Source of the DNA: a virus
Length of the DNA: 64,000 nucleotides
Virus record (IMG/VR): IMGVR_UViG_3300047095_001251
Coordinates: 1-64,000 of that record
Reading direction: 5' to 3' (one strand)
Shown here: piece after piece, positions 1-64,000 of the stretch
Position numbering within the stretch: position 1 is the stretch's first letter
Layout: each line of letters starts with the position of its first letter
The notes under the pieces: model-generated
What the model saw: the letters and a program-made list of their open reading frames with translations, nothing else
What the model was told of the DNA's origin: nothing
Databases searched by the model: none
Translations under genes and position numbers: made by a program

Positions 1-1
1 G

Positions 2-274
2 ACAGCAGAGAAACATGGTGGTAAAGTTTATCTCGTAAATGAAAAAGATACTAGTCGTACCTGTCATAAATGTTTAAATATACTAGATAAAAAATTAGAA
101 TTGTCTATTAGAAATTGGACATGTACTCGTTGTGGAGCATTTCATGATAGAGATAGGAATGCAGCAATAAACATTTTTAATAGAGGTAAAAATAAATTAA
201 GTTGCAGCGTGAATCTGCCATTGATTATAGATTATAATCAATGTGATATAAAAAATTTTTTATACAAATTTTAA
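2..274 (+). CDS. tnpB: TnpB-type RNA-guided nuclease, C-terminal fragment (cut by window start)
   Basis: The reading frame is open from the first bases and ends at TAA 272-274, giving the last 90 residues. It shows the zinc-ribbon pairs CHKC and CTRC, followed by FHDRDRNAAINIF, the RuvC-III signature that carries the last catalytic Asp. TnpB proteins of IS200/IS605 and IS607 elements are RNA-guided DNA nucleases. The tail after the RuvC-III motif (about 40 residues) differs from the second TnpB at 35792, so the two are not recent copies of each other. Whether a tnpA lies upstream cannot be seen. The family call is secure; completeness is unknown. Confidence 0.9.
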   Translation, partial: TAEKHGGKVYLVNEKDTSRTCHKCLNILDKKLELSIRNWTCTRCGAFHDRDRNAAINIFNRGKNKLSCSVNLPLIIDYNQCDIKNFLYKF

Positions 275-371
275 ATTTTTTATATGTTATAGACCTATCT
301 GAAACTGTCAGATTTTAACATAAGATAGTTAGGTACAGAAAACCAAATCCTTTAAACGCGGCTCTTAGAAG

Positions 372-402
372 CCGCCTCTGTTAGGAGGCGGTAATTCACA
401 TC
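372..402 (+). repeat. IS right-end hairpin, copy 1
   Basis: CCGCCTC and GAGGCGG form a perfect 7-bp stem, followed by TAATTCACATC. The same 31 bases recur exactly at 35254-35284. Its position about 100 bases after the TnpB stop fits the right end of that transposon and the 3' end of its guide-RNA scaffold. Bases 275-371 contain other short palindromes (for example GCGGCTCTTAGAAGCCGC) and no gene. Confidence 0.7.
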
Positions 403-412
403 GATTGTTTTT

Positions 413-1957
413 CTAATGAATATCTTCTTCGATTACGATTGGATGTTCGTCGATGAATGCAGATACCATTTGAATATTTGCATGGTTTAGTACCACTTTA
501 ATTGGATATTCTGTGACCCAATTATATTTTCCAGAAGTCCACAATTCCTCTACATCTGAGTAATAGTCTGTGAGAAGAATACACAGTCCTATATCCTCAT
601 TATTATGCCAGAGTTCATTTTCAGTATAATCGAAGAACTCTTTATGAGATGTTCCTCCTCTGCCTTTGAAATGTGCAATATCATCCAATCCGGTTTCCAT
701 GTTATCTTTTTGAACTTCTGTAATTTTTTGAATTACATAGTCGTGTTGGATAACTACTAACTTATCGAAATGGATTAATGAGTCCTTACAAATACTAAGG
801 AATTTTGTTAGGTCCTCGCTACCTACTGAACCACTTGTATCAATCCCTATCAGAAGCGTAGATGCAGTTGTTTCTGTACCATTCCCAGGTAATGTAAACC
901 CGTGGGCTCTCATTCTTTTGAGAGGATTTTTCCAAGCCTTATTTTCAAAAGACTGTATCACGTGGCTCTTGATTGCTAATTCAAGAAGTTCTGTCCATGG
1001 AATTTTAATCTTTATCAGATCTTTAATGAATTCTACAATCGCTCCTTTACCAAATCCTCTATTATTTGAAGATTGTGATTTAAGTCCTTCCATTACTCCT
1101 CTGATCGCATCTTTTAGATCTTCGGAGCATTCGTCAACATCCGTATCAGATTCATTACCATTGTGAATGTCTGGTTGATATATTCTATCAGGTTCGCCTT
1201 TAATTCTTACTCTATATTTTGCTGTACCTGGAGAACCACCTCCACAGTTAGGGCATTGTCCAGTCTGTGCTTGTCCTTGACCTTCTCCCTGACCCTGTCC
1301 TTGACCTTCTTCCTGTCCTTCTTCCTGTCCTTTGCCTTGACCTTGCTTTTGTTCTTGACCCTGACCTTTATCTTTCGTTTGGGATTTCCCACACGTTGGG
1401 CACTCTACTCTCATAACTTTTGCATGTGTTATTAAATATGTATATGTCTTTTCGAAAGAATAGTTTTTCCCAATCAATTCTTTTACTATGAAATAGTTAT
1501 CGGTAGGGATTACGTATTTACCAATGACATTTTTCGTAGTTGTCCCATCCTCCATCGTCACTTGTCCCAAATCTTTCAAAAGCATCTCATTAACAACATG
1601 ATCTGCTGCAAGATTCGCTAAAACTCTATCATATTTGGTCCCCCTCTTATGGTGACTATTAATAAAATGAAGAATTTCATGAAGATACACGAATAAAACT
1701 TGTTTTTCATTAAGAATAGAAAGAAACTGTTCGCCAAGGACAATACATGGGTTTTTCCCATTAAACCAGACGTATGCAGTTATCTTCGGGTCATTTACTG
1801 ATTTAATTTCAAAACTATAAAGCAACGCTCCAATAAGTTTTAATTCCCATACGTTCATTAACCTAATTGAAACCATTTTTAGAACTTCTTGGAGTTTTGT
1901 TTTATTTACTTCTACTTTGGATAAATCAATTTCTTCTACTGGAGTCGTTTTTTCCAT
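413..1957 (-). CDS. VWA-domain / HExxH metallopeptidase-like protein (DUF2201/CoxE type), partner of the MoxR ATPase
   Basis: This 514-residue protein has an HEILH zinc motif at residues 93-97 inside a predicted peptidase-like N-terminal domain, and a C-terminal von Willebrand A domain with the MIDAS signature DTSGSV near residue 373. Between them, a zinc-ribbon-like pair CPTCG (about 186-190) and CPNCG (about 235-239) is separated by about 40 residues of almost pure Gln/Gly/Glu/Lys. Such VWA proteins work with MoxR AAA ATPases to remodel or activate other protein complexes; the ATPase is encoded directly upstream. Start ATG 1957 has GGGAGAGAAG before it. Base composition is clearly less AT-rich than in the virion genes. 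Its target in this phage is unknown. Confidence 0.8.
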   Translation of the reverse strand: MEKTTPVEEIDLSKVEVNKTKLQEVLKMVSIRLMNVWELKLIGALLYSFEIKSVNDPKITAYVWFNGKNPCIVLGEQFLSILNEKQVLFVYLHEILHFINSHHKRGTKYDRVLANLAADHVVNEMLLKDLGQVTMEDGTTTKNVIGKYVIPTDNYFIVKELIGKNYSFEKTYTYLITHAKVMRVECPTCGKSQTKDKGQGQEQKQGQGKGQEEGQEEGQGQGQGEGQGQAQTGQCPNCGGGSPGTAKYRVRIKGEPDRIYQPDIHNGNESDTDVDECSEDLKDAIRGVMEGLKSQSSNNRGFGKGAIVEFIKDLIKIKIPWTELLELAIKSHVIQSFENKAWKNPLKRMRAHGFTLPGNGTETTASTLLIGIDTSGSVGSEDLTKFLSICKDSLIHFDKLVVIQHDYVIQKITEVQKDNMETGLDDIAHFKGRGGTSHKEFFDYTENELWHNNEDIGLCILLTDYYSDVEELWTSGKYNWVTEYPIKVVLNHANIQMVSAFIDEHPIVIEEDIH

Positions 1958-1975
1958 TTCTTCTCTCCCAATTTT

Positions 1976-2008
1976 AAATAAATCGGAGGAGGAGTTTCCT
2001 CCTCCGAA
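1976..2008 (-). terminator. Intrinsic terminator between the MoxR and VWA genes
   Basis: A perfect 10-bp stem TCGGAGGAGG / CCTCCTCCGA with a 5-base loop is followed on the minus strand by TTTATTT. It sits in the 63-base gap between the ATPase gene and the VWA gene, so it may lower expression of the second gene by partial termination. Confidence 0.75.
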
Positions 2009-2020
2009 ATTAATACGATA

Positions 2021-3241
2021 TTATTGAATAATTTGTCGAATTGACAGACGAATTCTTTCTGCAATTGGAGTATTCAACACTTTCATTTTGTTGATAATAC
2101 TCGTATACGATGTTTGGCTACTACTATTTTCCACCTTAATAGCCCTTTCCAATTCTACAATATTCTTGAAGGCAGAAACTACGATTTCTTCACTAGTTTT
2201 CCCCAAATTATTAAAAATTTCACAAATCTTCCCAGTTGCATGTGCAATCACTTCCTTGTCTTTCGATCTCTTTGTAATATTAACAAATTCGTTCGAAGCA
2301 GCGATTGCGTAGATGTACTTATCCATCTCCGATTCTGGGATAGTTACTGCCAGAGGATTAACAACACGGAAGACTTCGTCCATTCTTGTCTTACTATAAA
2401 TATGATAAAATGCGCAGAATTCTGCAGCCGCTTTACTACCAATATGTGCGGCACACGTATAGAGAAGCGAGTCTTTATTGATCTCTTTCCCTTGAGGTCC
2501 TTCCATATCATTGATCATTTCCGAAAGATATGACCATGAACGAGGAGATGACCATGGAGAGTTTACAGTCTCTTCTTCATGAAAATATGATTGATATGTA
2601 TCTTTACTTAAGAAAGCAATAACTTTATCATTAATATTATTATGAATGGCGAATGAAGTTTTCCAATGATTAAAATCTGTATTTACAGGATAAATCGCTA
2701 ATCTGTTCAAAATCGCAGAGTTTTGCGTTTTTGTTCCAGCCTTAGAACTGGCATTTCCTGCCAACACGAATGCAACATTGTCTGGGATTTTATATGTTCT
2801 CAATTTTCTTTCAGAGAACAATTCAAATCCAAGAGCCAGATGCCCAGGACTGGCCAAATGCATATCATCAAGGAACAAAATCGTCGGTTTCCCATCACTA
2901 GAAAGCCTAAACAATTCTGTCATAATTTCTGGGAGAGTCCAGCGAGTTCCCTCCACCATTTCCTTTTTACCATCTTTGACAACCTCGACATCTTTAAACT
3001 GAGGGAGACCGGAGAGATCTTCCAGAGGAGTCAATGGCAGATGTAGATGGAGCAATGCCCATTTGTTCTTCATACACATTGCCAAAATCGAAGCTGTTTT
3101 ACCACCCCCTGGTTTCCCCTGGAGATACGGTTTTGCAACATGCACTCCCTTCAACTGCAAATTAATATTGCGCTCAAGAATCGTGTCGACAACTTTGTTG
3201 ATTCCCCACTCTTTATGACTTTCCACTCTCGAAACAGACAT
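2021..3241 (-). CDS. MoxR-type AAA+ ATPase
   Basis: The protein is 406 residues. Walker A GKPGGGKT lies at residues 42-49 and Walker B ILFLDDMH at 121-128, followed by a sensor-1-like stretch (FVLAGNAS) and an arginine-rich region, the usual order in MoxR AAA+ proteins. MoxR ATPases form rings and work with VWA proteins as chaperones or maturation factors; the VWA/HExxH partner follows directly in the same orientation. Start ATG 3241 is preceded by AAGGAT. Codon use is less AT-biased than in structural genes. The role here may be host takeover or virion maturation; no substrate can be inferred. Confidence 0.85.
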   Translation of the reverse strand: MSVSRVESHKEWGINKVVDTILERNINLQLKGVHVAKPYLQGKPGGGKTASILAMCMKNKWALLHLHLPLTPLEDLSGLPQFKDVEVVKDGKKEMVEGTRWTLPEIMTELFRLSSDGKPTILFLDDMHLASPGHLALGFELFSERKLRTYKIPDNVAFVLAGNASSKAGTKTQNSAILNRLAIYPVNTDFNHWKTSFAIHNNINDKVIAFLSKDTYQSYFHEEETVNSPWSSPRSWSYLSEMINDMEGPQGKEINKDSLLYTCAAHIGSKAAAEFCAFYHIYSKTRMDEVFRVVNPLAVTIPESEMDKYIYAIAASNEFVNITKRSKDKEVIAHATGKICEIFNNLGKTSEEIVVSAFKNIVELERAIKVENSSSQTSYTSIINKMKVLNTPIAERIRLSIRQIIQ

Positions 3242-3265
3242 TAATGATTATCCTTTATTAAAGTA

Positions 3266-3640
3266 TTAAAATGAAATATTAATGATGCTATGTTTGAAAA
3301 TAAGTACAACTCCGTCATATTCTATGAATGAAATTCCGCTTTTATAAACAATGGTCGAATTATTAAAAATGATACTATGGATATCTGAACCGGTTACTAC
3401 ATCTGATAATGTTTCACCATTAATAAATCCAATCTGTACCTCTTTCCCTTTAATAGATTCGAGAAAATCGATCTGTTGAGGATACTGTTTATTTTCATCT
3501 TGAATAATAATAGTAAATTGATCATGCGAAGTAATTTTTGCGTTATGAATTTTTTGTCCATTTAATAATGTAATTGTACAATCGCCATTATTATTGACAA
3601 TATGATTCAATACGGAAGTTTGGTTTTGCAATTGTTTCAC
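3266..3640 (-). CDS. Tandem Sm/Hfq-like protein (two fused half-repeats)
   Basis: A 124-residue protein with start GTG 3640 behind GAGGAG. Its C-terminal half ends in IVYKSGISFIE, close to the Hfq Sm2 signature (VYKHAIS), and carries an Sm1-like segment VQIGFINGETLSDVV. The N-terminal half repeats the pattern: CTITLLNGQKIHNAKI, then HDQFTIII, where Hfq has a fD-x-f-vv strand. Two Sm-like folds in one chain would give trimers rather than hexamers. Hfq binds small RNAs and mRNAs; an RNA-related role is inferred from fold only. It is the first gene behind an early-type promoter at 3678-3703. The Sm2 motif of the first half is degenerate. Confidence 0.55.
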   Translation of the reverse strand: MKQLQNQTSVLNHIVNNNGDCTITLLNGQKIHNAKITSHDQFTIIIQDENKQYPQQIDFLESIKGKEVQIGFINGETLSDVVTGSDIHSIIFNNSTIVYKSGISFIEYDGVVLIFKHSIINISF

Positions 3641-3677
3641 TTTATTCTCCTCAAAATAATATTAATGGATTTCTGCA

Positions 3678-3703
3678 CTATATAATATCTTTATCAAAAA
3701 AAT
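3678..3703 (-). promoter_or_regulatory. Early-type phage promoter (minus)
   Basis: On the minus strand the sequence reads TTTTGATAAAGATATTATAT, one base off the recurring motif, about 40 bases upstream of the Sm-like gene. It drives the three-gene minus-strand cluster. Confidence 0.65.
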
Positions 3704-3713
3704 TGAAAACAAA

Positions 3714-4058
3714 ATGACTACAGAAGCTAATTTAATAACAGAATTGTCTATTAAAACCACTAATTCGTTTTTAATAGATGAAGAATTTTCTAAAAATATT
3801 CTCGATAATATATTTTTTAAAAATATAAATGGATTAAGAATGAATTCAGATTTAATAACATTTAATTCTGATTTATGGGAACAAAACCCTAAACAATTTT
3901 GTTTAGACTATTATAAAAGTAGTGATTTTTATAAAATCATTTTATTAGTAAATGACATTCCTTCTATTTTTTCTTTTAAACGAAACAATTTCAAAGATTT
4001 TAAAATATACGCACCTATTGAAAATGACATATTTAAATTATTATCTTTGAAAAAGTAA
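3714..4058 (+). CDS. Putative baseplate protein, gp53-like
   Basis: A 114-residue protein opening the plus-strand spike/baseplate block. The segment YYKSSDFYKIILLVNDIPS followed by a short strand ending IYAP resembles the LysM-like part of T4 gp53-type wedge proteins, where an aromatic-rich helix-turn is followed by a short beta hairpin. The assignment leans on this resemblance and on its place before spike and PAAR genes. No signal peptide or membrane segment. It could equally be an unrelated small virion protein. Confidence 0.35.
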   Translation: MTTEANLITELSIKTTNSFLIDEEFSKNILDNIFFKNINGLRMNSDLITFNSDLWEQNPKQFCLDYYKSSDFYKIILLVNDIPSIFSFKRNNFKDFKIYAPIENDIFKLLSLKK

Positions 4059-4067
4059 TAATTTTTA

Positions 4068-4095
4068 AAGATAAAAATATAAAGATATATAAAAT
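4068..4095 (+). promoter_or_regulatory. Possible promoter (variant of the early motif)
   Basis: AATATAAAGATATATAAAATTTG matches the core ATAAAGATAT of the recurring motif, but the upstream TTTTC block is absent. It lies 40-60 bases before the gene at 4133. Confidence 0.35.
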
Positions 4096-4132
4096 TTGAA
4101 ATCACTAGAAAAATCAAACTTTGGAGATTTTG

Positions 4133-5110
4133 ATGCCTCAAACAATTAAGATAAAGAGTGTTTTTGATATTGAAAAATTTAGAGCTTTTCATGATGACAT
4201 GAATCCATTAACGAAGCATGAGAGAGAATTATTAATTTTAACAAGAGCTGGTGAGCAATTAAAGGTATATGAAAGATTTGATAATGATTTTAATTTATTT
4301 TTATCAAAGCTTCAAAACTCCCCCGCTAAAAAAGCAGCAGAGAAATTATATAATAATAAAGTTATTTATTTAGGGACTAATACGAAACAAGATGGTTGTT
4401 TAGGAAGTCCGTTGATAGGCGGAGATGGTATTTTAGGTGGAGTTATTTTAGATTCTGCAGATTTTGATATTTCATTATCAAATGGAGATACTTCTAATAT
4501 AGACTTATGTATATATGGTACATATTTTAATTACATTAGAGGAATAGTATTATCTAATAGAAAAGAAATTAAAAAAGATATAGAATTACATGAACTTTTA
4601 ATAACATATTTAAAAAATTTAATAAAGAAGAATTCAGGAATTCCTCAACTTAATGAAAAACAAGATTTATTATATGATTTAGTTGTTAGAGTTTTCTTTT
4701 ATCAATTCTTTTTATATTATGATTTCGATATGGCGTTTGATTTATATATTAAGAAGAAAATACCAGAACAATTTAAATCAGAATTTAATATTTTATTAAG
4801 AAACATAGATAAAAGTAAATATGTTCAATTTAGAGATATTTTTAAAATTTTATTTGATTTAAAAATTACATCTGATAATCCTAATACATTATTAAGTTCT
4901 ACATTACAAAAATTAGGAATATCTCAATTTTTATATATTAGTTCTGTTATTGATTATTTAATAGCTGCTACTATTCTATCATTATATCCTGGATCTACAT
5001 TTACGAAAAATTTATTTATAAACAGAGTAACTCAAGAAGCTATAGAATCTAAGATCACTCATTATAGTAATTCTATTAGATTTGATTTTGACATGGTTTC
5101 GAGGATATAG
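4133..5110 (+). CDS. Unknown virion-cluster protein
   Basis: A 325-residue protein. Start ATG 4133 is preferred over an in-frame TTG at 4121 because GGAG sits 7-8 bases before it, as in many genes here. A glycine-rich turn (GGDGILGGVILDS) is near residue 100; the rest is rich in Lys, Leu and Phe with helical character. The family is not recognised. It is followed two bases later by the spike gene, so a role in the baseplate hub is inferred from position only. A near-copy of the dispersed GC-rich element (AACTCCCCCGCTAAA) lies inside it at 4316-4330. Confidence 0.6.
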   Translation: MPQTIKIKSVFDIEKFRAFHDDMNPLTKHERELLILTRAGEQLKVYERFDNDFNLFLSKLQNSPAKKAAEKLYNNKVIYLGTNTKQDGCLGSPLIGGDGILGGVILDSADFDISLSNGDTSNIDLCIYGTYFNYIRGIVLSNRKEIKKDIELHELLITYLKNLIKKNSGIPQLNEKQDLLYDLVVRVFFYQFFLYYDFDMAFDLYIKKKIPEQFKSEFNILLRNIDKSKYVQFRDIFKILFDLKITSDNPNTLLSSTLQKLGISQFLYISSVIDYLIAATILSLYPGSTFTKNLFINRVTQEAIESKITHYSNSIRFDFDMVSRI

Positions 5111-5111
5111 A

Positions 5112-5963
5112 ATGTTCGGCACATCGCCAAAAACATATCATGGTACGATTTTATCAGATATAGATAATAAAAATAGAGGAAGATATTTAGTAAATATTCC
5201 TGATTTACATGTTAATGTTGAAGGTAATAAAGGGATATGGTGCGTTAATAAATTATCGAATTATACTAGAGATTCTGTTAATGGGGATTATGGTAATTAT
5301 TTTCCTTTACAGCCAGGAACTCGGGTAAAGGTTTCTATTCAAGAAAGTCAAGAGACTGGAGAAGTTGTTGGGTTAGTTTCTGATAAAGAAGATAATTCAA
5401 CACCATTAGGAATTCCACCGAAGGATAGAGATAGTATTTATCAAGTCTTTAAAACTTCTAAATCTGGGAATTTGATGATAATATGTGAAGAAGGGATGGT
5501 ATCAAACCCTGGGAATTCTATGCACATTTATTTCAACACTCAAATTCCAGGAGAATCGTATGGAGGAGATAAAGATGGTTCTACATTTTCTAATTCCAAG
5601 ATTAGAACTAGGATAATATTCGACTCAAATGGGTTACATATTGCAGTAGCTGACAATTTAAATATTTCCATAAATAATGATAGTAATATAGCAATAAATG
5701 GTAATTCCAAGGTTAAAATATCTGGTAATTTAGATTTACATGTTTTGGGTGAAACGAAAATAACATCTGATGGTCCTATTCATTTAAAATCTAATTCTGA
5801 GATAAATATAGATGGGTCTGCCGTTAATATAAATAGTGGAAAAGCTAATTCAGCAGAAGATAACAACGGATATGAGACGTATTCGGATAAAGAATTAAGG
5901 ACAATATCGAGAGAGAAATCGACAAAATTTGCTTCATCATTAGGTGGTTCTGACGTAAAGTGA
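5112..5963 (+). CDS. Baseplate central spike protein, gp5/VgrG-type, without a lysozyme domain
   Basis: A 283-residue protein. The N-terminal part (YHGTILSDIDNKNRGRYLVN, then PGTRVKVSIQ and GEVVGLVSD) is the OB-fold of gp5-like spikes. The C-terminal part is a run of short alternating strands (ISINNDSNIAINGNSKVKIS and similar) typical of the triple-stranded beta-helix needle. T4 gp5 carries a lysozyme between these parts; here none is present, and a T4-type lysozyme is found in the tape measure instead. ATG 5112 is preferred to the upstream TTG because of GAGGAT just before it. The PAAR tip gene follows. Confidence 0.85.
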   Translation: MFGTSPKTYHGTILSDIDNKNRGRYLVNIPDLHVNVEGNKGIWCVNKLSNYTRDSVNGDYGNYFPLQPGTRVKVSIQESQETGEVVGLVSDKEDNSTPLGIPPKDRDSIYQVFKTSKSGNLMIICEEGMVSNPGNSMHIYFNTQIPGESYGGDKDGSTFSNSKIRTRIIFDSNGLHIAVADNLNISINNDSNIAINGNSKVKISGNLDLHVLGETKITSDGPIHLKSNSEINIDGSAVNINSGKANSAEDNNGYETYSDKELRTISREKSTKFASSLGGSDVK

Positions 5964-5998
5964 TTTGAATTTTTTTGAATTAATTTGGGAGAATTTAA

Positions 5999-6289
5999 AT
6001 GTCTGGAATTTTTCGCCAAGGAGATAAAACTGTTGGGCACGGGTGTTATCCTCCAACAGTATCTAAGATGGGATCATCTAATACTTTCGTTAATGGGAAA
6101 CCTGTTATTCGAGCGAATATCGATTCTTTCGTTTCACACGGCTGTGGGGACTGTTCTTATCATTCCGGGAAGGTATCTACTGGGTCGACTACAGTCTTCG
6201 TTGAGGGCTTTCCTGTTGCCAGGAATGGGGACTCATTAACATGTGGTGATAAATGTGGACCCGGTTCTTCTGATACAATAGTCAACTAA
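5999..6289 (+). CDS. PAAR-domain spike tip protein
   Basis: A 96-residue protein. It has repeated Gly-Asp/His turns (FRQGDKTVGHG, VNGKPVIRA, FVSHGCGDCSYHSG, GKVSTGSTTVFVEG, VARNGDSLTCGDKCG) typical of PAAR proteins, whose His/Cys residues bind a metal and sharpen the spike tip. It directly follows the gp5-type needle. ATG 5999 has GGGAG 10 bases upstream. The unusually high number of Cys residues (five) fits a metal-binding tip. Confidence 0.9.
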   Translation: MSGIFRQGDKTVGHGCYPPTVSKMGSSNTFVNGKPVIRANIDSFVSHGCGDCSYHSGKVSTGSTTVFVEGFPVARNGDSLTCGDKCGPGSSDTIVN

Positions 6290-6305
6290 TTTTTTGGAGT
6301 TTGAT

Positions 6306-6638
6306 ATGTTAACTGAAGATGTGCGTACTGTAGAAAGTCATATTAAGAATATCCGAGAAGTTTTTCGCCCTAGTATTTCGGATTTATCATCAGTATTATC
6401 TGTTCCTGCACAGGATTTATACTTATATTCCATAGGAACAAGAAATCCAGAGACAAAGAAACTTTTTAAAATTATAAAATTGAGTTCAGTTGCAGATAAG
6501 ATTAAAAATTTAAATTCATCTTTTGATGAAATTATTAAAAGAGCAAGTTTGTTAGATAGATTTAATTTAACCGATTTATTACAATCGATTGATATTGTTG
6601 AAGAGTATATCGATATTTTATCGGAAAGAAAAGAATAA
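6306..6638 (+). CDS. Unknown small helical protein
   Basis: A 110-residue protein, start ATG 6306 with TTTGGAG upstream (an in-frame TTG at 6294 is less likely). The middle (ISDLSSVLSVPAQDLYLYSI) resembles a helix-turn-helix of the Cro/C1 type, and the rest is amphipathic helix. It lies between the PAAR tip and an M15-like peptidase. A DNA-binding role is only a guess from the helix pattern. Confidence 0.55.
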   Translation: MLTEDVRTVESHIKNIREVFRPSISDLSSVLSVPAQDLYLYSIGTRNPETKKLFKIIKLSSVADKIKNLNSSFDEIIKRASLLDRFNLTDLLQSIDIVEEYIDILSERKE

Positions 6639-6660
6639 GATTAATTCAAAGGAATTTTTT

Positions 6661-7170
6661 ATGATAACCGCTAGGGATATATTAAAGAATAGCGAATTTT
6701 TCTCAATTGAGGAAGATTTTAAGGATGTAGATATTGATAAAGTTCATTATAGATTATTAGAAGTATTGGAAGTTTATAGAAAATTTCTTGGGAGTAGGAT
6801 TCATATTTCCCCTTTAGATGGATCTGTGTATGCAGATATTTCTAAAAAGCAACATTCTGAGAAATCTTGGCATTATATTATTGATGGAAGGAATAAATTC
6901 TCCAGAGCTATTGATGTTTTTCCTGATTGTCCATTATATGAAGCGTTGTTTTTAGCATTACGGTTGCAGTGGGGAGGGATTGGTGTATATCCTTTTGCAG
7001 ATTATAAAGACAAAGGAATAATTAGAGAAGATACCACGAGAGGAATGTTACATCTTGATGTTCGTACTTCTTTAAATTTTAGAGTTTTGTGGTGGGTTGA
7101 TAAGGAAGGTAATTATAATTATATTAATAATGTTTATGATTTTGAAAAATTATTAGATTTGATTAAATAA
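6661..7170 (+). CDS. M15-like zinc peptidase (peptidoglycan endopeptidase candidate)
   Basis: A 169-residue protein. SWHYIIDG with H71, then RAIDVFPD with D85, and GMLHLDVR with H131 and D133, match the order of zinc ligands and catalytic residues in M15/VanY-type peptidases (S-x-H ... A-x-D ... H-x-D). These cleave peptidoglycan cross-links. Start ATG 6661 sits 8 bases after AAGGA. The gene lies with the spike genes, so it could be a virion-associated wall hydrolase used during injection or an endolysin. The ligand spacing is slightly longer than usual, so activity should be regarded as probable, not shown. Confidence 0.7.
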   Translation: MITARDILKNSEFFSIEEDFKDVDIDKVHYRLLEVLEVYRKFLGSRIHISPLDGSVYADISKKQHSEKSWHYIIDGRNKFSRAIDVFPDCPLYEALFLALRLQWGGIGVYPFADYKDKGIIREDTTRGMLHLDVRTSLNFRVLWWVDKEGNYNYINNVYDFEKLLDLIK

Positions 7171-7174
7171 TAAA

Positions 7175-7804
7175 ATGGATATTTCAACTCAGGAAGATTT
7201 ACAGTTACCAGATTTGTCTCAATTAATAACTTCGACTGAATATGTCTCAAAGAACAGATTAGCGACAAATGCATTAGGATTTGTTATTCAAGATACTGTC
7301 AATAACCCATTTTTTCCAATTCCCATTCCAATTTTAGATAAAGGTAGGGGTTATTTACATTTGGTATTTAGGCAATATATATCTATGTATCAGAAGCAAT
7401 ATACTAATAATACGTTACCGTGGCATTTTGTTGTTCAGTTTGATTCAGTTCAAGGATTTTATAATATTCATAATACTAGACCGATTAATTTAAAGTATCC
7501 ATTTGATAATAATCAATTAAAAGAAATTATTAATGTTAATGATCTAGATGTAGATGATAATATAATGAAATTATTAAATAACCCGAATACAGATCCTTCT
7601 GAGATGATACATATTTGTATTATTGGGGATACTAATTTAGATGTTTACACAAGAGATATTTATGAAAAGATTGGAGAATTTATAATTTCGCCGCTATCAA
7701 AAATATATAAAATAAGCCCATTTATAAATGATGGTATATTTTTATTTAATACTGGTGACAAATTCAAACATAGTATGATAAGTAATTATATCAGAAGAAT
7801 TTAA
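7175..7804 (+). CDS. Unknown virion-cluster protein
   Basis: A 209-residue protein beginning four bases after the M15-like gene. Rich in Ile/Asn/Phe, with a proline-rich turn NPFFPIPIPILDKG near residue 45. No family is recognised. The dispersed GC-rich element lies in its 3' part and encodes ISPLSK there. Position suggests a tail or baseplate role. Confidence 0.55.
   Translation: MDISTQEDLQLPDLSQLITSTEYVSKNRLATNALGFVIQDTVNNPFFPIPIPILDKGRGYLHLVFRQYISMYQKQYTNNTLPWHFVVQFDSVQGFYNIHNTRPINLKYPFDNNQLKEIINVNDLDVDDNIMKLLNNPNTDPSEMIHICIIGDTNLDVYTRDIYEKIGEFIISPLSKIYKISPFINDGIFLFNTGDKFKHSMISNYIRRI
7684..7700 (+). repeat. Dispersed GC-rich element, intragenic copy
   Basis: AATTTCGCCGCTATCAA, one base inserted relative to the other copies; it is read in frame as I-S-P-L-S-K. 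Confidence 0.6.
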
Positions 7805-7826
7805 AATTTTCTTTTGGAGATTTGTT

Positions 7827-9032
7827 TTGTTAAAATTGTCCAATATTCAAGAATTAGAGATAATTAGAAATTTATTTAATGTAATAGTAGGAACATCTAT
7901 TTTAGAAAATAAAGAAACCAAAACATATAGTAAAGAAATAAATCAATTCTTTAATAAATTATACGAATTTAAATTTATATCTATAATTAAATATACAGAA
8001 GAGATCAGACAATTTCATCTGTTATATATTTTAAGTTTATTATTTTTAGATTTTAATGAAAATGAATTAAAGTTAGATTCAGATTTCTTTAAAGATAAAA
8101 TATATTATCCTAATATTATGGATCTTATTATTAATAATTTTAGTTTTTGTAAAAATTTAATTAAAAAACAAATAAGAGAAGCATATAAACAAATTAATGA
8201 AAGTAATAATGAAGTTGTAGAATTTTATTTAGTATTCTATAATACAGAACCAGCAATCATTCAGAATGACATTATCTCTATTTTTATTAAAGGATTATTC
8301 TTAGAGGAAGATCCGATTAATTTAAAAGATATAAGTGTATATTATTTATCTATTTTTAAATTTATATTATATAGTTATTTTAAAAATAAAACATCAAATA
8401 TTTTATCCTTCGAATTAGACCCTTCAATTTTAGAGGATGACTCCGCAATGAATAGTAGGTATAAGATATATGAGAAAGGATTAAGGATTACACATATTCA
8501 ATATCTTTGTAAAGGTAGTGAAACATTAAGTAGAATTTCTGATAATTATGATATTTTAAAAAATAGTTTATTACAAGAGAAACAAGTTATTTCTGAAAAC
8601 TATTTACAGAGGAAATATCATGATGTTGTAGATGGTAGTGTTGTTAAAGATAATAAATTATTAGTTTTGAAATCAAATAGTGATGGATATAATTTATCTA
8701 AAATAAGTCAGAAGTTACCATTGATTTATAAATTATTAAGATCCGTTTATATTGAAAGTAAAAGTTCTAATTTATTAGAATCTGATAAAAAAGTAATATA
8801 TGACACTATTTATGAAGTGGTATATGGTAAATTTAAAGAAAGATTGAAGGATCCAGATCTATATATCGCATCACAGAGTATTTCCATAGCATTAACCAAT
8901 GGATTGACAAAAGGAACATTTGTTGATCCATTTACAATGACACAAACAAATGTATCTGGATGTGTCTTTGCAAGAGAACTTAAAGTATTTTTAAATATTC
9001 TTTTTCAAGGTTTAAATTTTAATGAGAAGTAA
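7827..9032 (+). CDS. Unknown virion-cluster protein
   Basis: A 401-residue, largely helical protein. Start TTG 7827 is supported by TTGGAGA 11 bases upstream, the same ribosome-site pattern as neighbouring genes. It overlaps the next gene by 11 bases, so the two are likely translationally coupled. The C-terminal part contains a more conserved-looking stretch (TNGLTKGTFVDPFTMTQTNV). No family is recognised. Confidence 0.55.
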   Translation: MLKLSNIQELEIIRNLFNVIVGTSILENKETKTYSKEINQFFNKLYEFKFISIIKYTEEIRQFHLLYILSLLFLDFNENELKLDSDFFKDKIYYPNIMDLIINNFSFCKNLIKKQIREAYKQINESNNEVVEFYLVFYNTEPAIIQNDIISIFIKGLFLEEDPINLKDISVYYLSIFKFILYSYFKNKTSNILSFELDPSILEDDSAMNSRYKIYEKGLRITHIQYLCKGSETLSRISDNYDILKNSLLQEKQVISENYLQRKYHDVVDGSVVKDNKLLVLKSNSDGYNLSKISQKLPLIYKLLRSVYIESKSSNLLESDKKVIYDTIYEVVYGKFKERLKDPDLYIASQSISIALTNGLTKGTFVDPFTMTQTNVSGCVFARELKVFLNILFQGLNFNEK

Positions 9033-9549
9033 ACAAAATCTTTTTTCCCAATTAGATGAAGAAGATGAAATTCAAGAAGAGGATGGAGAACAATCATCAG
9101 AATCTAGATTTAAGAAAAATTTTAATAATTTAGATGACGATATCACCCATATTGAATTAAAGTTACAAGGTATAGACACACATGTTAAGGTATTAGAGAT
9201 TAAGATTAATAATTTAGATAATTTAATCAATCAGGTACAACAGACTCCAAATTCCAATATTGATATTTCTAAGTTATATATGTCATATACTAAGTCTTAC
9301 GAATTATTATCTTTTATGCAGAAGAGTTATCAAGTTTATCTAGATTTGAAGTTTAAGTATAGAGTAGAACAGGATGACTTAAGATTCAAATTGCATAGAA
9401 TGGATGAAATTGAGAAGAAGAAGATTAATGAATTAGATGAAATTAATAGTGCAGATATTGTTTCAGCATTAAGTAAATTTATGACGACACCTGGAAAACA
9501 AGAAACTGCTTTAAAAGAGGTATTGGATAATCCAAAATATAGTATATAG
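9022..9549 (+). CDS. Unknown coiled-coil protein
   Basis: A 175-residue protein with an acidic N-terminus (LDEEDEIQEEDGE), then long charged heptad-type helices from residue 40 to 140 (THIELKLQGIDTHVKVLEIK, EQDDLRFKLHRMDEIEKKKI). It overlaps the previous gene. A small scaffold, chaperone or tail-assembly role is possible. No family is recognised. Confidence 0.55.
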   Translation: MRSKQNLFSQLDEEDEIQEEDGEQSSESRFKKNFNNLDDDITHIELKLQGIDTHVKVLEIKINNLDNLINQVQQTPNSNIDISKLYMSYTKSYELLSFMQKSYQVYLDLKFKYRVEQDDLRFKLHRMDEIEKKKINELDEINSADIVSALSKFMTTPGKQETALKEVLDNPKYSI

Positions 9550-9559
9550 GAGAACTAAA

Positions 9560-9649
9560 ATGATTTGGTTAGTTCTTTTTTTGGTAGGATTGATCGAGTT
9601 ATATGTTTTAATTCGATTTTTGTTTTTTTATTATGACCGTGAAGATTAA
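9560..9649 (+). CDS. Tiny single-span membrane protein (29 aa)
   Basis: The frame has a good ribosome site (AGGAG 9 bases upstream) and encodes one hydrophobic helix (LVLFLVGLIELYVLIRFLFF) ending in charged YYDRED. It fills the gap between the coiled-coil gene and the recombinase gene. Similar tiny membrane ORFs occur at 13092 and 21102. Function unknown. Confidence 0.5.
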   Translation: MIWLVLFLVGLIELYVLIRFLFFYYDRED

Positions 9650-9675
9650 TTTAATTTCTTAATTGGAGATTTTTG

Positions 9676-10902
9676 ATGAGTGATCAAATTGAACAGCAAT
9701 TGAAGACTGTTTTTGATGCAGTTTTGACTCAGAATTTTGGTAATTGTATCCCACCTGAACCGTTTGTGACTTCTACATCCATCCCTCATTTAGACGCTTT
9801 ATTGGGTGGAGGTATTGGTAGTTCTGCTCCTATTATGATATCTAGCTCTCCTGAAACAGGAAAGTCAAGTGTATGTATGTATTTAGCAGGGCAATTTATT
9901 AAACAACATCCAAATTCAATTGCTGTTTATATTGATACAGAAGCGACATCATCAGGAACAAGTGATGCTCAATCTAGCATTAGTAAGAGAATCAAATCGT
10001 TGGGTATCCCTGAACATCGATTTCAATATAATTCATTAATGTTAGATATTCCTGGAATTTATGAATTAATTAAGAAATATGCAGATACTAAAAAGGACTT
10101 AGATGCTAAAATTAAAGCTTCTGGAAAGGAAGAAGAAATTAAATTATTAATTATTATTGATAGTTTAGCGGGATGTCCTTGTAGTAAAGCTTTGGTTGCG
10201 GAAGATCCCAAAGAAGTTATCGGGTTACGAGCTAGAGAATTATCTCATAATATTGATAGAATCCGTCCGATTCTAGCATTTTCTAAAATTTCTTTAATTT
10301 TAATTGATCAAGTTAGAGCAAATATGCAAATCCAAGGACAGTTTGCACCAGCACAAGAGAAAACTGTTGGTACGTGGAATAATATTAAAACGAGCACATC
10401 GTCGAATACATTACAGCATGCATTAAAAACTTGGGTATATTTGAGTAAGAAGAAAGAATTAAATCCTGGTGATATGGGGAATGTGATTGGTTGGATTTTG
10501 GATGTTAAAACTGAGAAAAATAAATTAACCAATTCTGGTTATAGCGTTTCTTTAGTTTTTGATAAAAATTTAACATTACATAAATTATGGTCTGAATATT
10601 TATTTCTTAAAGAGATGACTACTTCTGAAAAGAAATATTCAGGAGGGGATGCTAAGAAATTACCATACCCATTATTAGTAGGTACTTCTGGTCCATATAG
10701 ATATATAGATATCGTAGATCCTATTACAAAAAAATCAGTTGGAAAATCTGATAGTTTTTTTGAAAAAGATTTAGAGAAAAAATATAATTCTGATGAGAAA
10801 TTTAGAGAAGTTTTTGATAATGCTGTAAAGGTTTCTGTTTATGAAAGAATTAATAATTATCTTCTAAAGATGACGGTTGAAGAAGATGATTTATCAGAAT
10901 AA
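9676..10902 (+). CDS. uvsX: RecA/UvsX-like recombinase
   Basis: A 408-residue protein. It has Walker A SPETGKSS (residues 58-65), a RecA-type Walker B KLLIIIDSLAG, and the L2-like region around QGQFAPAQEKTVG with the NTLQHALKTWV stretch. It would catalyse strand exchange in phage recombination and recombination-dependent replication, as UvsX does in T4. Start ATG 9676 follows TTGGAG. A Cas4-like nuclease follows 1.2 kb downstream. The symbol is given by analogy with T4. Confidence 0.8.
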   Translation: MSDQIEQQLKTVFDAVLTQNFGNCIPPEPFVTSTSIPHLDALLGGGIGSSAPIMISSSPETGKSSVCMYLAGQFIKQHPNSIAVYIDTEATSSGTSDAQSSISKRIKSLGIPEHRFQYNSLMLDIPGIYELIKKYADTKKDLDAKIKASGKEEEIKLLIIIDSLAGCPCSKALVAEDPKEVIGLRARELSHNIDRIRPILAFSKISLILIDQVRANMQIQGQFAPAQEKTVGTWNNIKTSTSSNTLQHALKTWVYLSKKKELNPGDMGNVIGWILDVKTEKNKLTNSGYSVSLVFDKNLTLHKLWSEYLFLKEMTTSEKKYSGGDAKKLPYPLLVGTSGPYRYIDIVDPITKKSVGKSDSFFEKDLEKKYNSDEKFREVFDNAVKVSVYERINNYLLKMTVEEDDLSE

Positions 10903-10919
10903 TCTTTGTTTTTTTATTA

Positions 10920-10941
10920 AATTTCATAAAGATATTATACA
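10920..10941 (+). promoter_or_regulatory. Early-type phage promoter (plus)
   Basis: TTTCATAAAGATATTATACA lies about 25 bases before the GTG start at 10963. Confidence 0.6.
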
Positions 10942-10962
10942 AAAAGTGGGGTTTCAAGTTCT

Positions 10963-11913
10963 GTGAATAGACCATTTATTAAACAAATAGTAGAATCTTA
11001 TTTAATTGATAAAGAATTAGATAAGAAGAAATTCGACGAATTACATAATTATGTCTTGGAAGAAATAGAATTTTTAAAATTAGATTTCAAATGTGCATAT
11101 GACCTATTACATGAATTCGATATGGTATCTCAACAAAATTACATTTATCATATTTTAGATTTGAAGGATGTTGAGTTAACGACAGAATCAGACATATTTA
11201 CGATAACTACTGCAATTTTAATTGGTGCATTGCCTTATTTATATAATACCGATTACGCTAGGGAACTTGCACAAAAAGTTTTGAGTGGTATAGTTAAGGC
11301 TAGAATGGGAATTGTCGAATTTCTTGAAAATAAACCAATGTTTAAAAGATATAAAACAATTGATAAGATTATTTCTTCTAATTTTGAAGACTGTAAGAGA
11401 AAAGCAGGGATTAATAATAATGTATCAGACTCTATGATGTCTACGATATTACATTCTAAAATAAAAGGATCCTATCCATTAGATAAAGATCAACATGATA
11501 AATTAGAATTATTAATAAATTGTTATATTGATTATTTAGTTTCGATGGTTGCGAATTTGACAGTTATTTATTCTAAATGTGTAGAAGAAACAGGAGAATC
11601 AAAGTTAAAAACAGATATGGGGATTAATTCAATTTTGTCAATTCCCACAGGATCCAAGTGTCAAGTATTACATGATCAATTAAGGGAATTACATGCTTCT
11701 TTAATTGATGTTTTAGAAATTTTTTATCCAGACGATAATAGAGTTAAACAAGATTGGATTAATAGATTAGATGATGCTATTAAATCATCTACCAGAGGAG
11801 AATTTCTTAGAGGTGGTACTCCGTTTAAAAAATTTCAAAATGATTCAGGATTTAAGGATAAATTTCAAAACCCATCAAAACAATTTGAAGGTACCCCGAG
11901 TTGGAAGAAATAG
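10963..11913 (+). CDS. Unknown protein downstream of the recombinase
   Basis: A 316-residue protein, start GTG 10963, behind its own early-type promoter. It is mainly helical. The C-terminus is a flexible, basic, Gly/Phe-rich tail (GGTPFKKFQNDSGFKDKFQN) that resembles tails of nucleic-acid-binding proteins. It lies between a recombinase and a Cas4-like nuclease, so a DNA-metabolism role (mediator or loader) is inferred from context only. Confidence 0.55.
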   Translation: MNRPFIKQIVESYLIDKELDKKKFDELHNYVLEEIEFLKLDFKCAYDLLHEFDMVSQQNYIYHILDLKDVELTTESDIFTITTAILIGALPYLYNTDYARELAQKVLSGIVKARMGIVEFLENKPMFKRYKTIDKIISSNFEDCKRKAGINNNVSDSMMSTILHSKIKGSYPLDKDQHDKLELLINCYIDYLVSMVANLTVIYSKCVEETGESKLKTDMGINSILSIPTGSKCQVLHDQLRELHASLIDVLEIFYPDDNRVKQDWINRLDDAIKSSTRGEFLRGGTPFKKFQNDSGFKDKFQNPSKQFEGTPSWKK

Positions 11914-12062
11914 ATAAGCCGAAAAAAAGAAAGTATATTAAAAGAACAAAAATAGTTCAAGAAGAAGTAAATTTGGAAGAGCTACATAAGAAGATCAATA
12001 AGTTTGTAAAATCGAATTTCAAATACCCATCGTACTCAACCCTCAACAAAAGTGGAAAGTAA
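11901..12062 (+). CDS. Small basic protein bridging two genes (53 aa)
   Basis: A TTG-started frame that overlaps the end of the upstream gene by 13 bases and the start of the nuclease gene by 11 bases. It is strongly basic at the N-terminus (KPKKRKYIKRTK). It fills what would otherwise be a 138-base gap in a tightly packed operon. It may be a real coupled gene; the TTG start and short length keep this uncertain. Confidence 0.4.
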   Translation: MEEIDKPKKRKYIKRTKIVQEEVNLEELHKKINKFVKSNFKYPSYSTLNKSGK

Positions 12063-13077
12063 AGAATTGGATAGTTTTGAATCATTAACATCAGGGTTAC
12101 TATTAACAAATCCGTTCTCTGGAGAAACATTAGAAATTAATTCTGATAATCTAATTGGACAAATTATTAGTAATGAAGAGATAAATATAGATTCTTTAAC
12201 TAAAGATATTTCTTTAAGTATTAGAAATGACAAAGAATACCCGGTCGAATTATTTGATTTAAATAGATTTCAAACTCAACTAAGGGCAAAATCTATTCAA
12301 AAAAATAAGGACTACCATTTACATAGTGAAAATATCAGTGGGCATGATTTAGCATCTGGGTGTAGTAGAAGCATTTATTATAGAATTAATAATGTTCCTT
12401 CTGATAATTATGCTAATAAATGGTTACCTGTTGATTTTAGATGTCATTTAGGATCTTCTGTTCATGAATTTATTCAAGACAATTATCAATCATTTACAGA
12501 AAAGGAAGTTTGTTTAAAAGTTCCTTCGAAAAGGTTATCGTGTAGATTAGATTGCCTAATAAATAATAATGTTTTAGTAGAAATCAAATCATGCAATTAT
12601 GCAGATTTGAGTGAAATAATTAAAACCGGAAGACCGAGACAGAAAGATTTATATCAAGCAGTTCTTTATAAATACTTATTAGAGAATTACTTAGAGGAAA
12701 TCAAATTACAGCAACCTACTAGGAATGGGGTAATCCCTTCTTTAGATTATTATAAAATAACGAACATCCAGTTAATTTATGTTTGTCATGAGCTAATTTC
12801 TGGGGATACTGAGAATATTAATGATGCTGTTGCATTTTCTAAGAATTTAGCAAAACTAAATAATAGTAAACAAAATCCATTTTGGTTTATTCAAACTATA
12901 AATGTTGATTTAAAGAATACTAATGTTCAGTTATATGAAAATTTATTGGTGGATAAATTAGAAGACGTATTAAGTTTCTTAAATTCGAAAACCGTCCCTC
13001 CGTTGGATTCGAAATTTATTGATAAATCTGCTTGTTTCTTTTGTTTACATTCTAATGTTTGTAAAAATAGTGGGTAA
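12052..13077 (+). CDS. Cas4/RecB-like PD-(D/E)xK nuclease with a four-cysteine cluster
   Basis: A 341-residue protein. CRLDCLI (D167), then LVEIKSC (E177, K179) and QKDLYQAVLY (residues 197-206) form the D / E-x-K / Q-x-x-x-Y motif chain of the RecB/Cas4 nuclease family. C104 (SGCSRS), and C328, C331 and C337 near the C-terminus, match the split Cys cluster that binds 4Fe-4S in Cas4 and AddB. It would act as a 5'-3' exonuclease or end-processing nuclease in recombination. Start GTG 12052. No cas genes or arrays are nearby, so this is a phage recombination nuclease rather than a CRISPR adaptation factor. Confidence 0.75.
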   Translation: MESKELDSFESLTSGLLLTNPFSGETLEINSDNLIGQIISNEEINIDSLTKDISLSIRNDKEYPVELFDLNRFQTQLRAKSIQKNKDYHLHSENISGHDLASGCSRSIYYRINNVPSDNYANKWLPVDFRCHLGSSVHEFIQDNYQSFTEKEVCLKVPSKRLSCRLDCLINNNVLVEIKSCNYADLSEIIKTGRPRQKDLYQAVLYKYLLENYLEEIKLQQPTRNGVIPSLDYYKITNIQLIYVCHELISGDTENINDAVAFSKNLAKLNNSKQNPFWFIQTINVDLKNTNVQLYENLLVDKLEDVLSFLNSKTVPPLDSKFIDKSACFFCLHSNVCKNSG

Positions 13078-13091
13078 TAGATTAAAAAGGT

Positions 13092-13196
13092 ATGATTAAT
13101 TATTTGAAGTTATTAGAAAAATTTATTTTTATTTGTTTGGTGATGTTCGCGTTATACTCGTCATCACTAACTATTTTTTTAAAATTTTTGATATAG
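13092..13196 (+). CDS. Tiny membrane protein (34 aa)
   Basis: AAAAGG precedes ATG 13092. The peptide has a hydrophobic stretch (FIFICLVMFALYSSSLTIFL). It ends seven bases before the next gene. Function unknown. Confidence 0.45.
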   Translation: MINYLKLLEKFIFICLVMFALYSSSLTIFLKFLI

Positions 13197-13203
13197 GTTT
13201 TTT

Positions 13204-15405
13204 ATGACAGATTTAGTCCAAGAAATAGGGTTACGGGGCGGGGGTATTTTTCAGACTATCAGACAGTCTGATAACAAGAAATTGCACGAAGGTGATTTGG
13301 TTTTTGTTTATCCAGTTGTGATAGATACTACATTAGATAAGATGTATGGGAAAGATATTAGAGATTTTATCTCATATCAATTAATTAACAGAGTAAAGCA
13401 AGCAAATTTATTTAATGTAGTAAGTTCCGCCGTTAGTGAACCACAACAGAAACAAGATAACGGATTAAATCCAGCTCAAGCATTATTAAAACATCTTGGG
13501 AATAGTATCCCGCAAGAACAATTACAGAAATTTAATTATATGGATTCCTCTCGACCTCATCAATCAGAATACGAACGAGTATTATTTAAATTAAGAGAAT
13601 ATATTTTAAATCAAATAAATCATGATCCAAGATTTAAAGATCTAAATCCGATTATTAGTGAAGTATTTGCTAACAATCTTATACCAGTTCCATTAATATT
13701 GGGTACTAGTCAATTAAAAGTTAATTCAAATGTATTATTTTGGGTTTTATTTATTTCTGCTGGTCAAAACATTAATTTAACATCTAATGCAAATTTAGAC
13801 AGAATTAAATTATTACTTAGGCAAATACCTAAAGATAATTATGAAGATTTTATGGGTAAAGATGTTATCCCTGATGCGTTTGGTAATCCTAGAAAATTAC
13901 AACAGATAATAAATAGTATTTGGGATGATACTGATAAAGCACTATCCAAATTTAATCTAGTTTTAGATGAAAAGAAATGGAATTCGGAAGTAGGGGTTAA
14001 TAATTTTACTGCATCGTTATCTACTGCAATTCAGAATTCTTCATTATCAGAAGGAACTATGGCAAGACGAGCTTCTGCGACATTTAAGAACTTTGTAGGT
14101 AATGAAGTGGTCGGATTATTACAGAGTATAACTCATGCGATTATCCCAGAAACCGAAGTAGATATATCTTCAAAATTAATTAGATTTGTTAATAGTGTAT
14201 CTGAGAATAGATCACATTATCAAACATTACATGATTTGACAATGCATAACATAATTAAAGAAGATTCCGTTGATCAAATGGATAAACTTCTAGAATTGGC
14301 ATTTAAGATTTGTAAAGAAAATGGTGATATTAATGTTGATAAAATATTTAGCCAATTAAATACATTACATTTTGGGATTACTGGTAAATCAAATTCCTCA
14401 GCATTATGGGGTTCTAATTCTGGTGAAGTATTAGCTAAATTCGTGGAAGGATTAATTAAAGTATCTTCTATTTTGGCATCATATTCTAAAAATTTAGAGG
14501 AAAATATAAAGGACCTAGGCGGGATTGCTGCATTACAAGAATTATCAGATTATAAGGATCATTTTAGAAAATCAATTGAAGATTATTTTAGAGATGGATG
14601 GGAAACAGATCAGGGTATTACCACCACAAAAGATCTTCAAAACCCATTACAGCGAATGAGCAATATTGGTGGAAGTAAATTTTCATTATTTGATTCTAAG
14701 AGATTTCTTCAGTTAACCGGACAAATAGATAATGACGGCGTTATTAGAAGGGTAAACGGGGCGACCCAGCAAGCTTTCGAAGATAATATGTTTTCTTCTA
14801 TTACTGAAATTTTACATTTCTTAAATATGTTTTCGTTTTTAAGTTATTTTTGTGAATATTTAAGAGAGATCGAAGTAGAGATGACTATTCAGAAAAGGGA
14901 TGCTACTAGTTTTCCAAACTACTGTTTAGTTATTAGGAAAGAATTTATTTCTAGAATTTTCTGGGCATTAGCTACAAGAAATTTTGAAAATGAGATATTA
15001 TCAGAAAAGAATAAAGATTCTCAAGAATTTAAAAATTCTATTATTGGAAAACGATTAAATTCAGAACTAAACGCTTTGAAGAACAGTTTGAAGAGTGAAA
15101 GAGATTCTCATAGGAAATCACAAATAGAAGTAGCCATTAATGATAAAGAAAGAGAGATCAACGATGCTAGTAAAGTAACATCTGGTATAATTTTAGATCA
15201 ATTTAGAATAGGAAGTATGTCAGATACTACCAAACAAATTAATCTTATAAAGGAACGTTTGAAGATCCCTAATATATTTGTTATTGATGAGAAAGAAAGA
15301 AAAGTGTATTATAAATTTATGTTTAATGATAGAGTGATGAATTTGAATTTGAGTACTATTGGGGAGTATATTAATTCTCAGAAAGATTTCATTGCGTCTA
15401 ATTAA
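13204..15405 (+). CDS. Large unknown virion-cluster protein (733 aa)
   Basis: Begins MTDLVQEIGLRGGGIFQTIR. There is a mixed N-terminal domain with VYPVVIDTTLDKMYGKD, a helical middle, and a charged coiled-coil region near residues 600-660 (SEKNKDSQEF, KSERDSHRKSQIEVAINDKE). It opens a run of tail/baseplate-type genes (13204-21091) without promoter motifs, packed end to end. Probably structural or assembly; no family is recognised. A weak relative of the dispersed element (TTCCGCCGTTAGTG) lies at 13425. Confidence 0.6.
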   Translation: MTDLVQEIGLRGGGIFQTIRQSDNKKLHEGDLVFVYPVVIDTTLDKMYGKDIRDFISYQLINRVKQANLFNVVSSAVSEPQQKQDNGLNPAQALLKHLGNSIPQEQLQKFNYMDSSRPHQSEYERVLFKLREYILNQINHDPRFKDLNPIISEVFANNLIPVPLILGTSQLKVNSNVLFWVLFISAGQNINLTSNANLDRIKLLLRQIPKDNYEDFMGKDVIPDAFGNPRKLQQIINSIWDDTDKALSKFNLVLDEKKWNSEVGVNNFTASLSTAIQNSSLSEGTMARRASATFKNFVGNEVVGLLQSITHAIIPETEVDISSKLIRFVNSVSENRSHYQTLHDLTMHNIIKEDSVDQMDKLLELAFKICKENGDINVDKIFSQLNTLHFGITGKSNSSALWGSNSGEVLAKFVEGLIKVSSILASYSKNLEENIKDLGGIAALQELSDYKDHFRKSIEDYFRDGWETDQGITTTKDLQNPLQRMSNIGGSKFSLFDSKRFLQLTGQIDNDGVIRRVNGATQQAFEDNMFSSITEILHFLNMFSFLSYFCEYLREIEVEMTIQKRDATSFPNYCLVIRKEFISRIFWALATRNFENEILSEKNKDSQEFKNSIIGKRLNSELNALKNSLKSERDSHRKSQIEVAINDKEREINDASKVTSGIILDQFRIGSMSDTTKQINLIKERLKIPNIFVIDEKERKVYYKFMFNDRVMNLNLSTIGEYINSQKDFIASN

Positions 15406-15443
15406 TTTTGTTTTAAAATTTTAATAAGGACTAGTTCGGAATT

Positions 15444-16175
15444 ATGTTCAAAAATATGAGTTTTATTAACGCAGAGGCAGAAGAGATCCAACGTATTGCT
15501 CAAGATGCATTACGTCGTCAAGGTAAGATATATACTAAAGAAGAAGAAAAAATTAATTTAATAGAAGAAAGATTATCCAAAATCGATTACGGTGCTATTA
15601 TCTTTGAGGAATATGATAACTCAAAATGGGAATCTAAAGTTAAAATAGAATCAAATATATATAATCAATTAGTTAAGAATTTAGAAGAATCAGATTTAGA
15701 AAAGATTCAAACTCTATTGGGCGATTTATTATTATCTGTTAATGATCTATATGAACATGTTAATATTGCCCCTCAGTTATATTCTACCAAGATTAATTTA
15801 GAAGATTCTGAGAATACTATTGTTCAAGAAACAGATTTATTAATTGAGACATTTTTAAGTAAGAAGCATTATTCATTATCTACTTCTGAAAGAAATAAAT
15901 TGTATATGGATGCTACTTTAAATTTAAGCAAAGATATTATTACCAATGAGAGTATTGATATTAAAGAAGCTGTTGAGCATTCTTATAAGTCATTAATTAT
16001 GCAGAAGTTAATTGAAGAGGTCAATTTTCCAAAAACAGTATACTATAGATTACAAGAGTTAATGGAAAGTCCGTTATATGGTGAAATTTTCGAACAGGAT
16101 AAGTTAATCGAAAAGTGGGACAATTTTAAAGAAAAGTCAAACACTTTATCGAGAGTTTTTGCGGCATTGGTTTAA
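15444..16175 (+). CDS. Unknown helical protein (243 aa)
   Basis: Start taken at ATG 15444; ATG 15456 is an alternative in the same frame. The protein is helical and acidic, with coiled-coil potential at 30-60 (KEEEKINLIEERLSKI). It lies between two unknown tail-cluster genes. No family is recognised. Confidence 0.55.
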   Translation: MFKNMSFINAEAEEIQRIAQDALRRQGKIYTKEEEKINLIEERLSKIDYGAIIFEEYDNSKWESKVKIESNIYNQLVKNLEESDLEKIQTLLGDLLLSVNDLYEHVNIAPQLYSTKINLEDSENTIVQETDLLIETFLSKKHYSLSTSERNKLYMDATLNLSKDIITNESIDIKEAVEHSYKSLIMQKLIEEVNFPKTVYYRLQELMESPLYGEIFEQDKLIEKWDNFKEKSNTLSRVFAALV

Positions 16176-16205
16176 TTCTAATTAATTTTTCTTTGGAGAA
16201 GAGCA

Positions 16206-17450
16206 ATGGCTGGGAAACCGATTGATGAGATTTTAAAGAAACTTGATGACCACTTTAAGGATCCTCAAGAAGAAAGATTAATTACGCTCACTGTTGAGAA
16301 ATTAGTAAGGAAAGCTAGATTAGACGCTGTTTCTGAGTTCTCTAAAGGGTATTGTATGAAATTTTCAATCCCATTAAATGATGTATCTTCTATTCTTGAT
16401 AGTATCAATACTTTTGGGAGAGAAGATGTTAAACAAGCATTTTTGAGACAATGGCAAATCCCTGGCGAAACATTTATGTATTCAGATATTTATTATCATA
16501 ATTTGTTACTTTTAATGACCCATGGGTTAAGAACTAAAAATAAATCGTTAGTAGACAGTTCGTTTATTTTAATGATGTTGAAATTATGGAATGGTCGTTT
16601 AATGAGTAGTATTAAATTTTGTGATCCTGATGTAATGTCGTATGTCGTCACAAATATGATGAACAAAAAAAATATATGTAATAAATTTCATAACCCTTTT
16701 GAAATGATTACTAATTATTTTGTTCCATATTTATTGAATACATATTCTGAAAGGATTCTCAGAGATACTACAGAACTTAAGATTCTATTTAGCCAGTCGT
16801 ATAATAGATTACGGCAAGTATTTAGAAGTGATTCTATTCCCGATAAAGAGACAGGCGAACCCAGATATAGATCTGGGTTACAACCATTATATTTTAAGGC
16901 GGTTGAATCTGGATTTAAATTTTCAACAATGGGTAGTAGAAATCATTCAGATGAAGAATCTTCTGCGGGTGACGTTTTAAGTTCTAGTGGATTAGATGAG
17001 CAAATTGAAAATGTAGTAAATTATATAGTTATGAATATTAACCCTAATTATGATAGAAAATTTTTGGAATTTGTTAACAATGAATCAACTATTAAGTTAG
17101 TACACATTGATAAAATCATCAAAGCTATTCATAACCACAATTATATTGACCAAATTAGAGATATAGTTGAATTGATTTTCTCTAGACTAAGCGATATCCC
17201 AAAAGCAAAATTCTGTTCCCCTGATTTTATTAGTGATATTATTAAAAGAAAGATTATTAGTTCCAAGCATACATCAGAGATTACTGCATTAAAAACTAAT
17301 ATAGATCAGCTTTTGAATATGATTTTAAATTCAGTTTTTGATAAGCAATATGATTATGACACGTATTCAAATACCCAAAAAGCTCAATGGAGAAGGATTA
17401 TTGTATATGCTGTTGGGTATAATATACAAAGACAAATCTGTTTTAGTTAG
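16206..17450 (+). CDS. Unknown tail-cluster protein (414 aa)
   Basis: Start ATG 16206 follows TTTGGAG. It is predominantly helical. A low-complexity acidic/Ser segment (SDEESSAGDVLSSSG) divides two helical halves. It precedes the tube-like and gp6-like genes in the same orientation, so it is probably part of baseplate assembly. No family is recognised. Confidence 0.55.
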   Translation: MAGKPIDEILKKLDDHFKDPQEERLITLTVEKLVRKARLDAVSEFSKGYCMKFSIPLNDVSSILDSINTFGREDVKQAFLRQWQIPGETFMYSDIYYHNLLLLMTHGLRTKNKSLVDSSFILMMLKLWNGRLMSSIKFCDPDVMSYVVTNMMNKKNICNKFHNPFEMITNYFVPYLLNTYSERILRDTTELKILFSQSYNRLRQVFRSDSIPDKETGEPRYRSGLQPLYFKAVESGFKFSTMGSRNHSDEESSAGDVLSSSGLDEQIENVVNYIVMNINPNYDRKFLEFVNNESTIKLVHIDKIIKAIHNHNYIDQIRDIVELIFSRLSDIPKAKFCSPDFISDIIKRKIISSKHTSEITALKTNIDQLLNMILNSVFDKQYDYDTYSNTQKAQWRRIIVYAVGYNIQRQICFS

Positions 17451-17461
17451 GAGTTTTCTCA

Positions 17462-18376
17462 TTGAGTGAAATATTTGATACTAACTATATTTTAAATGAC
17501 CCCGGTAATACATTATTATTTAGGAAATTTTTAGAAAGATTAAAGGATAGTAATTTTCACCCGGATATTACTGGATATAGTTTAATATACTTAGTTCCTC
17601 CAGATATTCCGCTAGTATCTGATGATAATCCTTTATTTGTCGATGGGTGGATTCCTTTCTTAGCTATCGACTTTACCCCTCCAGAATCTAATTTACATGT
17701 AGTTGAAGAATCCTCTGGAGGAGGTAATGTTATTCCATATGCAACGAGGGTTGCTAGAAATGGATCATTAAGTTTAACATTTATAGAAGATTCTAATTTA
17801 AGAATTTTGGATTTACATAATTATTGGGTTGGATATATAGATGATCTAATTAAAGGAAGGAAAGATCCTCCAGAAGAATATATGAATGAGGTAGATAGTG
17901 CCGAATTGTGCTATGCGACTAGTGCATATATAGCAAAATTTAAACCAGATATGAGAACGTTAACATATTTAGGTAAAGCTGTTGGAGTATTTCCTATTAA
18001 TATCCCTGCAAAAGAGGTTATAGGTAATAGACAAAGTAATGAGTTATCGACTGTTACTGTTAACTATACTTGCGCTTATTATGGATCATTTATACCTAAT
18101 TCGATTGGACAATCTGGAGAAATTAATAATTGGATATTTGAAGAATTTAAATCAGATTTAATGGATCATTTCAAAATGTTTCTTTCTGATAATGTTGTTA
18201 ACAATGATATCGATTTATCTTTATCTTCATTTCAAAATCCTAATAAATCATCTGTATTAAACTCTGATAGATGGTATGATGCTTTGCCGCTTATCCCAGA
18301 TTTCTTTTCTAGAACTTCCGATGGAGTTATTGATAATTCCCAGAGTTCGTCAACATTATCTTCTTTTGGGTTGTAA
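17462..18376 (+). CDS. Tail-tube-fold protein, possible baseplate tube initiator (gp54/gp48 type)
   Basis: A 304-residue protein, start TTG 17462 behind GGAG. The central region (ARNGSLSLTFIEDSNLRILD, then HNYWVGYIDDLIKG) and ELSTVTVNYTCAYYG follow the pattern of the tail-tube beta-barrel fold: a long strand, a helix, then a closing strand with aromatic residues. The true tube protein is at 58279. A second tube-like protein directly before the gp6-type wedge suggests a tube initiator or hub component. The precise T4 counterpart cannot be fixed without structure prediction. Confidence 0.5.
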   Translation: MSEIFDTNYILNDPGNTLLFRKFLERLKDSNFHPDITGYSLIYLVPPDIPLVSDDNPLFVDGWIPFLAIDFTPPESNLHVVEESSGGGNVIPYATRVARNGSLSLTFIEDSNLRILDLHNYWVGYIDDLIKGRKDPPEEYMNEVDSAELCYATSAYIAKFKPDMRTLTYLGKAVGVFPINIPAKEVIGNRQSNELSTVTVNYTCAYYGSFIPNSIGQSGEINNWIFEEFKSDLMDHFKMFLSDNVVNNDIDLSLSSFQNPNKSSVLNSDRWYDALPLIPDFFSRTSDGVIDNSQSSSTLSSFGL

Positions 18377-18385
18377 AGATTAAAA

Positions 18386-21091
18386 ATGGATAATTTAAAT
18401 AATTTAGTTACTCCTGATGATTATATTTCGTTTTATTATAACGAATTAAAGAAAGAATTTGATTCTCAGAATATACAGTTATCTAAAGTTGGGTTTGTTG
18501 GATTTTTATTTAATTTATTAGGAAATACTCAATATGATGTTAAACATTATTATGATAATTTATTTAAAGAGGCATTTCCTATTACATCTTTAAATAATAA
18601 AAATTTGAAATATCATGGTAATGTTTTTGGATATTCTGCAGAACTTGGAAAATATTCAACATTATCTGGAGTATTTAAATTTAACTTAGAATCACTTCCA
18701 GCATTATACCCAGATATTGTAAAAAGAGAAATCATTTTAGAAAATATTAAAGTACAAATTGATGAATTAGAATATAATTTAATATCCAAATATCGATTAG
18801 TTTTAAATCAAATAAATGGAAGCATCTCTGGATTTGGGGAGATTACATTTTCTGATGGAAAACAAAAATTAATTCCTATTCAATATTTAGATATAAATTT
18901 ACCTATTTATGAATTAAATCAATACAAGGTAGAAACAATCACGTTTGTCTCTCCGAATTATGTTTATAGGACATTTTATTCTTACCCGATTAAAATAGAT
19001 GATGGTGAATTTTTAACTAATTTAGATGTTGGTATAATAATTAATAATCAAAAACAAAGTTTCGCCGCTCAAACAGATAAGAATAAATATTCATCTTCAG
19101 ACCAAGTAATTTTTTATGAAGTAACCCCAGATAATTATTTGAATATAGAATTAGGTTCAGGTGAAAATGGAGTATATATCCCTAATACAAAAGTATATAT
19201 AACTAAATATACAACAAAAGGAACTTTAGGAAATATAGGATCTAAATCTACTACTAATATTACTGGAGATATTAATATTATAGATTATGATATTAATAAT
19301 AATTCAACAGAACAATTTAATCCAATCCAATTAAATCAATTAATTACAACAAATATAGATAAAGGATATGGAGGAAAAGATCCATTATCTGGTGAAAATT
19401 TAAGAAATGATCTAATATCATATATACAATCTAGAAATAATTTCTGTAGTGAAACAGATTATAGATATATATTAAAAGATTATTTTGATGATTTTGAAAT
19501 ATTATTTAAAAAATCAAAATTACAAGAAAATATATTCTATATATATCTATATTTAAAAGATAGATTTAATAATCCAGTTTATTCAATAACCTCTACAGTG
19601 TCCGAACAACAATTTATTTTAAATAAATTTGGAAATAATATATTTTATCCTGAATTTGAAATAGAAACTGAACAATTTATATCACCATTTTTATATATCT
19701 ACGATCCAATTCTAAATATATATAATGGATATATAGTTAAAAAGAATCCAGTATTTTACTCTTCTTCTATTTCTAATGTTATTACTACTTCAGAAAATCC
19801 ACCTATCATATTTTTAGAATTAGCGTATAATCAAAATAATACAATAATTTATTTGAAATCATATCAAGATTTAACTAATTATAATTTCGATTTTACTTCT
19901 ATTGATTTAAAAATACAAGATCAATTATTAGTTAGATCTAATATAGATAATAGTATATTTAGTATAATTATACCAGGGATTATTAAAGATAAAATAGATA
20001 TAGAAATATCCGTTTATCCAACATCTACTAATGTTGAATTATTTAAAATTAAATTTACCGATGTTAAACAAGTTGAAGATTTCTCAGATTTAATTAAATT
20101 AAAAACATTTACTAAACCAGATGGAATTAAATACATTCTTAATTTAAGTTTAATTCATAAAGAAACTTTTCTTTCTGATGAAAATTATTATTTAGATAAA
20201 TTAATAAATACATTCTCTAATATTAATATAAATAATAATAGAATGATTTCTGATGAGATTTCAATTAAATTACTTAATACTTTTAATGTTAATGGTGAAA
20301 ATCTTAGAAAAATAACTCTACAAAATCATAATTTGAATTCTAGAGAAGTAACCGAATTAAATGTAATTAAGGATACTAATGGAAATTTAAGTGGAAAATA
20401 TTTTACATTATCTTCATTAGATGTCGATTATTATCTTTGGTTTTATATTGATGAATTAAATTCGCAAGATCCAAATTTAGTTAATAAAATAGGGATAAAA
20501 TGCGAGATTGAAAAAAATAATTCAATAGAATTTGTTAGGTCTGCAATCGTTACGACTTTAAATTTAGTAAATGCATTTTCTTCTGAAATTGATTTAATTG
20601 ATAATGATACATTAAAAATCTATAATACCGAAGGAGGAGTTTTAAAAAATCATCTAAATGTTGGTAATACTGGATTTAATTCATTGATTTTGCAATATGG
20701 TGATAATGTATCATTAAAGTTCCCTTTGAAATTAAAAATAGATATAATCGCTGATAAATTAGTAGTTGTCTCGAACGGTATTAATATGAACTCTGAGATT
20801 GATAAAATTAAAGTGTCTATAGCTGAATATTTACTTAAGGATAAAACTAAGATATATCAAAGATTCTATTCTTCGGAAATAATTGATATGCTACAAAGTA
20901 AACCTTTTGTTAAATATGTATCATGTACTATTACTGATAAATCAGATTCAGTAATACCAGGAAGTAATATTGAAATTTATCCTTATTATGATATTGAGAA
21001 GAAATTAGATAAATATCAATTATTGGATTTTTCCCCTCATTTATTCTGGTGGGATGTTAATAATTTAATTGTTAATTATAAATATAACTAG
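18386..21091 (+). CDS. Baseplate wedge protein, gp6/J type
   Basis: A 901-residue protein. The N-terminal SKVGFVGFLFNLLGNTQYDV, the glycine-rich GSGENGVYIPNTKVYITK, and YGGKDPLSGENLRNDLI followed by SRNNFCSETDYRYILKDY are the characteristic sequence of gp6/baseplate_J proteins. Together they form the ring of (gp6)2 dimers around the hub. It is longer than T4 gp6 (660 aa), the extra part being in the C-terminal half. The gene is extremely AT-rich and carries the dispersed GC-rich element at 19070. Confidence 0.85.
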   Translation: MDNLNNLVTPDDYISFYYNELKKEFDSQNIQLSKVGFVGFLFNLLGNTQYDVKHYYDNLFKEAFPITSLNNKNLKYHGNVFGYSAELGKYSTLSGVFKFNLESLPALYPDIVKREIILENIKVQIDELEYNLISKYRLVLNQINGSISGFGEITFSDGKQKLIPIQYLDINLPIYELNQYKVETITFVSPNYVYRTFYSYPIKIDDGEFLTNLDVGIIINNQKQSFAAQTDKNKYSSSDQVIFYEVTPDNYLNIELGSGENGVYIPNTKVYITKYTTKGTLGNIGSKSTTNITGDINIIDYDINNNSTEQFNPIQLNQLITTNIDKGYGGKDPLSGENLRNDLISYIQSRNNFCSETDYRYILKDYFDDFEILFKKSKLQENIFYIYLYLKDRFNNPVYSITSTVSEQQFILNKFGNNIFYPEFEIETEQFISPFLYIYDPILNIYNGYIVKKNPVFYSSSISNVITTSENPPIIFLELAYNQNNTIIYLKSYQDLTNYNFDFTSIDLKIQDQLLVRSNIDNSIFSIIIPGIIKDKIDIEISVYPTSTNVELFKIKFTDVKQVEDFSDLIKLKTFTKPDGIKYILNLSLIHKETFLSDENYYLDKLINTFSNININNNRMISDEISIKLLNTFNVNGENLRKITLQNHNLNSREVTELNVIKDTNGNLSGKYFTLSSLDVDYYLWFYIDELNSQDPNLVNKIGIKCEIEKNNSIEFVRSAIVTTLNLVNAFSSEIDLIDNDTLKIYNTEGGVLKNHLNVGNTGFNSLILQYGDNVSLKFPLKLKIDIIADKLVVVSNGINMNSEIDKIKVSIAEYLLKDKTKIYQRFYSSEIIDMLQSKPFVKYVSCTITDKSDSVIPGSNIEIYPYYDIEKKLDKYQLLDFSPHLFWWDVNNLIVNYKYN
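19069..19090 (+). repeat. Dispersed GC-rich element, intragenic copy
   Basis: TTTCGCCGCTCAAACAGATAA, read in frame as F-A-A-Q-T-D-K inside the gp6-like gene. Confidence 0.65.
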
Positions 21092-21101
21092 GAAGAATAA
21101 A

Positions 21102-21185
21102 ATGACAATCGATGTAGCAGTTCTTATTATTGTTATAGTGATTAGTATCGTTGTATTTTTTTTCACTGGTGATAGAGATTGTTAA
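21102..21185 (+). CDS. Tiny membrane protein (27 aa)
   Basis: AGGAAG precedes ATG 21102. The peptide is one hydrophobic span (VAVLIIVIVISIVVFFF) with a short charged tail (TGDRDC). It lies directly before a terminator that ends the tail operon. Function unknown. Confidence 0.5.
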   Translation: MTIDVAVLIIVIVISIVVFFFTGDRDC

Positions 21186-21187
21186 TT

Positions 21188-21238
21188 TAAAATTCCCCCG
21201 TTAAAATTTAAAAATTAATGGGGGAATTTTTATTTTTT
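21188..21238 (+). terminator. Intrinsic terminator ending the 13-21 kb operon
   Basis: AAATTCCCCC and GGGGGAATTT pair around an AT-rich loop and are followed by TTATTTTTTT. Confidence 0.8.
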
Positions 21239-21240
21239 TG

Positions 21241-21264
21241 TTTTTTTCATAAAGATATATATTA
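21241..21264 (+). promoter_or_regulatory. Early-type phage promoter (plus)
   Basis: TTTTTCATAAAGATATATAT lies 45-65 bases before the zinc-type small protein at 21309 and right after a terminator. Confidence 0.65.
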
Positions 21265-21308
21265 ATGGAAGAAGTTAATTTAAATCTTTGTGAAAAGGAG
21301 AAAATAAG

Positions 21309-21584
21309 TTGGATCAATCATTAATTAATATCAATATTAAAATTGTTGAATTGAGAAAAAAGATTGATGAGTTATATTCACAACTTAATGATGTAGAAGA
21401 TGAAAAAAGGACATTAATTTCATCAATAATTCGTGACAAGTTTAAAAATACTTTAGATTTGTGTCCATCAGCATTGTCAAGTTGTCCAGATTCACCTATT
21501 GGAAATTGCATTTTTAAATCAACTATAGATATTATTGAAGATAAAGTAGATATTCGGTGTGTAGTGTGCGGTAAGATTGGCTAG
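21309..21584 (+). CDS. Small coiled-coil protein with a C-terminal cysteine cluster
   Basis: A 91-residue protein, start TTG 21309 behind AAGGAG. The N-terminal half is an amphipathic coiled coil (NIKIVELRKKIDELYSQLND); the C-terminal half has six Cys, ending CVVCG. This is a common layout of small zinc-binding regulators. It is enclosed by its own promoter and terminator, so it is expressed apart from the terminase gene that follows. No family is recognised. Confidence 0.6.
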   Translation: MDQSLININIKIVELRKKIDELYSQLNDVEDEKRTLISSIIRDKFKNTLDLCPSALSSCPDSPIGNCIFKSTIDIIEDKVDIRCVVCGKIG

Positions 21585-21607
21585 ATTGTCTAGCTAATCT
21601 TTTTTAT
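21573..21607 (+). terminator. Intrinsic terminator overlapping the stop codon
   Basis: AGATTGGCTAGA, TTG, TCTAGCTAATCT, then TTTTTTATTTTT: a hairpin that includes the stop codon of the 91-residue gene. Confidence 0.75.
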
Positions 21608-21622
21608 TTTTTTGGGATTAGT

Positions 21623-23362
21623 ATGAATAATGTATTTCATAAAAGGCTAACTCCGGACGAGATAGCCAGAGAATTATTTTTATGTAAATCTAATATTTTA
21701 TATTTTATAGATAATTATGTCAAATTACCTCAACCAGGAGGATTTCTTGAATATAAATTAGATAATATTAATAAGAAGATTAGACAGTATATAGTCAGTA
21801 CTATTAAATTTCAAAAGAGTATAATCTGTGCTTCTCGACAATTAGGTAAAACTTCATCTGTTTCAGTTATGTTACTTTGGGCAACAATGTTTTTTCCAGG
21901 TAGTAAAGCTGTATTATTAACATTAAAGAAGCAAAATGCATTAGAATTTATTAGAGTAATTAACCACATTCATGGAATGTTACCAGATTGGATGAAGGTA
22001 CCAATTAGAGGAAGAGGATCGTTATTAACATATATTGCATTTTCTAATGGTAGTAGAATTGATACGTTATATATTAGTTCATCTGTTTCTCCTGATAACA
22101 TTAGCCGTGGTCTAACAGTTCCTATTATTGCAATTGATGAGTTTTCAAATATCGCACATATTAAAAGAGCATATGGTTCAGCAGTTCCTGCAATTTCAAA
22201 AGCAAGAGAGATTGCCAATAAAAACGGATATCCTACATTTATTACTATTCTAAGTACTCCTAACGGGGTCTCTGGTATTGGTGAATTTTTCTATGAGTTG
22301 TATACAGGAGCAATTCCATCTGAAGACATATTTGATGATGATGGTAGATTAATAGAAGAGTATCGATTAATATTAGATAATCCTGAGAAAAACGGTTTCA
22401 TTAGGGTAAGATATCACTGGAGTGAAGATAAGACCAAAGATCAGAAATGGTATAATGAAATGGTTAAGGATTTAAACTGGGATATGCGTCTAATCAATCA
22501 AGAAATTAATATTTTATTTGTCGGGAGTTCAAATTGTATTTTTGATGATGATACTATTGCGAAATTTAAATCTGCTGACCCTTTAGATAAAATAAATTTA
22601 CCATTTTTTCAAAAATTAAAAGTGTATAGGAAATTAGAGAAATACGATTATGCAATCATTGGGATAGATACTGCAAAATCATTAACTGGGGATTACACTG
22701 CTATTGAGATTTATAGTTATAAGGATTTTGAACAAATCGCAGAGTATTCTGGCAAATTAGGTAGTTTAACTAAATTTTTAGAAATAGTTAAATTTGTTAT
22801 TGATTATGTTATGGAGTTCATGGGAGAAAGGGTTCTAATAGCTATTGAAAATAATAGTATTGGAGCAAGTATAATCGAAGGTCTCGAAAACGACACATCT
22901 AAAAAATATGCAGAGTTAATATATACACCTGAACCAAAGAAAGGGACTGGAATTAATACAAATTTAAAATCAAAACCAGTCATGGTTTCTGAATTTTATG
23001 ACCAAGTAGTAAATAATCCAGATATATTAGCTTCTTCTGATTTAATTAATCAGTTAAGTGTTATTGAAAAAAGAGCTAATGGTGTAGTTTGTGCTCAATC
23101 TGGATCAAATGATGATTTATTTATGGCATCTTCTTTTTGTGCATATGTGAAGAAAATTTCCTCTTTAGAATATGATCATAGAATAGGTGTATCGAATAAA
23201 AAAATAAAAGAAAGCGATAGAGCATTAGTAGATAATATTTATATTAATAAGTATGACAAGTTTTCCAAAATTAATGAAAGTATGGAAAAATATCTTAAAA
23301 TATATGGAGATGAAGACGAAACCCCTCAGGATAATGATTTTGATCTTCCATTCATTTTGTAA
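21623..23362 (+). CDS. Terminase large subunit
   Basis: A 579-residue protein. Walker A is SRQLGKTS (residues 71-78) and Walker B is PIIAIDE (166-172), followed by a coupling motif in LSTPNG. The C-terminal RNase H-like nuclease begins IIGIDTAKSLTGDYTA (near 346) with the first catalytic Asp, and continues with VLIAIENNSIG (Glu). It drives ATP-dependent packaging into the prohead and cuts the DNA. Length and motif order match T4 gp17-type enzymes. No small terminase was recognised in the window. Confidence 0.93.
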   Translation: MNNVFHKRLTPDEIARELFLCKSNILYFIDNYVKLPQPGGFLEYKLDNINKKIRQYIVSTIKFQKSIICASRQLGKTSSVSVMLLWATMFFPGSKAVLLTLKKQNALEFIRVINHIHGMLPDWMKVPIRGRGSLLTYIAFSNGSRIDTLYISSSVSPDNISRGLTVPIIAIDEFSNIAHIKRAYGSAVPAISKAREIANKNGYPTFITILSTPNGVSGIGEFFYELYTGAIPSEDIFDDDGRLIEEYRLILDNPEKNGFIRVRYHWSEDKTKDQKWYNEMVKDLNWDMRLINQEINILFVGSSNCIFDDDTIAKFKSADPLDKINLPFFQKLKVYRKLEKYDYAIIGIDTAKSLTGDYTAIEIYSYKDFEQIAEYSGKLGSLTKFLEIVKFVIDYVMEFMGERVLIAIENNSIGASIIEGLENDTSKKYAELIYTPEPKKGTGINTNLKSKPVMVSEFYDQVVNNPDILASSDLINQLSVIEKRANGVVCAQSGSNDDLFMASSFCAYVKKISSLEYDHRIGVSNKKIKESDRALVDNIYINKYDKFSKINESMEKYLKIYGDEDETPQDNDFDLPFIL

Positions 23363-23377
23363 AAATAGGAGAATTGA

Positions 23378-26300
23378 ATGCCAATTCCTAGTCAAAAAAT
23401 AGTAAATCAAAGATTAGCTGAGGAAGCATCTGCAGCTAGGACATATGGGAGCCCGGGTGCTAGATTCTTATTAGATTGGTCTAGGAAGACTCCTGCTCCG
23501 GAGGAAAATTATACTGGTAATAATCAATCTGGATTTAATATTTTACCATTATTAAACCAAACTATTAAAATAAATTCAAATTTAACAAATATATCCAATT
23601 CATTTAGAGTTTATCAAAGAAAAGTTTTAGATTTTGAAGTTACAAAGATTAATTTACTAGGAGAGATTTCTAGTAAATTAGATAATGTTTATGATGGAAT
23701 CGTCCAATCCGCTGAAGAAAGGATTGGAATGGCTGAACGCAGAGGACAATATGGAATCGGTACATTTGAAGGGAAGCAGCTTGGCATGGGTGCCGCGTTA
23801 GCATTTCTTCCTAGTATACTGACTAAATTGGGGGATACTATCCCTGGCATTGGACCTGCTGTTTCTGGGTTAGCATCTAGTAATATGATGTTACTTGGAA
23901 AAGTTGCTGCTATTCCTATGATGTTAGATGCTATTTTTCAAAACGAATTAGGTAGAAAGAAGTTTGATACATATATGTTCAAAGCCAGTGAAATGATGGC
24001 TAAATATATTCCTTCCTTTACTCAATCTTCTTCTGAAAAATTATTTGAGATAGGTTCATTTCTTAGTGAGATTAGGCAGAAAGAGGTTGAGTTAGCTGGT
24101 ATTTTATCAGGTGGTGATCATAAAGTTGGAATGAAAACCATGAGAGCTTGGCAATTAGCTCCATTATTAATGACTCCTGCTAATTTAATTCATAGAAATT
24201 ATAAAACTCCACAAGAAAAACAAGTAGCGTTACTTAGTGGGATGTATGAATTTTTAAGGGAAATGACAGCGTGGCAAATTACTATTGGTAGACATGGGTT
24301 TGGATTAAGTGATAATATATTTTCTCAATTAACGCCAATTAAAAATGGACCGTTTGCTAGATTAGATAGATATTTACAGGATATTCCTGTAATTTCTGCT
24401 GGATATAATATCATTAAAGATTTATTTACCGGTACTTATAAACTCGCCGATGTAATTTTCAATCCAGTAAAATATATAAAGGAAACATTTGGAAATTTAA
24501 AGTCTTGGATTGGCGAGGTAGCAGAAGAACTTCTACCTGATTCATTTAGAGGATTTTTAGAAAGTAAAGGATTTTTGCAAAAAACTATTATATCTAGCGA
24601 AGATGCTATGAAAGGGGCAGGATTAAATCAATCATCATCAGATAGAGCTAATATTTTTACTGCGGAAGGTCTTCCTGGGGTTTTAGAAAAGATTAGAAGT
24701 TTAAATTTCCAGCAATATAATACACTAGAGAATATATATAATATATTAGATAAATTATTAAGAGAAACAACAAAAACTTCTTATAGAAGAAAAGATTTAA
24801 AGGGTGAGAGTTTAGTTTGGAGTTCTGTTGAAGGTAAATATTTATCTAAATCTGAGAATGATCAATCTATAAAGAAACAAAGACTTTCATTAATAGATTC
24901 TGCTAAGAAGCAAGGTATGACCGATGAAGCAGAGATTAAAAAAGTTGTAGATCAATCTATTCTTAAATTACAAAATTTACAAAAAGAATCTATTCGTCAG
25001 CAAAGAACTCAGGAAGATGCAGAAAGGGAAGATTTTTTAAAAAATTCAGAAAAGAATAAAAAGTTTTATGATTTTTTTAATACTCTTACAAATGTGGGGG
25101 CTGGAACTGCCGGTGCTGCTGCTACTTTTGGGGTTGGGTCTGCTATTGGGTTAGGTGGGTTATCATTGGGCATGGGAGCTGGAATCCCATTGGCTTTATT
25201 ATCACTATTGGCTGGAAACTTTTTTGCTAAAAAAGGAAGAGGGTTAAGGGATTGGTATATAGAGCAAAAGCAGAATAGGACAAGAAGTACATACGGCCCA
25301 TTTGTTCCTCCTCGTGAAGCAAATGCAGAATCTGAGATAAGGGGGACTGCGTCCGGTGGAATGAATTTGTTTGAACGTATGAATCAGATGAGAACATCGA
25401 TTCCATTTTTTGCAGAAGGAGGAATTGCAAAAAATCCTCAAATGGCAGTAGTCGGAGAAAAAGAACCTGAAGTAATTGGATCCCCAAAGAAGATTGTCAA
25501 TTGGTTATCTGAAGCTTTATACAAATTACCAAATTTTAAAGAGAACCCTATTTTAACCGAGCTGAAAGGTATTAAGGGTTACTTGAGCAAAATCACTGAT
25601 TTAGAATCTAAGTCATTTATTAAACAAGAAAAGAAAGATCAAGAAGCAGAAGCAGATAAGTTTTTTTCTGGAATAATGTCTGTTTTCTCATTAATTAAAG
25701 ATGGGTTATTTGGTGTATTTGATGGAATAAAATGGTTGTTTAGTGGAATAACTGGGATTTTCGGAGACGATGGTAAAAGTTCATCTTCTAATATCTTAAG
25801 TGGAATACTAGGGACTCTCGGAAACGATGGTAAAAGTTCATCTTCTAATATCTTAAGTGCTGTTATGAAGAATAAAAAAATTTTATCCACTATTTTTGGT
25901 GGTGGATCCCTTTACGCTTTAGCTGATTCTCTTATAGGTTCATATGTCGGGGAAAAAGAAACTCAAGATAAAAAAGAAAATATCACATCTTTTTTTTCAA
26001 ATCCCCTCGGATTTATATCTGATAAATGGGGTGAATTTACAGGGATAAAAGGGTTTTCTAAAGGCGGGACCATCCCTACTGGAGGTATTGGATTTGTTGG
26101 TGAGAAAGGTCCAGAGTTAGCAATTTCTGGTCCGAATGGAACGAACATATACCCTATTGAAGAAGATAAAATAAAAGCATTAATTAAGAAACATGAGTCA
26201 GATGGTGTTCCTAAATTAAGAAGTTATTTAGATTCGAGAAATATCCCTACTATTGGATATGGGCATAATTTAAAATCTGTAAATATAAAAGGGTTAAGTG

Positions 26301-27715
26301 AAAATTCAGTTTTAACACCAGATGAAGCTGAACGATTATTTAATTTTGATTACCAGCGGATCACTAAGCCTTTTTCAGAAAATTTTCCAAGTTTTAATAA
26401 ATTCAATTACCCTGTTAAAGCAGCTTTATACGATATGGCATTTAATATGGGTCCTAGTTTTTTTAAGAATTGGCCTAATTTTGTTTCTGCTTTAGAAAGA
26501 GATGATTATGAATCTGCAATTAAAGAAGTTCAAAATTCTAAATATTTTAGTCAGGTAGGGAAAGGTAGAACTGATGATATTATTGCTTTGTTAAGGATGG
26601 GAGGGGATCCTTCTGCGATTATTCCTGAGTCCGTTTCTGGTAATATCGGATTTAATAAATTTACAATTCCTGAATCATTTAGTGATTACGATGTTTCTAA
26701 TGGGTCTGCGGGTAGATCTATCTTTGATTCTTTATTATCCCAGTTTAAAGGCGGGTTAAATTTCGATTTTGATGGATTTATTAATGGATTTAATTCATTA
26801 TTTGGAGGATTTTTTGGTGGGAATGGTAGTAATAATGAATCGTTTTCTTTTGAAAAAATAAAAACTGGAGATTTTAGTCCAGATTCTAATCAGACCAAAC
26901 CACAACCACAATTTCAAACAGTTCTTGGTTCGATTGTAAGTCCTTCTAAAAGCAACATTGTTAATAGTCCATTCGGTTTAAGAAATGATGGAAGATCAAT
27001 GCATGGTGGTGTAGATTTCCAAGGGAAAATCGGAGATCCTGTTTTTGCTTCTAGAGATGGTACTGTTTCTGCTATTTTCAAAGATTGGGGTGGAGTTCAG
27101 ATTGATCATGGTGATGGAACTGCTGAAAAAAGTATCCATATGAGTAAAATATTTGCAAAGAATGGAGAATTTGTTCGAGCAGGACAGAAGATAGGAGAAG
27201 TTGGAGGAGTTGGACCTATTGGTGGGGAAACCCAATATAGACCGCATTTACATTGGGCATATCTGCAAGACGGGTCTCCTGTTGACGGTGTTCAAGTTTT
27301 ACAAAACGCAGGGTTACGATTTAGGCCACAGACTCCTACTGGTAAGATTAGTAATATTGCTAGTGTTAATGAGAAGCAAGCGATAGGTGGTGATGATCCT
27401 ATGTCGATTCTAATGTCCGTAATTAGTAAATTTGATAAAAATAATTCATTAAAATTAAAAAATAATTCTGTTCTAAATGAAGATTTGAAAAATGAGATAC
27501 TTAATTTTAAGGAAAGTATTCGAAGAGAAACAGTTCAACCACAAGTGATTCCTATCCCAATGCCATCTCAAGATCAACAGACATCGATTGAAGTAAAGAA
27601 TCAATATCAACCAGATATGGAATTAATGAATTTGTGTTCGATGTTATTTTCTTCTGTTAAAGGTAAACTGATCAACAATATGGAAGTATTGGGTGGAGAA
27701 TTAATGTCAACGTAA
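23378..27715 (+). CDS. Tape measure protein with T4-type lysozyme and M23 peptidase domains
   Basis: A 1445-residue protein. Two tape-measure glycine motifs (FAEGGIAKNPQMAVVGE and FSKGGTIPTGGIGFVGEKGP) and a hydrophobic Gly/Ala-rich stretch near 575-610 mark the tape-measure part. From about 925 to 1085 there is a GH24 lysozyme with E938, D950 and T956 spaced as in T4 lysozyme (KKHESDG then PTIGYGHNL). From about 1180 to 1310 there is an M23 metallopeptidase with HGGVD (H1209, D1213) and HLHW (H1289, H1291). Both would open peptidoglycan during injection. The spike lacks a lysozyme, which fits this transfer of function. A 57-bp tandem duplication lies at 25768-25859. Confidence 0.88.
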   Translation: MPIPSQKIVNQRLAEEASAARTYGSPGARFLLDWSRKTPAPEENYTGNNQSGFNILPLLNQTIKINSNLTNISNSFRVYQRKVLDFEVTKINLLGEISSKLDNVYDGIVQSAEERIGMAERRGQYGIGTFEGKQLGMGAALAFLPSILTKLGDTIPGIGPAVSGLASSNMMLLGKVAAIPMMLDAIFQNELGRKKFDTYMFKASEMMAKYIPSFTQSSSEKLFEIGSFLSEIRQKEVELAGILSGGDHKVGMKTMRAWQLAPLLMTPANLIHRNYKTPQEKQVALLSGMYEFLREMTAWQITIGRHGFGLSDNIFSQLTPIKNGPFARLDRYLQDIPVISAGYNIIKDLFTGTYKLADVIFNPVKYIKETFGNLKSWIGEVAEELLPDSFRGFLESKGFLQKTIISSEDAMKGAGLNQSSSDRANIFTAEGLPGVLEKIRSLNFQQYNTLENIYNILDKLLRETTKTSYRRKDLKGESLVWSSVEGKYLSKSENDQSIKKQRLSLIDSAKKQGMTDEAEIKKVVDQSILKLQNLQKESIRQQRTQEDAEREDFLKNSEKNKKFYDFFNTLTNVGAGTAGAAATFGVGSAIGLGGLSLGMGAGIPLALLSLLAGNFFAKKGRGLRDWYIEQKQNRTRSTYGPFVPPREANAESEIRGTASGGMNLFERMNQMRTSIPFFAEGGIAKNPQMAVVGEKEPEVIGSPKKIVNWLSEALYKLPNFKENPILTELKGIKGYLSKITDLESKSFIKQEKKDQEAEADKFFSGIMSVFSLIKDGLFGVFDGIKWLFSGITGIFGDDGKSSSSNILSGILGTLGNDGKSSSSNILSAVMKNKKILSTIFGGGSLYALADSLIGSYVGEKETQDKKENITSFFSNPLGFISDKWGEFTGIKGFSKGGTIPTGGIGFVGEKGPELAISGPNGTNIYPIEEDKIKALIKKHESDGVPKLRSYLDSRNIPTIGYGHNLKSVNIKGLSENSVLTPDEAERLFNFDYQRITKPFSENFPSFNKFNYPVKAALYDMAFNMGPSFFKNWPNFVSALERDDYESAIKEVQNSKYFSQVGKGRTDDIIALLRMGGDPSAIIPESVSGNIGFNKFTIPESFSDYDVSNGSAGRSIFDSLLSQFKGGLNFDFDGFINGFNSLFGGFFGGNGSNNESFSFEKIKTGDFSPDSNQTKPQPQFQTVLGSIVSPSKSNIVNSPFGLRNDGRSMHGGVDFQGKIGDPVFASRDGTVSAIFKDWGGVQIDHGDGTAEKSIHMSKIFAKNGEFVRAGQKIGEVGGVGPIGGETQYRPHLHWAYLQDGSPVDGVQVLQNAGLRFRPQTPTGKISNIASVNEKQAIGGDDPMSILMSVISKFDKNNSLKLKNNSVLNEDLKNEILNFKESIRRETVQPQVIPIPMPSQDQQTSIEVKNQYQPDMELMNLCSMLFSSVKGKLINNMEVLGGELMST
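25768..25859 (+). repeat. Tandem 57-bp duplication inside the tape measure gene
   Basis: A 35-base stretch (starting CGATGGTAAAAGTTCATC) occurs at 25768-25802 and 25825-25859, 57 bases apart, which keeps frame (19 codons) and gives the repeated peptide DGKSSSSNILS. This is a recent in-frame duplication in a linker. Confidence 0.85.
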
Positions 27716-27725
27716 GGGGATATGA

Positions 27726-28991
27726 GTGGCCAGTGATACAATAGTAACAAAGATCCCTTCTGGTGACGAGATTCTCGAAATCGGAAATCCGATAACATTT
27801 AATGCCAGGACGGATCCTAATAATATAGTAAATAATAAATTTATTGAAGGTATGAATGTAGTTGAATTAATACCTATAGATTATGAATTTGATTTATCTA
27901 ATTGGGGAAGTAAGAAAGACGAAATAAAGAATAAACCCCCTTATATTTTAGCATATGATTTTAAAAAAGCAATAGAGAAATATGAAAAATTATGCAAATC
28001 TTATGATCTGGAGCCAAAGAAAGGATTAAGGATTTTCCTAACGGGGGATTCTGTTCATCAAGAAACAATCACTAATGCATATTCTGCTAGTAACATTCAA
28101 ACATACCTTAATAGGATTAGCGATTTTGGTAATCAATTTGGCAAAATAAGGTTAAAGGAGTTAGGACAAGAAGGATCCGATCCCAATTCTACCTTAGGGG
28201 CAGCCAAACAATTCGCTTCTACGAAATTTAAAGAGTTAGGCGGAACTGTTGGTAGCATGTTTGGTAATGCTGGGGCAGGGACCTTGGTTGCTAGTTCGTT
28301 AGCTAATATGTTTCTTGAAGGAACTCATTTTTCGTTACCTAAAGTTTGGAAAGAATCGTCATATAGTCCATCCTTAGCATTTAATGTTCAATTAATCAGT
28401 CCATATGGGAATGAAGAATACATTAAAAAATTCGTACTAGAACCATTAATATATTTATTATTACTTGGTTCTCCTACATCTAAAGATGGGTTAACATATG
28501 GTAATCCAAAGTATGTATTTGTCAAATCTTATGGGATTTCTAATATTAATATAGGTGTTCTAGAGAGTATTACATTAAATAGGGGTGGTGCAGATATGAC
28601 ATTTAATGCTAATCGACAACCGACATCGATCAATTTAAACATCAGTATAAAACCTGCATTTGATGGATTTGCTTCTGTTTGTGATACTGGTGGGAATACT
28701 GATGAATTTAATACACAGAATTTTAAAATTAAAGACATAGCTACTATGAATGATTTTGGGAAACAGATATTATCTGTGGATTCGCCAGGGCCAGCTTTCA
28801 CAACCGTAGGGAACATCATTAGATCATTTGAAGCATTTAATCCTCAATATAAAAATTCCGCCGTTCCAGAAAGTTCAAAAACATCTCAACCAAATATATT
28901 CAATACTCAAGATATAGGTATAAACAACGCATCATCAGCTTTAAATTCTGCTTTAAATTCATCAATTGCATCATTAAATATTCAAGGATAG
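27726..28991 (+). CDS. Putative baseplate tail-tube cap (gp48-like)
   Basis: A 421-residue protein, start GTG 27726 (the ATG three bases before is out of frame). The C-terminal half (SPSLAFNVQLISPYGNEEYI, PLIYLLLLGSPTS, then SINLNISIKPAFDGF) follows the pattern of tube-cap/tube-like baseplate proteins such as T4 gp48. A Gly/Ala-rich helix (GSMFGNAGAGTLVASSLANM) sits mid-protein, possibly for insertion into the tube lumen. It follows the tape measure, as expected for this role. The exact T4 counterpart is inferred. Confidence 0.5.
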   Translation: MASDTIVTKIPSGDEILEIGNPITFNARTDPNNIVNNKFIEGMNVVELIPIDYEFDLSNWGSKKDEIKNKPPYILAYDFKKAIEKYEKLCKSYDLEPKKGLRIFLTGDSVHQETITNAYSASNIQTYLNRISDFGNQFGKIRLKELGQEGSDPNSTLGAAKQFASTKFKELGGTVGSMFGNAGAGTLVASSLANMFLEGTHFSLPKVWKESSYSPSLAFNVQLISPYGNEEYIKKFVLEPLIYLLLLGSPTSKDGLTYGNPKYVFVKSYGISNINIGVLESITLNRGGADMTFNANRQPTSINLNISIKPAFDGFASVCDTGGNTDEFNTQNFKIKDIATMNDFGKQILSVDSPGPAFTTVGNIIRSFEAFNPQYKNSAVPESSKTSQPNIFNTQDIGINNASSALNSALNSSIASLNIQG

Positions 28992-28995
28992 TATC

Positions 28996-30651
28996 ATGAC
29001 TATTAATAATCCTTACTCAAAATATAATTCTAGAATATTTAATATAATAGATCCAAAATTTTTAAATAATGATATCTTAAAAATAATTACTGATTTATAT
29101 AATGATATTAAAAATAATAAAATTAGATTATTAGATCAAAATAATGATTTAAATAATTCATTAGAGATATTACCAAATACAATAAATGAACTAATCAAAT
29201 TTAAAGATGGGGATTATGAAGGATTTAATAAATTAAGAATTTATTCAGTTAGTAATCACCCAGAAGAACTTTTAGATAGAATAGAAGAATATTATAAATA
29301 TATATATACTCAATTAAAAAGTATACCTACAACAGATTTAGATACTTTTAGAAAATTAAACTATTTATATTTCAATTTTAAACAAAACAATATAGATAGT
29401 TTAAATTCTTTTTTTAAATATTTAGTAGTTTTTGAAAGAGATAGTAATCAATTAAATAGCTCTTCTTTTATTACAAATATTCTTTTATATTTAAAATTAA
29501 ATAATCTATATAAAAATAAATTATCAACAATTTTAAATAATTTTATAATTAAATGCTTTACTACTGTAGACCCTACTATCGAATTTAATATTACCGAAGA
29601 TGAGTTGAACTTAACAGATAAAAATATTTTTGAAGGATTTAGTAATTTTATAGATAGAGATAAAAATAATATGTCTTTAGAATTAACTAATTTTTTAATT
29701 AATAATATATTTGGATTGAATACCCCTTCCGTTAATTTTAAAGAGAGTATATCATCATTAATAACAGATAATTTTATAAATTATATAGATGAAATTTTTA
29801 ATAACTTATATATAAATAAAAATTATCACCAAGAGATAGCACAAAATACAATAATTAATTTATGTAATTATTTATTATTAAATAATATTTCTAATAAATC
29901 AGATTATATTACTATTAGAGATGAGAGTTATATAATATATGACGAAAGAACAATATTTAATAAATTAACGGAGTTAATATTCAATAAAGAAAAATCAAAT
30001 TTATTATCATTCGAGTATACTGCATATCAATTTAAAAATGATCCTTTATTTTTTTTAAACAGTTACTTTATTACTTATAACAATTATTTAAATGATAGAT
30101 TAGGAACAAATAACGATATATTAAATGATATGACATTTGTTAATGAAGAGAATATATCAGATTGGTTAAACTTAATAGATATCGATTTAAATAAATTTAA
30201 TAATTTAGAAATAAATTTGGGTAGTGAACTGTTAAATTCGAAAGCATTGGAGTATAGTTTTAATTTATATTTTATTAAGATAATATCTAAATTGGTAGAT
30301 TCTGATGAATTTCATGACTTGATAATTAATAACTTGATTAATGTTTTTCATTTAAAATCAAATTATATTATAGATTATAAAAAGTCAATTTTAGACAATA
30401 TATATAAAATTAAAACGTTTATAAAAATTTATCTAGTAAAGAAATTAATAGATAAAAATTTATTTAACGAATTATTAACAGAATTTAATTTAATTTTCAA
30501 TTCATTACAATTTGAATTTAATGAAGTTAATAATTTTAGTTTGAATAATATTTCTATAAATGATGATACAATCGAGTATATTAGGGGGATATTTTACACT
30601 GCTAATGTTGTGAACATATTAACCAATATTTTAAATTCGTATAGATTTTAA
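28996..30651 (+). CDS. Unknown virion-cluster protein, extremely Asn/Ile/Leu-rich (551 aa)
   Basis: Starts ATG 28996, four bases after the preceding gene. It is mostly helical with many Asn-Asn and Tyr-Lys runs, reflecting the AT-rich codon use (LSTILNNFIIKCFTTVDPTI). No motif is recognised. It ends the tape-measure operon. The same style of AT-driven composition is seen at 52375. Confidence 0.55.
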   Translation: MTINNPYSKYNSRIFNIIDPKFLNNDILKIITDLYNDIKNNKIRLLDQNNDLNNSLEILPNTINELIKFKDGDYEGFNKLRIYSVSNHPEELLDRIEEYYKYIYTQLKSIPTTDLDTFRKLNYLYFNFKQNNIDSLNSFFKYLVVFERDSNQLNSSSFITNILLYLKLNNLYKNKLSTILNNFIIKCFTTVDPTIEFNITEDELNLTDKNIFEGFSNFIDRDKNNMSLELTNFLINNIFGLNTPSVNFKESISSLITDNFINYIDEIFNNLYINKNYHQEIAQNTIINLCNYLLLNNISNKSDYITIRDESYIIYDERTIFNKLTELIFNKEKSNLLSFEYTAYQFKNDPLFFLNSYFITYNNYLNDRLGTNNDILNDMTFVNEENISDWLNLIDIDLNKFNNLEINLGSELLNSKALEYSFNLYFIKIISKLVDSDEFHDLIINNLINVFHLKSNYIIDYKKSILDNIYKIKTFIKIYLVKKLIDKNLFNELLTEFNLIFNSLQFEFNEVNNFSLNNISINDDTIEYIRGIFYTANVVNILTNILNSYRF

Positions 30652-30671
30652 TTTTAAAGGATCAACGAATT

Positions 30672-31172
30672 ATGCAAACATGCTGGGAATTTAATAATTG
30701 TGATAAACTTGAGGTTTGCGATTTTTATAAAACTGCTAAAGAGAATAATACTCAAGATTTTTGTAGATGTTGGGAAGAAGATTCTAGTTTTTGTAAAATG
30801 ACAGAATGTGTTGGTAGATGTGTTGATTGTGAATACTTTTTAGAAGTTAGGAAAGTAGAAGGTAAAAGTTTTAAAATATTAACAAATAAAAATAATAGTA
30901 AAGAAATAATAATCGAAGTGAATACCGCAGTTACTAGTTATAATATATATAAATTTGAAGACAGAGTAATTAAAGAAATTTTAAAAAATAAGACTGATTT
31001 AATTACTTTCGATTTTAAAAAAACTGAAAGGATAGATAGCTCATTTTTAGGTTGTTTATTAGTAATAAAGAATTTTCTTGACGATTCTCGGAATATTAAA
31101 TTAATTAATTTGTCTGATCATTGTAAAAAACTGTTTGAAAGAGTTCAATTTGATAAACTATTTTCCATATAA
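30672..31172 (+). CDS. Two-CW domain plus STAS (anti-sigma antagonist-like) protein
   Basis: A 166-residue protein. The N-terminus (MQTCWEFNNC, then FCRCWEED, MTECVGRCVDC) fits the two-CW cysteine domain found in signalling proteins, especially of deltaproteobacteria. The C-terminal half is a STAS domain: ITFDFKKTERIDSSFLGCLL, with the usual phosphorylatable Ser in IDSS, and the final KLFERVQFDKLFSI helix. STAS proteins act as anti-anti-sigma switches. Two receiver-like genes converge on it from the other side. Signalling cassettes of this kind are rare in phages. Phosphorylation and partners are inference. Confidence 0.75.
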   Translation: MQTCWEFNNCDKLEVCDFYKTAKENNTQDFCRCWEEDSSFCKMTECVGRCVDCEYFLEVRKVEGKSFKILTNKNNSKEIIIEVNTAVTSYNIYKFEDRVIKEILKNKTDLITFDFKKTERIDSSFLGCLLVIKNFLDDSRNIKLINLSDHCKKLFERVQFDKLFSI

Positions 31173-31799
31173 TAGTATATCGCAATTATCTTTATTTTTG
31201 CATTCCTTTTTAATTTTGCAGAAATTACATATATTCGAATTAATAATATTTGATATTTCTTTTTTTGTTAAATTGATTTTTTCTTTCATTTCATTTAATA
31301 GAATACCCTCATTATTATTATAATTAATACTTATTAATACATTAGTTATTTTTCCTATTTCATTTAATTTTACTAATATCTCATTTTTTAATTTATCTAA
31401 TGAAACCATAAATTCGGTTTTGATATTGGATAATTCTCGGTGCTCCATGGTTTCATTATATATATTTTTTATAATCTCAATTGTTTTAGAAAACCCCAAT
31501 GGGTTTTGTAAATAATGGGTATTATATTTTTTTATTATTAAATTAATCTCTTCATCACTATCTTTCGAAGTTAAAATAATTGGAATTGTGTTATTTTTTA
31601 ATTCTTCTCTTATATATTTTAAAAATCTTATACAATTTTCATTTTCTAATTGAAAATCCGAAACGATTATATCTGGGGAGAATTCATTAAATTTCATAAC
31701 CCCTTCATCTATATTATTTTTAATTAAACATAAAAATGGCATATTTTCAAATAAAGCCTTGAGGAATGGGTCATTTCCTAAAATTAGAATTTTTATCAT
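31158..31799 (-). CDS. Response-regulator receiver-like protein with C-terminal Cys cluster
   Basis: A 213-residue protein. The N-terminal 115 residues form a CheY-like receiver: ILILGND strand with an acidic D10, phospho-acceptor D48 in DIIVSDFQ, switch Thr and Lys in ILTSK (77-79), and a Pro after the last strand (NPLG). A coiled linker follows, then a C-terminal cluster C-x2-C-x5-C-x5-C. All key receiver residues are present except one of the acidic pair. It overlaps the STAS gene end tail-to-tail by 15 bases. Start ATG 31799 follows AGGAAAA. Confidence 0.7.
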   Translation of the reverse strand: MIKILILGNDPFLKALFENMPFLCLIKNNIDEGVMKFNEFSPDIIVSDFQLENENCIRFLKYIREELKNNTIPIILTSKDSDEEINLIIKKYNTHYLQNPLGFSKTIEIIKNIYNETMEHRELSNIKTEFMVSLDKLKNEILVKLNEIGKITNVLISINYNNNEGILLNEMKEKINLTKKEISNIINSNICNFCKIKKECKNKDNCDILLYGK

Positions 31800-31811
31800 A
31801 TTTTTTCCTAA

Positions 31812-31846
31812 ATATAAAAAGCGATTAGTTAATTCTAATCGCTTAT
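31812..31846 (-). terminator. Intrinsic terminator between the two receiver genes
   Basis: AAGCGATTAG and CTAATCGCTT pair across a six-base loop, followed on the minus strand by TTTATATTT. Confidence 0.75.
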
Positions 31847-31852
31847 ATTGGG

Positions 31853-32452
31853 TTAAATCCCAGATGTGAACATCCCAACCAATCCGAGCAAACTTCTTTT
31901 AGAATTATTGATCAAAATTAATAACTCATTTGAAATATTTCTTTTGTTTGTGTCTTCTATACTTGGATCTGATAATACATTTGACAAATGTCTAATTGAA
32001 TCTAATCTATCAAATACATCACGTTTTAAACTTTCTAAGAATTCTTGCAATTTTTTTTCATTTTCTCTTAATTCATTTTTAATTTTTCCTTCTTCCTTAA
32101 CATGTCTTATTGTTTTTTTTACTTTTTCAAATCCAAGTGGATAATCCAATACCCATATACTCTCATACTCCAAAAATGAATATTCGATAACAGAAGAGAT
32201 CCCAGGATCTTTATTAATGATGATTATCGGGAGTATTCTTGTTTGTGTTGAATTTCTTAACCACTTTATGAGGATCTCAGTTTCCTGATTATAGTCAACA
32301 ATAGCAACATCGAACTCTATTGATTTTGTTGCTTGCATACTTTCTTCTGGATTTTCGAAAAACAATGTATTAAATTGGGTTTTCCCAATTAAGTGTTTTA
32401 AAAAAGTATTTTCACTTAATACTAATAAATTCACGAGCATATCTTTGTTCAT
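31853..32452 (-). CDS. Degenerate receiver-like protein with coiled-coil tail
   Basis: A 199-residue paralogue-like partner of the gene at 31158. It keeps the phospho-acceptor position (D53 in FDVAIVDYNQ), the conserved Lys (IIIINKD) and DYPLGFEKVKK at the end of the receiver fold, but the acidic metal-binding pair is replaced by E14-N15 (LSENTF). Residues 120-170 form a charged coiled coil (NELRENEKKLQEFLESLKRD). This suggests a receiver that may no longer be phosphorylated and could act as a decoy or adaptor. An early-type promoter lies just upstream. Confidence 0.6.
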   Translation of the reverse strand: MNKDMLVNLLVLSENTFLKHLIGKTQFNTLFFENPEESMQATKSIEFDVAIVDYNQETEILIKWLRNSTQTRILPIIIINKDPGISSVIEYSFLEYESIWVLDYPLGFEKVKKTIRHVKEEGKIKNELRENEKKLQEFLESLKRDVFDRLDSIRHLSNVLSDPSIEDTNKRNISNELLILINNSKRSLLGLVGMFTSGI

Positions 32453-32514
32453 TTCAGTATTCCTTTAATAATTTGTAATAGAAAAGATTATAGTTTTTTT
32501 AAATTATCTTTCCC

Positions 32515-32540
32515 TATTATATAATATCTTTATTAAATAT
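32515..32540 (-). promoter_or_regulatory. Early-type phage promoter (minus)
   Basis: On the minus strand: AATAAAGATATTATATAATA, 60-85 bases before the receiver-like gene. It lies between that gene and the terminator of the zinc protein gene. Confidence 0.65.
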
Positions 32541-32569
32541 TTGAAAACAAAGGAATTTTTAAATAAATT

Positions 32570-32602
32570 AAAGAATGGGTACGATAATCGCGTACCCATT
32601 CA
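32570..32602 (-). terminator. Intrinsic terminator of the zinc protein gene
   Basis: AATGGGTACG and CGTACCCATT form a perfect 10-bp stem with a 7-base loop, followed on the minus strand by CTTTAATTTATTT. Confidence 0.8.
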
Positions 32603-32607
32603 GTATG

Positions 32608-32907
32608 TTAATTCTCCTTGTTGAACGGGAACATTTCTCGAAGTTCATTCTTCGAAATGCTGGTCAGTTTGTGGAAAATGTCACCATTCACAACTGTCAC
32701 GTTGACTGGCATTTCCTCCAAAACCCCTTCGATTACTGTCACAGGGAAATTAATTTTTCCAGCTTCCTCTCCATTCGTGTCGTCTACCAAATTGGAGAAG
32801 ACAATGTCTGCTCCACAAATACATCTCTCTGTTTGGTTGGAATATGCGTCCTTCAACGTTACATGACGCTTTTTACAAACTAACTGAGAATATCCTTCGA
32901 AACTCAT
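32608..32907 (-). CDS. Small zinc-ribbon-like protein
   Basis: A 99-residue protein. Start ATG 32907 is chosen because GGAGG stands 10 bases before it; a longer frame from 32979 lacks a ribosome site. CKKRH near the N-terminus and CICGAD about 18 residues later form a possible zinc site. The C-terminal half is a small beta domain with LTSISKNELREMFPF at the end. Base composition is clearly less AT-rich than in the virion genes, as in the other minus-strand early genes. No family is recognised. Confidence 0.65.
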   Translation of the reverse strand: MSFEGYSQLVCKKRHVTLKDAYSNQTERCICGADIVFSNLVDDTNGEEAGKINFPVTVIEGVLEEMPVNVTVVNGDIFHKLTSISKNELREMFPFNKEN

Positions 32908-32941
32908 GATGTTAAATCCTCCGTTGGTTGGTTGGTTTTTA

Positions 32942-32965
32942 TTAATATATAATATCTTTATAAGA
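32942..32965 (-). promoter_or_regulatory. Early-type phage promoter (minus)
   Basis: On the minus strand: TTATAAAGATATTATATATT, 35-60 bases before the zinc protein start. It is embedded in a near-palindrome (ATATCTTTATAAGATAT). Confidence 0.6.
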
Positions 32966-33000
32966 TATTTATAAAACAAAGTAATATTATAGGTTTAAAA

Positions 33001-33249
33001 ATGCCAAAAATTTTAACTGTGTTAGATAATTTAATTGAAGAAATGTGTTGTTCTTGTGATGATGAAGAACAAGATGAAGTATTAATTATATCAGATTTGT
33101 TAAATCCTGCAGATTTCACGAATGAAGATGGCGAAGTTAATTGTGAAAAATTGGAAAAAATGTTAACCGAAGCTAAGAAAATAGGAAACGAAGAATTAAT
33201 TGAAGCATTAGAAGATACAATTGATGCGCTTTGTGAGGAAGATGATTGA
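33001..33249 (+). CDS. Small acidic protein with capsid-targeting-like leader
   Basis: An 82-residue protein beginning MPKILTVLDNLIEEM, which matches the leader of the next two genes. The remainder is strongly acidic with a CCSC cluster (residues 16-19) and helical (CEKLEKMLTEAKKI). It overlaps the LigD-PE-like gene by 8 bases. The leader resembles T4 capsid-targeting sequences, where the prohead protease cuts after an L/I-x-E site; here L-I-E fits. Function of the mature part is unknown. Confidence 0.6.
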   Translation: MPKILTVLDNLIEEMCCSCDDEEQDEVLIISDLLNPADFTNEDGEVNCEKLEKMLTEAKKIGNEELIEALEDTIDALCEEDD

Positions 33250-33685
33250 TATATTGGAAGTATTAGATTTGTTATTAGAATCTGTCGAATTGCCAACTAC
33301 GAGATTTATCCTGCATCGACATCAAACGGAAAGGAAGAGGCCAGATCATTTTGATTTAAGAATTAAAAGATTGGATTCATTAACTAAAGCTATTTCTTTT
33401 GCTTTACCAAAAGCCACGATACCAAAAGAAGGAGAGAAATTATTATTAGTCAAAACCCCGGATCATAATGTAGCTTGGATTTTTGTTAATAATATTGAGA
33501 TTCCTTCTGGTAACTATGGAGCTGGTAAAATATCTACCGAAGACCAAGGCAAATTTAAAATTTTGAAATGGGATACTAATGATAATATAACTTTCATAGC
33601 TAATAGTAAATTAATGAATGGCGTTTATCATATAGTTAACACGAATAACAACAATTATATATTTTTTAAATCAAACAAAAGTTAA
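33242..33685 (+). CDS. LigD 3'-phosphoesterase (PE) domain protein with leader peptide
   Basis: A 147-residue protein. ATG 33242 has GAGGAAG directly before it and gives the leader MIDILEVLDLLLES. Residues 20-147 match the LigD_N phosphoesterase: RFILHRHQ (H27), DHFDLRI (H36, D38, R40), TPDHN (H75), IPSGNYGAG (87-95), and a final strand pair NGVYHIVN ... YIFFKS. In bacterial NHEJ this domain trims 3'-phosphate or ribonucleotide ends before ligation. All main catalytic residues known for LigD PE have a counterpart. It stands alone, next to a POL-like gene and with no ligase. The leader suggests packaging in the virion (inference). Confidence 0.75.
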   Translation: MIDILEVLDLLLESVELPTTRFILHRHQTERKRPDHFDLRIKRLDSLTKAISFALPKATIPKEGEKLLLVKTPDHNVAWIFVNNIEIPSGNYGAGKISTEDQGKFKILKWDTNDNITFIANSKLMNGVYHIVNTNNNNYIFFKSNKS

Positions 33686-33700
33686 ACTCCGCCGCTAAAA
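33685..33700 (+). repeat. Dispersed GC-rich element before the POL-like gene
   Basis: AACTCCGCCGCTAAAA occupies the place where a ribosome site would be expected, 7 bases before ATG 33708. No GGAG is present there. Confidence 0.6.
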
Positions 33701-33707
33701 CAATCAA

Positions 33708-34397
33708 ATGAGAATATTAAATATTTTAGATAATTTAATTTATGAAATAGAGAATCCAAATACTATAATAATTCAAAAGAATAAATATTATAAAAATGGA
33801 TTAAAAGAAATAGATATTTATAATTATTATCAAAAAAATAAAGAGAAAATATTAAAATCAGTAGATGAACAACCATTATCAAAGATTGTAATATTTATAC
33901 AATTAGACGATGGTAGAATAATAGTAAGAAAAGAAAATTTAGATATTCATAATAATTTTAATAAAGTATTACATCCAAGAGTAATAGGGTTAACTAAATT
34001 AATGGTGTCTCCTACGAATCTAATAGTAATAGATATAGATGCAAAAGGAGATAATATTGCAGAGGATGAGAAAAAGAAATCATTATTGAATCTAATTAAT
34101 TTAAATCTTTTAAATTCAAAATTATATAAAATATTAAATTCATCTACAGGTTATCAAGTATTTTTTAAATTAGATAAAGAATATGATATTGATAAATTAA
34201 GAGAATTGGTGAAAAATGAATTAAATATTAAAAATAAATTTAATTTTCCAGGTATTAAATATGATTTAACTATTATGTCAATTGGTGGGAATTATTTGGT
34301 AGAAAATTCATTAAATAGATCTACTGGATTAATAGTTAAAAATATAACTAATAATTGGAAAGATTATAAAAGAGAAGATTCAATTTTAAAAAAATAA
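33708..34397 (+). CDS. LigD POL-like archaeo-eukaryotic primase/polymerase with leader peptide
   Basis: A 229-residue protein starting MRILNILDNLIYEIE, the shared leader. The following region (NGLKEIDIYNYYQKNKEKIL, QPLSKIVIFIQLDDGRIIVRK) parallels the N-terminal part of LigD POL domains. LIVIDIDAKG (D109, D111) is the metal-binding D-x-D of motif I, and SSTGYQVFF (145-153) stands where motif II S-G-x-G-x-H lies, but the His is replaced by Gln. Motif III is less clear (possibly IKYDL). It follows the PE-like gene by 22 bases. Together they recall a LigD split into parts. The missing His makes activity uncertain. Confidence 0.6.
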   Translation: MRILNILDNLIYEIENPNTIIIQKNKYYKNGLKEIDIYNYYQKNKEKILKSVDEQPLSKIVIFIQLDDGRIIVRKENLDIHNNFNKVLHPRVIGLTKLMVSPTNLIVIDIDAKGDNIAEDEKKKSLLNLINLNLLNSKLYKILNSSTGYQVFFKLDKEYDIDKLRELVKNELNIKNKFNFPGIKYDLTIMSIGGNYLVENSLNRSTGLIVKNITNNWKDYKREDSILKK

Positions 34398-34416
34398 AGG
34401 GAGGCTACTGCCTCCC
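34384..34416 (-). terminator. Intrinsic terminator of the HTH gene
   Basis: On the minus strand GGGAGGCAGTAGCCTCCC forms a 7-bp GC-rich stem followed by TTTATTTTTTT. It overlaps the end of the convergent POL-like gene. Confidence 0.8.
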
Positions 34417-34650
34417 AGGTCCTTGGTTTCTCGTTGTCAGAGTGCGTTCAGCACTCCAACCCAGAACCTTGTACCTCTGGTAAACCAAGTTGGTCCCCAA
34501 CCCTGTCTCTTTCCCCCACTCCGTAGTAGTGAGGGAACGCCCGTTCCATGTTATGATCGTTGCCTTTTTCTTACGATGGCAACGAAGAGGGTCTTTGCTG
34601 CTTTCGATCCCCAACTTCTTCAGCGATCTTTCTGTTACATAATCACGCAT
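34405..34650 (-). CDS. Small helix-turn-helix protein of homing-endonuclease DNA-binding type
   Basis: An 81-residue protein. ITWNGRSLTTTEWGKETGLG followed by VYQRYKVLGWSAERTLTT matches the helix-turn-helix module often attached to phage HNH homing endonucleases and also found alone. The N-terminal 35 residues are basic. ATG 34650 follows GGGAGAAG. It has its own promoter (34681-34706) and terminator. Base composition is close to balanced, unlike neighbouring plus-strand genes, suggesting a separate origin. Confidence 0.65.
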   Translation of the reverse strand: MRDYVTERSLKKLGIESSKDPLRCHRKKKATIITWNGRSLTTTEWGKETGLGTNLVYQRYKVLGWSAERTLTTRNQGPGRQ

Positions 34651-34680
34651 CGTTCTTCTCCCAATAATGATGGTTAATAT

Positions 34681-34706
34681 TAATATATAATATCTTTATG
34701 AAAAAT
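34681..34706 (-). promoter_or_regulatory. Early-type phage promoter (minus)
   Basis: On the minus strand: TTTTTCATAAAGATATTATA, 30-55 bases before ATG 34650 and right after the terminator of repeat-RNA copy 1. Confidence 0.7.
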
Positions 34707-34710
34707 TTAA

Positions 34711-34790
34711 AAATAAAGTAGTCCAGTCTTTCGACTGGACGTATTGATTATCATCACTTTCCACCAGTTTCAAAATGGAGAACAGAATTA
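34711..34790 (-). ncRNA. Structured repeat element, copy 1 (short form)
   Basis: Eighty bases on the minus strand with the segment from TTCTGTTCTCCATTTTG through GATAATCAATAC, then the GAAA-capped stem GTCCAGTC/GACTGGAC and a T-rich run. It is nearly identical to 35130-35240 and 37086-37202 but lacks their first 30 bases. The final stem reads as an intrinsic terminator. There is no reading frame common to the copies. Confidence 0.6.
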
Positions 34791-34797
34791 TTTAAAA

Positions 34798-34824
34798 ATA
34801 AAGCCCGGCAGCACCGGGCTTACA
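34798..34824 (-). terminator. Intrinsic terminator of the 34831 gene
   Basis: AAGCCCGG, TGCTG, CCGGGCTT on the minus strand, followed by TATTTTTA. Confidence 0.8.
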
Positions 34825-34830
34825 TCTACT

Positions 34831-35064
34831 TCATGACATGATTTTTTCGTGGATTTTCTGAATATCCACGAAAAGATTATTGTGGAACTTTGCACCGGAA
34901 TCCATCCCTTCTTCAAATCCCTTTCCAGAGATGGCCCCAACCGTGCCACCTGTCAATATCGCAACAGTCCCTGTCGCGACACTCACCAACACCGTCACCG
35001 GGGCACCAATTGTTAGCCATGCTGCTTTCCCTACAACTTTCCCAACGTTTTTGATCAAAGACAT
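34831..35064 (-). CDS. Small Gly/Val-rich membrane-associated protein
   Basis: A 77-residue protein, start ATG 35064 behind GAGGAG. Residues 18-45 are a hydrophobic Gly/Ala/Val/Thr stretch (IGAPVTVLVSVATGTVAILT) able to span or lie on a membrane. The C-terminus is amphipathic (FVDIQKIHEKIMS). It has its own promoter and terminator. Balanced base composition marks it as part of the early-gene set. Function unknown. Confidence 0.6.
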   Translation of the reverse strand: MSLIKNVGKVVGKAAWLTIGAPVTVLVSVATGTVAILTGGTVGAISGKGFEEGMDSGAKFHNNLFVDIQKIHEKIMS

Positions 35065-35094
35065 CTTTCTTCTCCTCAATTGAGTTAATGTATA

Positions 35095-35120
35095 ATATAT
35101 AATATCTTTATGAAAAAGTT
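35095..35120 (-). promoter_or_regulatory. Early-type phage promoter (minus)
   Basis: On the minus strand: CTTTTTCATAAAGATATTAT, 30-55 bases before ATG 35064 and right after the terminator of repeat-RNA copy 2. Confidence 0.7.
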
Positions 35121-35129
35121 AAAAACAAA

Positions 35130-35240
35130 GTAGTCCAGTCTTTCGACTGGACGTATTGATTATCATCCCTTTCCACCAGTTTCAAAATTGAGAACAGAAT
35201 TGCCCATTGCGTCTCCAGGCAAATCCTGGATTTTAGACGT
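35130..35240 (-). ncRNA. Structured repeat element, copy 2 (long form)
   Basis: About 110 bases, almost the exact reverse complement of 37086-37202. It contains the stem CCAGG-ATTTG-CCTGG, a conserved middle part (GACGCAATGGGCAATTCTG, AACTGGTGGAAA), and the GAAA-capped terminator stem GTCCAGTC/GACTGGAC with a T-run. The three copies all precede an early-type promoter, so it could be a small RNA or a terminator cassette carried between accessory genes. Confidence 0.6.
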
Positions 35241-35253
35241 TATAACAAGAAAC

Positions 35254-35284
35254 CCGCCTCTGTTAGGAGGCGGTAATTCACATC
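35254..35284 (+). repeat. IS right-end hairpin, copy 2 (solo)
   Basis: Exact 31-base repeat of 372-402 (CCGCCTC ... GAGGCGG TAATTCACATC). No TnpB gene of that type stands before it, so this is a solitary end, probably a relic of a lost copy. Confidence 0.7.
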
Positions 35285-35312
35285 TCCTTTTTTAAAAAAT
35301 ATCTTGTTTTTA

Positions 35313-35340
35313 ATTTTTTTCATAAAGATATTATATAATA
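35313..35340 (+). promoter_or_regulatory. Early-type phage promoter (plus), now in front of the IS
   Basis: TTTTTTTCATAAAGATATTA with ATATAATA following. The IS left end begins about 25 bases downstream, so the IS seems to have landed just after a phage promoter, which originally may have served repeat-RNA copy 3 beyond the IS. Confidence 0.7.
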
Positions 35341-35409
35341 CATTAATTACCCAGCATTAGAAAAGCCCCGTACTTTAGTGCGGGGGTCAAATTTAAATTT
35401 TTAAATTTA

Positions 35410-35775
35410 ATGAAAAACCAATCTTCGCTATACTATCATCTTATTTTTGTAACCAAATATAGAAAAAAACTTTTATATAATCAAGATATCAGGGATATTT
35501 TAAAAATCATATGCTACGAAGTAGCACATGATTTAGATATTAATATTGTTGAAATAGAAGTGACTATTGATCATGTACACATATTATTCAGATCGAAGAT
35601 AACCACAGATATATCGATATTTATTAAAATATTAAAAGGTAGGTCTTCATACATTTTAAAATCTAAATTCAATTTAAAATGTAATCATTTATGGTCACCA
35701 TCTTATTATATTTCTACTTGTGGAAATGTAAAGATAGATATTATTAAGAGATATATTAAAATACAAAACATTTAG
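35410..35775 (+). CDS. tnpA: IS200/IS605 Y1 (HUH) transposase TnpA
   Basis: A 121-residue protein. The H-x-H motif of HUH enzymes is DHVHIL (H55, H57), and the C-terminal helix IIKRYIKIQ carries the likely nucleophile Y115. WSPSYYISTCGN matches the conserved block before that helix. It cuts and joins single-stranded IS ends recognised through subterminal hairpins, present here on both sides. It is slightly shorter than typical members but complete at both ends. The ATG lies directly after an AT-rich leader. Confidence 0.9.
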   Translation: MKNQSSLYYHLIFVTKYRKKLLYNQDIRDILKIICYEVAHDLDINIVEIEVTIDHVHILFRSKITTDISIFIKILKGRSSYILKSKFNLKCNHLWSPSYYISTCGNVKIDIIKRYIKIQNI

Positions 35776-35791
35776 GATTGAGAAAGAGTTA

Positions 35792-36964
35792 ATGAGTTGT
35801 CGAGCATACAAAGTTAGGTTAAAGCCTAATTCCACAGAGATTAAATATTTTGAGAAGAATTTTGGAAGTGTTAGATGGATATGGAATACGATGTTAGCAT
35901 TTCAGAAGAATCTTTATGAATCTACTGGTAAGATAGAGAATGCTTATGAATTAGAGAAAAATATAACATTTTTAAAAGATTTTTATCCATGGTTAAAGGA
36001 AGTAGAATCTACTGCGTTAATGGAGTCTGTTAAGAATCTTGGTAAGAGTTATGACGCATTTTTTAAATCAGTTACTGGTAAACGTAAAGGAGCGTTGATC
36101 AATCTCCCCAAATTTAAATCTAAAAAACATCCATCTAAATCTTTTAGTATTTTATCAAATGATAGAATTAAGATTAATGGAGATTTTATTAAGTTACCGA
36201 AGATAGGAGAAGTAAAAGTAGTTAAAGATCAATTAGATAGGATAACTGGAAGGATCTTAAGGGTAACTATTTCTAAAGATGCTGTTAATAATTATTATGC
36301 ATCTATTTTGGTTGAGGAAGATATAATACCCAGATATAATAAGACTGGGAAGTCTATTGGGTTAGATGTAGGTATAAAGACTACAATATCTGATAATTAT
36401 GGCAATAGTTTTAATCTACCGATGGGAAAATTAGCTATGTTAGATGATAAGATAGTTAAATTAAATCAAGATTTAAGTAGGAAGCAGAAGGGATCCAAGA
36501 ATTTTAGTGATACGAGAACCAAGTTAGCTAGAATTTATAGGAAGAAGAGTAATATAGTTAATGATTTTCATCACAAGTTCTCTAATTATATAGTTAAGAA
36601 TTATGATGTTTGTTGTATAGAGACATTAGATTTAAAAGGGATGATGAGTAACCATAATTTTGCTAAGTCTCTTCAAGATAGAGCTATATATAAACTACAG
36701 ACGTATATAGAGTATAAGATGATGTGGGATAATAAAGATGTAGTAAGAGTGAGTAAGGTATTCCCGTCGACTCAGATATGTAATGTTTGTAAGTATAGGA
36801 ACAAGCAGTTAACTCTAAGTGATAGAGAATGGGATTGTCCTAAATGCAGTACTCATCATGACAGGGATACAAATGCAGCTTTAAACTTGTATAAAATAGG
36901 TGAATATTTTAGATTAAATAATAAGATACTGACGAGTAGTCAATATATCATATCGGGTGTATAA
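35792..36964 (+). CDS. tnpB: TnpB RNA-guided nuclease, intact
   Basis: A 390-residue protein. It begins with the helical domain KVRLKPNSTEIKYFEKNFG and shows RuvC-I GLDVGIKTT (Asp near 192), RuvC-II CCIETLDLKGM (Glu near 276), a zinc ribbon CNVCK ... CPKC, and RuvC-III HHDRDTNAALNLY (Asp near 357). TnpB uses the RNA made from the IS right end as guide and helps keep the IS at its site. All catalytic residues are present. It starts 16 bases after tnpA ends. Confidence 0.95.
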   Translation: MSCRAYKVRLKPNSTEIKYFEKNFGSVRWIWNTMLAFQKNLYESTGKIENAYELEKNITFLKDFYPWLKEVESTALMESVKNLGKSYDAFFKSVTGKRKGALINLPKFKSKKHPSKSFSILSNDRIKINGDFIKLPKIGEVKVVKDQLDRITGRILRVTISKDAVNNYYASILVEEDIIPRYNKTGKSIGLDVGIKTTISDNYGNSFNLPMGKLAMLDDKIVKLNQDLSRKQKGSKNFSDTRTKLARIYRKKSNIVNDFHHKFSNYIVKNYDVCCIETLDLKGMMSNHNFAKSLQDRAIYKLQTYIEYKMMWDNKDVVRVSKVFPSTQICNVCKYRNKQLTLSDREWDCPKCSTHHDRDTNAALNLYKIGEYFRLNNKILTSSQYIISGV

Positions 36965-37050
36965 TCTAAAACTACCCACGGACTGTGGGAAGGTTAAGCT
37001 CGGAGTTTTTAACCGAGAATCCCCGTACTTTAGTGCGGGGAGTATGTCAA
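36965..37050 (+). ncRNA. Predicted omega-RNA scaffold at the IS right end
   Basis: Three consecutive hairpins follow the TnpB stop: CCCAC-GGACT-GTGGG, GGTTAA ... TTAACC, and CCCCG ... CGGGG, then AGTATGTCAAGG. In this family the guide RNA overlaps the end of tnpB and its guide lies just beyond the right end, here starting near 37041-37052. The guide would therefore match phage flanking DNA. Confidence 0.6.
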
Positions 37051-37085
37051 GGTGGAGATGACATTATAGAAATGACGGAGAAATC

Positions 37086-37202
37086 CGCTAAAATCCAGGA
37101 TTTGCCTGGAGACGCAATGGGCAATTCTGTTCTCCATTTTGAAACTGGTGGAAATGGATGATAATCAATACGTCCAGTCGAAAGACTGGACTACTTTATT
37201 TT
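37086..37202 (+). ncRNA. Structured repeat element, copy 3 (long form)
   Basis: Plus-strand copy of the element at 35130-35240, differing at a few positions (for example CTCCATTTTG against CTCAATTTTG, AAATGGATG against AAAGGGATG). It ends with the same GAAA-capped terminator stem at 37171-37190 and T-run, then an early-type promoter. The region between the IS and this element (37051-37085) holds no gene. Confidence 0.6.
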
Positions 37203-37205
37203 TAA

Positions 37206-37230
37206 ATTTTTCATAAAGATATTATATATT
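37206..37230 (+). promoter_or_regulatory. Early-type phage promoter (plus)
   Basis: TTTTTCATAAAGATATTATA just after the terminator of copy 3 and 105 bases before the glycosyltransferase gene. Confidence 0.7.
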
Positions 37231-37266
37231 GAAGCAGTTTAACTTTTTAAATTAAAGGAGATTGAA

Positions 37267-37290
37267 ATGTTTGGTCCAGTATTTTTTTAA
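37267..37290 (+). CDS. Possible 7-residue leader peptide (MFGPVFF)
   Basis: A strong ribosome site (AAAGGAGATTGAA) precedes ATG 37267, but the frame stops after seven codons. It lies between the promoter and the glycosyltransferase gene. It may be a leader peptide, the stub of a decayed gene, or chance. Confidence 0.3.
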   Translation: MFGPVFF

Positions 37291-37334
37291 AATTATAGAT
37301 TAAAAATTAAAATTGTGGACAGGAGTTTTTTTAT

Positions 37335-38498
37335 TTGGAATATTTGAGTGTTGAAGTAATTAATAGATTAGGATTAACTATTGAAGAATTTAAATTAATG
37401 TCATTAAAGAAACCTAATAATATGGGAGAATACATCAATCTCCCGTCAGAAGTAGTTGTAGCAAAGGTAGAGAAAGATTTAGAAATTTTAAATTTAGAAT
37501 CTATAGAAAATTTCCCCGTTAAAAAAGACACATATTTATTTTTACGAATGTCTAATTTTATTAAATTATTTAATAAGGGACATATATTACCAACATCTAT
37601 TTTTAAACAAGTATATAAACCATATACTGGTCAAGATTTAAATAATAAACATTTACTAGTATGGGTTTTTAATGCAGGCATAGGTGATATAGTTTTTCAA
37701 TTGACAGTTTTAAGATTATTAAAAATAAAATTTCCAAGATTATATATCACATATGCGGTACCAAAGGATTATATAGAATTTATTAAATCTATAAATATTG
37801 TAGATAACGTGATAATAAATATATTTGAAGCAAAACTATTATTAACATCAGATTACCATTTACATTTTGAAGGATTAATTAGATCTGGATTAGGGGAACA
37901 TACTAATATATATAAATTATTAGCGGAAAGGGTATATTTAAATAACACATTAGAAGAATTATATCCGCAATTCCCACCAAATCCGATATACCGAAAAGTT
38001 TGGGAAATAGAATTAAAAAATAGAAATATAGATGAATTTATTATTATTAATTTTAATTCAAATAACCCCATGAGGGGAGCGTCTTCTAATTTTAAAAATA
38101 AATTATTAGATAAGTTTAAAGAAAAAATTATTGTGTTTATTGACCATCCGAGAAATTCATATAATATAGATAAATTAATAAAAGGTAGAGATAATTGTTA
38201 CAATTTTTCAGATTTATCTAAAAATTTAATTCAATCAGTTTCCCTTTTATCGTTAGCTAAGTTAGTAATTTCTGTAGATACTGGGTTAATACATTTAGCT
38301 GCTGCAGTCGGAACCCCTACATTTGGAATATATGGACCTTTCCCTGGAGAATTAAGAGTTTTAAGTTATCCAAATTCTAAATTTATTAATGGATTATGTA
38401 GATTAAATAAATCATGTATGGAACATGATAAATTCAAATGTGATTATTGGAACATAGATGGTCCCGAATGTTATGATAATATAGATCTTTGTTTTTAA
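37335..38498 (+). CDS. Glycosyltransferase family 9 (heptosyltransferase-like)
   Basis: A 387-residue protein, start TTG 37335 behind AGGAG. NAGIGDIVFQLTVLRLLK is the N-terminal GT9 motif, and LVISVDTGLIHLAAAVGTP followed by TFGIYGPFPGE is the C-terminal nucleotide-sugar site. An N-terminal extension of about 110 residues and a Cys-rich C-terminus (CRLNKSCMEHDKFKC) are additions to the usual fold. GT9 enzymes add heptose or related sugars to LPS core. In a phage it could change the host surface or glycosylate a phage component. A Gram-negative host is suggested but not proven. Confidence 0.85.
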   Translation: MEYLSVEVINRLGLTIEEFKLMSLKKPNNMGEYINLPSEVVVAKVEKDLEILNLESIENFPVKKDTYLFLRMSNFIKLFNKGHILPTSIFKQVYKPYTGQDLNNKHLLVWVFNAGIGDIVFQLTVLRLLKIKFPRLYITYAVPKDYIEFIKSINIVDNVIINIFEAKLLLTSDYHLHFEGLIRSGLGEHTNIYKLLAERVYLNNTLEELYPQFPPNPIYRKVWEIELKNRNIDEFIIINFNSNNPMRGASSNFKNKLLDKFKEKIIVFIDHPRNSYNIDKLIKGRDNCYNFSDLSKNLIQSVSLLSLAKLVISVDTGLIHLAAAVGTPTFGIYGPFPGELRVLSYPNSKFINGLCRLNKSCMEHDKFKCDYWNIDGPECYDNIDLCF

Positions 38499-38524
38499 CT
38501 TTTTCATAAAGATATTATATATTA
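38498..38524 (+). promoter_or_regulatory. Early-type phage promoter (plus)
   Basis: CTTTTTCATAAAGATATTAT about 50-70 bases before ATG 38571. Confidence 0.7.
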
Positions 38525-38570
38525 ATATAAACCGGACTGTGTCCAATAACTTCTCTTGAAAGGAGAAGCC

Positions 38571-38912
38571 ATGAGTACGTTGATTGAATTGATTGACCAG
38601 GAAGACGATGGTCTTTCTGTTCCGGACGAAGTAGTTCATAAGAAATTTCAGTCCAAAAGGGCTGAATTCATTAACGAAAGTCAGGTCGACCTTCGTAGTG
38701 AGTCATCTGACTCTCTATTGGTAGTTCGTTTCACGATGGCTCGTAGCTTTTGGATTTTCCCAGTAGTGGAAGTCCACGCTTGGAGTAAATCGGCGGGAAT
38801 TGGCCCCCCCATGGTGAAATTGGGGAAAATCTCCAAAGATTTGGCATTAAAACTGATAGACATCGGGGACGCGAATATCGCGTTGACAACGGTGTTGTCG
38901 AAAGCGGGGTAA
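38571..38912 (+). CDS. Unknown early protein (113 aa)
   Basis: Start ATG 38571 behind AAAGGAG. The N-terminus is acidic (LIELIDQEDDGLSVPDE); the middle is a beta-type domain (SLLVVRFTMARSFWIFPVVE, VHAWSKSAGIGPP). It has its own promoter and terminator and a balanced base composition like other early genes. The N-terminus resembles the leader of neighbouring proteins only loosely. No family is recognised. Confidence 0.6.
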   Translation: MSTLIELIDQEDDGLSVPDEVVHKKFQSKRAEFINESQVDLRSESSDSLLVVRFTMARSFWIFPVVEVHAWSKSAGIGPPMVKLGKISKDLALKLIDIGDANIALTTVLSKAG

Positions 38913-38928
38913 CCCGCTTTTTCTTTTA
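38899..38928 (+). terminator. Intrinsic terminator
   Basis: AAAGCGGG, GTAA, CCCGCTTT followed by TTCTTTTATTTTT; it overlaps the stop codon of the 38571 gene. Confidence 0.8.
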
Positions 38929-38999
38929 TTTTTAAAAATAAAAATTAACCAATTATTATCAATTTGAATTTTTAATAACCTTTCATTTAAAGATAGAAA

Positions 39000-39251
39000 A
39001 TGAAATCAATTTTAGAAAGTTTAGATTTTTTAATTGAAGAATCAAATTATCATCATTATAGGAAAAATATTAAGTTAGGAAGTTTAGTTTCTGTGGTTAA
39101 AAAAGAAAATCAGAGAAATGGGATCCAACATAAAGGTGTAGTTCAAAAAATTTTAACTTCTAAATCTACACATACCCGAGGAATTAAGGTTAAAGTAAAA
39201 TTAAGAAATGGAAGTGTAATTGTTGGCAGAGTTCAATCATTATTAAATTAA
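39000..39251 (+). CDS. YwbE-family (DUF2196) protein with leader peptide
   Basis: An 83-residue protein. Residues 21-83 (RKNIKLGSLVSVVKKENQRN, GIQHKGVVQKILTSKSTHTR, GSVIVGRVQSLL) match the whole of the small YwbE family, which is normally about 60-65 residues. The extra N-terminal 18 residues, MKSILESLDFLIEESNYH, are the same type of leader as at 33001, 33242 and 33708. YwbE proteins are basic and of unknown function, with an OB/KOW-like look. The leader before a complete domain supports the view that it is a detachable address tag. Confidence 0.75.
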   Translation: MKSILESLDFLIEESNYHHYRKNIKLGSLVSVVKKENQRNGIQHKGVVQKILTSKSTHTRGIKVKVKLRNGSVIVGRVQSLLN

Positions 39252-39253
39252 AA

Positions 39254-39284
39254 GAGAATCAGGGGGACGAATCCCCCTGATTAA
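39254..39284 (-). terminator. Intrinsic terminator of the 39294 gene
   Basis: AATCAGGGGG, ATTCGT, CCCCCTGATT on the minus strand, then CTCTTTTAATTT. It separates two convergent genes. Confidence 0.8.
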
Positions 39285-39293
39285 CTCAACCAT

Positions 39294-39452
39294 CTAGAGC
39301 TGGGTTGGCGATCCCTGGGCTGCCTGAATCCCAAAGAACACCAACCCAGAAGTGATGATCTCGGTGAGGTATTCCTTGACATCGGGAACAAATGCCACGA
39401 CCGTCGCGATAATTCCAACAAACATTACCACAGCAACTGTTTTCTTATTCAT
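39294..39452 (-). CDS. Small membrane protein (52 aa)
   Basis: The minus-strand frame from ATG 39452 has GGAGAG 7 bases before it. It encodes MNKKTVAVVMFVGIIATVVA and a second hydrophobic stretch (IITSGLVFFGIQAA). The N-terminus could be a signal anchor or signal peptide. Own promoter upstream and terminator downstream. Function unknown; a host-envelope target is possible. Confidence 0.6.
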   Translation of the reverse strand: MNKKTVAVVMFVGIIATVVAFVPDVKEYLTEIITSGLVFFGIQAAQGSPTQL

Positions 39453-39485
39453 TTTATTCTCTCCTATTTTGTGAAAGGTTGTTTT

Positions 39486-39512
39486 ATAATATATAATATC
39501 TTTATGAAAAAG
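39486..39512 (-). promoter_or_regulatory. Early-type phage promoter (minus)
   Basis: On the minus strand: CTTTTTCATAAAGATATTAT, 35-60 bases before ATG 39452. Confidence 0.7.
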
Positions 39513-39546
39513 TTAAAAACAAAGTAAAAAAAAGGATATTCGAAGA

Positions 39547-40026
39547 ATGCTATTATTAAAAATAGTAACAGCAGATAATAATATTAAGGAATTAATAACA
39601 GAAGAATCAGCAAATATTAATAATGTGATCGAAATAGATTTTCTTGAATTTATAAATGAACACATTTTAAAATATGTTAAATCTAATATAGAACAGTTTA
39701 TTGTTGAAGATAATTTAATATTAACAAAAAATAATATTGCAAATTTTTCTAAAAATATGATATTAAATATTTTGGAAGAATTATCTTTGAGAGATAGATT
39801 AAAACACGGAATTTATAAGTTGGGAGCAGGTATTTCAGTTAAAGGACATGAAATTTTAAATGATCCAACAACACATCATACTATGTATAACGCCATTAGT
39901 AACCCTAGTCTGAGAAATATTGGATTTGCTGGAGCTACATTAATAGGTGACAAAATTATTAAGAAAGCATTTGCGACAAAAACTGTTCAAAATGCATTAA
40001 CGAAAATTAAAAAAAATAATAAGTAA
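39547..40026 (+). CDS. Unknown protein with possible capsid-targeting-like N-terminus
   Basis: A 159-residue protein, ATG 39547 behind AAAAGGA. The first residues (MLLLKIVTADNNIKELITEE) contain L-I-T-E-E-S, a candidate prohead-protease site, preceded by a hydrophobic start. The C-terminal part (HEILNDPTTHHTMYNAI, NIGFAGATLIGDKIIKKAF) is more conserved-looking and basic. It may be another packaged internal protein, but the leader is longer than in the others. Confidence 0.5.
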   Translation: MLLLKIVTADNNIKELITEESANINNVIEIDFLEFINEHILKYVKSNIEQFIVEDNLILTKNNIANFSKNMILNILEELSLRDRLKHGIYKLGAGISVKGHEILNDPTTHHTMYNAISNPSLRNIGFAGATLIGDKIIKKAFATKTVQNALTKIKKNNK

Positions 40027-40060
40027 TATACCCCTTTAAACGGGGGTATATTATTTTTAT
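40026..40060 (+). terminator. Intrinsic terminator
   Basis: ATACCCC, TTTAAAC, GGGGGTAT followed by ATTATTTTTATTT. Confidence 0.8.
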
Positions 40061-40117
40061 TTCTTGTCAATAAATGGACAATAACTAATCGATTATTAGT
40101 TTTTTTGCCCATCCTTA

Positions 40118-40282
40118 TTACTTTCTATCGATATACGGCATTGCGAAGAACCAAGCAAGGAAGATTAAACCAATTAGGGTATCAGGACGAATCAACTTAT
40201 CTACGCTTATATTGAAAATCAAGATCAACAAAACAGAAACGATTGTCATAATAAATGCTTTGATAGTAGTTATAATGATCAT
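40118..40282 (-). CDS. Small two-span membrane protein (54 aa)
   Basis: The minus-strand frame from ATG 40282, with GGAGG before it, encodes two hydrophobic helices (FIMTIVSVLLILIFNISV and LIGLIFLAWFFAM) and a basic end (YIDRK). Its start overlaps the stop of the upstream small gene (TAATG), so translation is coupled. Pairs of tiny membrane proteins in phages can be lysis or exclusion factors; nothing here decides this. Confidence 0.6.
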   Translation of the reverse strand: MIIITTIKAFIMTIVSVLLILIFNISVDKLIRPDTLIGLIFLAWFFAMPYIDRK

Positions 40283-40419
40283 TATCTTCCTCCAAAAAGC
40301 TCAACTACTTTGATGAAAAGTTCGAAGAAAAACTGTATAATGTATAATACCCCATTGAAAATCGCATGAAGTATATACACTAATACAGATATTATTTTAT
40401 AGAAGATGATATCATCCAT
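40282..40419 (-). CDS. Small single-span membrane protein (45 aa)
   Basis: Start taken at ATG 40419 because GGAG stands 9 bases before it; ATG 40434 in frame is an alternative. The peptide carries IISVLVYILHAIFNGVLYII and an amphipathic end (FFFELFIKVVELFGGR). It is coupled to the next gene by TAATG and is the first gene behind a minus-strand promoter. Confidence 0.55.
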   Translation of the reverse strand: MDDIIFYKIISVLVYILHAIFNGVLYIIQFFFELFIKVVELFGGR

Positions 40420-40449
40420 TTGTTTTTTCTCCATTATAGGGGTTTTTGA

Positions 40450-40476
40450 TATTATATAATATCTTTATGAAAAAAT
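40450..40476 (-). promoter_or_regulatory. Early-type phage promoter (minus)
   Basis: On the minus strand: TTTTTTCATAAAGATATTAT, 30-60 bases before the membrane-protein pair. Confidence 0.7.
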
Positions 40477-40522
40477 TAAAAAAACAAAATTATTATTAAT
40501 GACTATAATTAATTTAAAAGGA

Positions 40523-40592
40523 TAAAAATATAAAGATATTATAAATTTGAAATACTTGATTTTCAATATATTTCATATAGATATTAATAGTA
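40523..40592 (+). promoter_or_regulatory. Two promoter-like motifs before the helicase gene
   Basis: AAATATAAAGATATTATAAA (40525 on) and TTTCATATAGATATTAATAG (40571 on) each match the recurring motif with one or two changes. They lie 60-120 bases before the DnaB-like gene. Confidence 0.45.
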
Positions 40593-40605
40593 AGAGAAGT
40601 TAAAA

Positions 40606-40625
40606 AATTCCGCCGCTAAAATTCC
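40606..40625 (+). repeat. Dispersed GC-rich element before the helicase gene
   Basis: AATTCCGCCGCTAAAATTCC, 22 bases before ATG 40648; no GGAG ribosome site is present between them. Confidence 0.6.
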
Positions 40626-40647
40626 AACAATTTAAAAATGGTACATA

Positions 40648-42369
40648 ATGGAATCTAATCAACAAGAGACATCTCAAACAAGTTATAGTTTATATAATAG
40701 TTTTTTAATTAATTTTATTAATAAAGAATTTTTATCAAATTTAATTAATGTATCATTATATCAAGCAGAGTTAGAAAGAGATATAATAAAATTTATTAAA
40801 AAATTTTTATTCTCATTAAGAAAGGACATTAAGAATACGAATGATTTAAATATACCAGTTAATCATTTTATTGGATTAATAAACACTTCAGAAAAAATAT
40901 TATCATTAAAAGAAGATTTTAATTCAGTTATTAATTATGATAACATATTAAATCATTTTAGTAAATTAGATTCATCGGTATTAATAACTGTCAAGAATAT
41001 ACAGAATGAAAGAATAGTAGACAATACAATTTTTAAAAAGAAACTAGATGAAGTAATACAAGTAATACAGATTTATAATAAAATAAATGAGGTAGCAACT
41101 CCTGTATTATTACAATTAGGTTCATTAATAAATGAAGCTTTACAGGGAGGGTCTACTCCTACGGTTTGGGTTAAGAATTTTACAGATATTATTAGTTCAA
41201 GTCATTCTAATTTATCATCATTAAAAGAATTATCAAAAGAGGAAACAGTTTCAGATTTTATGTCATTAGGGGATTCGTCGAGTACTACTCCTATTATTTC
41301 AGAATTAATGACTTTTCTTTCTACTTCATTTAAGAGATATTCTACAGGATACCCTATCATAGATGAAAATGCTGGAGGAATTGAATCTGGCAGTGTTACT
41401 ATAATTTCAGGGCCTTCTAATCATGCTAAATCGATTTTCATGATTAATATTATGAAGAATATAGTTGAGCAAAATAGATGGGATGAGAATGATGCTGTTT
41501 TATTAGTATCGTTAGAAGACGACAAATTTAAAGTTCTTTCTAGAGCGTTGAGTATATTTGGTAATTATAATAATAAAGTTATCAAAGAAGGATATATTCG
41601 TACAGGTGAATTAAATCATAAAAATCCGAACTTATATTCTTCAATTTCACAATTTTGGAAAAATAAATTAGATGAATCAATTATTTCAATTACGAAAAAT
41701 AAATGTAAATTATTAATTAAACATTGTACTGCGAATTCTTTTTCTATGAATGATGTTAATTCATTTATAGAAAGAAGGAAAACAGAAGGTATAAATGTAA
41801 AGTTGGTAGCGGTAGATTATTTAGATTTAATGCAATCGTCATTTTCGAGATATTCTAGTACAACAGATGATTATCAACTTCATGGTGATATTGTATTAAA
41901 TATGAGGGATACTGCAAAAAATAAAGGAATCCCGATAATCACTATTTCTCAAAATAATAGGGGTTCTGAAGAAAACAGAGTACAATCTAATAATAGTATT
42001 GGAGGATCAATCAAAAAGATTAGGTATTCTGATTTAGTTGTAATGATAAATCAAGATTCTACGAAAGATTTATTAAACCCGCAAGTAATGAATGATATTA
42101 ATGGGCAATCAATTATTAATATTAATAATGTAAATGCTAGGGAGGCTATTCCATTCGAAGTAACGATTACAAAGAATAAGAATGGCGATAGAGATGTAAG
42201 GAAATATCATATTTTCTCTAAAAAGAATTTAAGAATATATGAGGATGCTTTAACTTTTGTAAATGAATCTAATCATTGCGATAGGAAGTCGAATAAAATG
42301 AATGAAGATTTAAAAAATCTTGAATTCACAAATATCAATGACCAAGAATTGGGATTTGATCTAATTTAA
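40648..42369 (+). CDS. DnaB-like replicative helicase
   Basis: A 573-residue protein. The N-terminal 215 residues are helical; the RecA-type core has VTIISGPSNHAKSIFM (near 250-262) as Walker A, in which the usual Gly before Lys is Ala, and LVAVDYLDLMQS (near 385-396) as DnaB-type Walker B. Further on, GIPIITISQNNRGSEENR matches helicase motif H3, and GGSIKKIRYSDLVVMI the arginine-finger region. It would unwind the phage replication fork, as T4 gp41 does. It stands directly before the head genes. Confidence 0.82.
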   Translation: MESNQQETSQTSYSLYNSFLINFINKEFLSNLINVSLYQAELERDIIKFIKKFLFSLRKDIKNTNDLNIPVNHFIGLINTSEKILSLKEDFNSVINYDNILNHFSKLDSSVLITVKNIQNERIVDNTIFKKKLDEVIQVIQIYNKINEVATPVLLQLGSLINEALQGGSTPTVWVKNFTDIISSSHSNLSSLKELSKEETVSDFMSLGDSSSTTPIISELMTFLSTSFKRYSTGYPIIDENAGGIESGSVTIISGPSNHAKSIFMINIMKNIVEQNRWDENDAVLLVSLEDDKFKVLSRALSIFGNYNNKVIKEGYIRTGELNHKNPNLYSSISQFWKNKLDESIISITKNKCKLLIKHCTANSFSMNDVNSFIERRKTEGINVKLVAVDYLDLMQSSFSRYSSTTDDYQLHGDIVLNMRDTAKNKGIPIITISQNNRGSEENRVQSNNSIGGSIKKIRYSDLVVMINQDSTKDLLNPQVMNDINGQSIININNVNAREAIPFEVTITKNKNGDRDVRKYHIFSKKNLRIYEDALTFVNESNHCDRKSNKMNEDLKNLEFTNINDQELGFDLI

Positions 42370-42395
42370 CAAAAAATTTTATTTTGGAGATTCAA

Positions 42396-42611
42396 ATGAG
42401 TACTGAAAAAAATACTAATGTAGTTGATGAATTTGTTCTAAGTGCAGTTTTAGAAGGTGTTGCTAATGCACCGGTTGCTTTTATGGCGCAATTAGAAGAA
42501 GCTTTGCGTATGGATGTTGCTATTGCCAAAAGTGGAAGTGTAGATAAGTATTTACAAGAAATGATTTTAGCACAAATGGGAGAAGCTTCTGAAGAAGAAG
42601 TAGCGAAATAA
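42396..42611 (+). CDS. Unknown small acidic protein (71 aa)
   Basis: Start ATG 42396 (TTGGAG 9 bases upstream; TTG 42384 is less likely). It is acidic and helical (EFVLSAVLEGVANAPVAFMA), ending EEEVAK. It lies between helicase and portal genes. It could be a core or packaging accessory protein; no family is recognised. Confidence 0.55.
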   Translation: MSTEKNTNVVDEFVLSAVLEGVANAPVAFMAQLEEALRMDVAIAKSGSVDKYLQEMILAQMGEASEEEVAK

Positions 42612-42644
42612 TTTTTTTATTTTTTGTGTTAAGGAGTTTTTCTT

Positions 42645-42962
42645 TTGAGTTATCTTGAAGATTTACAACCATTAGTTGATCAAATAGAGATAGTTTTTAA
42701 AATAGAAGTAATTCCTAATTTAGATATTTTAATTAAAACGTTTGGAGAATCTACTTTAATTAATAAAAATTCTAAAGAAGAATTTTCTAAAATATGTAAA
42801 TCGTCGATTAAGAAAATATTAACAAATTTATCTAAAAAATATATAGAGAAATTAATTGATTTATATTTTAGTGATGATGGGTTAGCGTTATATATATTTA
42901 ATGTAGTTTTAAATTCTTCTAAAGAATACATTGTAGAAACTTCGAGAAATAGGAGAGTATAA
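42645..42962 (+). CDS. Unknown small protein before the portal gene (105 aa)
   Basis: Start TTG 42645 behind AAGGAG. The protein is helical (YLEDLQPLVDQIEIVFKIEV, IKKILTNLSKKYIEKLI). It ends two bases before the portal start codon. Possible head-assembly accessory; no family is recognised. Confidence 0.55.
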   Translation: MSYLEDLQPLVDQIEIVFKIEVIPNLDILIKTFGESTLINKNSKEEFSKICKSSIKKILTNLSKKYIEKLIDLYFSDDGLALYIFNVVLNSSKEYIVETSRNRRV

Positions 42963-42964
42963 TT

Positions 42965-45106
42965 ATGGCCGGATTTTTCGAAGATTTGTTTGGATCGAAG
43001 AAAGAAATGAGTAATGGAGTAGTTGATGATTTAATTTCAAGAATCGATTCTGCGGTTGACAATTTAAATATAAAAGCAGGAAACGATATTTTTTCAGAAG
43101 ATTCGTTAATTTCTAGATCTGTTTCTGATTTATTAATTAATAATGATCAATCTAATGATCCATTTGACAAATTTAAACCTACTGAAATAGATTCTCTTTT
43201 TAAAGACATCTCCATCCCAGCAGAACGAATTCAAAAATACCAAGTATATGATTCAATTTATACATCCGTGCCTATTATTAAACGGATTGTTACAGTTTAT
43301 ATGGATAATATATTCCAGAAAGACACTATTAATAATAAAATCTTTAATATTAAAGAAATAAAAGCTGATAATTTTTCTGGAGATAAAGAAGAATACCTTA
43401 GTTTTATTAAAAAATTTATAGAGTTTTTTAATTTAGAAGAAAAGTTAAAAAATATAGTATTCAAATCTATTAAATATGGTGATTCATATATCGAATTGGT
43501 AAATTTAGATAAGATCGAAGATAAGTTCCCAGTTGTAATGAAACCAAATTCCGCCGCTCAAGATAAAAACACATTATCAGAATACTCTAATAAAGTAGTA
43601 ACAGAAAGTGTAATTTTTGAAAGTTTAAAAAAGTCATTAGAGTTTAATAGTTATAAATTAGATTCTTTAGATTTTAATAAACTATCTGATCTATTATTCG
43701 AATTTAAAGATATTACTACTTTAAATGAGGTAGAAGACACTTTTATTTTCGAATCTTCATCAAATAATAATTCTAAAAGTAAGGATAATATGCATGGTAT
43801 TTTATTAAGATATCATAATCCACATAATATAATACCAGTAGTAACTGAATATAATTCAGTATTAGGATATGTAGAAATAAATGAAATAGAAAAGAAAAAT
43901 AATGAATCTTTTAATCCAACTTTAGGATTCTTAGATATAATTAAAAAAGTATCGTCAAATTCTTCAGGTACATTGGAACAAAATCAAGAAAAATTAATTA
44001 AAAACTTTGCAGTAGAAATAGCTAAGAAAATTATTCTTAAATATAATATATTCTATAGTAACGATAATAACTCTAATAATAGATTAAAATTAGAAAAAGA
44101 TTATAATCAAAAGATTAAAGATAATTTAGATAAAGAGATTTTCTATTCTTTAAAAAGAATGTTAGTCGAATCTAAATCTATTTCTCTTTTTCATAAGAAA
44201 TTATCTGTTAGATTTATTCCAGTTAATAATATGTTTAAGTTTTCAATTAATTCTGATCAAAATTTTCCATTTGGCGAGTCAATATTATCAAATTTAGTAT
44301 ACCCTGCTAAATTATATTTATTAACACAATTATCAAATGTTATTAATAAATTAAGTAGATCTTCAATTATAAGGAAATGGACAGTAGATTTGGGTTCAAG
44401 AGAAAATGATGCAGAATTTGTTAATAGATTAAAACAACAATTAAGATCTAATAAAATTACTGCTTCAGATTTAACTACTAATAAAGATACTACTAGAATT
44501 TTATCAGATTATAGAGATCTTTTAACATTTACTAAAAGAGGTCAACCATATGTTAATGTCGAGACATTACCATTAGGGGATTCTGGTTCAAATATTCGTG
44601 TCCAAGATTTAGAACAATTATTAAAGGAAATTATGAGTTTAAGTGGAATCCCAGGAACTTACTTGGGTATAGATATGAATGTTGAATTAAAAGATCAATT
44701 ATCTCATGTAAATATTTCCTTTGCAAATACAATTAGTTCTATTCAACACAATATATCAACTTCATTAAATGATCTAATGGATCGAGTAGCGAGCGAACTC
44801 GGATTTAAAGATAGAGTATCGAGTGTTGCGAAAATTCATTTAGTACCTCCTATAGCTTTAATTTTACAATTAATTGAATCTGCAATTACATCAGTTACTA
44901 ACATTAATAGATTATTTATTGATATCCCTGCGTTGAAAGATTTAGATCCATTATATTTATTAAAATCGTATGTACCTTATATCGATTGGGAAGAATATAT
45001 GGAGTACAGTGATAGTAGAAAAAGAGAATTAGATATTATTAAATTAAAGCAACAAGTAATCCAACAACAAACTGGTTCGCAGCAACAAAACGGACCTCCA
45101 TTTTAG
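42965..45106 (+). CDS. Portal protein (T4 gp20 type)
   Basis: A 713-residue protein. The region NIIPVVTEYNSVLGYVEI, then IIRKWTVDLGSRENDAEFVN, and LPLGDSGSNIRVQDLEQLL followed by LSGIPGTYLGIDMN is the typical portal core with the tunnel-lining part. The C-terminus is Gln-rich (QQQTGSQQQNG). The dodecameric portal nucleates the prohead and is the channel for packaging. It precedes core, protease and capsid genes, as in T4. The dispersed GC-rich element lies in frame at 43547 (N-S-A-A-Q-D-K). Confidence 0.9.
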   Translation: MAGFFEDLFGSKKEMSNGVVDDLISRIDSAVDNLNIKAGNDIFSEDSLISRSVSDLLINNDQSNDPFDKFKPTEIDSLFKDISIPAERIQKYQVYDSIYTSVPIIKRIVTVYMDNIFQKDTINNKIFNIKEIKADNFSGDKEEYLSFIKKFIEFFNLEEKLKNIVFKSIKYGDSYIELVNLDKIEDKFPVVMKPNSAAQDKNTLSEYSNKVVTESVIFESLKKSLEFNSYKLDSLDFNKLSDLLFEFKDITTLNEVEDTFIFESSSNNNSKSKDNMHGILLRYHNPHNIIPVVTEYNSVLGYVEINEIEKKNNESFNPTLGFLDIIKKVSSNSSGTLEQNQEKLIKNFAVEIAKKIILKYNIFYSNDNNSNNRLKLEKDYNQKIKDNLDKEIFYSLKRMLVESKSISLFHKKLSVRFIPVNNMFKFSINSDQNFPFGESILSNLVYPAKLYLLTQLSNVINKLSRSSIIRKWTVDLGSRENDAEFVNRLKQQLRSNKITASDLTTNKDTTRILSDYRDLLTFTKRGQPYVNVETLPLGDSGSNIRVQDLEQLLKEIMSLSGIPGTYLGIDMNVELKDQLSHVNISFANTISSIQHNISTSLNDLMDRVASELGFKDRVSSVAKIHLVPPIALILQLIESAITSVTNINRLFIDIPALKDLDPLYLLKSYVPYIDWEEYMEYSDSRKRELDIIKLKQQVIQQQTGSQQQNGPPF
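43547..43567 (+). repeat. Dispersed GC-rich element, intragenic copy
   Basis: AATTCCGCCGCTCAAGATAA, read as N-S-A-A-Q-D-K inside the portal gene. Confidence 0.65.
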
Positions 45107-45127
45107 TCCTATCTGATAGGAGAAAAA

Positions 45128-45478
45128 ATGCACATTCTTCACCTTTTAATGGAAGCATCTAATTCTTTGCAAGGTCTCCAACAACAAGAACCAGTTCAAC
45201 CGGATCAACCAGTTCAACAACCTGTAGTAGATCCCGCTGCACAACAATTGGCAGAACCTCCTGAAATGATAGAATTTAAAAAATATATCATTTTTGGTAA
45301 ATTAAAAGAATTAAAAGATTCATTAGAAAATGCTTCTATAGTTTATTCAAAAGATTATAAAGATGTCGTCTACTTTATTAATATATTAATTACTTTTTAT
45401 GATATTTTTGAATACGAACAATTAATTAATATTGTTAATGTATTAATAGATAAGATCGAAAAACTTAAAAAAAAATAA
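45128..45478 (+). CDS. Prohead core protein (gp67-like position and leader)
   Basis: A 116-residue protein. It begins MHILHLLMEASNSLQG; L-L-M-E followed by A-S fits a prohead-protease cleavage site, and the hydrophobic start parallels the leaders at 33001-39000. A Gln/Pro-rich stretch (QQQEPVQPDQPVQQP) follows, then helices ending in KIEKLKKK. Its place between portal and protease is that of gp67/gp68 in T4. Because this is a head-core gene, its leader supports reading the similar leaders as capsid-targeting signals. Confidence 0.6.
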   Translation: MHILHLLMEASNSLQGLQQQEPVQPDQPVQQPVVDPAAQQLAEPPEMIEFKKYIIFGKLKELKDSLENASIVYSKDYKDVVYFINILITFYDIFEYEQLINIVNVLIDKIEKLKKK

Positions 45479-45494
45479 CACGGAGCTTTTATTT

Positions 45495-46271
45495 ATGAGA
45501 GGAATTACTTTAGTAATGGAGGAAACTTTTTCAGTTACTCCAGGTAATTTGAAAATTTTACAAGAATCTATTTTAGAGAATGGGTCGGGTAAAGTAAAAT
45601 TTAAAGTTCCTCTACAAGATGCTGAAACTGTTAATGGAAATCGCAGATTTTATTCAAGAGAGACTTGTAATTCGATTGTAGAATCTCTTAAACCGATGGC
45701 TAAAAATAGATGTCTATTTCAAGAAATAGATCATCCTATGATATCTTCAAATGACCAAGATTCCATTAAGAAAAGAGCAGTAGTAGTAGAACTTAAAAAC
45801 TGCGGAAGTATGATTAGTGACATATATATGGATGGTAATAATGTCATGGGGATTATTGAAACTCTTTCTGGGTTTAGAGGCCCGGACTTAGCTGATTTAA
45901 TCTTAAAAGATAAAGCTAATATTGGATTTAGCTTACGTGCATTTTCTAGGGTTGAACCTCATCCTAGACTTGAAAATGTAATGGAAGTAAAAAATCCGAT
46001 TAAATCAATTACTTATGATACAGTCACGAACCCATCCCATAAAAATTCAAGAATGGTTCAATTTACTACAGAATCTGCACAATTTAGAGAATTATTGAAT
46101 TCTTCCGATGAAGATGAATTAAATATAATTCATGAGTGCGAGTCTATTTTATCTACCGATAATTTATATAACCCAAATACATCAAAACAGGTAATTGTCC
46201 AATACCTTAATGAATTAGTACGGGAAGCTTATGATGAGCTTCGTACAATTACATTCAAAGTTGGCAAATAA
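45495..46271 (+). CDS. Prohead maturation protease (T4 gp21 type)
   Basis: A 258-residue protein. H80 in FQEIDHP and S146 in NIGFSLRAF are the His and Ser of the herpesvirus-assemblin-like prohead protease fold, and NGNRRFYSRET is the usual N-terminal strand. The N-terminus LVMEETFS and LKILQESILE contain L-x-E type sites, which may allow self-processing. In T4 the enzyme cuts capsid, scaffold and internal proteins after L/I-x-E. ATG 45495 follows CGGAG. The capsid gene follows. Confidence 0.85.
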   Translation: MRGITLVMEETFSVTPGNLKILQESILENGSGKVKFKVPLQDAETVNGNRRFYSRETCNSIVESLKPMAKNRCLFQEIDHPMISSNDQDSIKKRAVVVELKNCGSMISDIYMDGNNVMGIIETLSGFRGPDLADLILKDKANIGFSLRAFSRVEPHPRLENVMEVKNPIKSITYDTVTNPSHKNSRMVQFTTESAQFRELLNSSDEDELNIIHECESILSTDNLYNPNTSKQVIVQYLNELVREAYDELRTITFKVGK

Positions 46272-46315
46272 TTCAAATTTCAAACAAATTAATAAAATAA
46301 TTAGGAGTTTCATTA

Positions 46316-48013
46316 ATGGGCGTTATTAGAGATTACACCGATACTGTTTTCGAAAATTATAATGTATTTTTAAAAGAACATGATGAGTTTTTCCGTTCTC
46401 CATCAAAAGCAATGGAGATGTTGGCTAGTAATGGTAGTTTCAATGCATTTGTTGGTCAATTAACCGATGGTATGGCTCCTCACTCAAAGTATGCTGTTGA
46501 ACAAGTACTAAAGCGTGAGCGTCAAATGTTATTAGAAGAGTCTGCTAGTGGCCAAATTGGTGCTACTTCTAGTGCTATTGGTTATGCAGTTTCCTATTTC
46601 CCAATCTTATCAGATATTTATAGTGATCCTGTAATTTCTCAAATTGCTACTACGTATCCCGTTTCTAAGTCAGTACTATCTATTCCCAAGATCAAACTAT
46701 GGTCTTCATTTACAGATCATGCTGGTAATAAACAAAGACAACAAATGCCACGCACTGAGCTATTAGCAAGACAACCAGCTCTTTATACTCGTGTATCTGG
46801 AGGGACTTCAGTTAATTTATTTTCAGGTGCTCAATTCTCTAAAGTGTTGGGTGATACTGGAAACGTATTTACTATTTCATCAACAGTTGTCAATCCTAAT
46901 ATTTCGAGAGTTAATAAGAGATTCTTAACGGTTGATCAATTTAATTATACTGACGTAGTAGGTGCTGCTGCTGGTAGTATTAAGGTTATTCTTCGTCCTG
47001 ATGCCAGAGGACAGATTAAAGGTGAAGCTAAGATTAAAATTGGTGCAACTGAGGCTACTTTGACGTTATTCGGTAGTATTAATTTTGATACTGGGGTATT
47101 TACATTTTCAATGAGTTCGTCAAATGCTGCAGTAGCAACATTTAATAGTTTTGATATGTCGGTAATCTTTAGTCCTAAGTCTGGGGATTATGGACGTACA
47201 AAAGTAAGTTTAGAAATGGAAGGCTGGGATATTGATATCGATAACAGAGAAGAATTCGAAATCGAATTATACACCGAGCAACTCCAAGATTACCAAGATA
47301 TCTATAACATAGATTTACTTCGTACTTTGAGTATGGGTATTAAAACCCAAATGTTATTAAATAAAGATCAAGATTTAGCATATTTCTTAGGTAAATATGA
47401 AGCAGATATGCGCTCAAATGGGGCCGCAGCATTCTGTGATTTAGAAGCTTTTAATAATGCATCCGGTAGTTTTACTCCTTCTAATATTACTGATATTTTC
47501 AAAGGGGTTGTACCTTTTATCACTGCATTAACTCGTCGTATTCATAAAAATTTCCGTGGTGCTCCTCAATATATTTTAGCTGGCGAAAGAACCGCTGCTA
47601 TTTTAGAGAGCTTACAATCTTGGGAAGCAGCAATGCCAGGGATGAATGCAGGTAGTTTCGGAGCAAATAATGAGAGTAATATTATCTCTTTCCGTAAGCA
47701 AACAATCCTTTGTTGCAACGCTCTACCAGAAGGTAAAATTTATCTAGTATATAAAGCTGCTGGTGATGATTTAGCCAGAACTGCTATTGCTGATATTGTT
47801 TACAAACCATTATTTATGGTTGATGAAATTACTAATTCAATGAAGCGGACTTTCGTAAAATCGCGTACAGCATTAGAAGTTACTGCTCCGGAAGCATTAG
47901 GTGTTATCTATGTAGATGGGTATAATAAATATTTAGCTAACACTGGCGATTATGGTACCAACCATGGATTTGGTTCGTTATCTGACCTAACCATCACAGA
48001 CATGACCCCATAA
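46316..48013 (+). CDS. Major capsid protein (T4 gp23 type)
   Basis: A 565-residue protein. It has an acidic, helical N-terminal propeptide ending near QMLLEESASGQ (residues 70-80), where LLEE|S fits the prohead-protease rule. Then the HK97-fold N-arm (YFPILSDIYSDPVISQIATT), a beta insertion, and the C-terminal P/A domain (NFRGAPQYILAGERTAAILE, YIVDGYN-like end). Codons are less AT-biased than in neighbours, as is common for a highly expressed gene. A strong terminator follows at 48024. Confidence 0.92.
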   Translation: MGVIRDYTDTVFENYNVFLKEHDEFFRSPSKAMEMLASNGSFNAFVGQLTDGMAPHSKYAVEQVLKRERQMLLEESASGQIGATSSAIGYAVSYFPILSDIYSDPVISQIATTYPVSKSVLSIPKIKLWSSFTDHAGNKQRQQMPRTELLARQPALYTRVSGGTSVNLFSGAQFSKVLGDTGNVFTISSTVVNPNISRVNKRFLTVDQFNYTDVVGAAAGSIKVILRPDARGQIKGEAKIKIGATEATLTLFGSINFDTGVFTFSMSSSNAAVATFNSFDMSVIFSPKSGDYGRTKVSLEMEGWDIDIDNREEFEIELYTEQLQDYQDIYNIDLLRTLSMGIKTQMLLNKDQDLAYFLGKYEADMRSNGAAAFCDLEAFNNASGSFTPSNITDIFKGVVPFITALTRRIHKNFRGAPQYILAGERTAAILESLQSWEAAMPGMNAGSFGANNESNIISFRKQTILCCNALPEGKIYLVYKAAGDDLARTAIADIVYKPLFMVDEITNSMKRTFVKSRTALEVTAPEALGVIYVDGYNKYLANTGDYGTNHGFGSLSDLTITDMTP

Positions 48014-48023
48014 TTTTAATATT

Positions 48024-48064
48024 TTCTCCCTAGTAGGAATATTATCCTACTAGGGAGAATTTTA
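48024..48064 (+). terminator. Strong intrinsic terminator after the capsid gene
   Basis: CTCCCTAGTAGGA and TCCTACTAGGGAG form a perfect 13-bp stem with a six-base loop, followed by AATTTTA. Confidence 0.85.
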
Positions 48065-48079
48065 ATGGAGAATATTTTT

Positions 48080-48271
48080 ATGATAAACGTAAAAGAAGTA
48101 GAAGAAGTAAAGAAAATAATTAGAGAAACAGTTCAAGTACCATCAGAAGTAAAATGTAATTGTGATTGTAAATGTAAATGTATTACAGAAACTCAAATTA
48201 AAAGTTTAATTAAATCTCTAGATGATAAATTAAACACGTTATACACTGAGATTCAAAAAATAACGAAATAA
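48080..48271 (+). CDS. Small Cys-rich protein (63 aa)
   Basis: Start ATG 48080 is taken because GGAG sits 9 bases before it; ATG 48065 is an alternative. Two amphipathic helices flank an alternating CNCDCKCKC stretch (residues 27-35), which could bind metal or form a disulfide/zinc hinge. It is encoded right behind the capsid terminator. No family is recognised. Confidence 0.55.
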   Translation: MINVKEVEEVKKIIRETVQVPSEVKCNCDCKCKCITETQIKSLIKSLDDKLNTLYTEIQKITK

Positions 48272-48308
48272 TTTTGTGTGAAAAATTTAATTTTTTTGTG
48301 AGGAAAGA

Positions 48309-49235
48309 ATGACGATTAATCCTGGAATGTTAAGTAAATTAAAAACATTTAATTCTTTAAGACAGAGACAAGTAGCCTTGCCTGTTGCCAAGATTAGGGC
48401 GAAGGTAAGTCCTTTGACCGTTAGAGATGATTTATCATTAAAGACTATGGTAGTATCTGTAGACAATTATGATAGAATTTTATGTAAATTATTATATGAT
48501 AATACTGAATTAATTGATATGAAATTACCAGACGGTAAAGATTATGAATTTAAATCCAAGCCCAGTTTTGATGAATTTTTAAATTTAATAAGTGATTTTG
48601 ACAAGCAGTCGTTATTATATGGATTATATTATTCGACGTATCACACATTTAATAAGCAGAAAATAGTATGTCCGTCATGTAAAAATGAATGGGAAGAAGA
48701 GATTAATTGTGATCATATAATCACAAAAGACACATTTAGAATTTGGAATGAACCTATTGAATTTAGTAAATACTTGTTATCAATTGATATAGAAGTCTCA
48801 AATAATCCGGCTATTAGTAAATTTAGATTTAATACAAAAGTTCCAACTATGAGAGATCATTTAAACATTTTAAAATTAATATCGTCTGATAAGATGAAGG
48901 ATAATTTTGATAAATTTCATAAAATTTTAAGTACATCTGAAGAATTAACATTAATTACTCAATCTATTGAGATTTTTACCAAAGTAACTCCTGCAGCTAC
49001 CGAAGAGAATCCGGAACCTGAGGAAACAGAAGTATCTGAAAAAATTGATGGAATTTTAGATGTATATAAAACAATTAATGAATATATCCCATTAAATATT
49101 ATCGAAGATATTAGTAAGCAATATAGTGATAAATTCAGTCATTTTTCTCCGAAATTCAAAAAAGAGATTAGATGTGACAAATGTAAAAATGATTTTGATT
49201 TTCCTGTTGATATTGAAGTTGCACTATTTCGTAGT
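48309..49235 (+). CDS. Exon 1 of a zinc-knuckle baseplate/assembly protein split by a group I intron
   Basis: 309 codons ending in R-S at 49235; the unspliced frame runs only seven codons into the intron. It has two C4 sites, CPSCKNEWEEEINC near 118-132 and CDKCKND near 293, in a protein otherwise helical. Spliced to exon 2 it gives 390 residues. A zinc-knuckle protein directly before the gp25-type wedge gene recalls T4-like hub assembly proteins (gp26-type), but this is from layout. ATG 48309 follows GAGGAAAG. Confidence 0.7.
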
Positions 49236-49524
49236 TTTTTAAAGATATAGAAAGCTCCTTATAGTAGAGATATTATAGGTTAACAAATTCCGTGAATTCA
49301 AAGAACGTCTAAGTTTAATTTTTAAAAATTAAATATGATAACATTGAGCTAAGTTTGAATTTATTCAAAAAAGTGCAACGACCATCTTAATAGAGTACAT
49401 TTAAGTAAATGGAAGCGCGGAACATCTCAACATAATAAAATAAAAAGATGAAGATATGGTCTAAACTATATTGAAAGATATAGAAATTTATATAATTTAA
49501 CGAATTATATATAATATTTTTTTG
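49236..49524 (+). ncRNA. ORF-less group I intron (289 nt)
   Basis: The core shows GTGCAACGACCATC and, 90 bases on, GATGAAGATATGGTCT; GACCA/TGGTC form P7, and CATCT/AGATG around the A-rich loop form P8. The long gap between the P7 and P8 5' strands could hold P7.1/P7.2 of subgroup IA. The guide AGAAAGCT at 49249-49256 pairs GCT with exon-1 AGT (U-G at the splice site) as P1 and AGAAA with exon-2 TTTCT as P10. The intron ends at G 49524. Both junctions then fall on complete codons and restore one frame. No homing endonuclease is inside. Confidence 0.82.
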
Positions 49525-49770
49525 TTTCTTGGATCAAATGAAATAGATGAACATGGAAGAAGTAGGAATCCTCAACGGGAAGCGTATGCATATTTTATAG
49601 AGACTTTATTATATTATAGTAGATTATTCGAAGGAAATATCCCTAATATCAATGAGATACTAGACCTTGAGTATTTTTTATATTATGATCTTATTGTTAA
49701 ACAAGTTCAATTAAAGAAGAAAGAGAACCAGAATAAGGAAGCTGCTCAACGGAAACAGAAGAGAAAGTAA
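49525..49770 (+). CDS. Exon 2 of the intron-split zinc-knuckle protein
   Basis: After splicing the protein continues F-L-G-S-N-E-I-D-E-H-G-R, 81 more residues to TAA 49768-49770. It contains an aromatic helix (EAYAYFIETLLYYSRLFEGN), then DLEYFLYYDLIVKQVQLKKK and a very basic Gln/Lys/Arg-rich tail. On its own it would need a TTG start without a good ribosome site, which supports its being an exon. The gp25-type gene starts two bases later. Confidence 0.7.
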   Translation, partial: FLGSNEIDEHGRSRNPQREAYAYFIETLLYYSRLFEGNIPNINEILDLEYFLYYDLIVKQVQLKKKENQNKEAAQRKQKRK

Positions 49771-49771
49771 A

Positions 49772-50305
49772 ATGTCTACATTAGTTGATTTAAATAATTT
49801 ACCAAAAATAATTTTGGATAAAATCCCATTATCAATTAGAGCGGCTAATAAAAAAGTAGAATTAGAAGAATTGCCATTAAGTATACAATATATGATTAAT
49901 GATTATATAATTGTAGAAAATGATGAAATTTATACTAATCCTGAATTTTATGATGTTCACCCAGAGATAACTCATTATAATGACTGTAAAATATTATCAA
50001 ATAGAAAAGAAATAGCGAAGTCTTATTTATTTAATTACTTTTCTACTAAGAAGGGTCATTACCCATTTGATCCTGAATTTGGTAATAATTTACATTTACA
50101 TTTACAGACAAAGGATACGTCTCTTAGGAAGACGTTAATTTCGAATGAATTGAGTGATATTATTAGATTAGTAAATAGTTCATTTAGTTTTAATATTTCT
50201 GTTATAGAATCTGGGATATATTCTACTGATATTGGTGGTGGGATCGAATATTTTTTAAATTTAAAAATAAAAATTGAAGATGAAGTTATTCAATTAAGTG
50301 TATAA
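49772..50305 (+). CDS. Baseplate wedge protein, gp25 type
   Basis: A 177-residue protein. NRKEIAKSYLFNYFSTKKGH, then YPFDPEFGNNLHLHL is the conserved block of gp25/GpW wedge proteins, which join the sheath initiator to the baseplate ring. The C-terminal LNLKIKIEDE closes the fold. It starts right after the intron-split gene and is followed by a terminator. Confidence 0.85.
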   Translation: MSTLVDLNNLPKIILDKIPLSIRAANKKVELEELPLSIQYMINDYIIVENDEIYTNPEFYDVHPEITHYNDCKILSNRKEIAKSYLFNYFSTKKGHYPFDPEFGNNLHLHLQTKDTSLRKTLISNELSDIIRLVNSSFSFNISVIESGIYSTDIGGGIEYFLNLKIKIEDEVIQLSV

Positions 50306-50340
50306 CCCCATCCCTTTCGGGATGGGATTAATTTTTTGTT
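50304..50340 (+). terminator. Intrinsic terminator after the gp25 gene
   Basis: CCCATCCC, TTTC, GGGATGGG followed by ATTAATTTTTT. Confidence 0.85.
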
Positions 50341-50351
50341 CATTGGGTGAT

Positions 50352-51263
50352 TTAGTCGATCTTCACCAACTCGTGAGTGATGGAGATGGTGGCCGAGTCA
50401 CCATTGTTCTTTTTGGAACGTGTGACTTCGACGATAACGGGGTAATCCACAGGGGATTCGATCCGTTTAGATTGCAAGAACTGTCCGTGCAATTCTTCAA
50501 GAAACGAGAGCGTGAGATACGCATACATCATACGATGGTTCACGCTGAATCCTGCGCTAACAACAGATTCGTTAGTACCGTCTTCGTCTTTTTGAACGAG
50601 GAACGGAATGATATGTGTAAGTGCTGTCAGCAGCATTTTAAGATCCCGGCAATGCTTATTGTTCTTATCCCCCACATAGACTTGTGGGATTTTACCGACA
50701 AATCCTGCTGACAAATTATCAACAGTGAAGATTGTTCGAGACGAGTTACCAGTTCTCGTTTTCCGGATCCCTGCTGAAAAGAATCCTTCTTCAAGAGTGG
50801 CTGAGAAGATCTTATGGTTACTATGTCCTCCACCATCTTCTTTATCTTCAAATCTGAAGGTATCCTTTACACTCGGTGAGAATGTTTTGGAAATTTTGTT
50901 TTGAAGCTGTTGATAAAATGAAATTTCGCCAGTATTGAGAGATACGTTACAAATCCCAATACAGTCACCAAGTGATGCGAATTGTAAGATTTGTTGCTCA
51001 TTCAGAACATTACTGCAATCAACATAGATCTCAGTCTCACTTTTATTGACAGTGAATTTGGATTTCAACTGAGGGAATGTTGACAACAATACCTCCAATT
51101 TACCGGAGATTTCATTCATATTCCCTCCGGTGAAAGAGATACCTGCCATCACTACACCCATTTTGACTGCCAATGGAAAGGTGAAAGTTCCTTTCCGGTG
51201 TGGGTCAATCAACAAAAGCTCGCCACTGGCACTCGTCAAGGGGAAAACACTCGCGTCCATCAT
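50352..51263 (-). CDS. Unknown early protein (303 aa)
   Basis: The only minus-strand gene within the head/tail region. Start ATG 51263 behind AAAAGGAGACG, with an early-type promoter at 51311-51335. The protein is a mix of beta strands (FTFPLAVKMGVVMAGISFTG) and helix, with a Gly/His turn (DKEDGGGHSNHK). Balanced base composition groups it with early genes at 413-3241 and 32608-39452. No family is recognised; a host-directed or replication-related role is possible. Confidence 0.6.
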   Translation of the reverse strand: MMDASVFPLTSASGELLLIDPHRKGTFTFPLAVKMGVVMAGISFTGGNMNEISGKLEVLLSTFPQLKSKFTVNKSETEIYVDCSNVLNEQQILQFASLGDCIGICNVSLNTGEISFYQQLQNKISKTFSPSVKDTFRFEDKEDGGGHSNHKIFSATLEEGFFSAGIRKTRTGNSSRTIFTVDNLSAGFVGKIPQVYVGDKNNKHCRDLKMLLTALTHIIPFLVQKDEDGTNESVVSAGFSVNHRMMYAYLTLSFLEELHGQFLQSKRIESPVDYPVIVEVTRSKKNNGDSATISITHELVKID

Positions 51264-51310
51264 AATTCGTCTCCTTTTAATTTGTATTATATTTGTAGTT
51301 TTTACTGCAC

Positions 51311-51335
51311 GTTATATAATATCTATATGAAAATA
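51311..51335 (-). promoter_or_regulatory. Early-type phage promoter (minus)
   Basis: On the minus strand: ATTTTCATATAGATATTATA, one change from the consensus, 50-70 bases before ATG 51263. Confidence 0.6.
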
Positions 51336-51351
51336 TTGGAAAAAAAAGTAA

Positions 51352-52365
51352 ATGTTAACCAATTCGTTACAAGATATTCAGTATGTTGGTAGTTATTATG
51401 ATGAATATCTTACACAAATAGATAGATATAAAAACTTAAAAAGGCCATCTATTTTTTGTAGATATTTAAAATTAAATAAAACAGCTTCTAATTTTAATAT
51501 TGAAACAGAAGGGACTCATGATAGATTCTATAATGGTGTTTATTATGATTGTTATGAATACACCCCTTTATATTTACTAAGTCCCATTGTAAATAATAGT
51601 GTAGACTCTCAAGATAAGATTGGAAGGATGTTTGATGGTACTACTGAAGCAGTAGTTTACACGATTGATCAACCTACACATAATGATATTATCGTATTTC
51701 CTTATGCCCCGAATTCAATATTGGGAGAAGTTTTTAGAGTTAAAGAAGTAAGTGTAAGTTTAAATAGTTTAAATAAAGGTGTTAAATACTCAAAGGTAAT
51801 TTTAGAAAAGACATCTGTAGAACAGAATTTATTAAAGTATATTAATACATATGTATATATTCTTCCTTTAGAGAAATATATTTTTTCTCAAAAATACACA
51901 GAAGTAATAAAGGAATATAGTAGATTACAAGAAATATTTAGTATATTAATGAATAAATTTGATGAAAAGAATGAATTGTATTATTATGAATTTAATAATT
52001 TTAAAATTTCGCCGCTCAAGATAAATAAAACAATATATAATTTCTTATCTAATGTTAAAAACAATTCAAGATATTTCAATAATGTCAGGTTACCTTTCGG
52101 AGTATTAGAGTATAATAGTATAGATAGTAATAATGGATTAGATTTAAAATTAAATAAATTAACAGATTTAAATTATGACAATTCGCCAATATTATTAAAT
52201 AATGAAGAATTTTTAAATAAACTAATTTTTAAAACAAACATTCCATTATATAATAATGTAATAGATAGAAATTTTAATTCAACTATTTTAAATTACCAAA
52301 TTAATAATCTAACTTTATTATTTGATCTAGAATTATTAATTTTTCAATTTAAAGGATACGAGTAA
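51352..52365 (+). CDS. Putative neck/tail completion protein
   Basis: A 337-residue protein starting MLTNSLQDIQYVGSYYDEYL. The segment YNGVYYDCYEYTPLYLLSPI and THNDIIVFPYAPNSILGEVF resembles the beta-barrel core of T4 gp14-like neck proteins, where a G-D-x-I-x-F-P motif introduces the second half. It opens the plus-strand operon that ends with sheath and tube. The dispersed GC-rich element lies at 52005 (read I-S-P-L-K). Function is inferred from motif likeness and position. Confidence 0.4.
   Translation: MLTNSLQDIQYVGSYYDEYLTQIDRYKNLKRPSIFCRYLKLNKTASNFNIETEGTHDRFYNGVYYDCYEYTPLYLLSPIVNNSVDSQDKIGRMFDGTTEAVVYTIDQPTHNDIIVFPYAPNSILGEVFRVKEVSVSLNSLNKGVKYSKVILEKTSVEQNLLKYINTYVYILPLEKYIFSQKYTEVIKEYSRLQEIFSILMNKFDEKNELYYYEFNNFKISPLKINKTIYNFLSNVKNNSRYFNNVRLPFGVLEYNSIDSNNGLDLKLNKLTDLNYDNSPILLNNEEFLNKLIFKTNIPLYNNVIDRNFNSTILNYQINNLTLLFDLELLIFQFKGYE
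52005..52030 (+). repeat. Dispersed GC-rich element, intragenic copy
   Basis: AATTTCGCCGCTCAAGATAA, followed by ATAAAA; read here as I-S-P-L-K, a different frame from the portal copy. Confidence 0.65.
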
Positions 52366-52374
52366 ATAATTATT

Positions 52375-54414
52375 ATGGATTATAATGATTTAGTTAAATA
52401 TTTCGAATTATATGTAGAGAATTATAAACCATATAAAGATAATAAAGTTTATAAATCTATGATTAAATTTCTTTATAACTATTACTTAGATCATAGTTAT
52501 GAGGAAATTCCTTCTTCATTTAAAACTGCTTTTGAAGAACAGAAAATACCAACAGAATTTATAGATGTTTTACTTTTATCTAATGGGTTTCCAAAATTAT
52601 TATTAGATAATTTAAATGCTGCTGATAAAAATATTTTAGTAAATTCATTAATGGATTATAATCAATATAAAGGCTCAATATTAAGTGTTGAAAAAGTACT
52701 ATCCGCTTATGATGATAATTTTTCAGTATATGAATTATTCTTAGATTATAAAACAATAATCAATAAAGATGATGAAGAAGTAGAAGATTGGTTTTTTGTA
52801 CCATATGCAATTTATAAAGATCCAGATACAAAAGAAGAAGATATACCAGAATATTTTACATTTGATGAAATTTATGACGATGCAAAACACTTCTTTATTA
52901 ATAAAATCGAATTAAATGAATTAAGAAATAATAAAGAAATAGTCTTACCAATTAAAACTAATTTATTAATTCTAAATCAAAATAAAATAGAAAAAGCTTC
53001 AATATTATTAAATTTCTTTTTTATTATTATCTTAAATGAAATAAAGGATGATAGAATTAGTTCTGGAAATAATAAAATTGAAGATATTCTTCTAGATGGA
53101 TATGATACACCTATTAATAATTTTACTATTTCAGATATTTTTTCGTTATGGTTCTATATTATATATAAGTTATATGGAAGAGATATAGTATTTAATTCTC
53201 CTGCATTCTCTATATTCTTTACTTTTGATAAAATAGAAAATATGAATTCCCCTTATACTATTTTACAAATTAAGGATTTGGAAGAAGAATATGCAAATTT
53301 AACTAAACCTATCATTTCTGAATTTGGTCAAATTAAAAATATACAGGATACAAATTATAGAACTAGATTAGATAAATTCTATAAGGAAAGAATATACAAT
53401 ATATTTAATCAATTTCAATTAACTAATTTTAATAAGACTCAACAAGAATGGACTAGTATCTTCAAAGAAAAATATGGATATAAACTAATTAATTATATCG
53501 ATAATAAATTAGATAATCCAATAATAGGATCTACTTCAAAAACAGAAGCAAATAAAATATTTAATGTTTTATATAGCGCATTAGTTACCTATACTAGTAG
53601 TAAATCAGAACTTGAAAAAGAATTAATAGAAAAATATTTTTTAGACGTATTCCCGTTTATCATAATAGAACCAAAGTCTACACCATCATTTAAAGTGTTA
53701 GATTTTATCAAACCATTCCATGTCGAATTATTAGCAGGTGCTAAACAAATATTAAAAGTAAATGATAGTTTTAATTCTGTCTTAATTGATGAGAATTTTT
53801 CATTTTTTAATAATTTAATAAGAGCATCATTAAATGAAGCTAGTCATAATCTAATGTTTGATCTAAGATTTAAAAGTGTAGACAATTGTCATATATTAGA
53901 TAATTGCAAATATATAGTAAATAGAATCGTAAATGACGAATTGGCGATTTTAGAACATTATAATATTAAAATTATTTCAAGGGAAAATTCATTATTAAAT
54001 TTTTCTCATATTTTTAATAATGAATTAATATTCCCTATTTCTCCGGTATCTATGAACATTATAAGTGCAGTTAAATATATAATTGATTCTAATTTTAAAC
54101 ATATTAACAATATAGATAATAATAAAAATTTATTAATTACGCTTCCAATTAAAGATTTACATAATTATATAAATGACAATTTTAATTTTGAAGTGAAATA
54201 TATATCAAATGAATTTTTAAATAATCTAGCGGAGTTAATTAAATATATTATTAAAATATCTGAAGTAATTGGGATTGATTATAAGTATGAATTTGAATCT
54301 AAATTTTTATTTGATTCTTTATTTGATAATTCTGATCAATATAGTTATATCAGTGAATTAGATAATTTTGATAATAACCATATATTAATTTCTTATAGAT
54401 TAGAAGTTTTGTAA
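52375..54414 (+). CDS. Large unknown helical protein (679 aa)
   Basis: Starts MDYNDLVKYFELYVENYKPY. Long Lys/Asn/Ile-rich helices dominate, with an acidic patch (NKDDEEVEDWFFVPYAIYKD) near residue 125. It lies between the putative neck gene and a sheath-side structural gene. The AT-driven composition is the same as in the unknown gene at 28996. No family is recognised. Confidence 0.55.
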   Translation: MDYNDLVKYFELYVENYKPYKDNKVYKSMIKFLYNYYLDHSYEEIPSSFKTAFEEQKIPTEFIDVLLLSNGFPKLLLDNLNAADKNILVNSLMDYNQYKGSILSVEKVLSAYDDNFSVYELFLDYKTIINKDDEEVEDWFFVPYAIYKDPDTKEEDIPEYFTFDEIYDDAKHFFINKIELNELRNNKEIVLPIKTNLLILNQNKIEKASILLNFFFIIILNEIKDDRISSGNNKIEDILLDGYDTPINNFTISDIFSLWFYIIYKLYGRDIVFNSPAFSIFFTFDKIENMNSPYTILQIKDLEEEYANLTKPIISEFGQIKNIQDTNYRTRLDKFYKERIYNIFNQFQLTNFNKTQQEWTSIFKEKYGYKLINYIDNKLDNPIIGSTSKTEANKIFNVLYSALVTYTSSKSELEKELIEKYFLDVFPFIIIEPKSTPSFKVLDFIKPFHVELLAGAKQILKVNDSFNSVLIDENFSFFNNLIRASLNEASHNLMFDLRFKSVDNCHILDNCKYIVNRIVNDELAILEHYNIKIISRENSLLNFSHIFNNELIFPISPVSMNIISAVKYIIDSNFKHINNIDNNKNLLITLPIKDLHNYINDNFNFEVKYISNEFLNNLAELIKYIIKISEVIGIDYKYEFESKFLFDSLFDNSDQYSYISELDNFDNNHILISYRLEVL

Positions 54415-54436
54415 TTATTTTGGGAGATTTTGCTAA

Positions 54437-55162
54437 ATGTTGATTACTCATCATGATAAGTTTTCAATTAGCGATTTCATTAATGGAAATAGTCAACTAA
54501 TTAACGAGAAAAGAAAAGTTTCTCCATTCGTAGGGTTAGTTAGATTATTCCGAAATGATAAGCTAATAAGTAGGGAAGAGAGTAGAAATGGTGATGGAAT
54601 TTTAACCAATATGACCATCGCACAAGGTAGAGAATTTGCAAACCAAAAATTATTTCAATTAAATACTATTCCTCAAGGGAAGCAAGATTTAAGAAATTAT
54701 AAAATTAACGGATTTGGGGTTGGTTCCGGAGGTTCTATTATTGATACTAATTATAATATTATCCTTCAGGGGCCAAGTGTAGCAGATACAGGGTTATATT
54801 CACCAGTAGAGATTAATGAGACATGTTTACTATTAAATTCTAAGAAGGTAGTCAAATTAATTACTTCTTCTGGTGCTGGTCCGGAAGGGGCAGGATCTAT
54901 AGAATATGAAGTTAATCCTTCAGGAGAAACCCCTGGGTTTTACACTGTTACTAAATGTAGATGTATTATTGATTCAACTGAACCAGTTAGAGATGCAGCA
55001 GGGAATTCTGTATCAAATGGGCAATCTGTAAAAATCGACGAAGCATGTCTATACGCTACTGATAATGATTTAAACCCAATCCCATTTGCACATATCTGTT
55101 TCGCTCCTAAATTTATTGAACGTGAATCAACTTTTATTATTGAATGGTATATAATTTTTTAA
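54437..55162 (+). CDS. Unknown structural protein before the sheath gene
   Basis: A 241-residue protein, ATG 54437 behind TTGGGAGA. It is beta-rich with Gly turns (NGFGVGSGGSIIDTNYNIIL, SSGAGPEGAGSIEYEV) and ends FAPKFIERESTFIIEWYIIF, an aromatic closing strand frequent in head-tail connector or sheath-associated proteins. It stands 18 bases before the sheath gene. Likely a tail terminator or connector; not proven. Confidence 0.5.
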   Translation: MLITHHDKFSISDFINGNSQLINEKRKVSPFVGLVRLFRNDKLISREESRNGDGILTNMTIAQGREFANQKLFQLNTIPQGKQDLRNYKINGFGVGSGGSIIDTNYNIILQGPSVADTGLYSPVEINETCLLLNSKKVVKLITSSGAGPEGAGSIEYEVNPSGETPGFYTVTKCRCIIDSTEPVRDAAGNSVSNGQSVKIDEACLYATDNDLNPIPFAHICFAPKFIERESTFIIEWYIIF

Positions 55163-55180
55163 TTTGGAGGTTGTTGAAAT

Positions 55181-58100
55181 ATGGCAATTCCTGCAGTTTA
55201 TGTTACTATTGAAGATGCTAGTTTTGCTCTTCCTTCAACTAATACTGGTAGATCCGTTTATTTAGCGATTCTTGCTGATAGGGGTCCTCACAATAAAGTT
55301 GTTGAAGTAAATAGTATAAGTCAAGCAAGAAGATTATTTGGAAAACCCAATTATCAAAGAACTGGGCAAGGTCATTATCTAATGGAGAAAGCCTTACAGT
55401 ATACCCAAAGAGTATATGTCGTTCGTCCAGTTTTATTAGAATCACCAACTGAGTCGAATAATGCTGCAATAGCAAATGCATCGATCAGATATAATGGTCC
55501 TAATGATAGCACATCGCCCGTTAATGGTATTAAATTATTTTTTACTTCTAAAGCTGACATTCAAAATGATTCCGCCGCTCAAAGAGTATATGCTTTAGAT
55601 TCAAATGTGGAAGAATATTTTTCAATCGGCGATTTAATCTGTAACGAGTCTGATAAAAATGTCGCTAGTACGAAAGCTAAAGAAGTTACAGCTATTTTAA
55701 CAGATACTTATTTAAGTAAAAAGTACCTATTATTAGATTCTCCTTACGAAGGAACTTCTTCGAAGAATTCAAATAATAACTTAATCTATACCGGCACATT
55801 TACTCCAATTGATTCTAATATGAATCATAAGTTTAAATTTACTAATGGTCAAACTAAAGTAATCTGTAATCAAAGTGCATTTGATGCTAGTTTAAATTTA
55901 GTTGATTCTTTTATTGTTTCATCCTTACAAAATTCAAATAAAGAAAGATCATCAACTAAAGTTTTAACAAACATTATTAAAACAAATGCAACTAAAAATA
56001 AATACACTCTACAAATTAATTCTGTAAATTTAGATGATAATGTTATTAAATTAACGTCTCAATCTGGAGAAGATTTTTATATTATTTTTGATATTGATGC
56101 AGGAGGAATCACCGGGGTAACAATTCCCCCAGGAGCAAAATTAGTTAGTATTAATGGGTTTGACCCAATTAATGATACTGCAAATGATATTATCTCATAT
56201 ATTATCGCATCTACTACAACTGATTTTAATACAGCATTTTTAACTACTCAGATCACTCAAGATACTGTAGAATTTGAATGTAATATTGCAGGGGTCGTAC
56301 CCGGTAATAATCGGATTTCGGTATTAGGTGTTAACGCTTCTTCAAATTTCAATACCTCCACAGTAGAAGGTACTAATGATGAGTATTCATTAACTTTAAC
56401 GGAAGGGTATAAAGGGAATACTACATCAACACTAGAAGTCGCAGATATTTTTTCAGTTATTCCTTCTGGTCAAAATGCAAATACTGTAATTAGATCAACT
56501 ACTGGATTAGAATTTAAAGCGGTAAAATATTTTCAAGCTCCTGAATTTATCTCAAATTCTCAATACTCATTTATTAATAATAGTTCAACAGTTACATGTA
56601 TCGACCAAGTCGCATTTAACAGTGTTAATGAAGGTGATTGGATCTATACTGGAAACGATTATTCTGAAGCTAGACAAGTTATTGATAAAATTTCTTCTAC
56701 TGTTAATAATGTTACTACTTATAATTTAATTCTAAATGCACCTTACTCTGGAATTTCTTCACCGATTAACGGGGAAAGTGTAAAAAAATATATTCCAATT
56801 GAAATAGTTAGTCAGGCTAACTCAAGATATTCTACTAATTTTCAATCCGAGAATAACAATATTTGGACTTTCTATGCAGTAGGTGCCGGAAAGTTTTATA
56901 ATAAATTATATTTGGTTGGTAGAAGAAATACTACTTTAGAAAAAATGTATGTTGATGGGAATGGAGTTGTTAAGTTTAAATATTTATTTATGGACTTATC
57001 ACTTTACCAAGAAAATGACGACGGGACAGCTACTTTATTAGAAGGTCCTTGGTCAGTATCTTTAGTTAAAGAAGTTCCATCTAATTCATCAAGTAGTGGG
57101 GAAAAACAGATTGTTAGAGATATATATTCTGGAAAAGAAATGTATATCGAAACAATTATTAATGATAAAAGTGAATTTATTAGATGTATCGAATCTGATG
57201 GAATTTCAAGTCTATTAGATGAAGAAAATGGTGAAAGTTTGAGATTACAAGTTCAATCTATTTTCTCATCTGGTAAAGTATCTGGGACAAGTGTTATTGG
57301 TTCAGATGGATTTAAATTGCAAAGAGGAGAAGACGGAATCCAATTTAATGATCAAGGCAGGCTCAATATAGACGCTGTTTCAGGCGGTTCTGAGGAATCA
57401 CCAGCAGAGATAGGGGGATTGCTTAAACAAGCCTACAATGGCACTCTAGATAGCGAGGATGGCTCAATTGAATTGATTGTACAAACTATCTATCCTAGAT
57501 ATCAATTTGATTATGTTGTTTGTGGAGGATATCCTAACTATGTTCAAAGTTCCGCTAGACAATTAGCAGATCAACGTAGTGATTGTATGTGTTTAGCAGA
57601 CACTGGGAATAATTCAAAAGCAGATGACGATATAGCTTATCGTGATTCGTTAGGGTGGAATACATTTAACGCTATGTTATATTCTCAATTTAGAAAACGG
57701 TTTGATGAATTCACCGGATCGAGTAAATTCCAATTTACCCCTGTTTATCATGCTTTGGAAAATCATTTATTTATTGATGATAAATATTGGATTGCAGAAC
57801 CAGTTGCAGGTATTTTAAAGGGTGCAATTCAAGAGCCTATTGAGTTAAGTTACTCCCCATCGATCATCAAGATGGAAGATTTAATGGATAAAGAAATAAA
57901 TGTAACTATTTCAGAACCAGATGGAAAATACTTCCTTACTCAATTTACTGCATATAAACAACTTTCTGTATTAAAACGCGCACATGCTGTTAAATTTGTT
58001 CATTATGTTAAAAAAGAAATTCCCAAATTATTAAAAGATATTTTGCAGCAAAAAGGAACTTCATATTGGACGAATATGGTTAATTCTAGAATTAATGGGT

Positions 58101-58261
58101 TCTTACGTAAATTCCAAGGAGATACGGGCAGATTTGCTGCTATTTCTAGTTTTTCAGTAGCTTCTAAATTCGATGAAGATAGATCGGAAATTGATGTGGT
58201 CATTAGTTTACGACCTATTCGTGCAATCGAATCTATTAATGTTCGTATTGTTGTAAGTTAA
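55181..58261 (+). CDS. Contractile tail sheath protein
   Basis: A 1026-residue protein. The start (MAIPAVYVTIEDASFALPS, then GRSVYLAILADRGPHNKVVE) and the C-terminal VNSRINGFLRKFQGDTGRFA with EIDVVISLRPIRAIESINVR are the two parts of the conserved sheath core whose arms interlock. A variable insertion of several hundred residues lies between them, making it longer than T4 gp18 (659 aa). Contraction drives the tube through the envelope. The dispersed GC-rich element is in frame at 55568 (D-S-A-A-Q). Confidence 0.92.
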   Translation: MAIPAVYVTIEDASFALPSTNTGRSVYLAILADRGPHNKVVEVNSISQARRLFGKPNYQRTGQGHYLMEKALQYTQRVYVVRPVLLESPTESNNAAIANASIRYNGPNDSTSPVNGIKLFFTSKADIQNDSAAQRVYALDSNVEEYFSIGDLICNESDKNVASTKAKEVTAILTDTYLSKKYLLLDSPYEGTSSKNSNNNLIYTGTFTPIDSNMNHKFKFTNGQTKVICNQSAFDASLNLVDSFIVSSLQNSNKERSSTKVLTNIIKTNATKNKYTLQINSVNLDDNVIKLTSQSGEDFYIIFDIDAGGITGVTIPPGAKLVSINGFDPINDTANDIISYIIASTTTDFNTAFLTTQITQDTVEFECNIAGVVPGNNRISVLGVNASSNFNTSTVEGTNDEYSLTLTEGYKGNTTSTLEVADIFSVIPSGQNANTVIRSTTGLEFKAVKYFQAPEFISNSQYSFINNSSTVTCIDQVAFNSVNEGDWIYTGNDYSEARQVIDKISSTVNNVTTYNLILNAPYSGISSPINGESVKKYIPIEIVSQANSRYSTNFQSENNNIWTFYAVGAGKFYNKLYLVGRRNTTLEKMYVDGNGVVKFKYLFMDLSLYQENDDGTATLLEGPWSVSLVKEVPSNSSSSGEKQIVRDIYSGKEMYIETIINDKSEFIRCIESDGISSLLDEENGESLRLQVQSIFSSGKVSGTSVIGSDGFKLQRGEDGIQFNDQGRLNIDAVSGGSEESPAEIGGLLKQAYNGTLDSEDGSIELIVQTIYPRYQFDYVVCGGYPNYVQSSARQLADQRSDCMCLADTGNNSKADDDIAYRDSLGWNTFNAMLYSQFRKRFDEFTGSSKFQFTPVYHALENHLFIDDKYWIAEPVAGILKGAIQEPIELSYSPSIIKMEDLMDKEINVTISEPDGKYFLTQFTAYKQLSVLKRAHAVKFVHYVKKEIPKLLKDILQQKGTSYWTNMVNSRINGFLRKFQGDTGRFAAISSFSVASKFDEDRSEIDVVISLRPIRAIESINVRIVVS
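55568..55584 (+). repeat. Dispersed GC-rich element, intragenic copy
   Basis: GATTCCGCCGCTCAAAG in the sheath gene, read D-S-A-A-Q-R. Confidence 0.65.
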
Positions 58262-58278
58262 GGAGGGAAATATATATA

Positions 58279-59079
58279 ATGGATGTTATGAGTTTGTCAT
58301 TGGCAGATTTTGTAAATACACTTGTTACTTTTAATACTGATATGCCACACAAGTTTAATAGATTTAGCGGAGGGTTTAATAGAATAGCCCATCCATTTGT
58401 TAGTGGATATTGGTACTTTTTAATTTTTGTCCCGGCTGCAATTTTTGAGGGAGGAGAACATTTAGTTAGTAGTTGGTTTCATTCGACTGCTGAATCGTTT
58501 ACACCTCCTACGAAGTCCCTTAATAAATTCGATGTACCTGGAATGGGGGGAGTGGCTAGTAGTTTTATTGCGGGGCAAGAAATATCGAGAGAATTTTCTG
58601 TAGCATTTAGAGAATATCAAACATTGCCTATATCTACAGCACTAAGAACTTGGATTTCTGTAATTGATCCACATTTAGGCAGATCTCCTTTGAAACATTT
58701 TGCCCCTTATGAGTACAAGGGAGCAGCCATGGCGATTTTAGCAAACCCGACGTTTACTTTAGATGGTAACAAGCCATCTTTATCCAAGGACGATATTGAT
58801 CAAGTTTATTATTTCGATGGGGTATTCCCATTGTCAAGTGGAGAAGATGCATTTGGATCAGATATCTCTACAAATGATGGGATTCAATTGAATGTATCGT
58901 TTACTTTCGATGGAGGGTATTATACAAAAGAGACAACTGGATTAGTTGATAAAGCTATACGACTGCTAGATGATGTTTGGAATCCTGTGGGTGACTCTTT
59001 AAGTTCCGGGATCAACGATATGAGTTTATTATCTTTTGGACCGACTGTTGCAACTAAACCTATTGGCGGTAACGGGTAA
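58279..59079 (+). CDS. Tail tube protein (gp19 type)
   Basis: A 266-residue protein. LSLADFVNTLVTFNTDMPHK opens it; GQEISREFSVAFREYQTLPI, then RTWISVIDPHLGRSP and GAAMAILANPTFTLDG are the tube beta-barrel strands of gp19-like proteins; GIQLNVSFTFDGGYYTKETT closes it. It follows the sheath gene, the order seen in nearly all contractile tails. AAGGAGG stands 12 bases before ATG 58279; ATG 58288 is a possible alternative. Confidence 0.88.
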   Translation: MDVMSLSLADFVNTLVTFNTDMPHKFNRFSGGFNRIAHPFVSGYWYFLIFVPAAIFEGGEHLVSSWFHSTAESFTPPTKSLNKFDVPGMGGVASSFIAGQEISREFSVAFREYQTLPISTALRTWISVIDPHLGRSPLKHFAPYEYKGAAMAILANPTFTLDGNKPSLSKDDIDQVYYFDGVFPLSSGEDAFGSDISTNDGIQLNVSFTFDGGYYTKETTGLVDKAIRLLDDVWNPVGDSLSSGINDMSLLSFGPTVATKPIGGNG

Positions 59080-59097
59080 CAAAAAATATTAATTATA

Positions 59098-59123
59098 AAA
59101 GAGACCGAAAGGTCTCTTTTTTT
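59098..59123 (+). terminator. Intrinsic terminator after the tube gene
   Basis: GAGACC-GAAA-GGTCTC followed by TTTTTTT ends the sheath/tube operon and faces the convergent minus-strand family. Confidence 0.85.
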
Positions 59124-59151
59124 ACGATTTTATTATATTTAAATAAAAAAA

Positions 59152-59532
59152 TTATATATTTTCCAATATTAATTTCTCTAATTCAATATTTAATTCATCA
59201 ATATCAATATTTAGATAACATAATATATTATTTCCACATTTTCGATATCGATTTTCATTAATACGTATACATGTATGGAGTTTTTCATAAAAAGATACAT
59301 CAAATTGTAACGAATATTTGTTATCATCAGTAATATTCATAAAAAATGAGACACTATTTTTAATTTGATGATTAATGAAACAATTATTTTGCTCATTTTC
59401 TCCGATTATTCTGATTTTATGTTTCCAAAGAATAATTATCTGAAAATTTTTTAATCTAATATTTTGTGGATATTTTTTATATCCTATATTAAACAACTTG
59501 TTAATAGTATTTTCCAAGTTAACCTCATACAC
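59152..59532 (-). CDS. Tandem-family protein with conserved C-terminal tail (member 1)
   Basis: A 126-residue protein ending NIDIDELNIELEKLILENI. It aligns over most of its length with the member at 61393: both have an IIG-x-x-x-E-N-N-x-x-I-N block in the first half and C-x-x-x-L-N-x-D-I-D-E-L-N near the end. The last 41 bases before its end are identical to those of the member at 59556. It is the promoter-distal gene of the minus-strand array. Function unknown. Confidence 0.6.
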   Translation of the reverse strand: MYEVNLENTINKLFNIGYKKYPQNIRLKNFQIIILWKHKIRIIGENEQNNCFINHQIKNSVSFFMNITDDNKYSLQFDVSFYEKLHTCIRINENRYRKCGNNILCYLNIDIDELNIELEKLILENI

Positions 59533-59555
59533 ACCAATTTTAATTTAAAAAATAA

Positions 59556-59888
59556 TTAAATACTACTTAATATTAATTTCTCTAATTCAATATTTAATTC
59601 ATCAATATCTTCTGAATTCAAAAGCGATTCGATGACTAAATTATAGTCTAGTTTCGATGAGAATTCCAACCCATTTGAAAATTCTATTATTATATCTCTA
59701 TCATAATTAATCGCATAGATTTTATTTTTTTTAAGAATTGTTTGGAATGATTTTTTTATAAATATCTCTGGATAATAATATAAATTAAATTTTATTTTAT
59801 AATGAATTAAGTCGAAATCTATTGAAAAACACTCGTTTAATTTATATATATCTTTAAGTTTTTTACACGTATCTTCGATTATATTCAT
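59556..59888 (-). CDS. Tandem-family protein (member 2)
   Basis: A 110-residue protein ending EDIDELNIELEKLILSSI. The N-terminal helix (EDTCKKLKDIYKLNECF) is followed by strands (YKIKFNLYYYPEIFIKKSF), the same layout as the other members. 59569-59609 is a 41-base exact repeat of 59165-59205, covering the shared tail. This suggests recent duplication or gene conversion restricted to the 3' end. Confidence 0.6.
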   Translation of the reverse strand: MNIIEDTCKKLKDIYKLNECFSIDFDLIHYKIKFNLYYYPEIFIKKSFQTILKKNKIYAINYDRDIIIEFSNGLEFSSKLDYNLVIESLLNSEDIDELNIELEKLILSSI

Positions 59889-59907
59889 AATAAATTATTC
59901 CTATTAT

Positions 59908-60285
59908 TTAAATATTCTTTAATATTAGCTCTTCTAATCTTTCATTTAATTTTTCGAATATATTATTATTATAAAATCTATAATTAAGATTTATTAATTC
60001 TTCATTATTGATTTGTTGAATATTATCATCTTTTATATTATATAAATCGACGGTAAAGCCATCTTTTTTTTTATAAATGTGACGTATTTCCATTCCAAAC
60101 GAATGCATTATATACAACTTATTCCCAAATGATACTTGTATGGAGCAGTATTTACTGTGATCGAAGTATTCGAAGCGTATTTTAAAATAATGATATTTAA
60201 AAACAAAAGACTTAATTTTTATTTTTTCTAATATTAAGAATGTATTACAAAGTTTATTTAAATTATCAATTATACCAGTATTCAT
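59908..60285 (-). CDS. Tandem-family protein (member 3)
   Basis: A 125-residue protein ending IFEKLNERLEELILKNI, a diverged form of the shared tail. It has the same N-terminal helix plus beta-sheet layout (KIKSFVFKYHYFKIRFEYFD). Its start codon overlaps the stop of member 4 (TAATG at 60283-60287), so the two are translationally coupled. Confidence 0.55.
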   Translation of the reverse strand: MNTGIIDNLNKLCNTFLILEKIKIKSFVFKYHYFKIRFEYFDHSKYCSIQVSFGNKLYIMHSFGMEIRHIYKKKDGFTVDLYNIKDDNIQQINNEELINLNYRFYNNNIFEKLNERLEELILKNI

Positions 60286-60608
60286 TAAATGGTATCCAGT
60301 ATCTTGAATTCTAATTCATTATTTAATCTATCTATCTCATTTTCTAATTTTAATAGATATAATTTATTATTTATTTTATTTAAAAATGATTTATTACTTA
60401 CTAACTTGAGTTTTAAAAGTTCTAACGAATTATACTCTATATATTCTTTATTTAGGTATATTATTGGATTTTGATATTTATTTTTTTTAATATATAAATT
60501 ACTAGAAAATTTTAAATAGTAATAATTCATATTTAATTTTCTAATTAATTTAAATAATTCAATTATACCAATAGTGAAATCTATTTTTAATTGAGAGATT
60601 TTATCCAT
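60285..60608 (-). CDS. Tandem-family protein (member 4)
   Basis: A 107-residue protein ending ENEIDRLNNELEFKILDTI, the most diverged tail. It is the first gene after the early-type promoter at 60639-60664. Lys/Asn/Tyr-rich with the usual helix and strand start (DFTIGIIELFKLIRKLNMNY, then YLKFSSNLYIKK). Confidence 0.55.
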   Translation of the reverse strand: MDKISQLKIDFTIGIIELFKLIRKLNMNYYYLKFSSNLYIKKNKYQNPIIYLNKEYIEYNSLELLKLKLVSNKSFLNKINNKLYLLKLENEIDRLNNELEFKILDTI

Positions 60609-60638
60609 TTTCCTCTATTTAATATTTAAGTTAAACTG

Positions 60639-60664
60639 ATATATATAATATCTTTATGAAATAA
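60639..60664 (-). promoter_or_regulatory. Early-type phage promoter (minus) inside the tandem family
   Basis: On the minus strand: TTATTTCATAAAGATATTAT, 30-55 bases before ATG 60608. Confidence 0.65.
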
Positions 60665-60674
60665 ATTAAAAATT

Positions 60675-60703
60675 AATTTCGCCGATCAAGAAGATAAATA
60701 AAA
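60675..60703 (+). repeat. Dispersed GC-rich element, intergenic copy
   Basis: AATTTCGCCGATCAAG, then AAGATAAATAAAA, on the plus strand between member 5 and the promoter of member 4. Confidence 0.6.
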
Positions 60704-61045
60704 TCAAATATTTTCTAATATTAGTTCTTCTAATTTAATTTCTATTTCTTCTATATTTATAAAACTCGCAATTTTCACAAAGTAATCGAAATCTAATATT
60801 GTTATATTTAATTTATTTGTTTTTAAAATTAGTTTAGTAATTTTATCTAATTTGTATTCTTGAACTTTGTAATCATATTTAAAATCCAACTGGAACTCAA
60901 CTACATTAGATTGTCTAATAAATATTTTTGGATCAGTAAGTAATAATATAGTCAAAATATAATTTTCAAAAACAAACGACTTTTCTAAAAAAAAGCATTG
61001 ATCATAAGTGAAATTTAATATTTTTTCTAATTCTTTAATTAACAT
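60704..61045 (-). CDS. Tandem-family protein (member 5)
   Basis: A 113-residue protein ending NIEEIEIKLEELILENI. The N-terminus (LIKELEKILNFTYDQCFFLE, then FVFENYILTILLLTDPKIF) keeps the family layout. It is separated by 10 bases from member 6. No functional motif seen. Confidence 0.6.
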   Translation of the reverse strand: MLIKELEKILNFTYDQCFFLEKSFVFENYILTILLLTDPKIFIRQSNVVEFQLDFKYDYKVQEYKLDKITKLILKTNKLNITILDFDYFVKIASFINIEEIEIKLEELILENI

Positions 61046-61055
61046 TTAAAAAATC

Positions 61056-61361
61056 CTATATATATAATAAAGTAAATTCTTCTATTATTATATTTAATTC
61101 GTCTATATTTAACATATTAATATATGATAGATAACCTAGATTTTGATATTCACCAAAAATAACTTTATATTTGTCTTCATATTTAATACATTTAACAAAA
61201 ATCGATACTATTATATTTTTTTCAAATTCTAAAAAAAAAGCATTTACGTCGGAATAAAAAGTAATTTTACAATTAGATACTTTGAAAATTAATGATTCTT
61301 TGAGTTTAGTTTTATTTAAAATTTTAAATAATATAATAAATTTATCAGTTATCTCATTCAT
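61056..61361 (-). CDS. Tandem-family protein (member 6)
   Basis: A 101-residue protein ending LNIDELNIIIEEFTLLYI. N-terminal helix (ITDKFIILFKILNKTKLKES), strands (LIFKVSNCKITFYSDVNAFF). Its ATG 61361 has no GGAG; the dispersed GC-rich element stands immediately in front instead. Confidence 0.6.
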   Translation of the reverse strand: MNEITDKFIILFKILNKTKLKESLIFKVSNCKITFYSDVNAFFLEFEKNIIVSIFVKCIKYEDKYKVIFGEYQNLGYLSYINMLNIDELNIIIEEFTLLYI

Positions 61362-61364
61362 ATT

Positions 61365-61381
61365 TTTGATCGGCGAAATTT
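61365..61381 (-). repeat. Dispersed GC-rich element before member 6
   Basis: On the minus strand AATTTCGCCGATCAAAA is followed 3 bases later by the start codon ATG 61361. Confidence 0.6.
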
Positions 61382-61392
61382 AAAAAAATTGA

Positions 61393-61764
61393 TTAAATGT
61401 TAGCTAATGTCAACTCTTCTAATTTAATATTTAATTCATCAATATCCATATTTAGCCAATGGAATGAACATTCACGCCCTCCTAAAAATGTTCTACGTAC
61501 ATGTAGTCCTACATTCCAGTCATTATTAATATAATGGACGAATACTACTTCTATAATTAATGTTTTTTTATCTATCGTCTTAACCTGACGACGTATTGAA
61601 AGAAAATCATTAATTAACGTATTATTTTCATCATCAGTTCCTATAATATGTAACGTATTTTCATGAATTCTATCTGTGTTGGGTTTAATTATTTTAAATT
61701 TATTTATAAAGATTGGGTGATCGAATTCCAATAATTTAAATATGCGATGTAATAAACTAATCAA
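61393..61764 (-). CDS. Tandem-family protein (member 7)
   Basis: A 123-residue protein, start TTG 61764 behind AAGGA, ending NMDIDELNIKLEELTLANI. It is the closest relative of member 1 (shared IIG-x-x-x-E-N-N block and the C-terminal third), although the two are at opposite sides of the array. It is more charged in the middle (VHYINNDWNVGLHVRRTFLG). Confidence 0.6.
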   Translation of the reverse strand: MISLLHRIFKLLEFDHPIFINKFKIIKPNTDRIHENTLHIIGTDDENNTLINDFLSIRRQVKTIDKKTLIIEVVFVHYINNDWNVGLHVRRTFLGGRECSFHWLNMDIDELNIKLEELTLANI

Positions 61765-61778
61765 ATATAAATCCTTAT

Positions 61779-62033
61779 TTAAATTTTAAAAAAATCTTGT
61801 CTAAATTTTTTCATAAAGACGATAACATCATTTAAATTTTCAAATTCTTTATTAATTTCAGTATAATCATATTTAGAAACCGCAGAATATGCAATATACA
61901 TATATTCATTGATATGTCCAAGTTTATCTATTTTAAACGAGTATTCCCACGGGACATATTCAATATAAAATAATTCAAATGAATCAACATAAAATCCCTT
62001 CAATTCTTCAGAAACTGCTAATAATTTAAACAC
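61779..62033 (-). CDS. Small unknown protein in the tandem array (84 aa)
   Basis: Start GTG 62033 behind AAGGGG. It lacks the shared tail but has the same length class and a Tyr-rich middle (DSFELFYIEYVPWEYSFKI, INEYMYIAYSAVSKYDYTEI). It may be a truncated or diverged family member or an unrelated insert. Confidence 0.5.
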   Translation of the reverse strand: MFKLLAVSEELKGFYVDSFELFYIEYVPWEYSFKIDKLGHINEYMYIAYSAVSKYDYTEINKEFENLNDVIVFMKKFRQDFFKI

Positions 62034-62147
62034 TAATTTCCCCTTATTATATTACTTCAATTAAACTAATAAAATTCTTTATATCAATTTAATATATTGA
62101 TAGTATTTATTAATATCTATATCAAATTAAATAAAAACAAATTTTTA

Positions 62148-62165
62148 AATTCCGCCGCTCAAGAT
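62148..62165 (+). repeat. Dispersed GC-rich element, intergenic copy
   Basis: AATTCCGCCGCTCAAGAT, then ATGAAATAAAA, in the 166-base gap between two minus-strand genes. The rest of this gap (62034-62199) shows no gene. Confidence 0.65.
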
Positions 62166-62199
62166 ATGAAATAAAAAATAATATATCTAAACTACTTTT

Positions 62200-62619
62200 T
62201 CAAATATTGATTAGGATATATTCCTCATAATATGTGTTTATTTTATTTATTAATTCGATATTGTTATTAACTAATATTTCATCAAGTTCAATAATTAGAC
62301 CTTCAGATTGTTCTAATATATTTGCACTCATCAGTCTTCTCAAATAATAATCTTCAATATTAAAGTAAATCTCATCATAGCAAAACCGTATTCTATTAAT
62401 TTGAATTCTATTATAATTTAATGAATCGTGTAGATGGCATTTATTATAATGTGTTGCCGCAAAAGCTTTAAGTTTATCTAAAATCTCATCATCCAATATA
62501 TTAATTAATACTCTGTTCCTAATTAATTTAAAAGATATTTTATTCTTTAAAGAAAATGTTTTCTGTTTTTTATTTGGAAAATTATTAGATAAAAAAAATA
62601 ACGTTGTTAATGCATTCAT
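62200..62619 (-). CDS. Tandem-family protein, diverged (member 8)
   Basis: A 139-residue protein ending NIELINKINTYYEEYILINI, which keeps the final helix and the terminal N-I but not the D-E-L-N core. The middle part (FAATHYNKCHLHDSLNYNRI) has a His/Cys cluster. It starts five bases after the next upstream gene, in the same transcript. Confidence 0.5.
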   Translation of the reverse strand: MNALTTLFFLSNNFPNKKQKTFSLKNKISFKLIRNRVLINILDDEILDKLKAFAATHYNKCHLHDSLNYNRIQINRIRFCYDEIYFNIEDYYLRRLMSANILEQSEGLIIELDEILVNNNIELINKINTYYEEYILINI

Positions 62620-62624
62620 CTATA

Positions 62625-63125
62625 TTATTTTCGAATATTTAAATAATTAGACCAAGAACCCCCGTTAATCATAAAATTCAATGCGGTCTGCAAACAAGAA
62701 AATTCAGATTTAGAAAATGTGAACATAAATTTCTCTCCATTTGTACTCATCGTTTTAATAATAAATCTATCATCCTCTTTACTGAATAACGTAATGTTTG
62801 GAGTCCATGGATTCTCTGCTCCAATAATTCTTTCTAAATTATAAAAATCAACTTGATTATTTAATATCTTAAAAGCGGTTTCACTAAATATGTTAATAGA
62901 TGTTAAAAATCGCATTTTGTCTTTATTAATTGACGATTTTGTAATACTATCAGATTGAATTTCAAAAAATCCAATTCTTAAATTATTAAAATCTGCATTA
63001 TACCCTATAGTCAAAACCCCTACTTCCTTTGGATCACTATTTAATTCTTCTTTATCATATAGTTTTTGATTAATTAACCAATACATGTCTACAATATTAT
63101 GCTTAGTTCTTTGAGTCTCTTCCAA
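62625..63125 (-). CDS. Unknown protein between the radical SAM gene and the tandem family (166 aa)
   Basis: Start TTG 63125 behind AAAGGA. It is an alpha/beta protein (EVGVLTIGYNADFNNLRIGF, DDRFIIKTMSTNGEKFMFTF) with a C-terminal NFMINGGSWSNYLNIRK. The Gly-Gly near the C-terminus is of the kind seen in peptide-modification systems but is not diagnostic. It lies 100 bases after the radical SAM gene on the same strand. No family is recognised. Confidence 0.55.
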   Translation of the reverse strand: MEETQRTKHNIVDMYWLINQKLYDKEELNSDPKEVGVLTIGYNADFNNLRIGFFEIQSDSITKSSINKDKMRFLTSINIFSETAFKILNNQVDFYNLERIIGAENPWTPNITLFSKEDDRFIIKTMSTNGEKFMFTFSKSEFSCLQTALNFMINGGSWSNYLNIRK

Positions 63126-63226
63126 TTTAATTAATCCTTTATATTAATTAATGTTAATTTCTCTTTTAATTCGAGAAATTCTATTATAGTTCTTGTGATT
63201 GGATATTTTGTGAATAATTATAGGAT

Positions 63227-64000
63227 CTATTTCCAACATTGAGGGTCAGATTTAAATGAATCTCCATGAATCCCAAACGATACAGCAGGGCATCCTCTAC
63301 AACTATTTACAATTTCACAATTTTTACACTTTTCATAATTATTAAAATTTCTTAATTTTTTCATTAAGTCGGAATTAACATAGATATCATAAAAACTCAT
63401 ACTAGGGTGTTTTCCTATGGGAATTAATAATCTCCTACATGCATAAACTGAACCGTCACTCATTTTAGAAAGAAGACTAATCCCTGCCTGACATCCCCCT
63501 GATACTTTGTCTGCAATATTATTTGCTAATAATGAAAATAATGGGTCTTTTAATAACAATTTAACTTTAGAATTTTTGGACATTTCTAATAATTCTGTTA
63601 ATATACGTTTATACTCTGCAGTTTCTATATTTGTATCTACATTTATGAAATTTGTTTTCACTATTCTAGAAATTGCAAATCCGAATAAATCAGTATTCTC
63701 TGTTAGATATTTGTATAATGGTACTATTTGATCAATATTCTCATTTGAAACATTACATAAAACAACCGTTTTAATATTATTCAGATTTAATAAATTTACC
63801 ATGTTACAAGAATGTTCAAATAACCCAAGACTTTCTCTAACAAGATCGTGATAACTTCTTAACCCATCCAATGTGATCTGAAATGACTTTAATCCATTAT
63901 TATAAAGGTTCTTAATCAATTCGATATTTAAGTGATCTGGATTTCCAAGTATCCCAACTTTTATAAATTTTGATGAGGCATACCCAACTGCTTCTATTAA
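63227..64000 (-). CDS. Radical SAM / SPASM-domain protein, partial (N-terminus beyond the window)
   Basis: The frame is open to the last base of the window (27 further codons before the internal TTG at 63919), so the radical SAM C-x3-C-x2-C site lies outside. Visible are FQITLDGLRSYHDLVRESLG, a hallmark of SPASM-type peptide-modifying enzymes, GNPDHLN just before it, and a C-terminal SPASM cluster: GGCQAG, YACRR, KCKNCEIVNSCRGCP and a final C. SPASM proteins hold extra Fe-S clusters and act on peptides or proteins (sactionine, thioether or formylglycine-type chemistry). In a phage next to small tandem genes this is unusual. Confidence 0.85.
   Translation of the reverse strand, partial: LIEAVGYASSKFIKVGILGNPDHLNIELIKNLYNNGLKSFQITLDGLRSYHDLVRESLGLFEHSCNMVNLLNLNNIKTVVLCNVSNENIDQIVPLYKYLTENTDLFGFAISRIVKTNFINVDTNIETAEYKRILTELLEMSKNSKVKLLLKDPLFSLLANNIADKVSGGCQAGISLLSKMSDGSVYACRRLLIPIGKHPSMSFYDIYVNSDLMKKLRNFNNYEKCKNCEIVNSCRGCPAVSFGIHGDSFKSDPQCWK

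What the first reader, a model, noticed from the sequence alone, without database searches (positions are those of the whole stretch)
33001..39251. Shared capsid-targeting-like leader on unrelated small proteins, including separate LigD-PE and LigD-POL homologues
Seen: the proteins at 33001, 33242, 33708 and 39000 begin MPKILTVLDNLIEE, MIDILEVLDLLLES, MRILNILDNLIYE and MKSILESLDFLIEES, then continue into unrelated domains (acidic protein, LigD phosphoesterase, LigD-POL-like primase, YwbE). In the YwbE case the leader precedes a complete domain, so it is an added tag. The head-core protein at 45128 (MHILHLLMEAS) and perhaps 39547 carry related starts. Known: T4 internal proteins carry an N-terminal capsid-targeting sequence that the prohead protease removes after L/I-x-E; a gp21-type protease is at 45495. 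Inference: these proteins are packed into the head, trimmed, and injected with the DNA. A PE and a POL enzyme delivered with the genome would make a split, virion-borne NHEJ-like end-processing system, acting on incoming DNA ends.
Basis: partly seen in the sequence, partly recalled or inferred. Interest (0 to 1): 0.92.

Follow-up and report, generated by a model that had tools for sequence, protein, structure and literature searches.

The report
Head-packaging tag on phage repair enzymes
A large uncultivated phage carries two DNA-end-processing enzymes related to bacterial LigD (plus two other small proteins) with the same short front-end tag, which looks like the T4-type address label for being packed into the virus head and then clipped off, so the phage may inject DNA-repair enzymes together with its genome.

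Summary
Four proteins (33001, 33242, 33708, 39000) share a 13-residue leader, M-x-x-I-L-x-x-L-D-x-L-I-E; they give the five best of 3081 N-terminal pair scores in the record. The PE assignment is solid (LigD_N E 1.6e-12). The POL assignment is solid at fold level (all 25 significant Foldseek hits in the PDB are Prim-Pols), but its motif II His is Gln. I found four distant relatives of this phage. Their untagged PE, and in three of them an untagged POL, start where the window's leader ends, so the leader is an added tag. A stringent cleavage motif, [LIV][LIM]E[EA][ST], occurs four times in 21,571 aa: in the protease, the core protein, the capsid protein at residue 74, and the YwbE leader. One relative puts its own leader, MYISEQYLNE, on 11 unrelated proteins (DsrC, helicase, GNAT and others). 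This matches T4 capsid-targeting sequences. Packaging and injection remain inferred. The 'NHEJ-like' label is weak: no Ku or ATP-dependent ligase was found in the record or the four relatives. In an unrelated phage group, ligase, POL and PE domains are fused in one giant protein; in one member it is encoded within the head-gene module.

The parts
33001..33249 (+). 82-aa acidic protein with leader MPKILTVLDNLIE|EM (leader 33001-33039)
   Evidence: no family match
33242..33685 (+). Stand-alone LigD-type 3'-phosphoesterase with leader MIDILEVLDLLLE|SV (33242-33280)
   Evidence: PF13298 E 1.6e-12 over cut-off; PDB 3p4h E 3e-16; H27, H36, D38, R40, K57, H75 conserved; leader absent in three relatives
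33708..34397 (+). Stand-alone Prim-Pol (POL-like) protein with leader MRILNILDNLIYE|IE (33708-33746)
   Evidence: phrog_695 E 2e-4; homologues in G012, G006, G013 without leader; AF2 pLDDT 76; Foldseek hits with E<1e-3 all Prim-Pols, e.g. 2irx TM 0.65
39000..39251 (+). YwbE/DUF2196 protein with leader MKSILESLDFLIE|ES (39000-39038)
   Evidence: PF09962 E 2.9e-17; TIGR03833 61.1 bits against cut-off 63.4; fourth site of the head cleavage-like motif
42965..45106 (+). Portal protein
   Evidence: tblastn to AR9/PBS1 and Serratia BF portals, E 2e-5 to 3e-4; alignment
45128..45478 (+). Prohead-core-like protein in the gp67/68 position, MHILHLLME|AS
   Evidence: gene order as in T4 20-67-68-21; motif
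45495..46271 (+). Prohead protease (gp21/S80 type), N-terminal site MRGITLVME|ET
   Evidence: phrog_207 E 3e-19, phrog_3014 E 3e-14; Peptidase_S80 E 4e-6
46316..48013 (+). Major capsid protein with predicted cleavage site RQMLLE|ESASG at residue 74
   Evidence: phrog_20655 E 8e-9; motif; candidate site at residue 70 of the G012 MCP, RVALME|NS
39547..40026 (+). Weak further candidate, MLLLKIVTADNNIKELITE|ES
   Evidence: I-x-E|ES at residue 19, otherwise unlike the leaders
32948..32985 (+). Copy of a repeated intergenic motif, TATAATATCTTTAT...AAAACAAAG, 53 bp before the leader cassette (possible promoter)

Best explanation
The leader is a capsid-targeting sequence of the T4 internal-protein type. 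It recruits four otherwise unrelated proteins into the prohead core; the phage's gp21/S80-type protease then cuts after the [LI]xE glutamate, and the trimmed proteins stay with the packaged DNA and enter the host with it. In this phage the tag was added to a stand-alone LigD-type 3'-phosphoesterase and a stand-alone Prim-Pol that relatives make untagged. The most likely job of this cargo is healing of 3' ends (removal of 3' phosphate or ribonucleotide) and short gap filling on the incoming genome, with sealing by a host or phage ligase. Shown: shared leader, added-tag nature, enzyme families, protease, matching motif in head proteins. Inferred: packaging, cleavage, injection, substrate and function.
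For: Leader similarity far above null (control). Cleavage-like motif only in YwbE leader, core, protease and MCP. T4 head proteins show the same pattern, and T4 CTS work shows 10 residues suffice to package foreign enzymes and that gp21 cuts after L/I-x-E (PMC9026906; PMC3012670). PE and POL homologues in relatives start where the leader ends; residues 1-13 are unstructured in the POL model. Relative G012 has its own leader on 11 non-homologous proteins, with pair score 32.4 in the leader against 8.0 in residues 26-38, including DsrC E 7e-24 and a SNF2/DEAD helicase E 2e-16; G013 has another leader set. A similar leader, MRDLLESLDRIIE|AP, sits beside a virion structural protein in L072. PE and POL occur together in three relatives and, fused with a ligase, in an unrelated phage group; in one member of that group the fusion lies between portal and MCP genes.
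Against: No virion proteomics. PE and POL are untagged in the relatives. The leaders of 33001, PE and POL deviate from the strict motif found in the head proteins. The three adjacent leaders could come from one local duplication. The motif II His of POL is Gln. No Ku or ligase in the record. Other shared N-termini without [LI]xE exist in phages (MKxRxGFVSNSSSSSF), so a shared N-terminus alone does not prove capsid targeting.
Confidence: 0.66

Rival explanations
1. The leader is a prohead-core/scaffold motif: the tagged proteins enter the prohead but are core components that are degraded or expelled during maturation (like T4 gp67/gp68/gp22), not delivered to the host.
For: The acidic 33001 protein resembles acidic core proteins such as gp67; core protein 45128 carries a related start.
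Against: PE and YwbE are intact catalytic or domain folds starting right after the site, POL likewise apart from motif II; core proteins meant for degradation have no need of such folds.
Confidence: 0.13
2. The leader is a sorting or interaction signal unrelated to the head (for example a phage-compartment import signal, membrane-binding helix, degron or partner-docking helix).
For: Some jumbo phages sort proteins within the cell, and the portal is distantly like that of AR9/PBS1. Non-[LI]xE N-terminal motifs occur in G002, G006 and G010.
Against: The strict motif coincides with the phage's own head protease, core and MCP sites; each relative's leader has its own form but mostly ends in [LIV]xE (9 of 11 in G012).
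Confidence: 0.13
3. No function: local duplication of a 5' gene end (start region) spread the same N-terminus by recombination.
For: 33001, 33242 and 33708 are adjacent, and 33001/33708 leaders match at 31 of 42 nucleotides.
Against: YwbE lies 5 kb away; relative G012 carries a tagged set spread over more than 100 kb with a different leader; similarity of the other pairs is clearer at the protein than at the DNA level.
Confidence: 0.06
4. Virion-borne split NHEJ: PE and POL act with Ku and a ligase (phage or host) to join or circularise the incoming genome, as first proposed.
For: LIG, POL and PE are fused in giant proteins of an unrelated phage group, in G002 inside the head-gene module. Mycobacteriophage Corndog is thought to use a phage Ku for circularisation (PMC4351075). 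NHEJ enzymes also occur as separate operonic proteins (PMC4538821).
Against: No Ku in any of the 14 records tested, no ATP-dependent ligase in the window record or its relatives; G013 has only an NAD-type ligase. POL motif II is altered.
Confidence: 0.12

Closest known systems
T4 internal proteins IPI/IPII/IPIII with capsid-targeting sequence, processed by gp21
   Same: Short shared N-terminal sequence on otherwise unrelated proteins, ending in L/I-x-E; gp21-type protease; same head gene order
   Different: 13-residue leader of different sequence; cargo includes a LigD-type PE, a Prim-Pol and YwbE; packaging not shown
phiKZ/SPN3US head and inner-body proteins with cleaved propeptides
   Same: Large phage lineage; many head proteins trimmed after Glu; enzymes such as RNA polymerase subunits are packaged (PMC9026906, PMC13282480)
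   Different: phiKZ motif is S/A-x-E, not L/I-x-E; no LigD-type cargo reported in what I read
Bacterial/archaeal LigD and stand-alone PE and NHEJ polymerase (Methanocella, Korarchaeum)
   Same: PE fold family with its catalytic residues; POL model matches LigD POL and the Methanocella NHEJ polymerase
   Different: Separate phage genes with head-type tag, no Ku, no ATP-dependent ligase found, POL motif II His replaced by Gln
Polyvalent proteins of phages and plasmids (PMC5512222)
   Same: Idea of many enzymes delivered with incoming DNA; a giant LIG-POL-PE protein of this sort lies in the head module of G002
   Different: Window encodes separate tagged proteins instead of one multidomain protein

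Membership tests
T4-type capsid-targeting sequence / internal protein | Short N-terminal sequence shared by otherwise unrelated proteins | tested here: met
T4-type capsid-targeting sequence / internal protein | Leader ends in L/I-x-E, consistent with sites in the phage's own head proteins | tested here: met
   All four end in L/I-x-E; strict motif shared with core, protease and MCP only for YwbE
T4-type capsid-targeting sequence / internal protein | gp21-family prohead protease encoded | tested here: met
T4-type capsid-targeting sequence / internal protein | Trimmed protein present in virions and injected; leader sufficient for packaging | not testable with these tools
   needs virions
LigD 3'-phosphoesterase family (PF13298) | Profile score over curated cut-off | tested here: met
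   48 bits against 31.1
LigD 3'-phosphoesterase family (PF13298) | Catalytic His42/His48/Asp50 and Arg52/His84 equivalents | tested here: met
   H27, H36, D38, R40, H75 (residues from PMC8656161); the Tyr88 equivalent is Trp
LigD polymerase / Prim-Pol (AEP) superfamily | Prim-Pol fold | tested here: met
   Foldseek: all 25 hits with E<1e-3 are Prim-Pols
LigD polymerase / Prim-Pol (AEP) superfamily | Motif I DxD and motif III Asp | tested here: met
   D109, D111, D186
LigD polymerase / Prim-Pol (AEP) superfamily | Motif II His | tested here: not met
   Gln in the window (TGYQ), His in all eight homologues aligned
LigD polymerase / Prim-Pol (AEP) superfamily | Pfam LigD_Prim-Pol match of the protein itself | tested here: not met
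   Five viral homologues match (best E 9e-5), the window protein does not
Bacterial NHEJ system | Ku | tested here: not met
   None in the 70-kb record or relatives; the record is a fragment
Bacterial NHEJ system | ATP-dependent ligase (LigD LIG) | tested here: not met
   None in record or relatives; NAD ligase in G013
YwbE/DUF2196 | Profile match | tested here: met
   PF09962 62.8 bits against 25; TIGR03833 61.1 against 63.4
Polyvalent proteins | Several enzymatic domains in one polypeptide | tested here: not met
   Separate genes in the window

The most novel reading that the evidence does not exclude
An undescribed lineage of large phages uses genome-specific, exchangeable capsid-targeting tags to load diverse host-acting and DNA-repair enzymes into the head; in this member the tagged cargo forms a Ku-independent, virion-delivered 3'-end-healing and gap-filling pair (PE plus Prim-Pol), convergent with the giant LIG-POL-PE protein encoded in the head module of an unrelated phage.
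Probability: 0.4. Interest if true: 0.85.

Novelty: new variant of a known kind. Interest (0 to 1): 0.72.

Why it matters
If the tags are capsid-targeting sequences, the protein cargo of phage heads can be read directly from sequence in uncultivated phages, which is now done almost only by proteomics. Delivery of a LigD-type phosphoesterase and a Prim-Pol with the genome would mean that some phages treat the ends or gaps of their incoming DNA as damage to be repaired at once, before any phage gene is expressed.

Tried and rejected
Close relatives by single-protein scans of IMG/VR (portal, PE, YwbE) and tblastn in phages (PE, MCP, YwbE) found none; alignment-based scans did. [LI]xE alone as a test: rejected as non-informative. 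The first AF2 model of POL with six sequences was useless (pLDDT 41); it was repeated with nearer homologues. A DNA pattern scan for the leader returned mostly short chance ORFs, with one informative family (L072/L142). PDB profile search with POL gave only a weak archaeal PriS hit (E 0.049). The SKRA linker in giant proteins of G002 and relatives was considered as a cleavage site but not proven. phrog_207 in the giant-protein records gave nothing, but its control also did not ring.

Full report
The window is 64 kb of a 70,202-base uncultivated virus record. Its head genes lie in T4 order: portal (42965; distant match to AR9/PBS1 and Serratia BF portals), a small core-like protein (45128), a gp21/S80-type protease (45495; phrog_207 E 3e-19) and a capsid protein (46316; phrog_20655 E 8e-9). 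The terminase at 21623 belongs to the T4 superfamily. T4 itself has 20-67-68-21-22-23.

The leader. MPKILTVLDNLIE, MIDILEVLDLLLE, MRILNILDNLIYE and MKSILESLDFLIE open the proteins at 33001, 33242, 33708 and 39000. Over 79 ORFs the five highest of 3081 N-terminal pair scores are among these four; the four-set score is 187 against 121.5 +/- 6.7 for shuffled N-termini, with a maximum of 144 in 200 shuffles and 177 for random internal windows. The same method on 49 kb of T4 ranks ipII/ipIII first. The [LI]xE triplet alone is common at N-termini (21 of 79). The motif [LIV][LIM]E[EA][ST], read from the core, protease and capsid proteins, occurs four times in 21,571 residues (shuffled expectation 1.0): those three and the YwbE leader. 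It was formulated after seeing the sequences, so its weight is moderate, but the three head proteins are the ones expected to be cut from T4 (PMC9026906).

The proteins. PE: LigD_N 48 bits against a cut-off of 31.1, nearest solved relative 3p4h (E 3e-16), catalytic residues present, Tyr88 equivalent Trp. POL: only phrog_695 at E 2e-4 by itself, but homologous to the POL-like domain of viral giant proteins (E 1.4e-6 in a small set) and to stand-alone 225-232-aa proteins of three relatives (E 1.7e-25 to 1.6e-6). The AF2 model (pLDDT 76, pTM 0.75, residues 1-13 unstructured) finds only Prim-Pols below E 1e-3, including LigD POL (2irx, 2fao, TM 0.65) and the Methanocella NHEJ polymerase. DxD and the motif III Asp are kept; the motif II His is Gln, whereas all eight aligned homologues have His. 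YwbE: DUF2196 62.8 bits.

Relatives. Alignment-based scans reached four long records with related terminase and/or portal: G012 (183 kb), G013 (245 kb), G006 (149 kb), G010 (128 kb). All have a stand-alone PE; G012, G013 and G006 have a stand-alone POL, never adjacent to PE. None has the window's leader: in alignment the homologues begin where the leader ends (POL: IENPNTII... against MPYPEHPNTKII...; PE). In G010 the called PE ORF has a longer, different N-terminal part, and its true start is uncertain. So the leader is an added element on PE and POL, as on YwbE.

The relatives tag other proteins. In G012 eleven ORFs start M[YF][IL]SE[QE]Y[IL]xE or close variants, nine of them ending in [LIV]xE; leader pair score 32.4, other N-termini 8.7, shuffled 11.5 +/- 0.6, residues 26-38 8.0. 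The tagged bodies include DsrC (E 7e-24), a SNF2/DEAD helicase (E 2e-16), and weak matches to GNAT, a papain-like amidase and a Pol-beta-type nucleotidyltransferase. The last lies directly upstream of, and overlaps by a base, the untagged POL. In G013 six ORFs share MN[DEN]LLExLE..., with similarity running beyond the leader (25.2 in residues 26-38), so these may be partly homologous proteins with a longer propeptide. The G012 capsid protein has candidate sites LLNE|A at residue 8 and ALME|N at residue 70.

Independent case. In an unrelated group (G002, 161 kb) a 2718-aa protein carries an ATP-dependent ligase, a POL-like and a PE domain and is encoded between the portal and capsid genes. Similar giant proteins occur in other records. 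This is the pattern of polyvalent proteins, thought to be delivered with DNA (PMC5512222), and gives a second context in which PE and POL are linked to head genes.

Function. The PE family removes 3' phosphates and ribonucleotides, and LigD POL fills gaps (PMC8656161). Delivery with DNA would suit immediate end healing or gap repair. A Ku-LigD system is not indicated: no Ku in 14 records, no ATP-dependent ligase in the window record or the four relatives, NAD ligase only in G013. The altered motif II makes polymerase activity of the window's POL uncertain.

Status of steps. Shown by computation: the shared leader, its added nature, families and fold, protease, motif coincidence, tagged sets in relatives. 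Inferred from T4 precedent: targeting, cleavage, packaging, injection. Speculative: repair of incoming DNA. What I read of the literature (limited to open papers) describes CTS-tagged anti-restriction and other internal proteins, not LigD-type cargo, so I class this as a new variant of a known kind.

Noticed in passing
window 32948, 39492, 40455, 51315, 3681 and others: A 14-bp intergenic motif TATAATATCTTTAT followed by AAAAA..TTAAAAACAAAG is repeated at least 13 times without mismatch in the 70-kb record, in both orientations; 53-55 bp before 33001 and 39547. Possible phage promoter.
   Followed up: partly
window 34720-37230: IS200/IS605-like TnpA (35410) and TnpB (35792) inserted between POL and YwbE, flanked by inverted copies of a 'tagtccagtctttcgactggacg' segment; a homologous pair is in G012.
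   Followed up: no
L012 2207-10363, L013, L018, L176, L177: Giant phage proteins (up to 3474 aa) with LIG, POL and PE domains; modules often preceded by an 'LSKRA' linker that also occurs at the starts of neighbouring ORFs. Possible processing site.
   Followed up: partly
L018 794-10330: The PE domain is interrupted by an intein-like insertion.
   Followed up: no
G002, G006, G010 (loci L110-L118, L219-L226, L202-L208): Many small ORFs share a different N-terminus, MKxRxGFVSNSSSSSF or MKYKASEVTNSSSTSF, without an [LI]xE end.
   Followed up: no
L072 6466-7734 and L142: 405-422-aa protein with leader MRDLLESLDRIIE|AP and a weak endolysin-like match, next to a virion structural protein starting MKSFRSYLVE|SE.
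   Followed up: partly
L140 5015-5299: HicA-like toxin with leader-like start MPDIFEEFDNIIEETS on a 179-kb viral contig.
   Followed up: no
window 37335-38498: Heptosyltransferase-like protein conserved in all four relatives.
   Followed up: no
window 30672-31172: Anti-sigma-factor-antagonist-like protein, next to two minus-strand ORFs (31158, 31853) that look like response-regulator receivers by eye.
   Followed up: no
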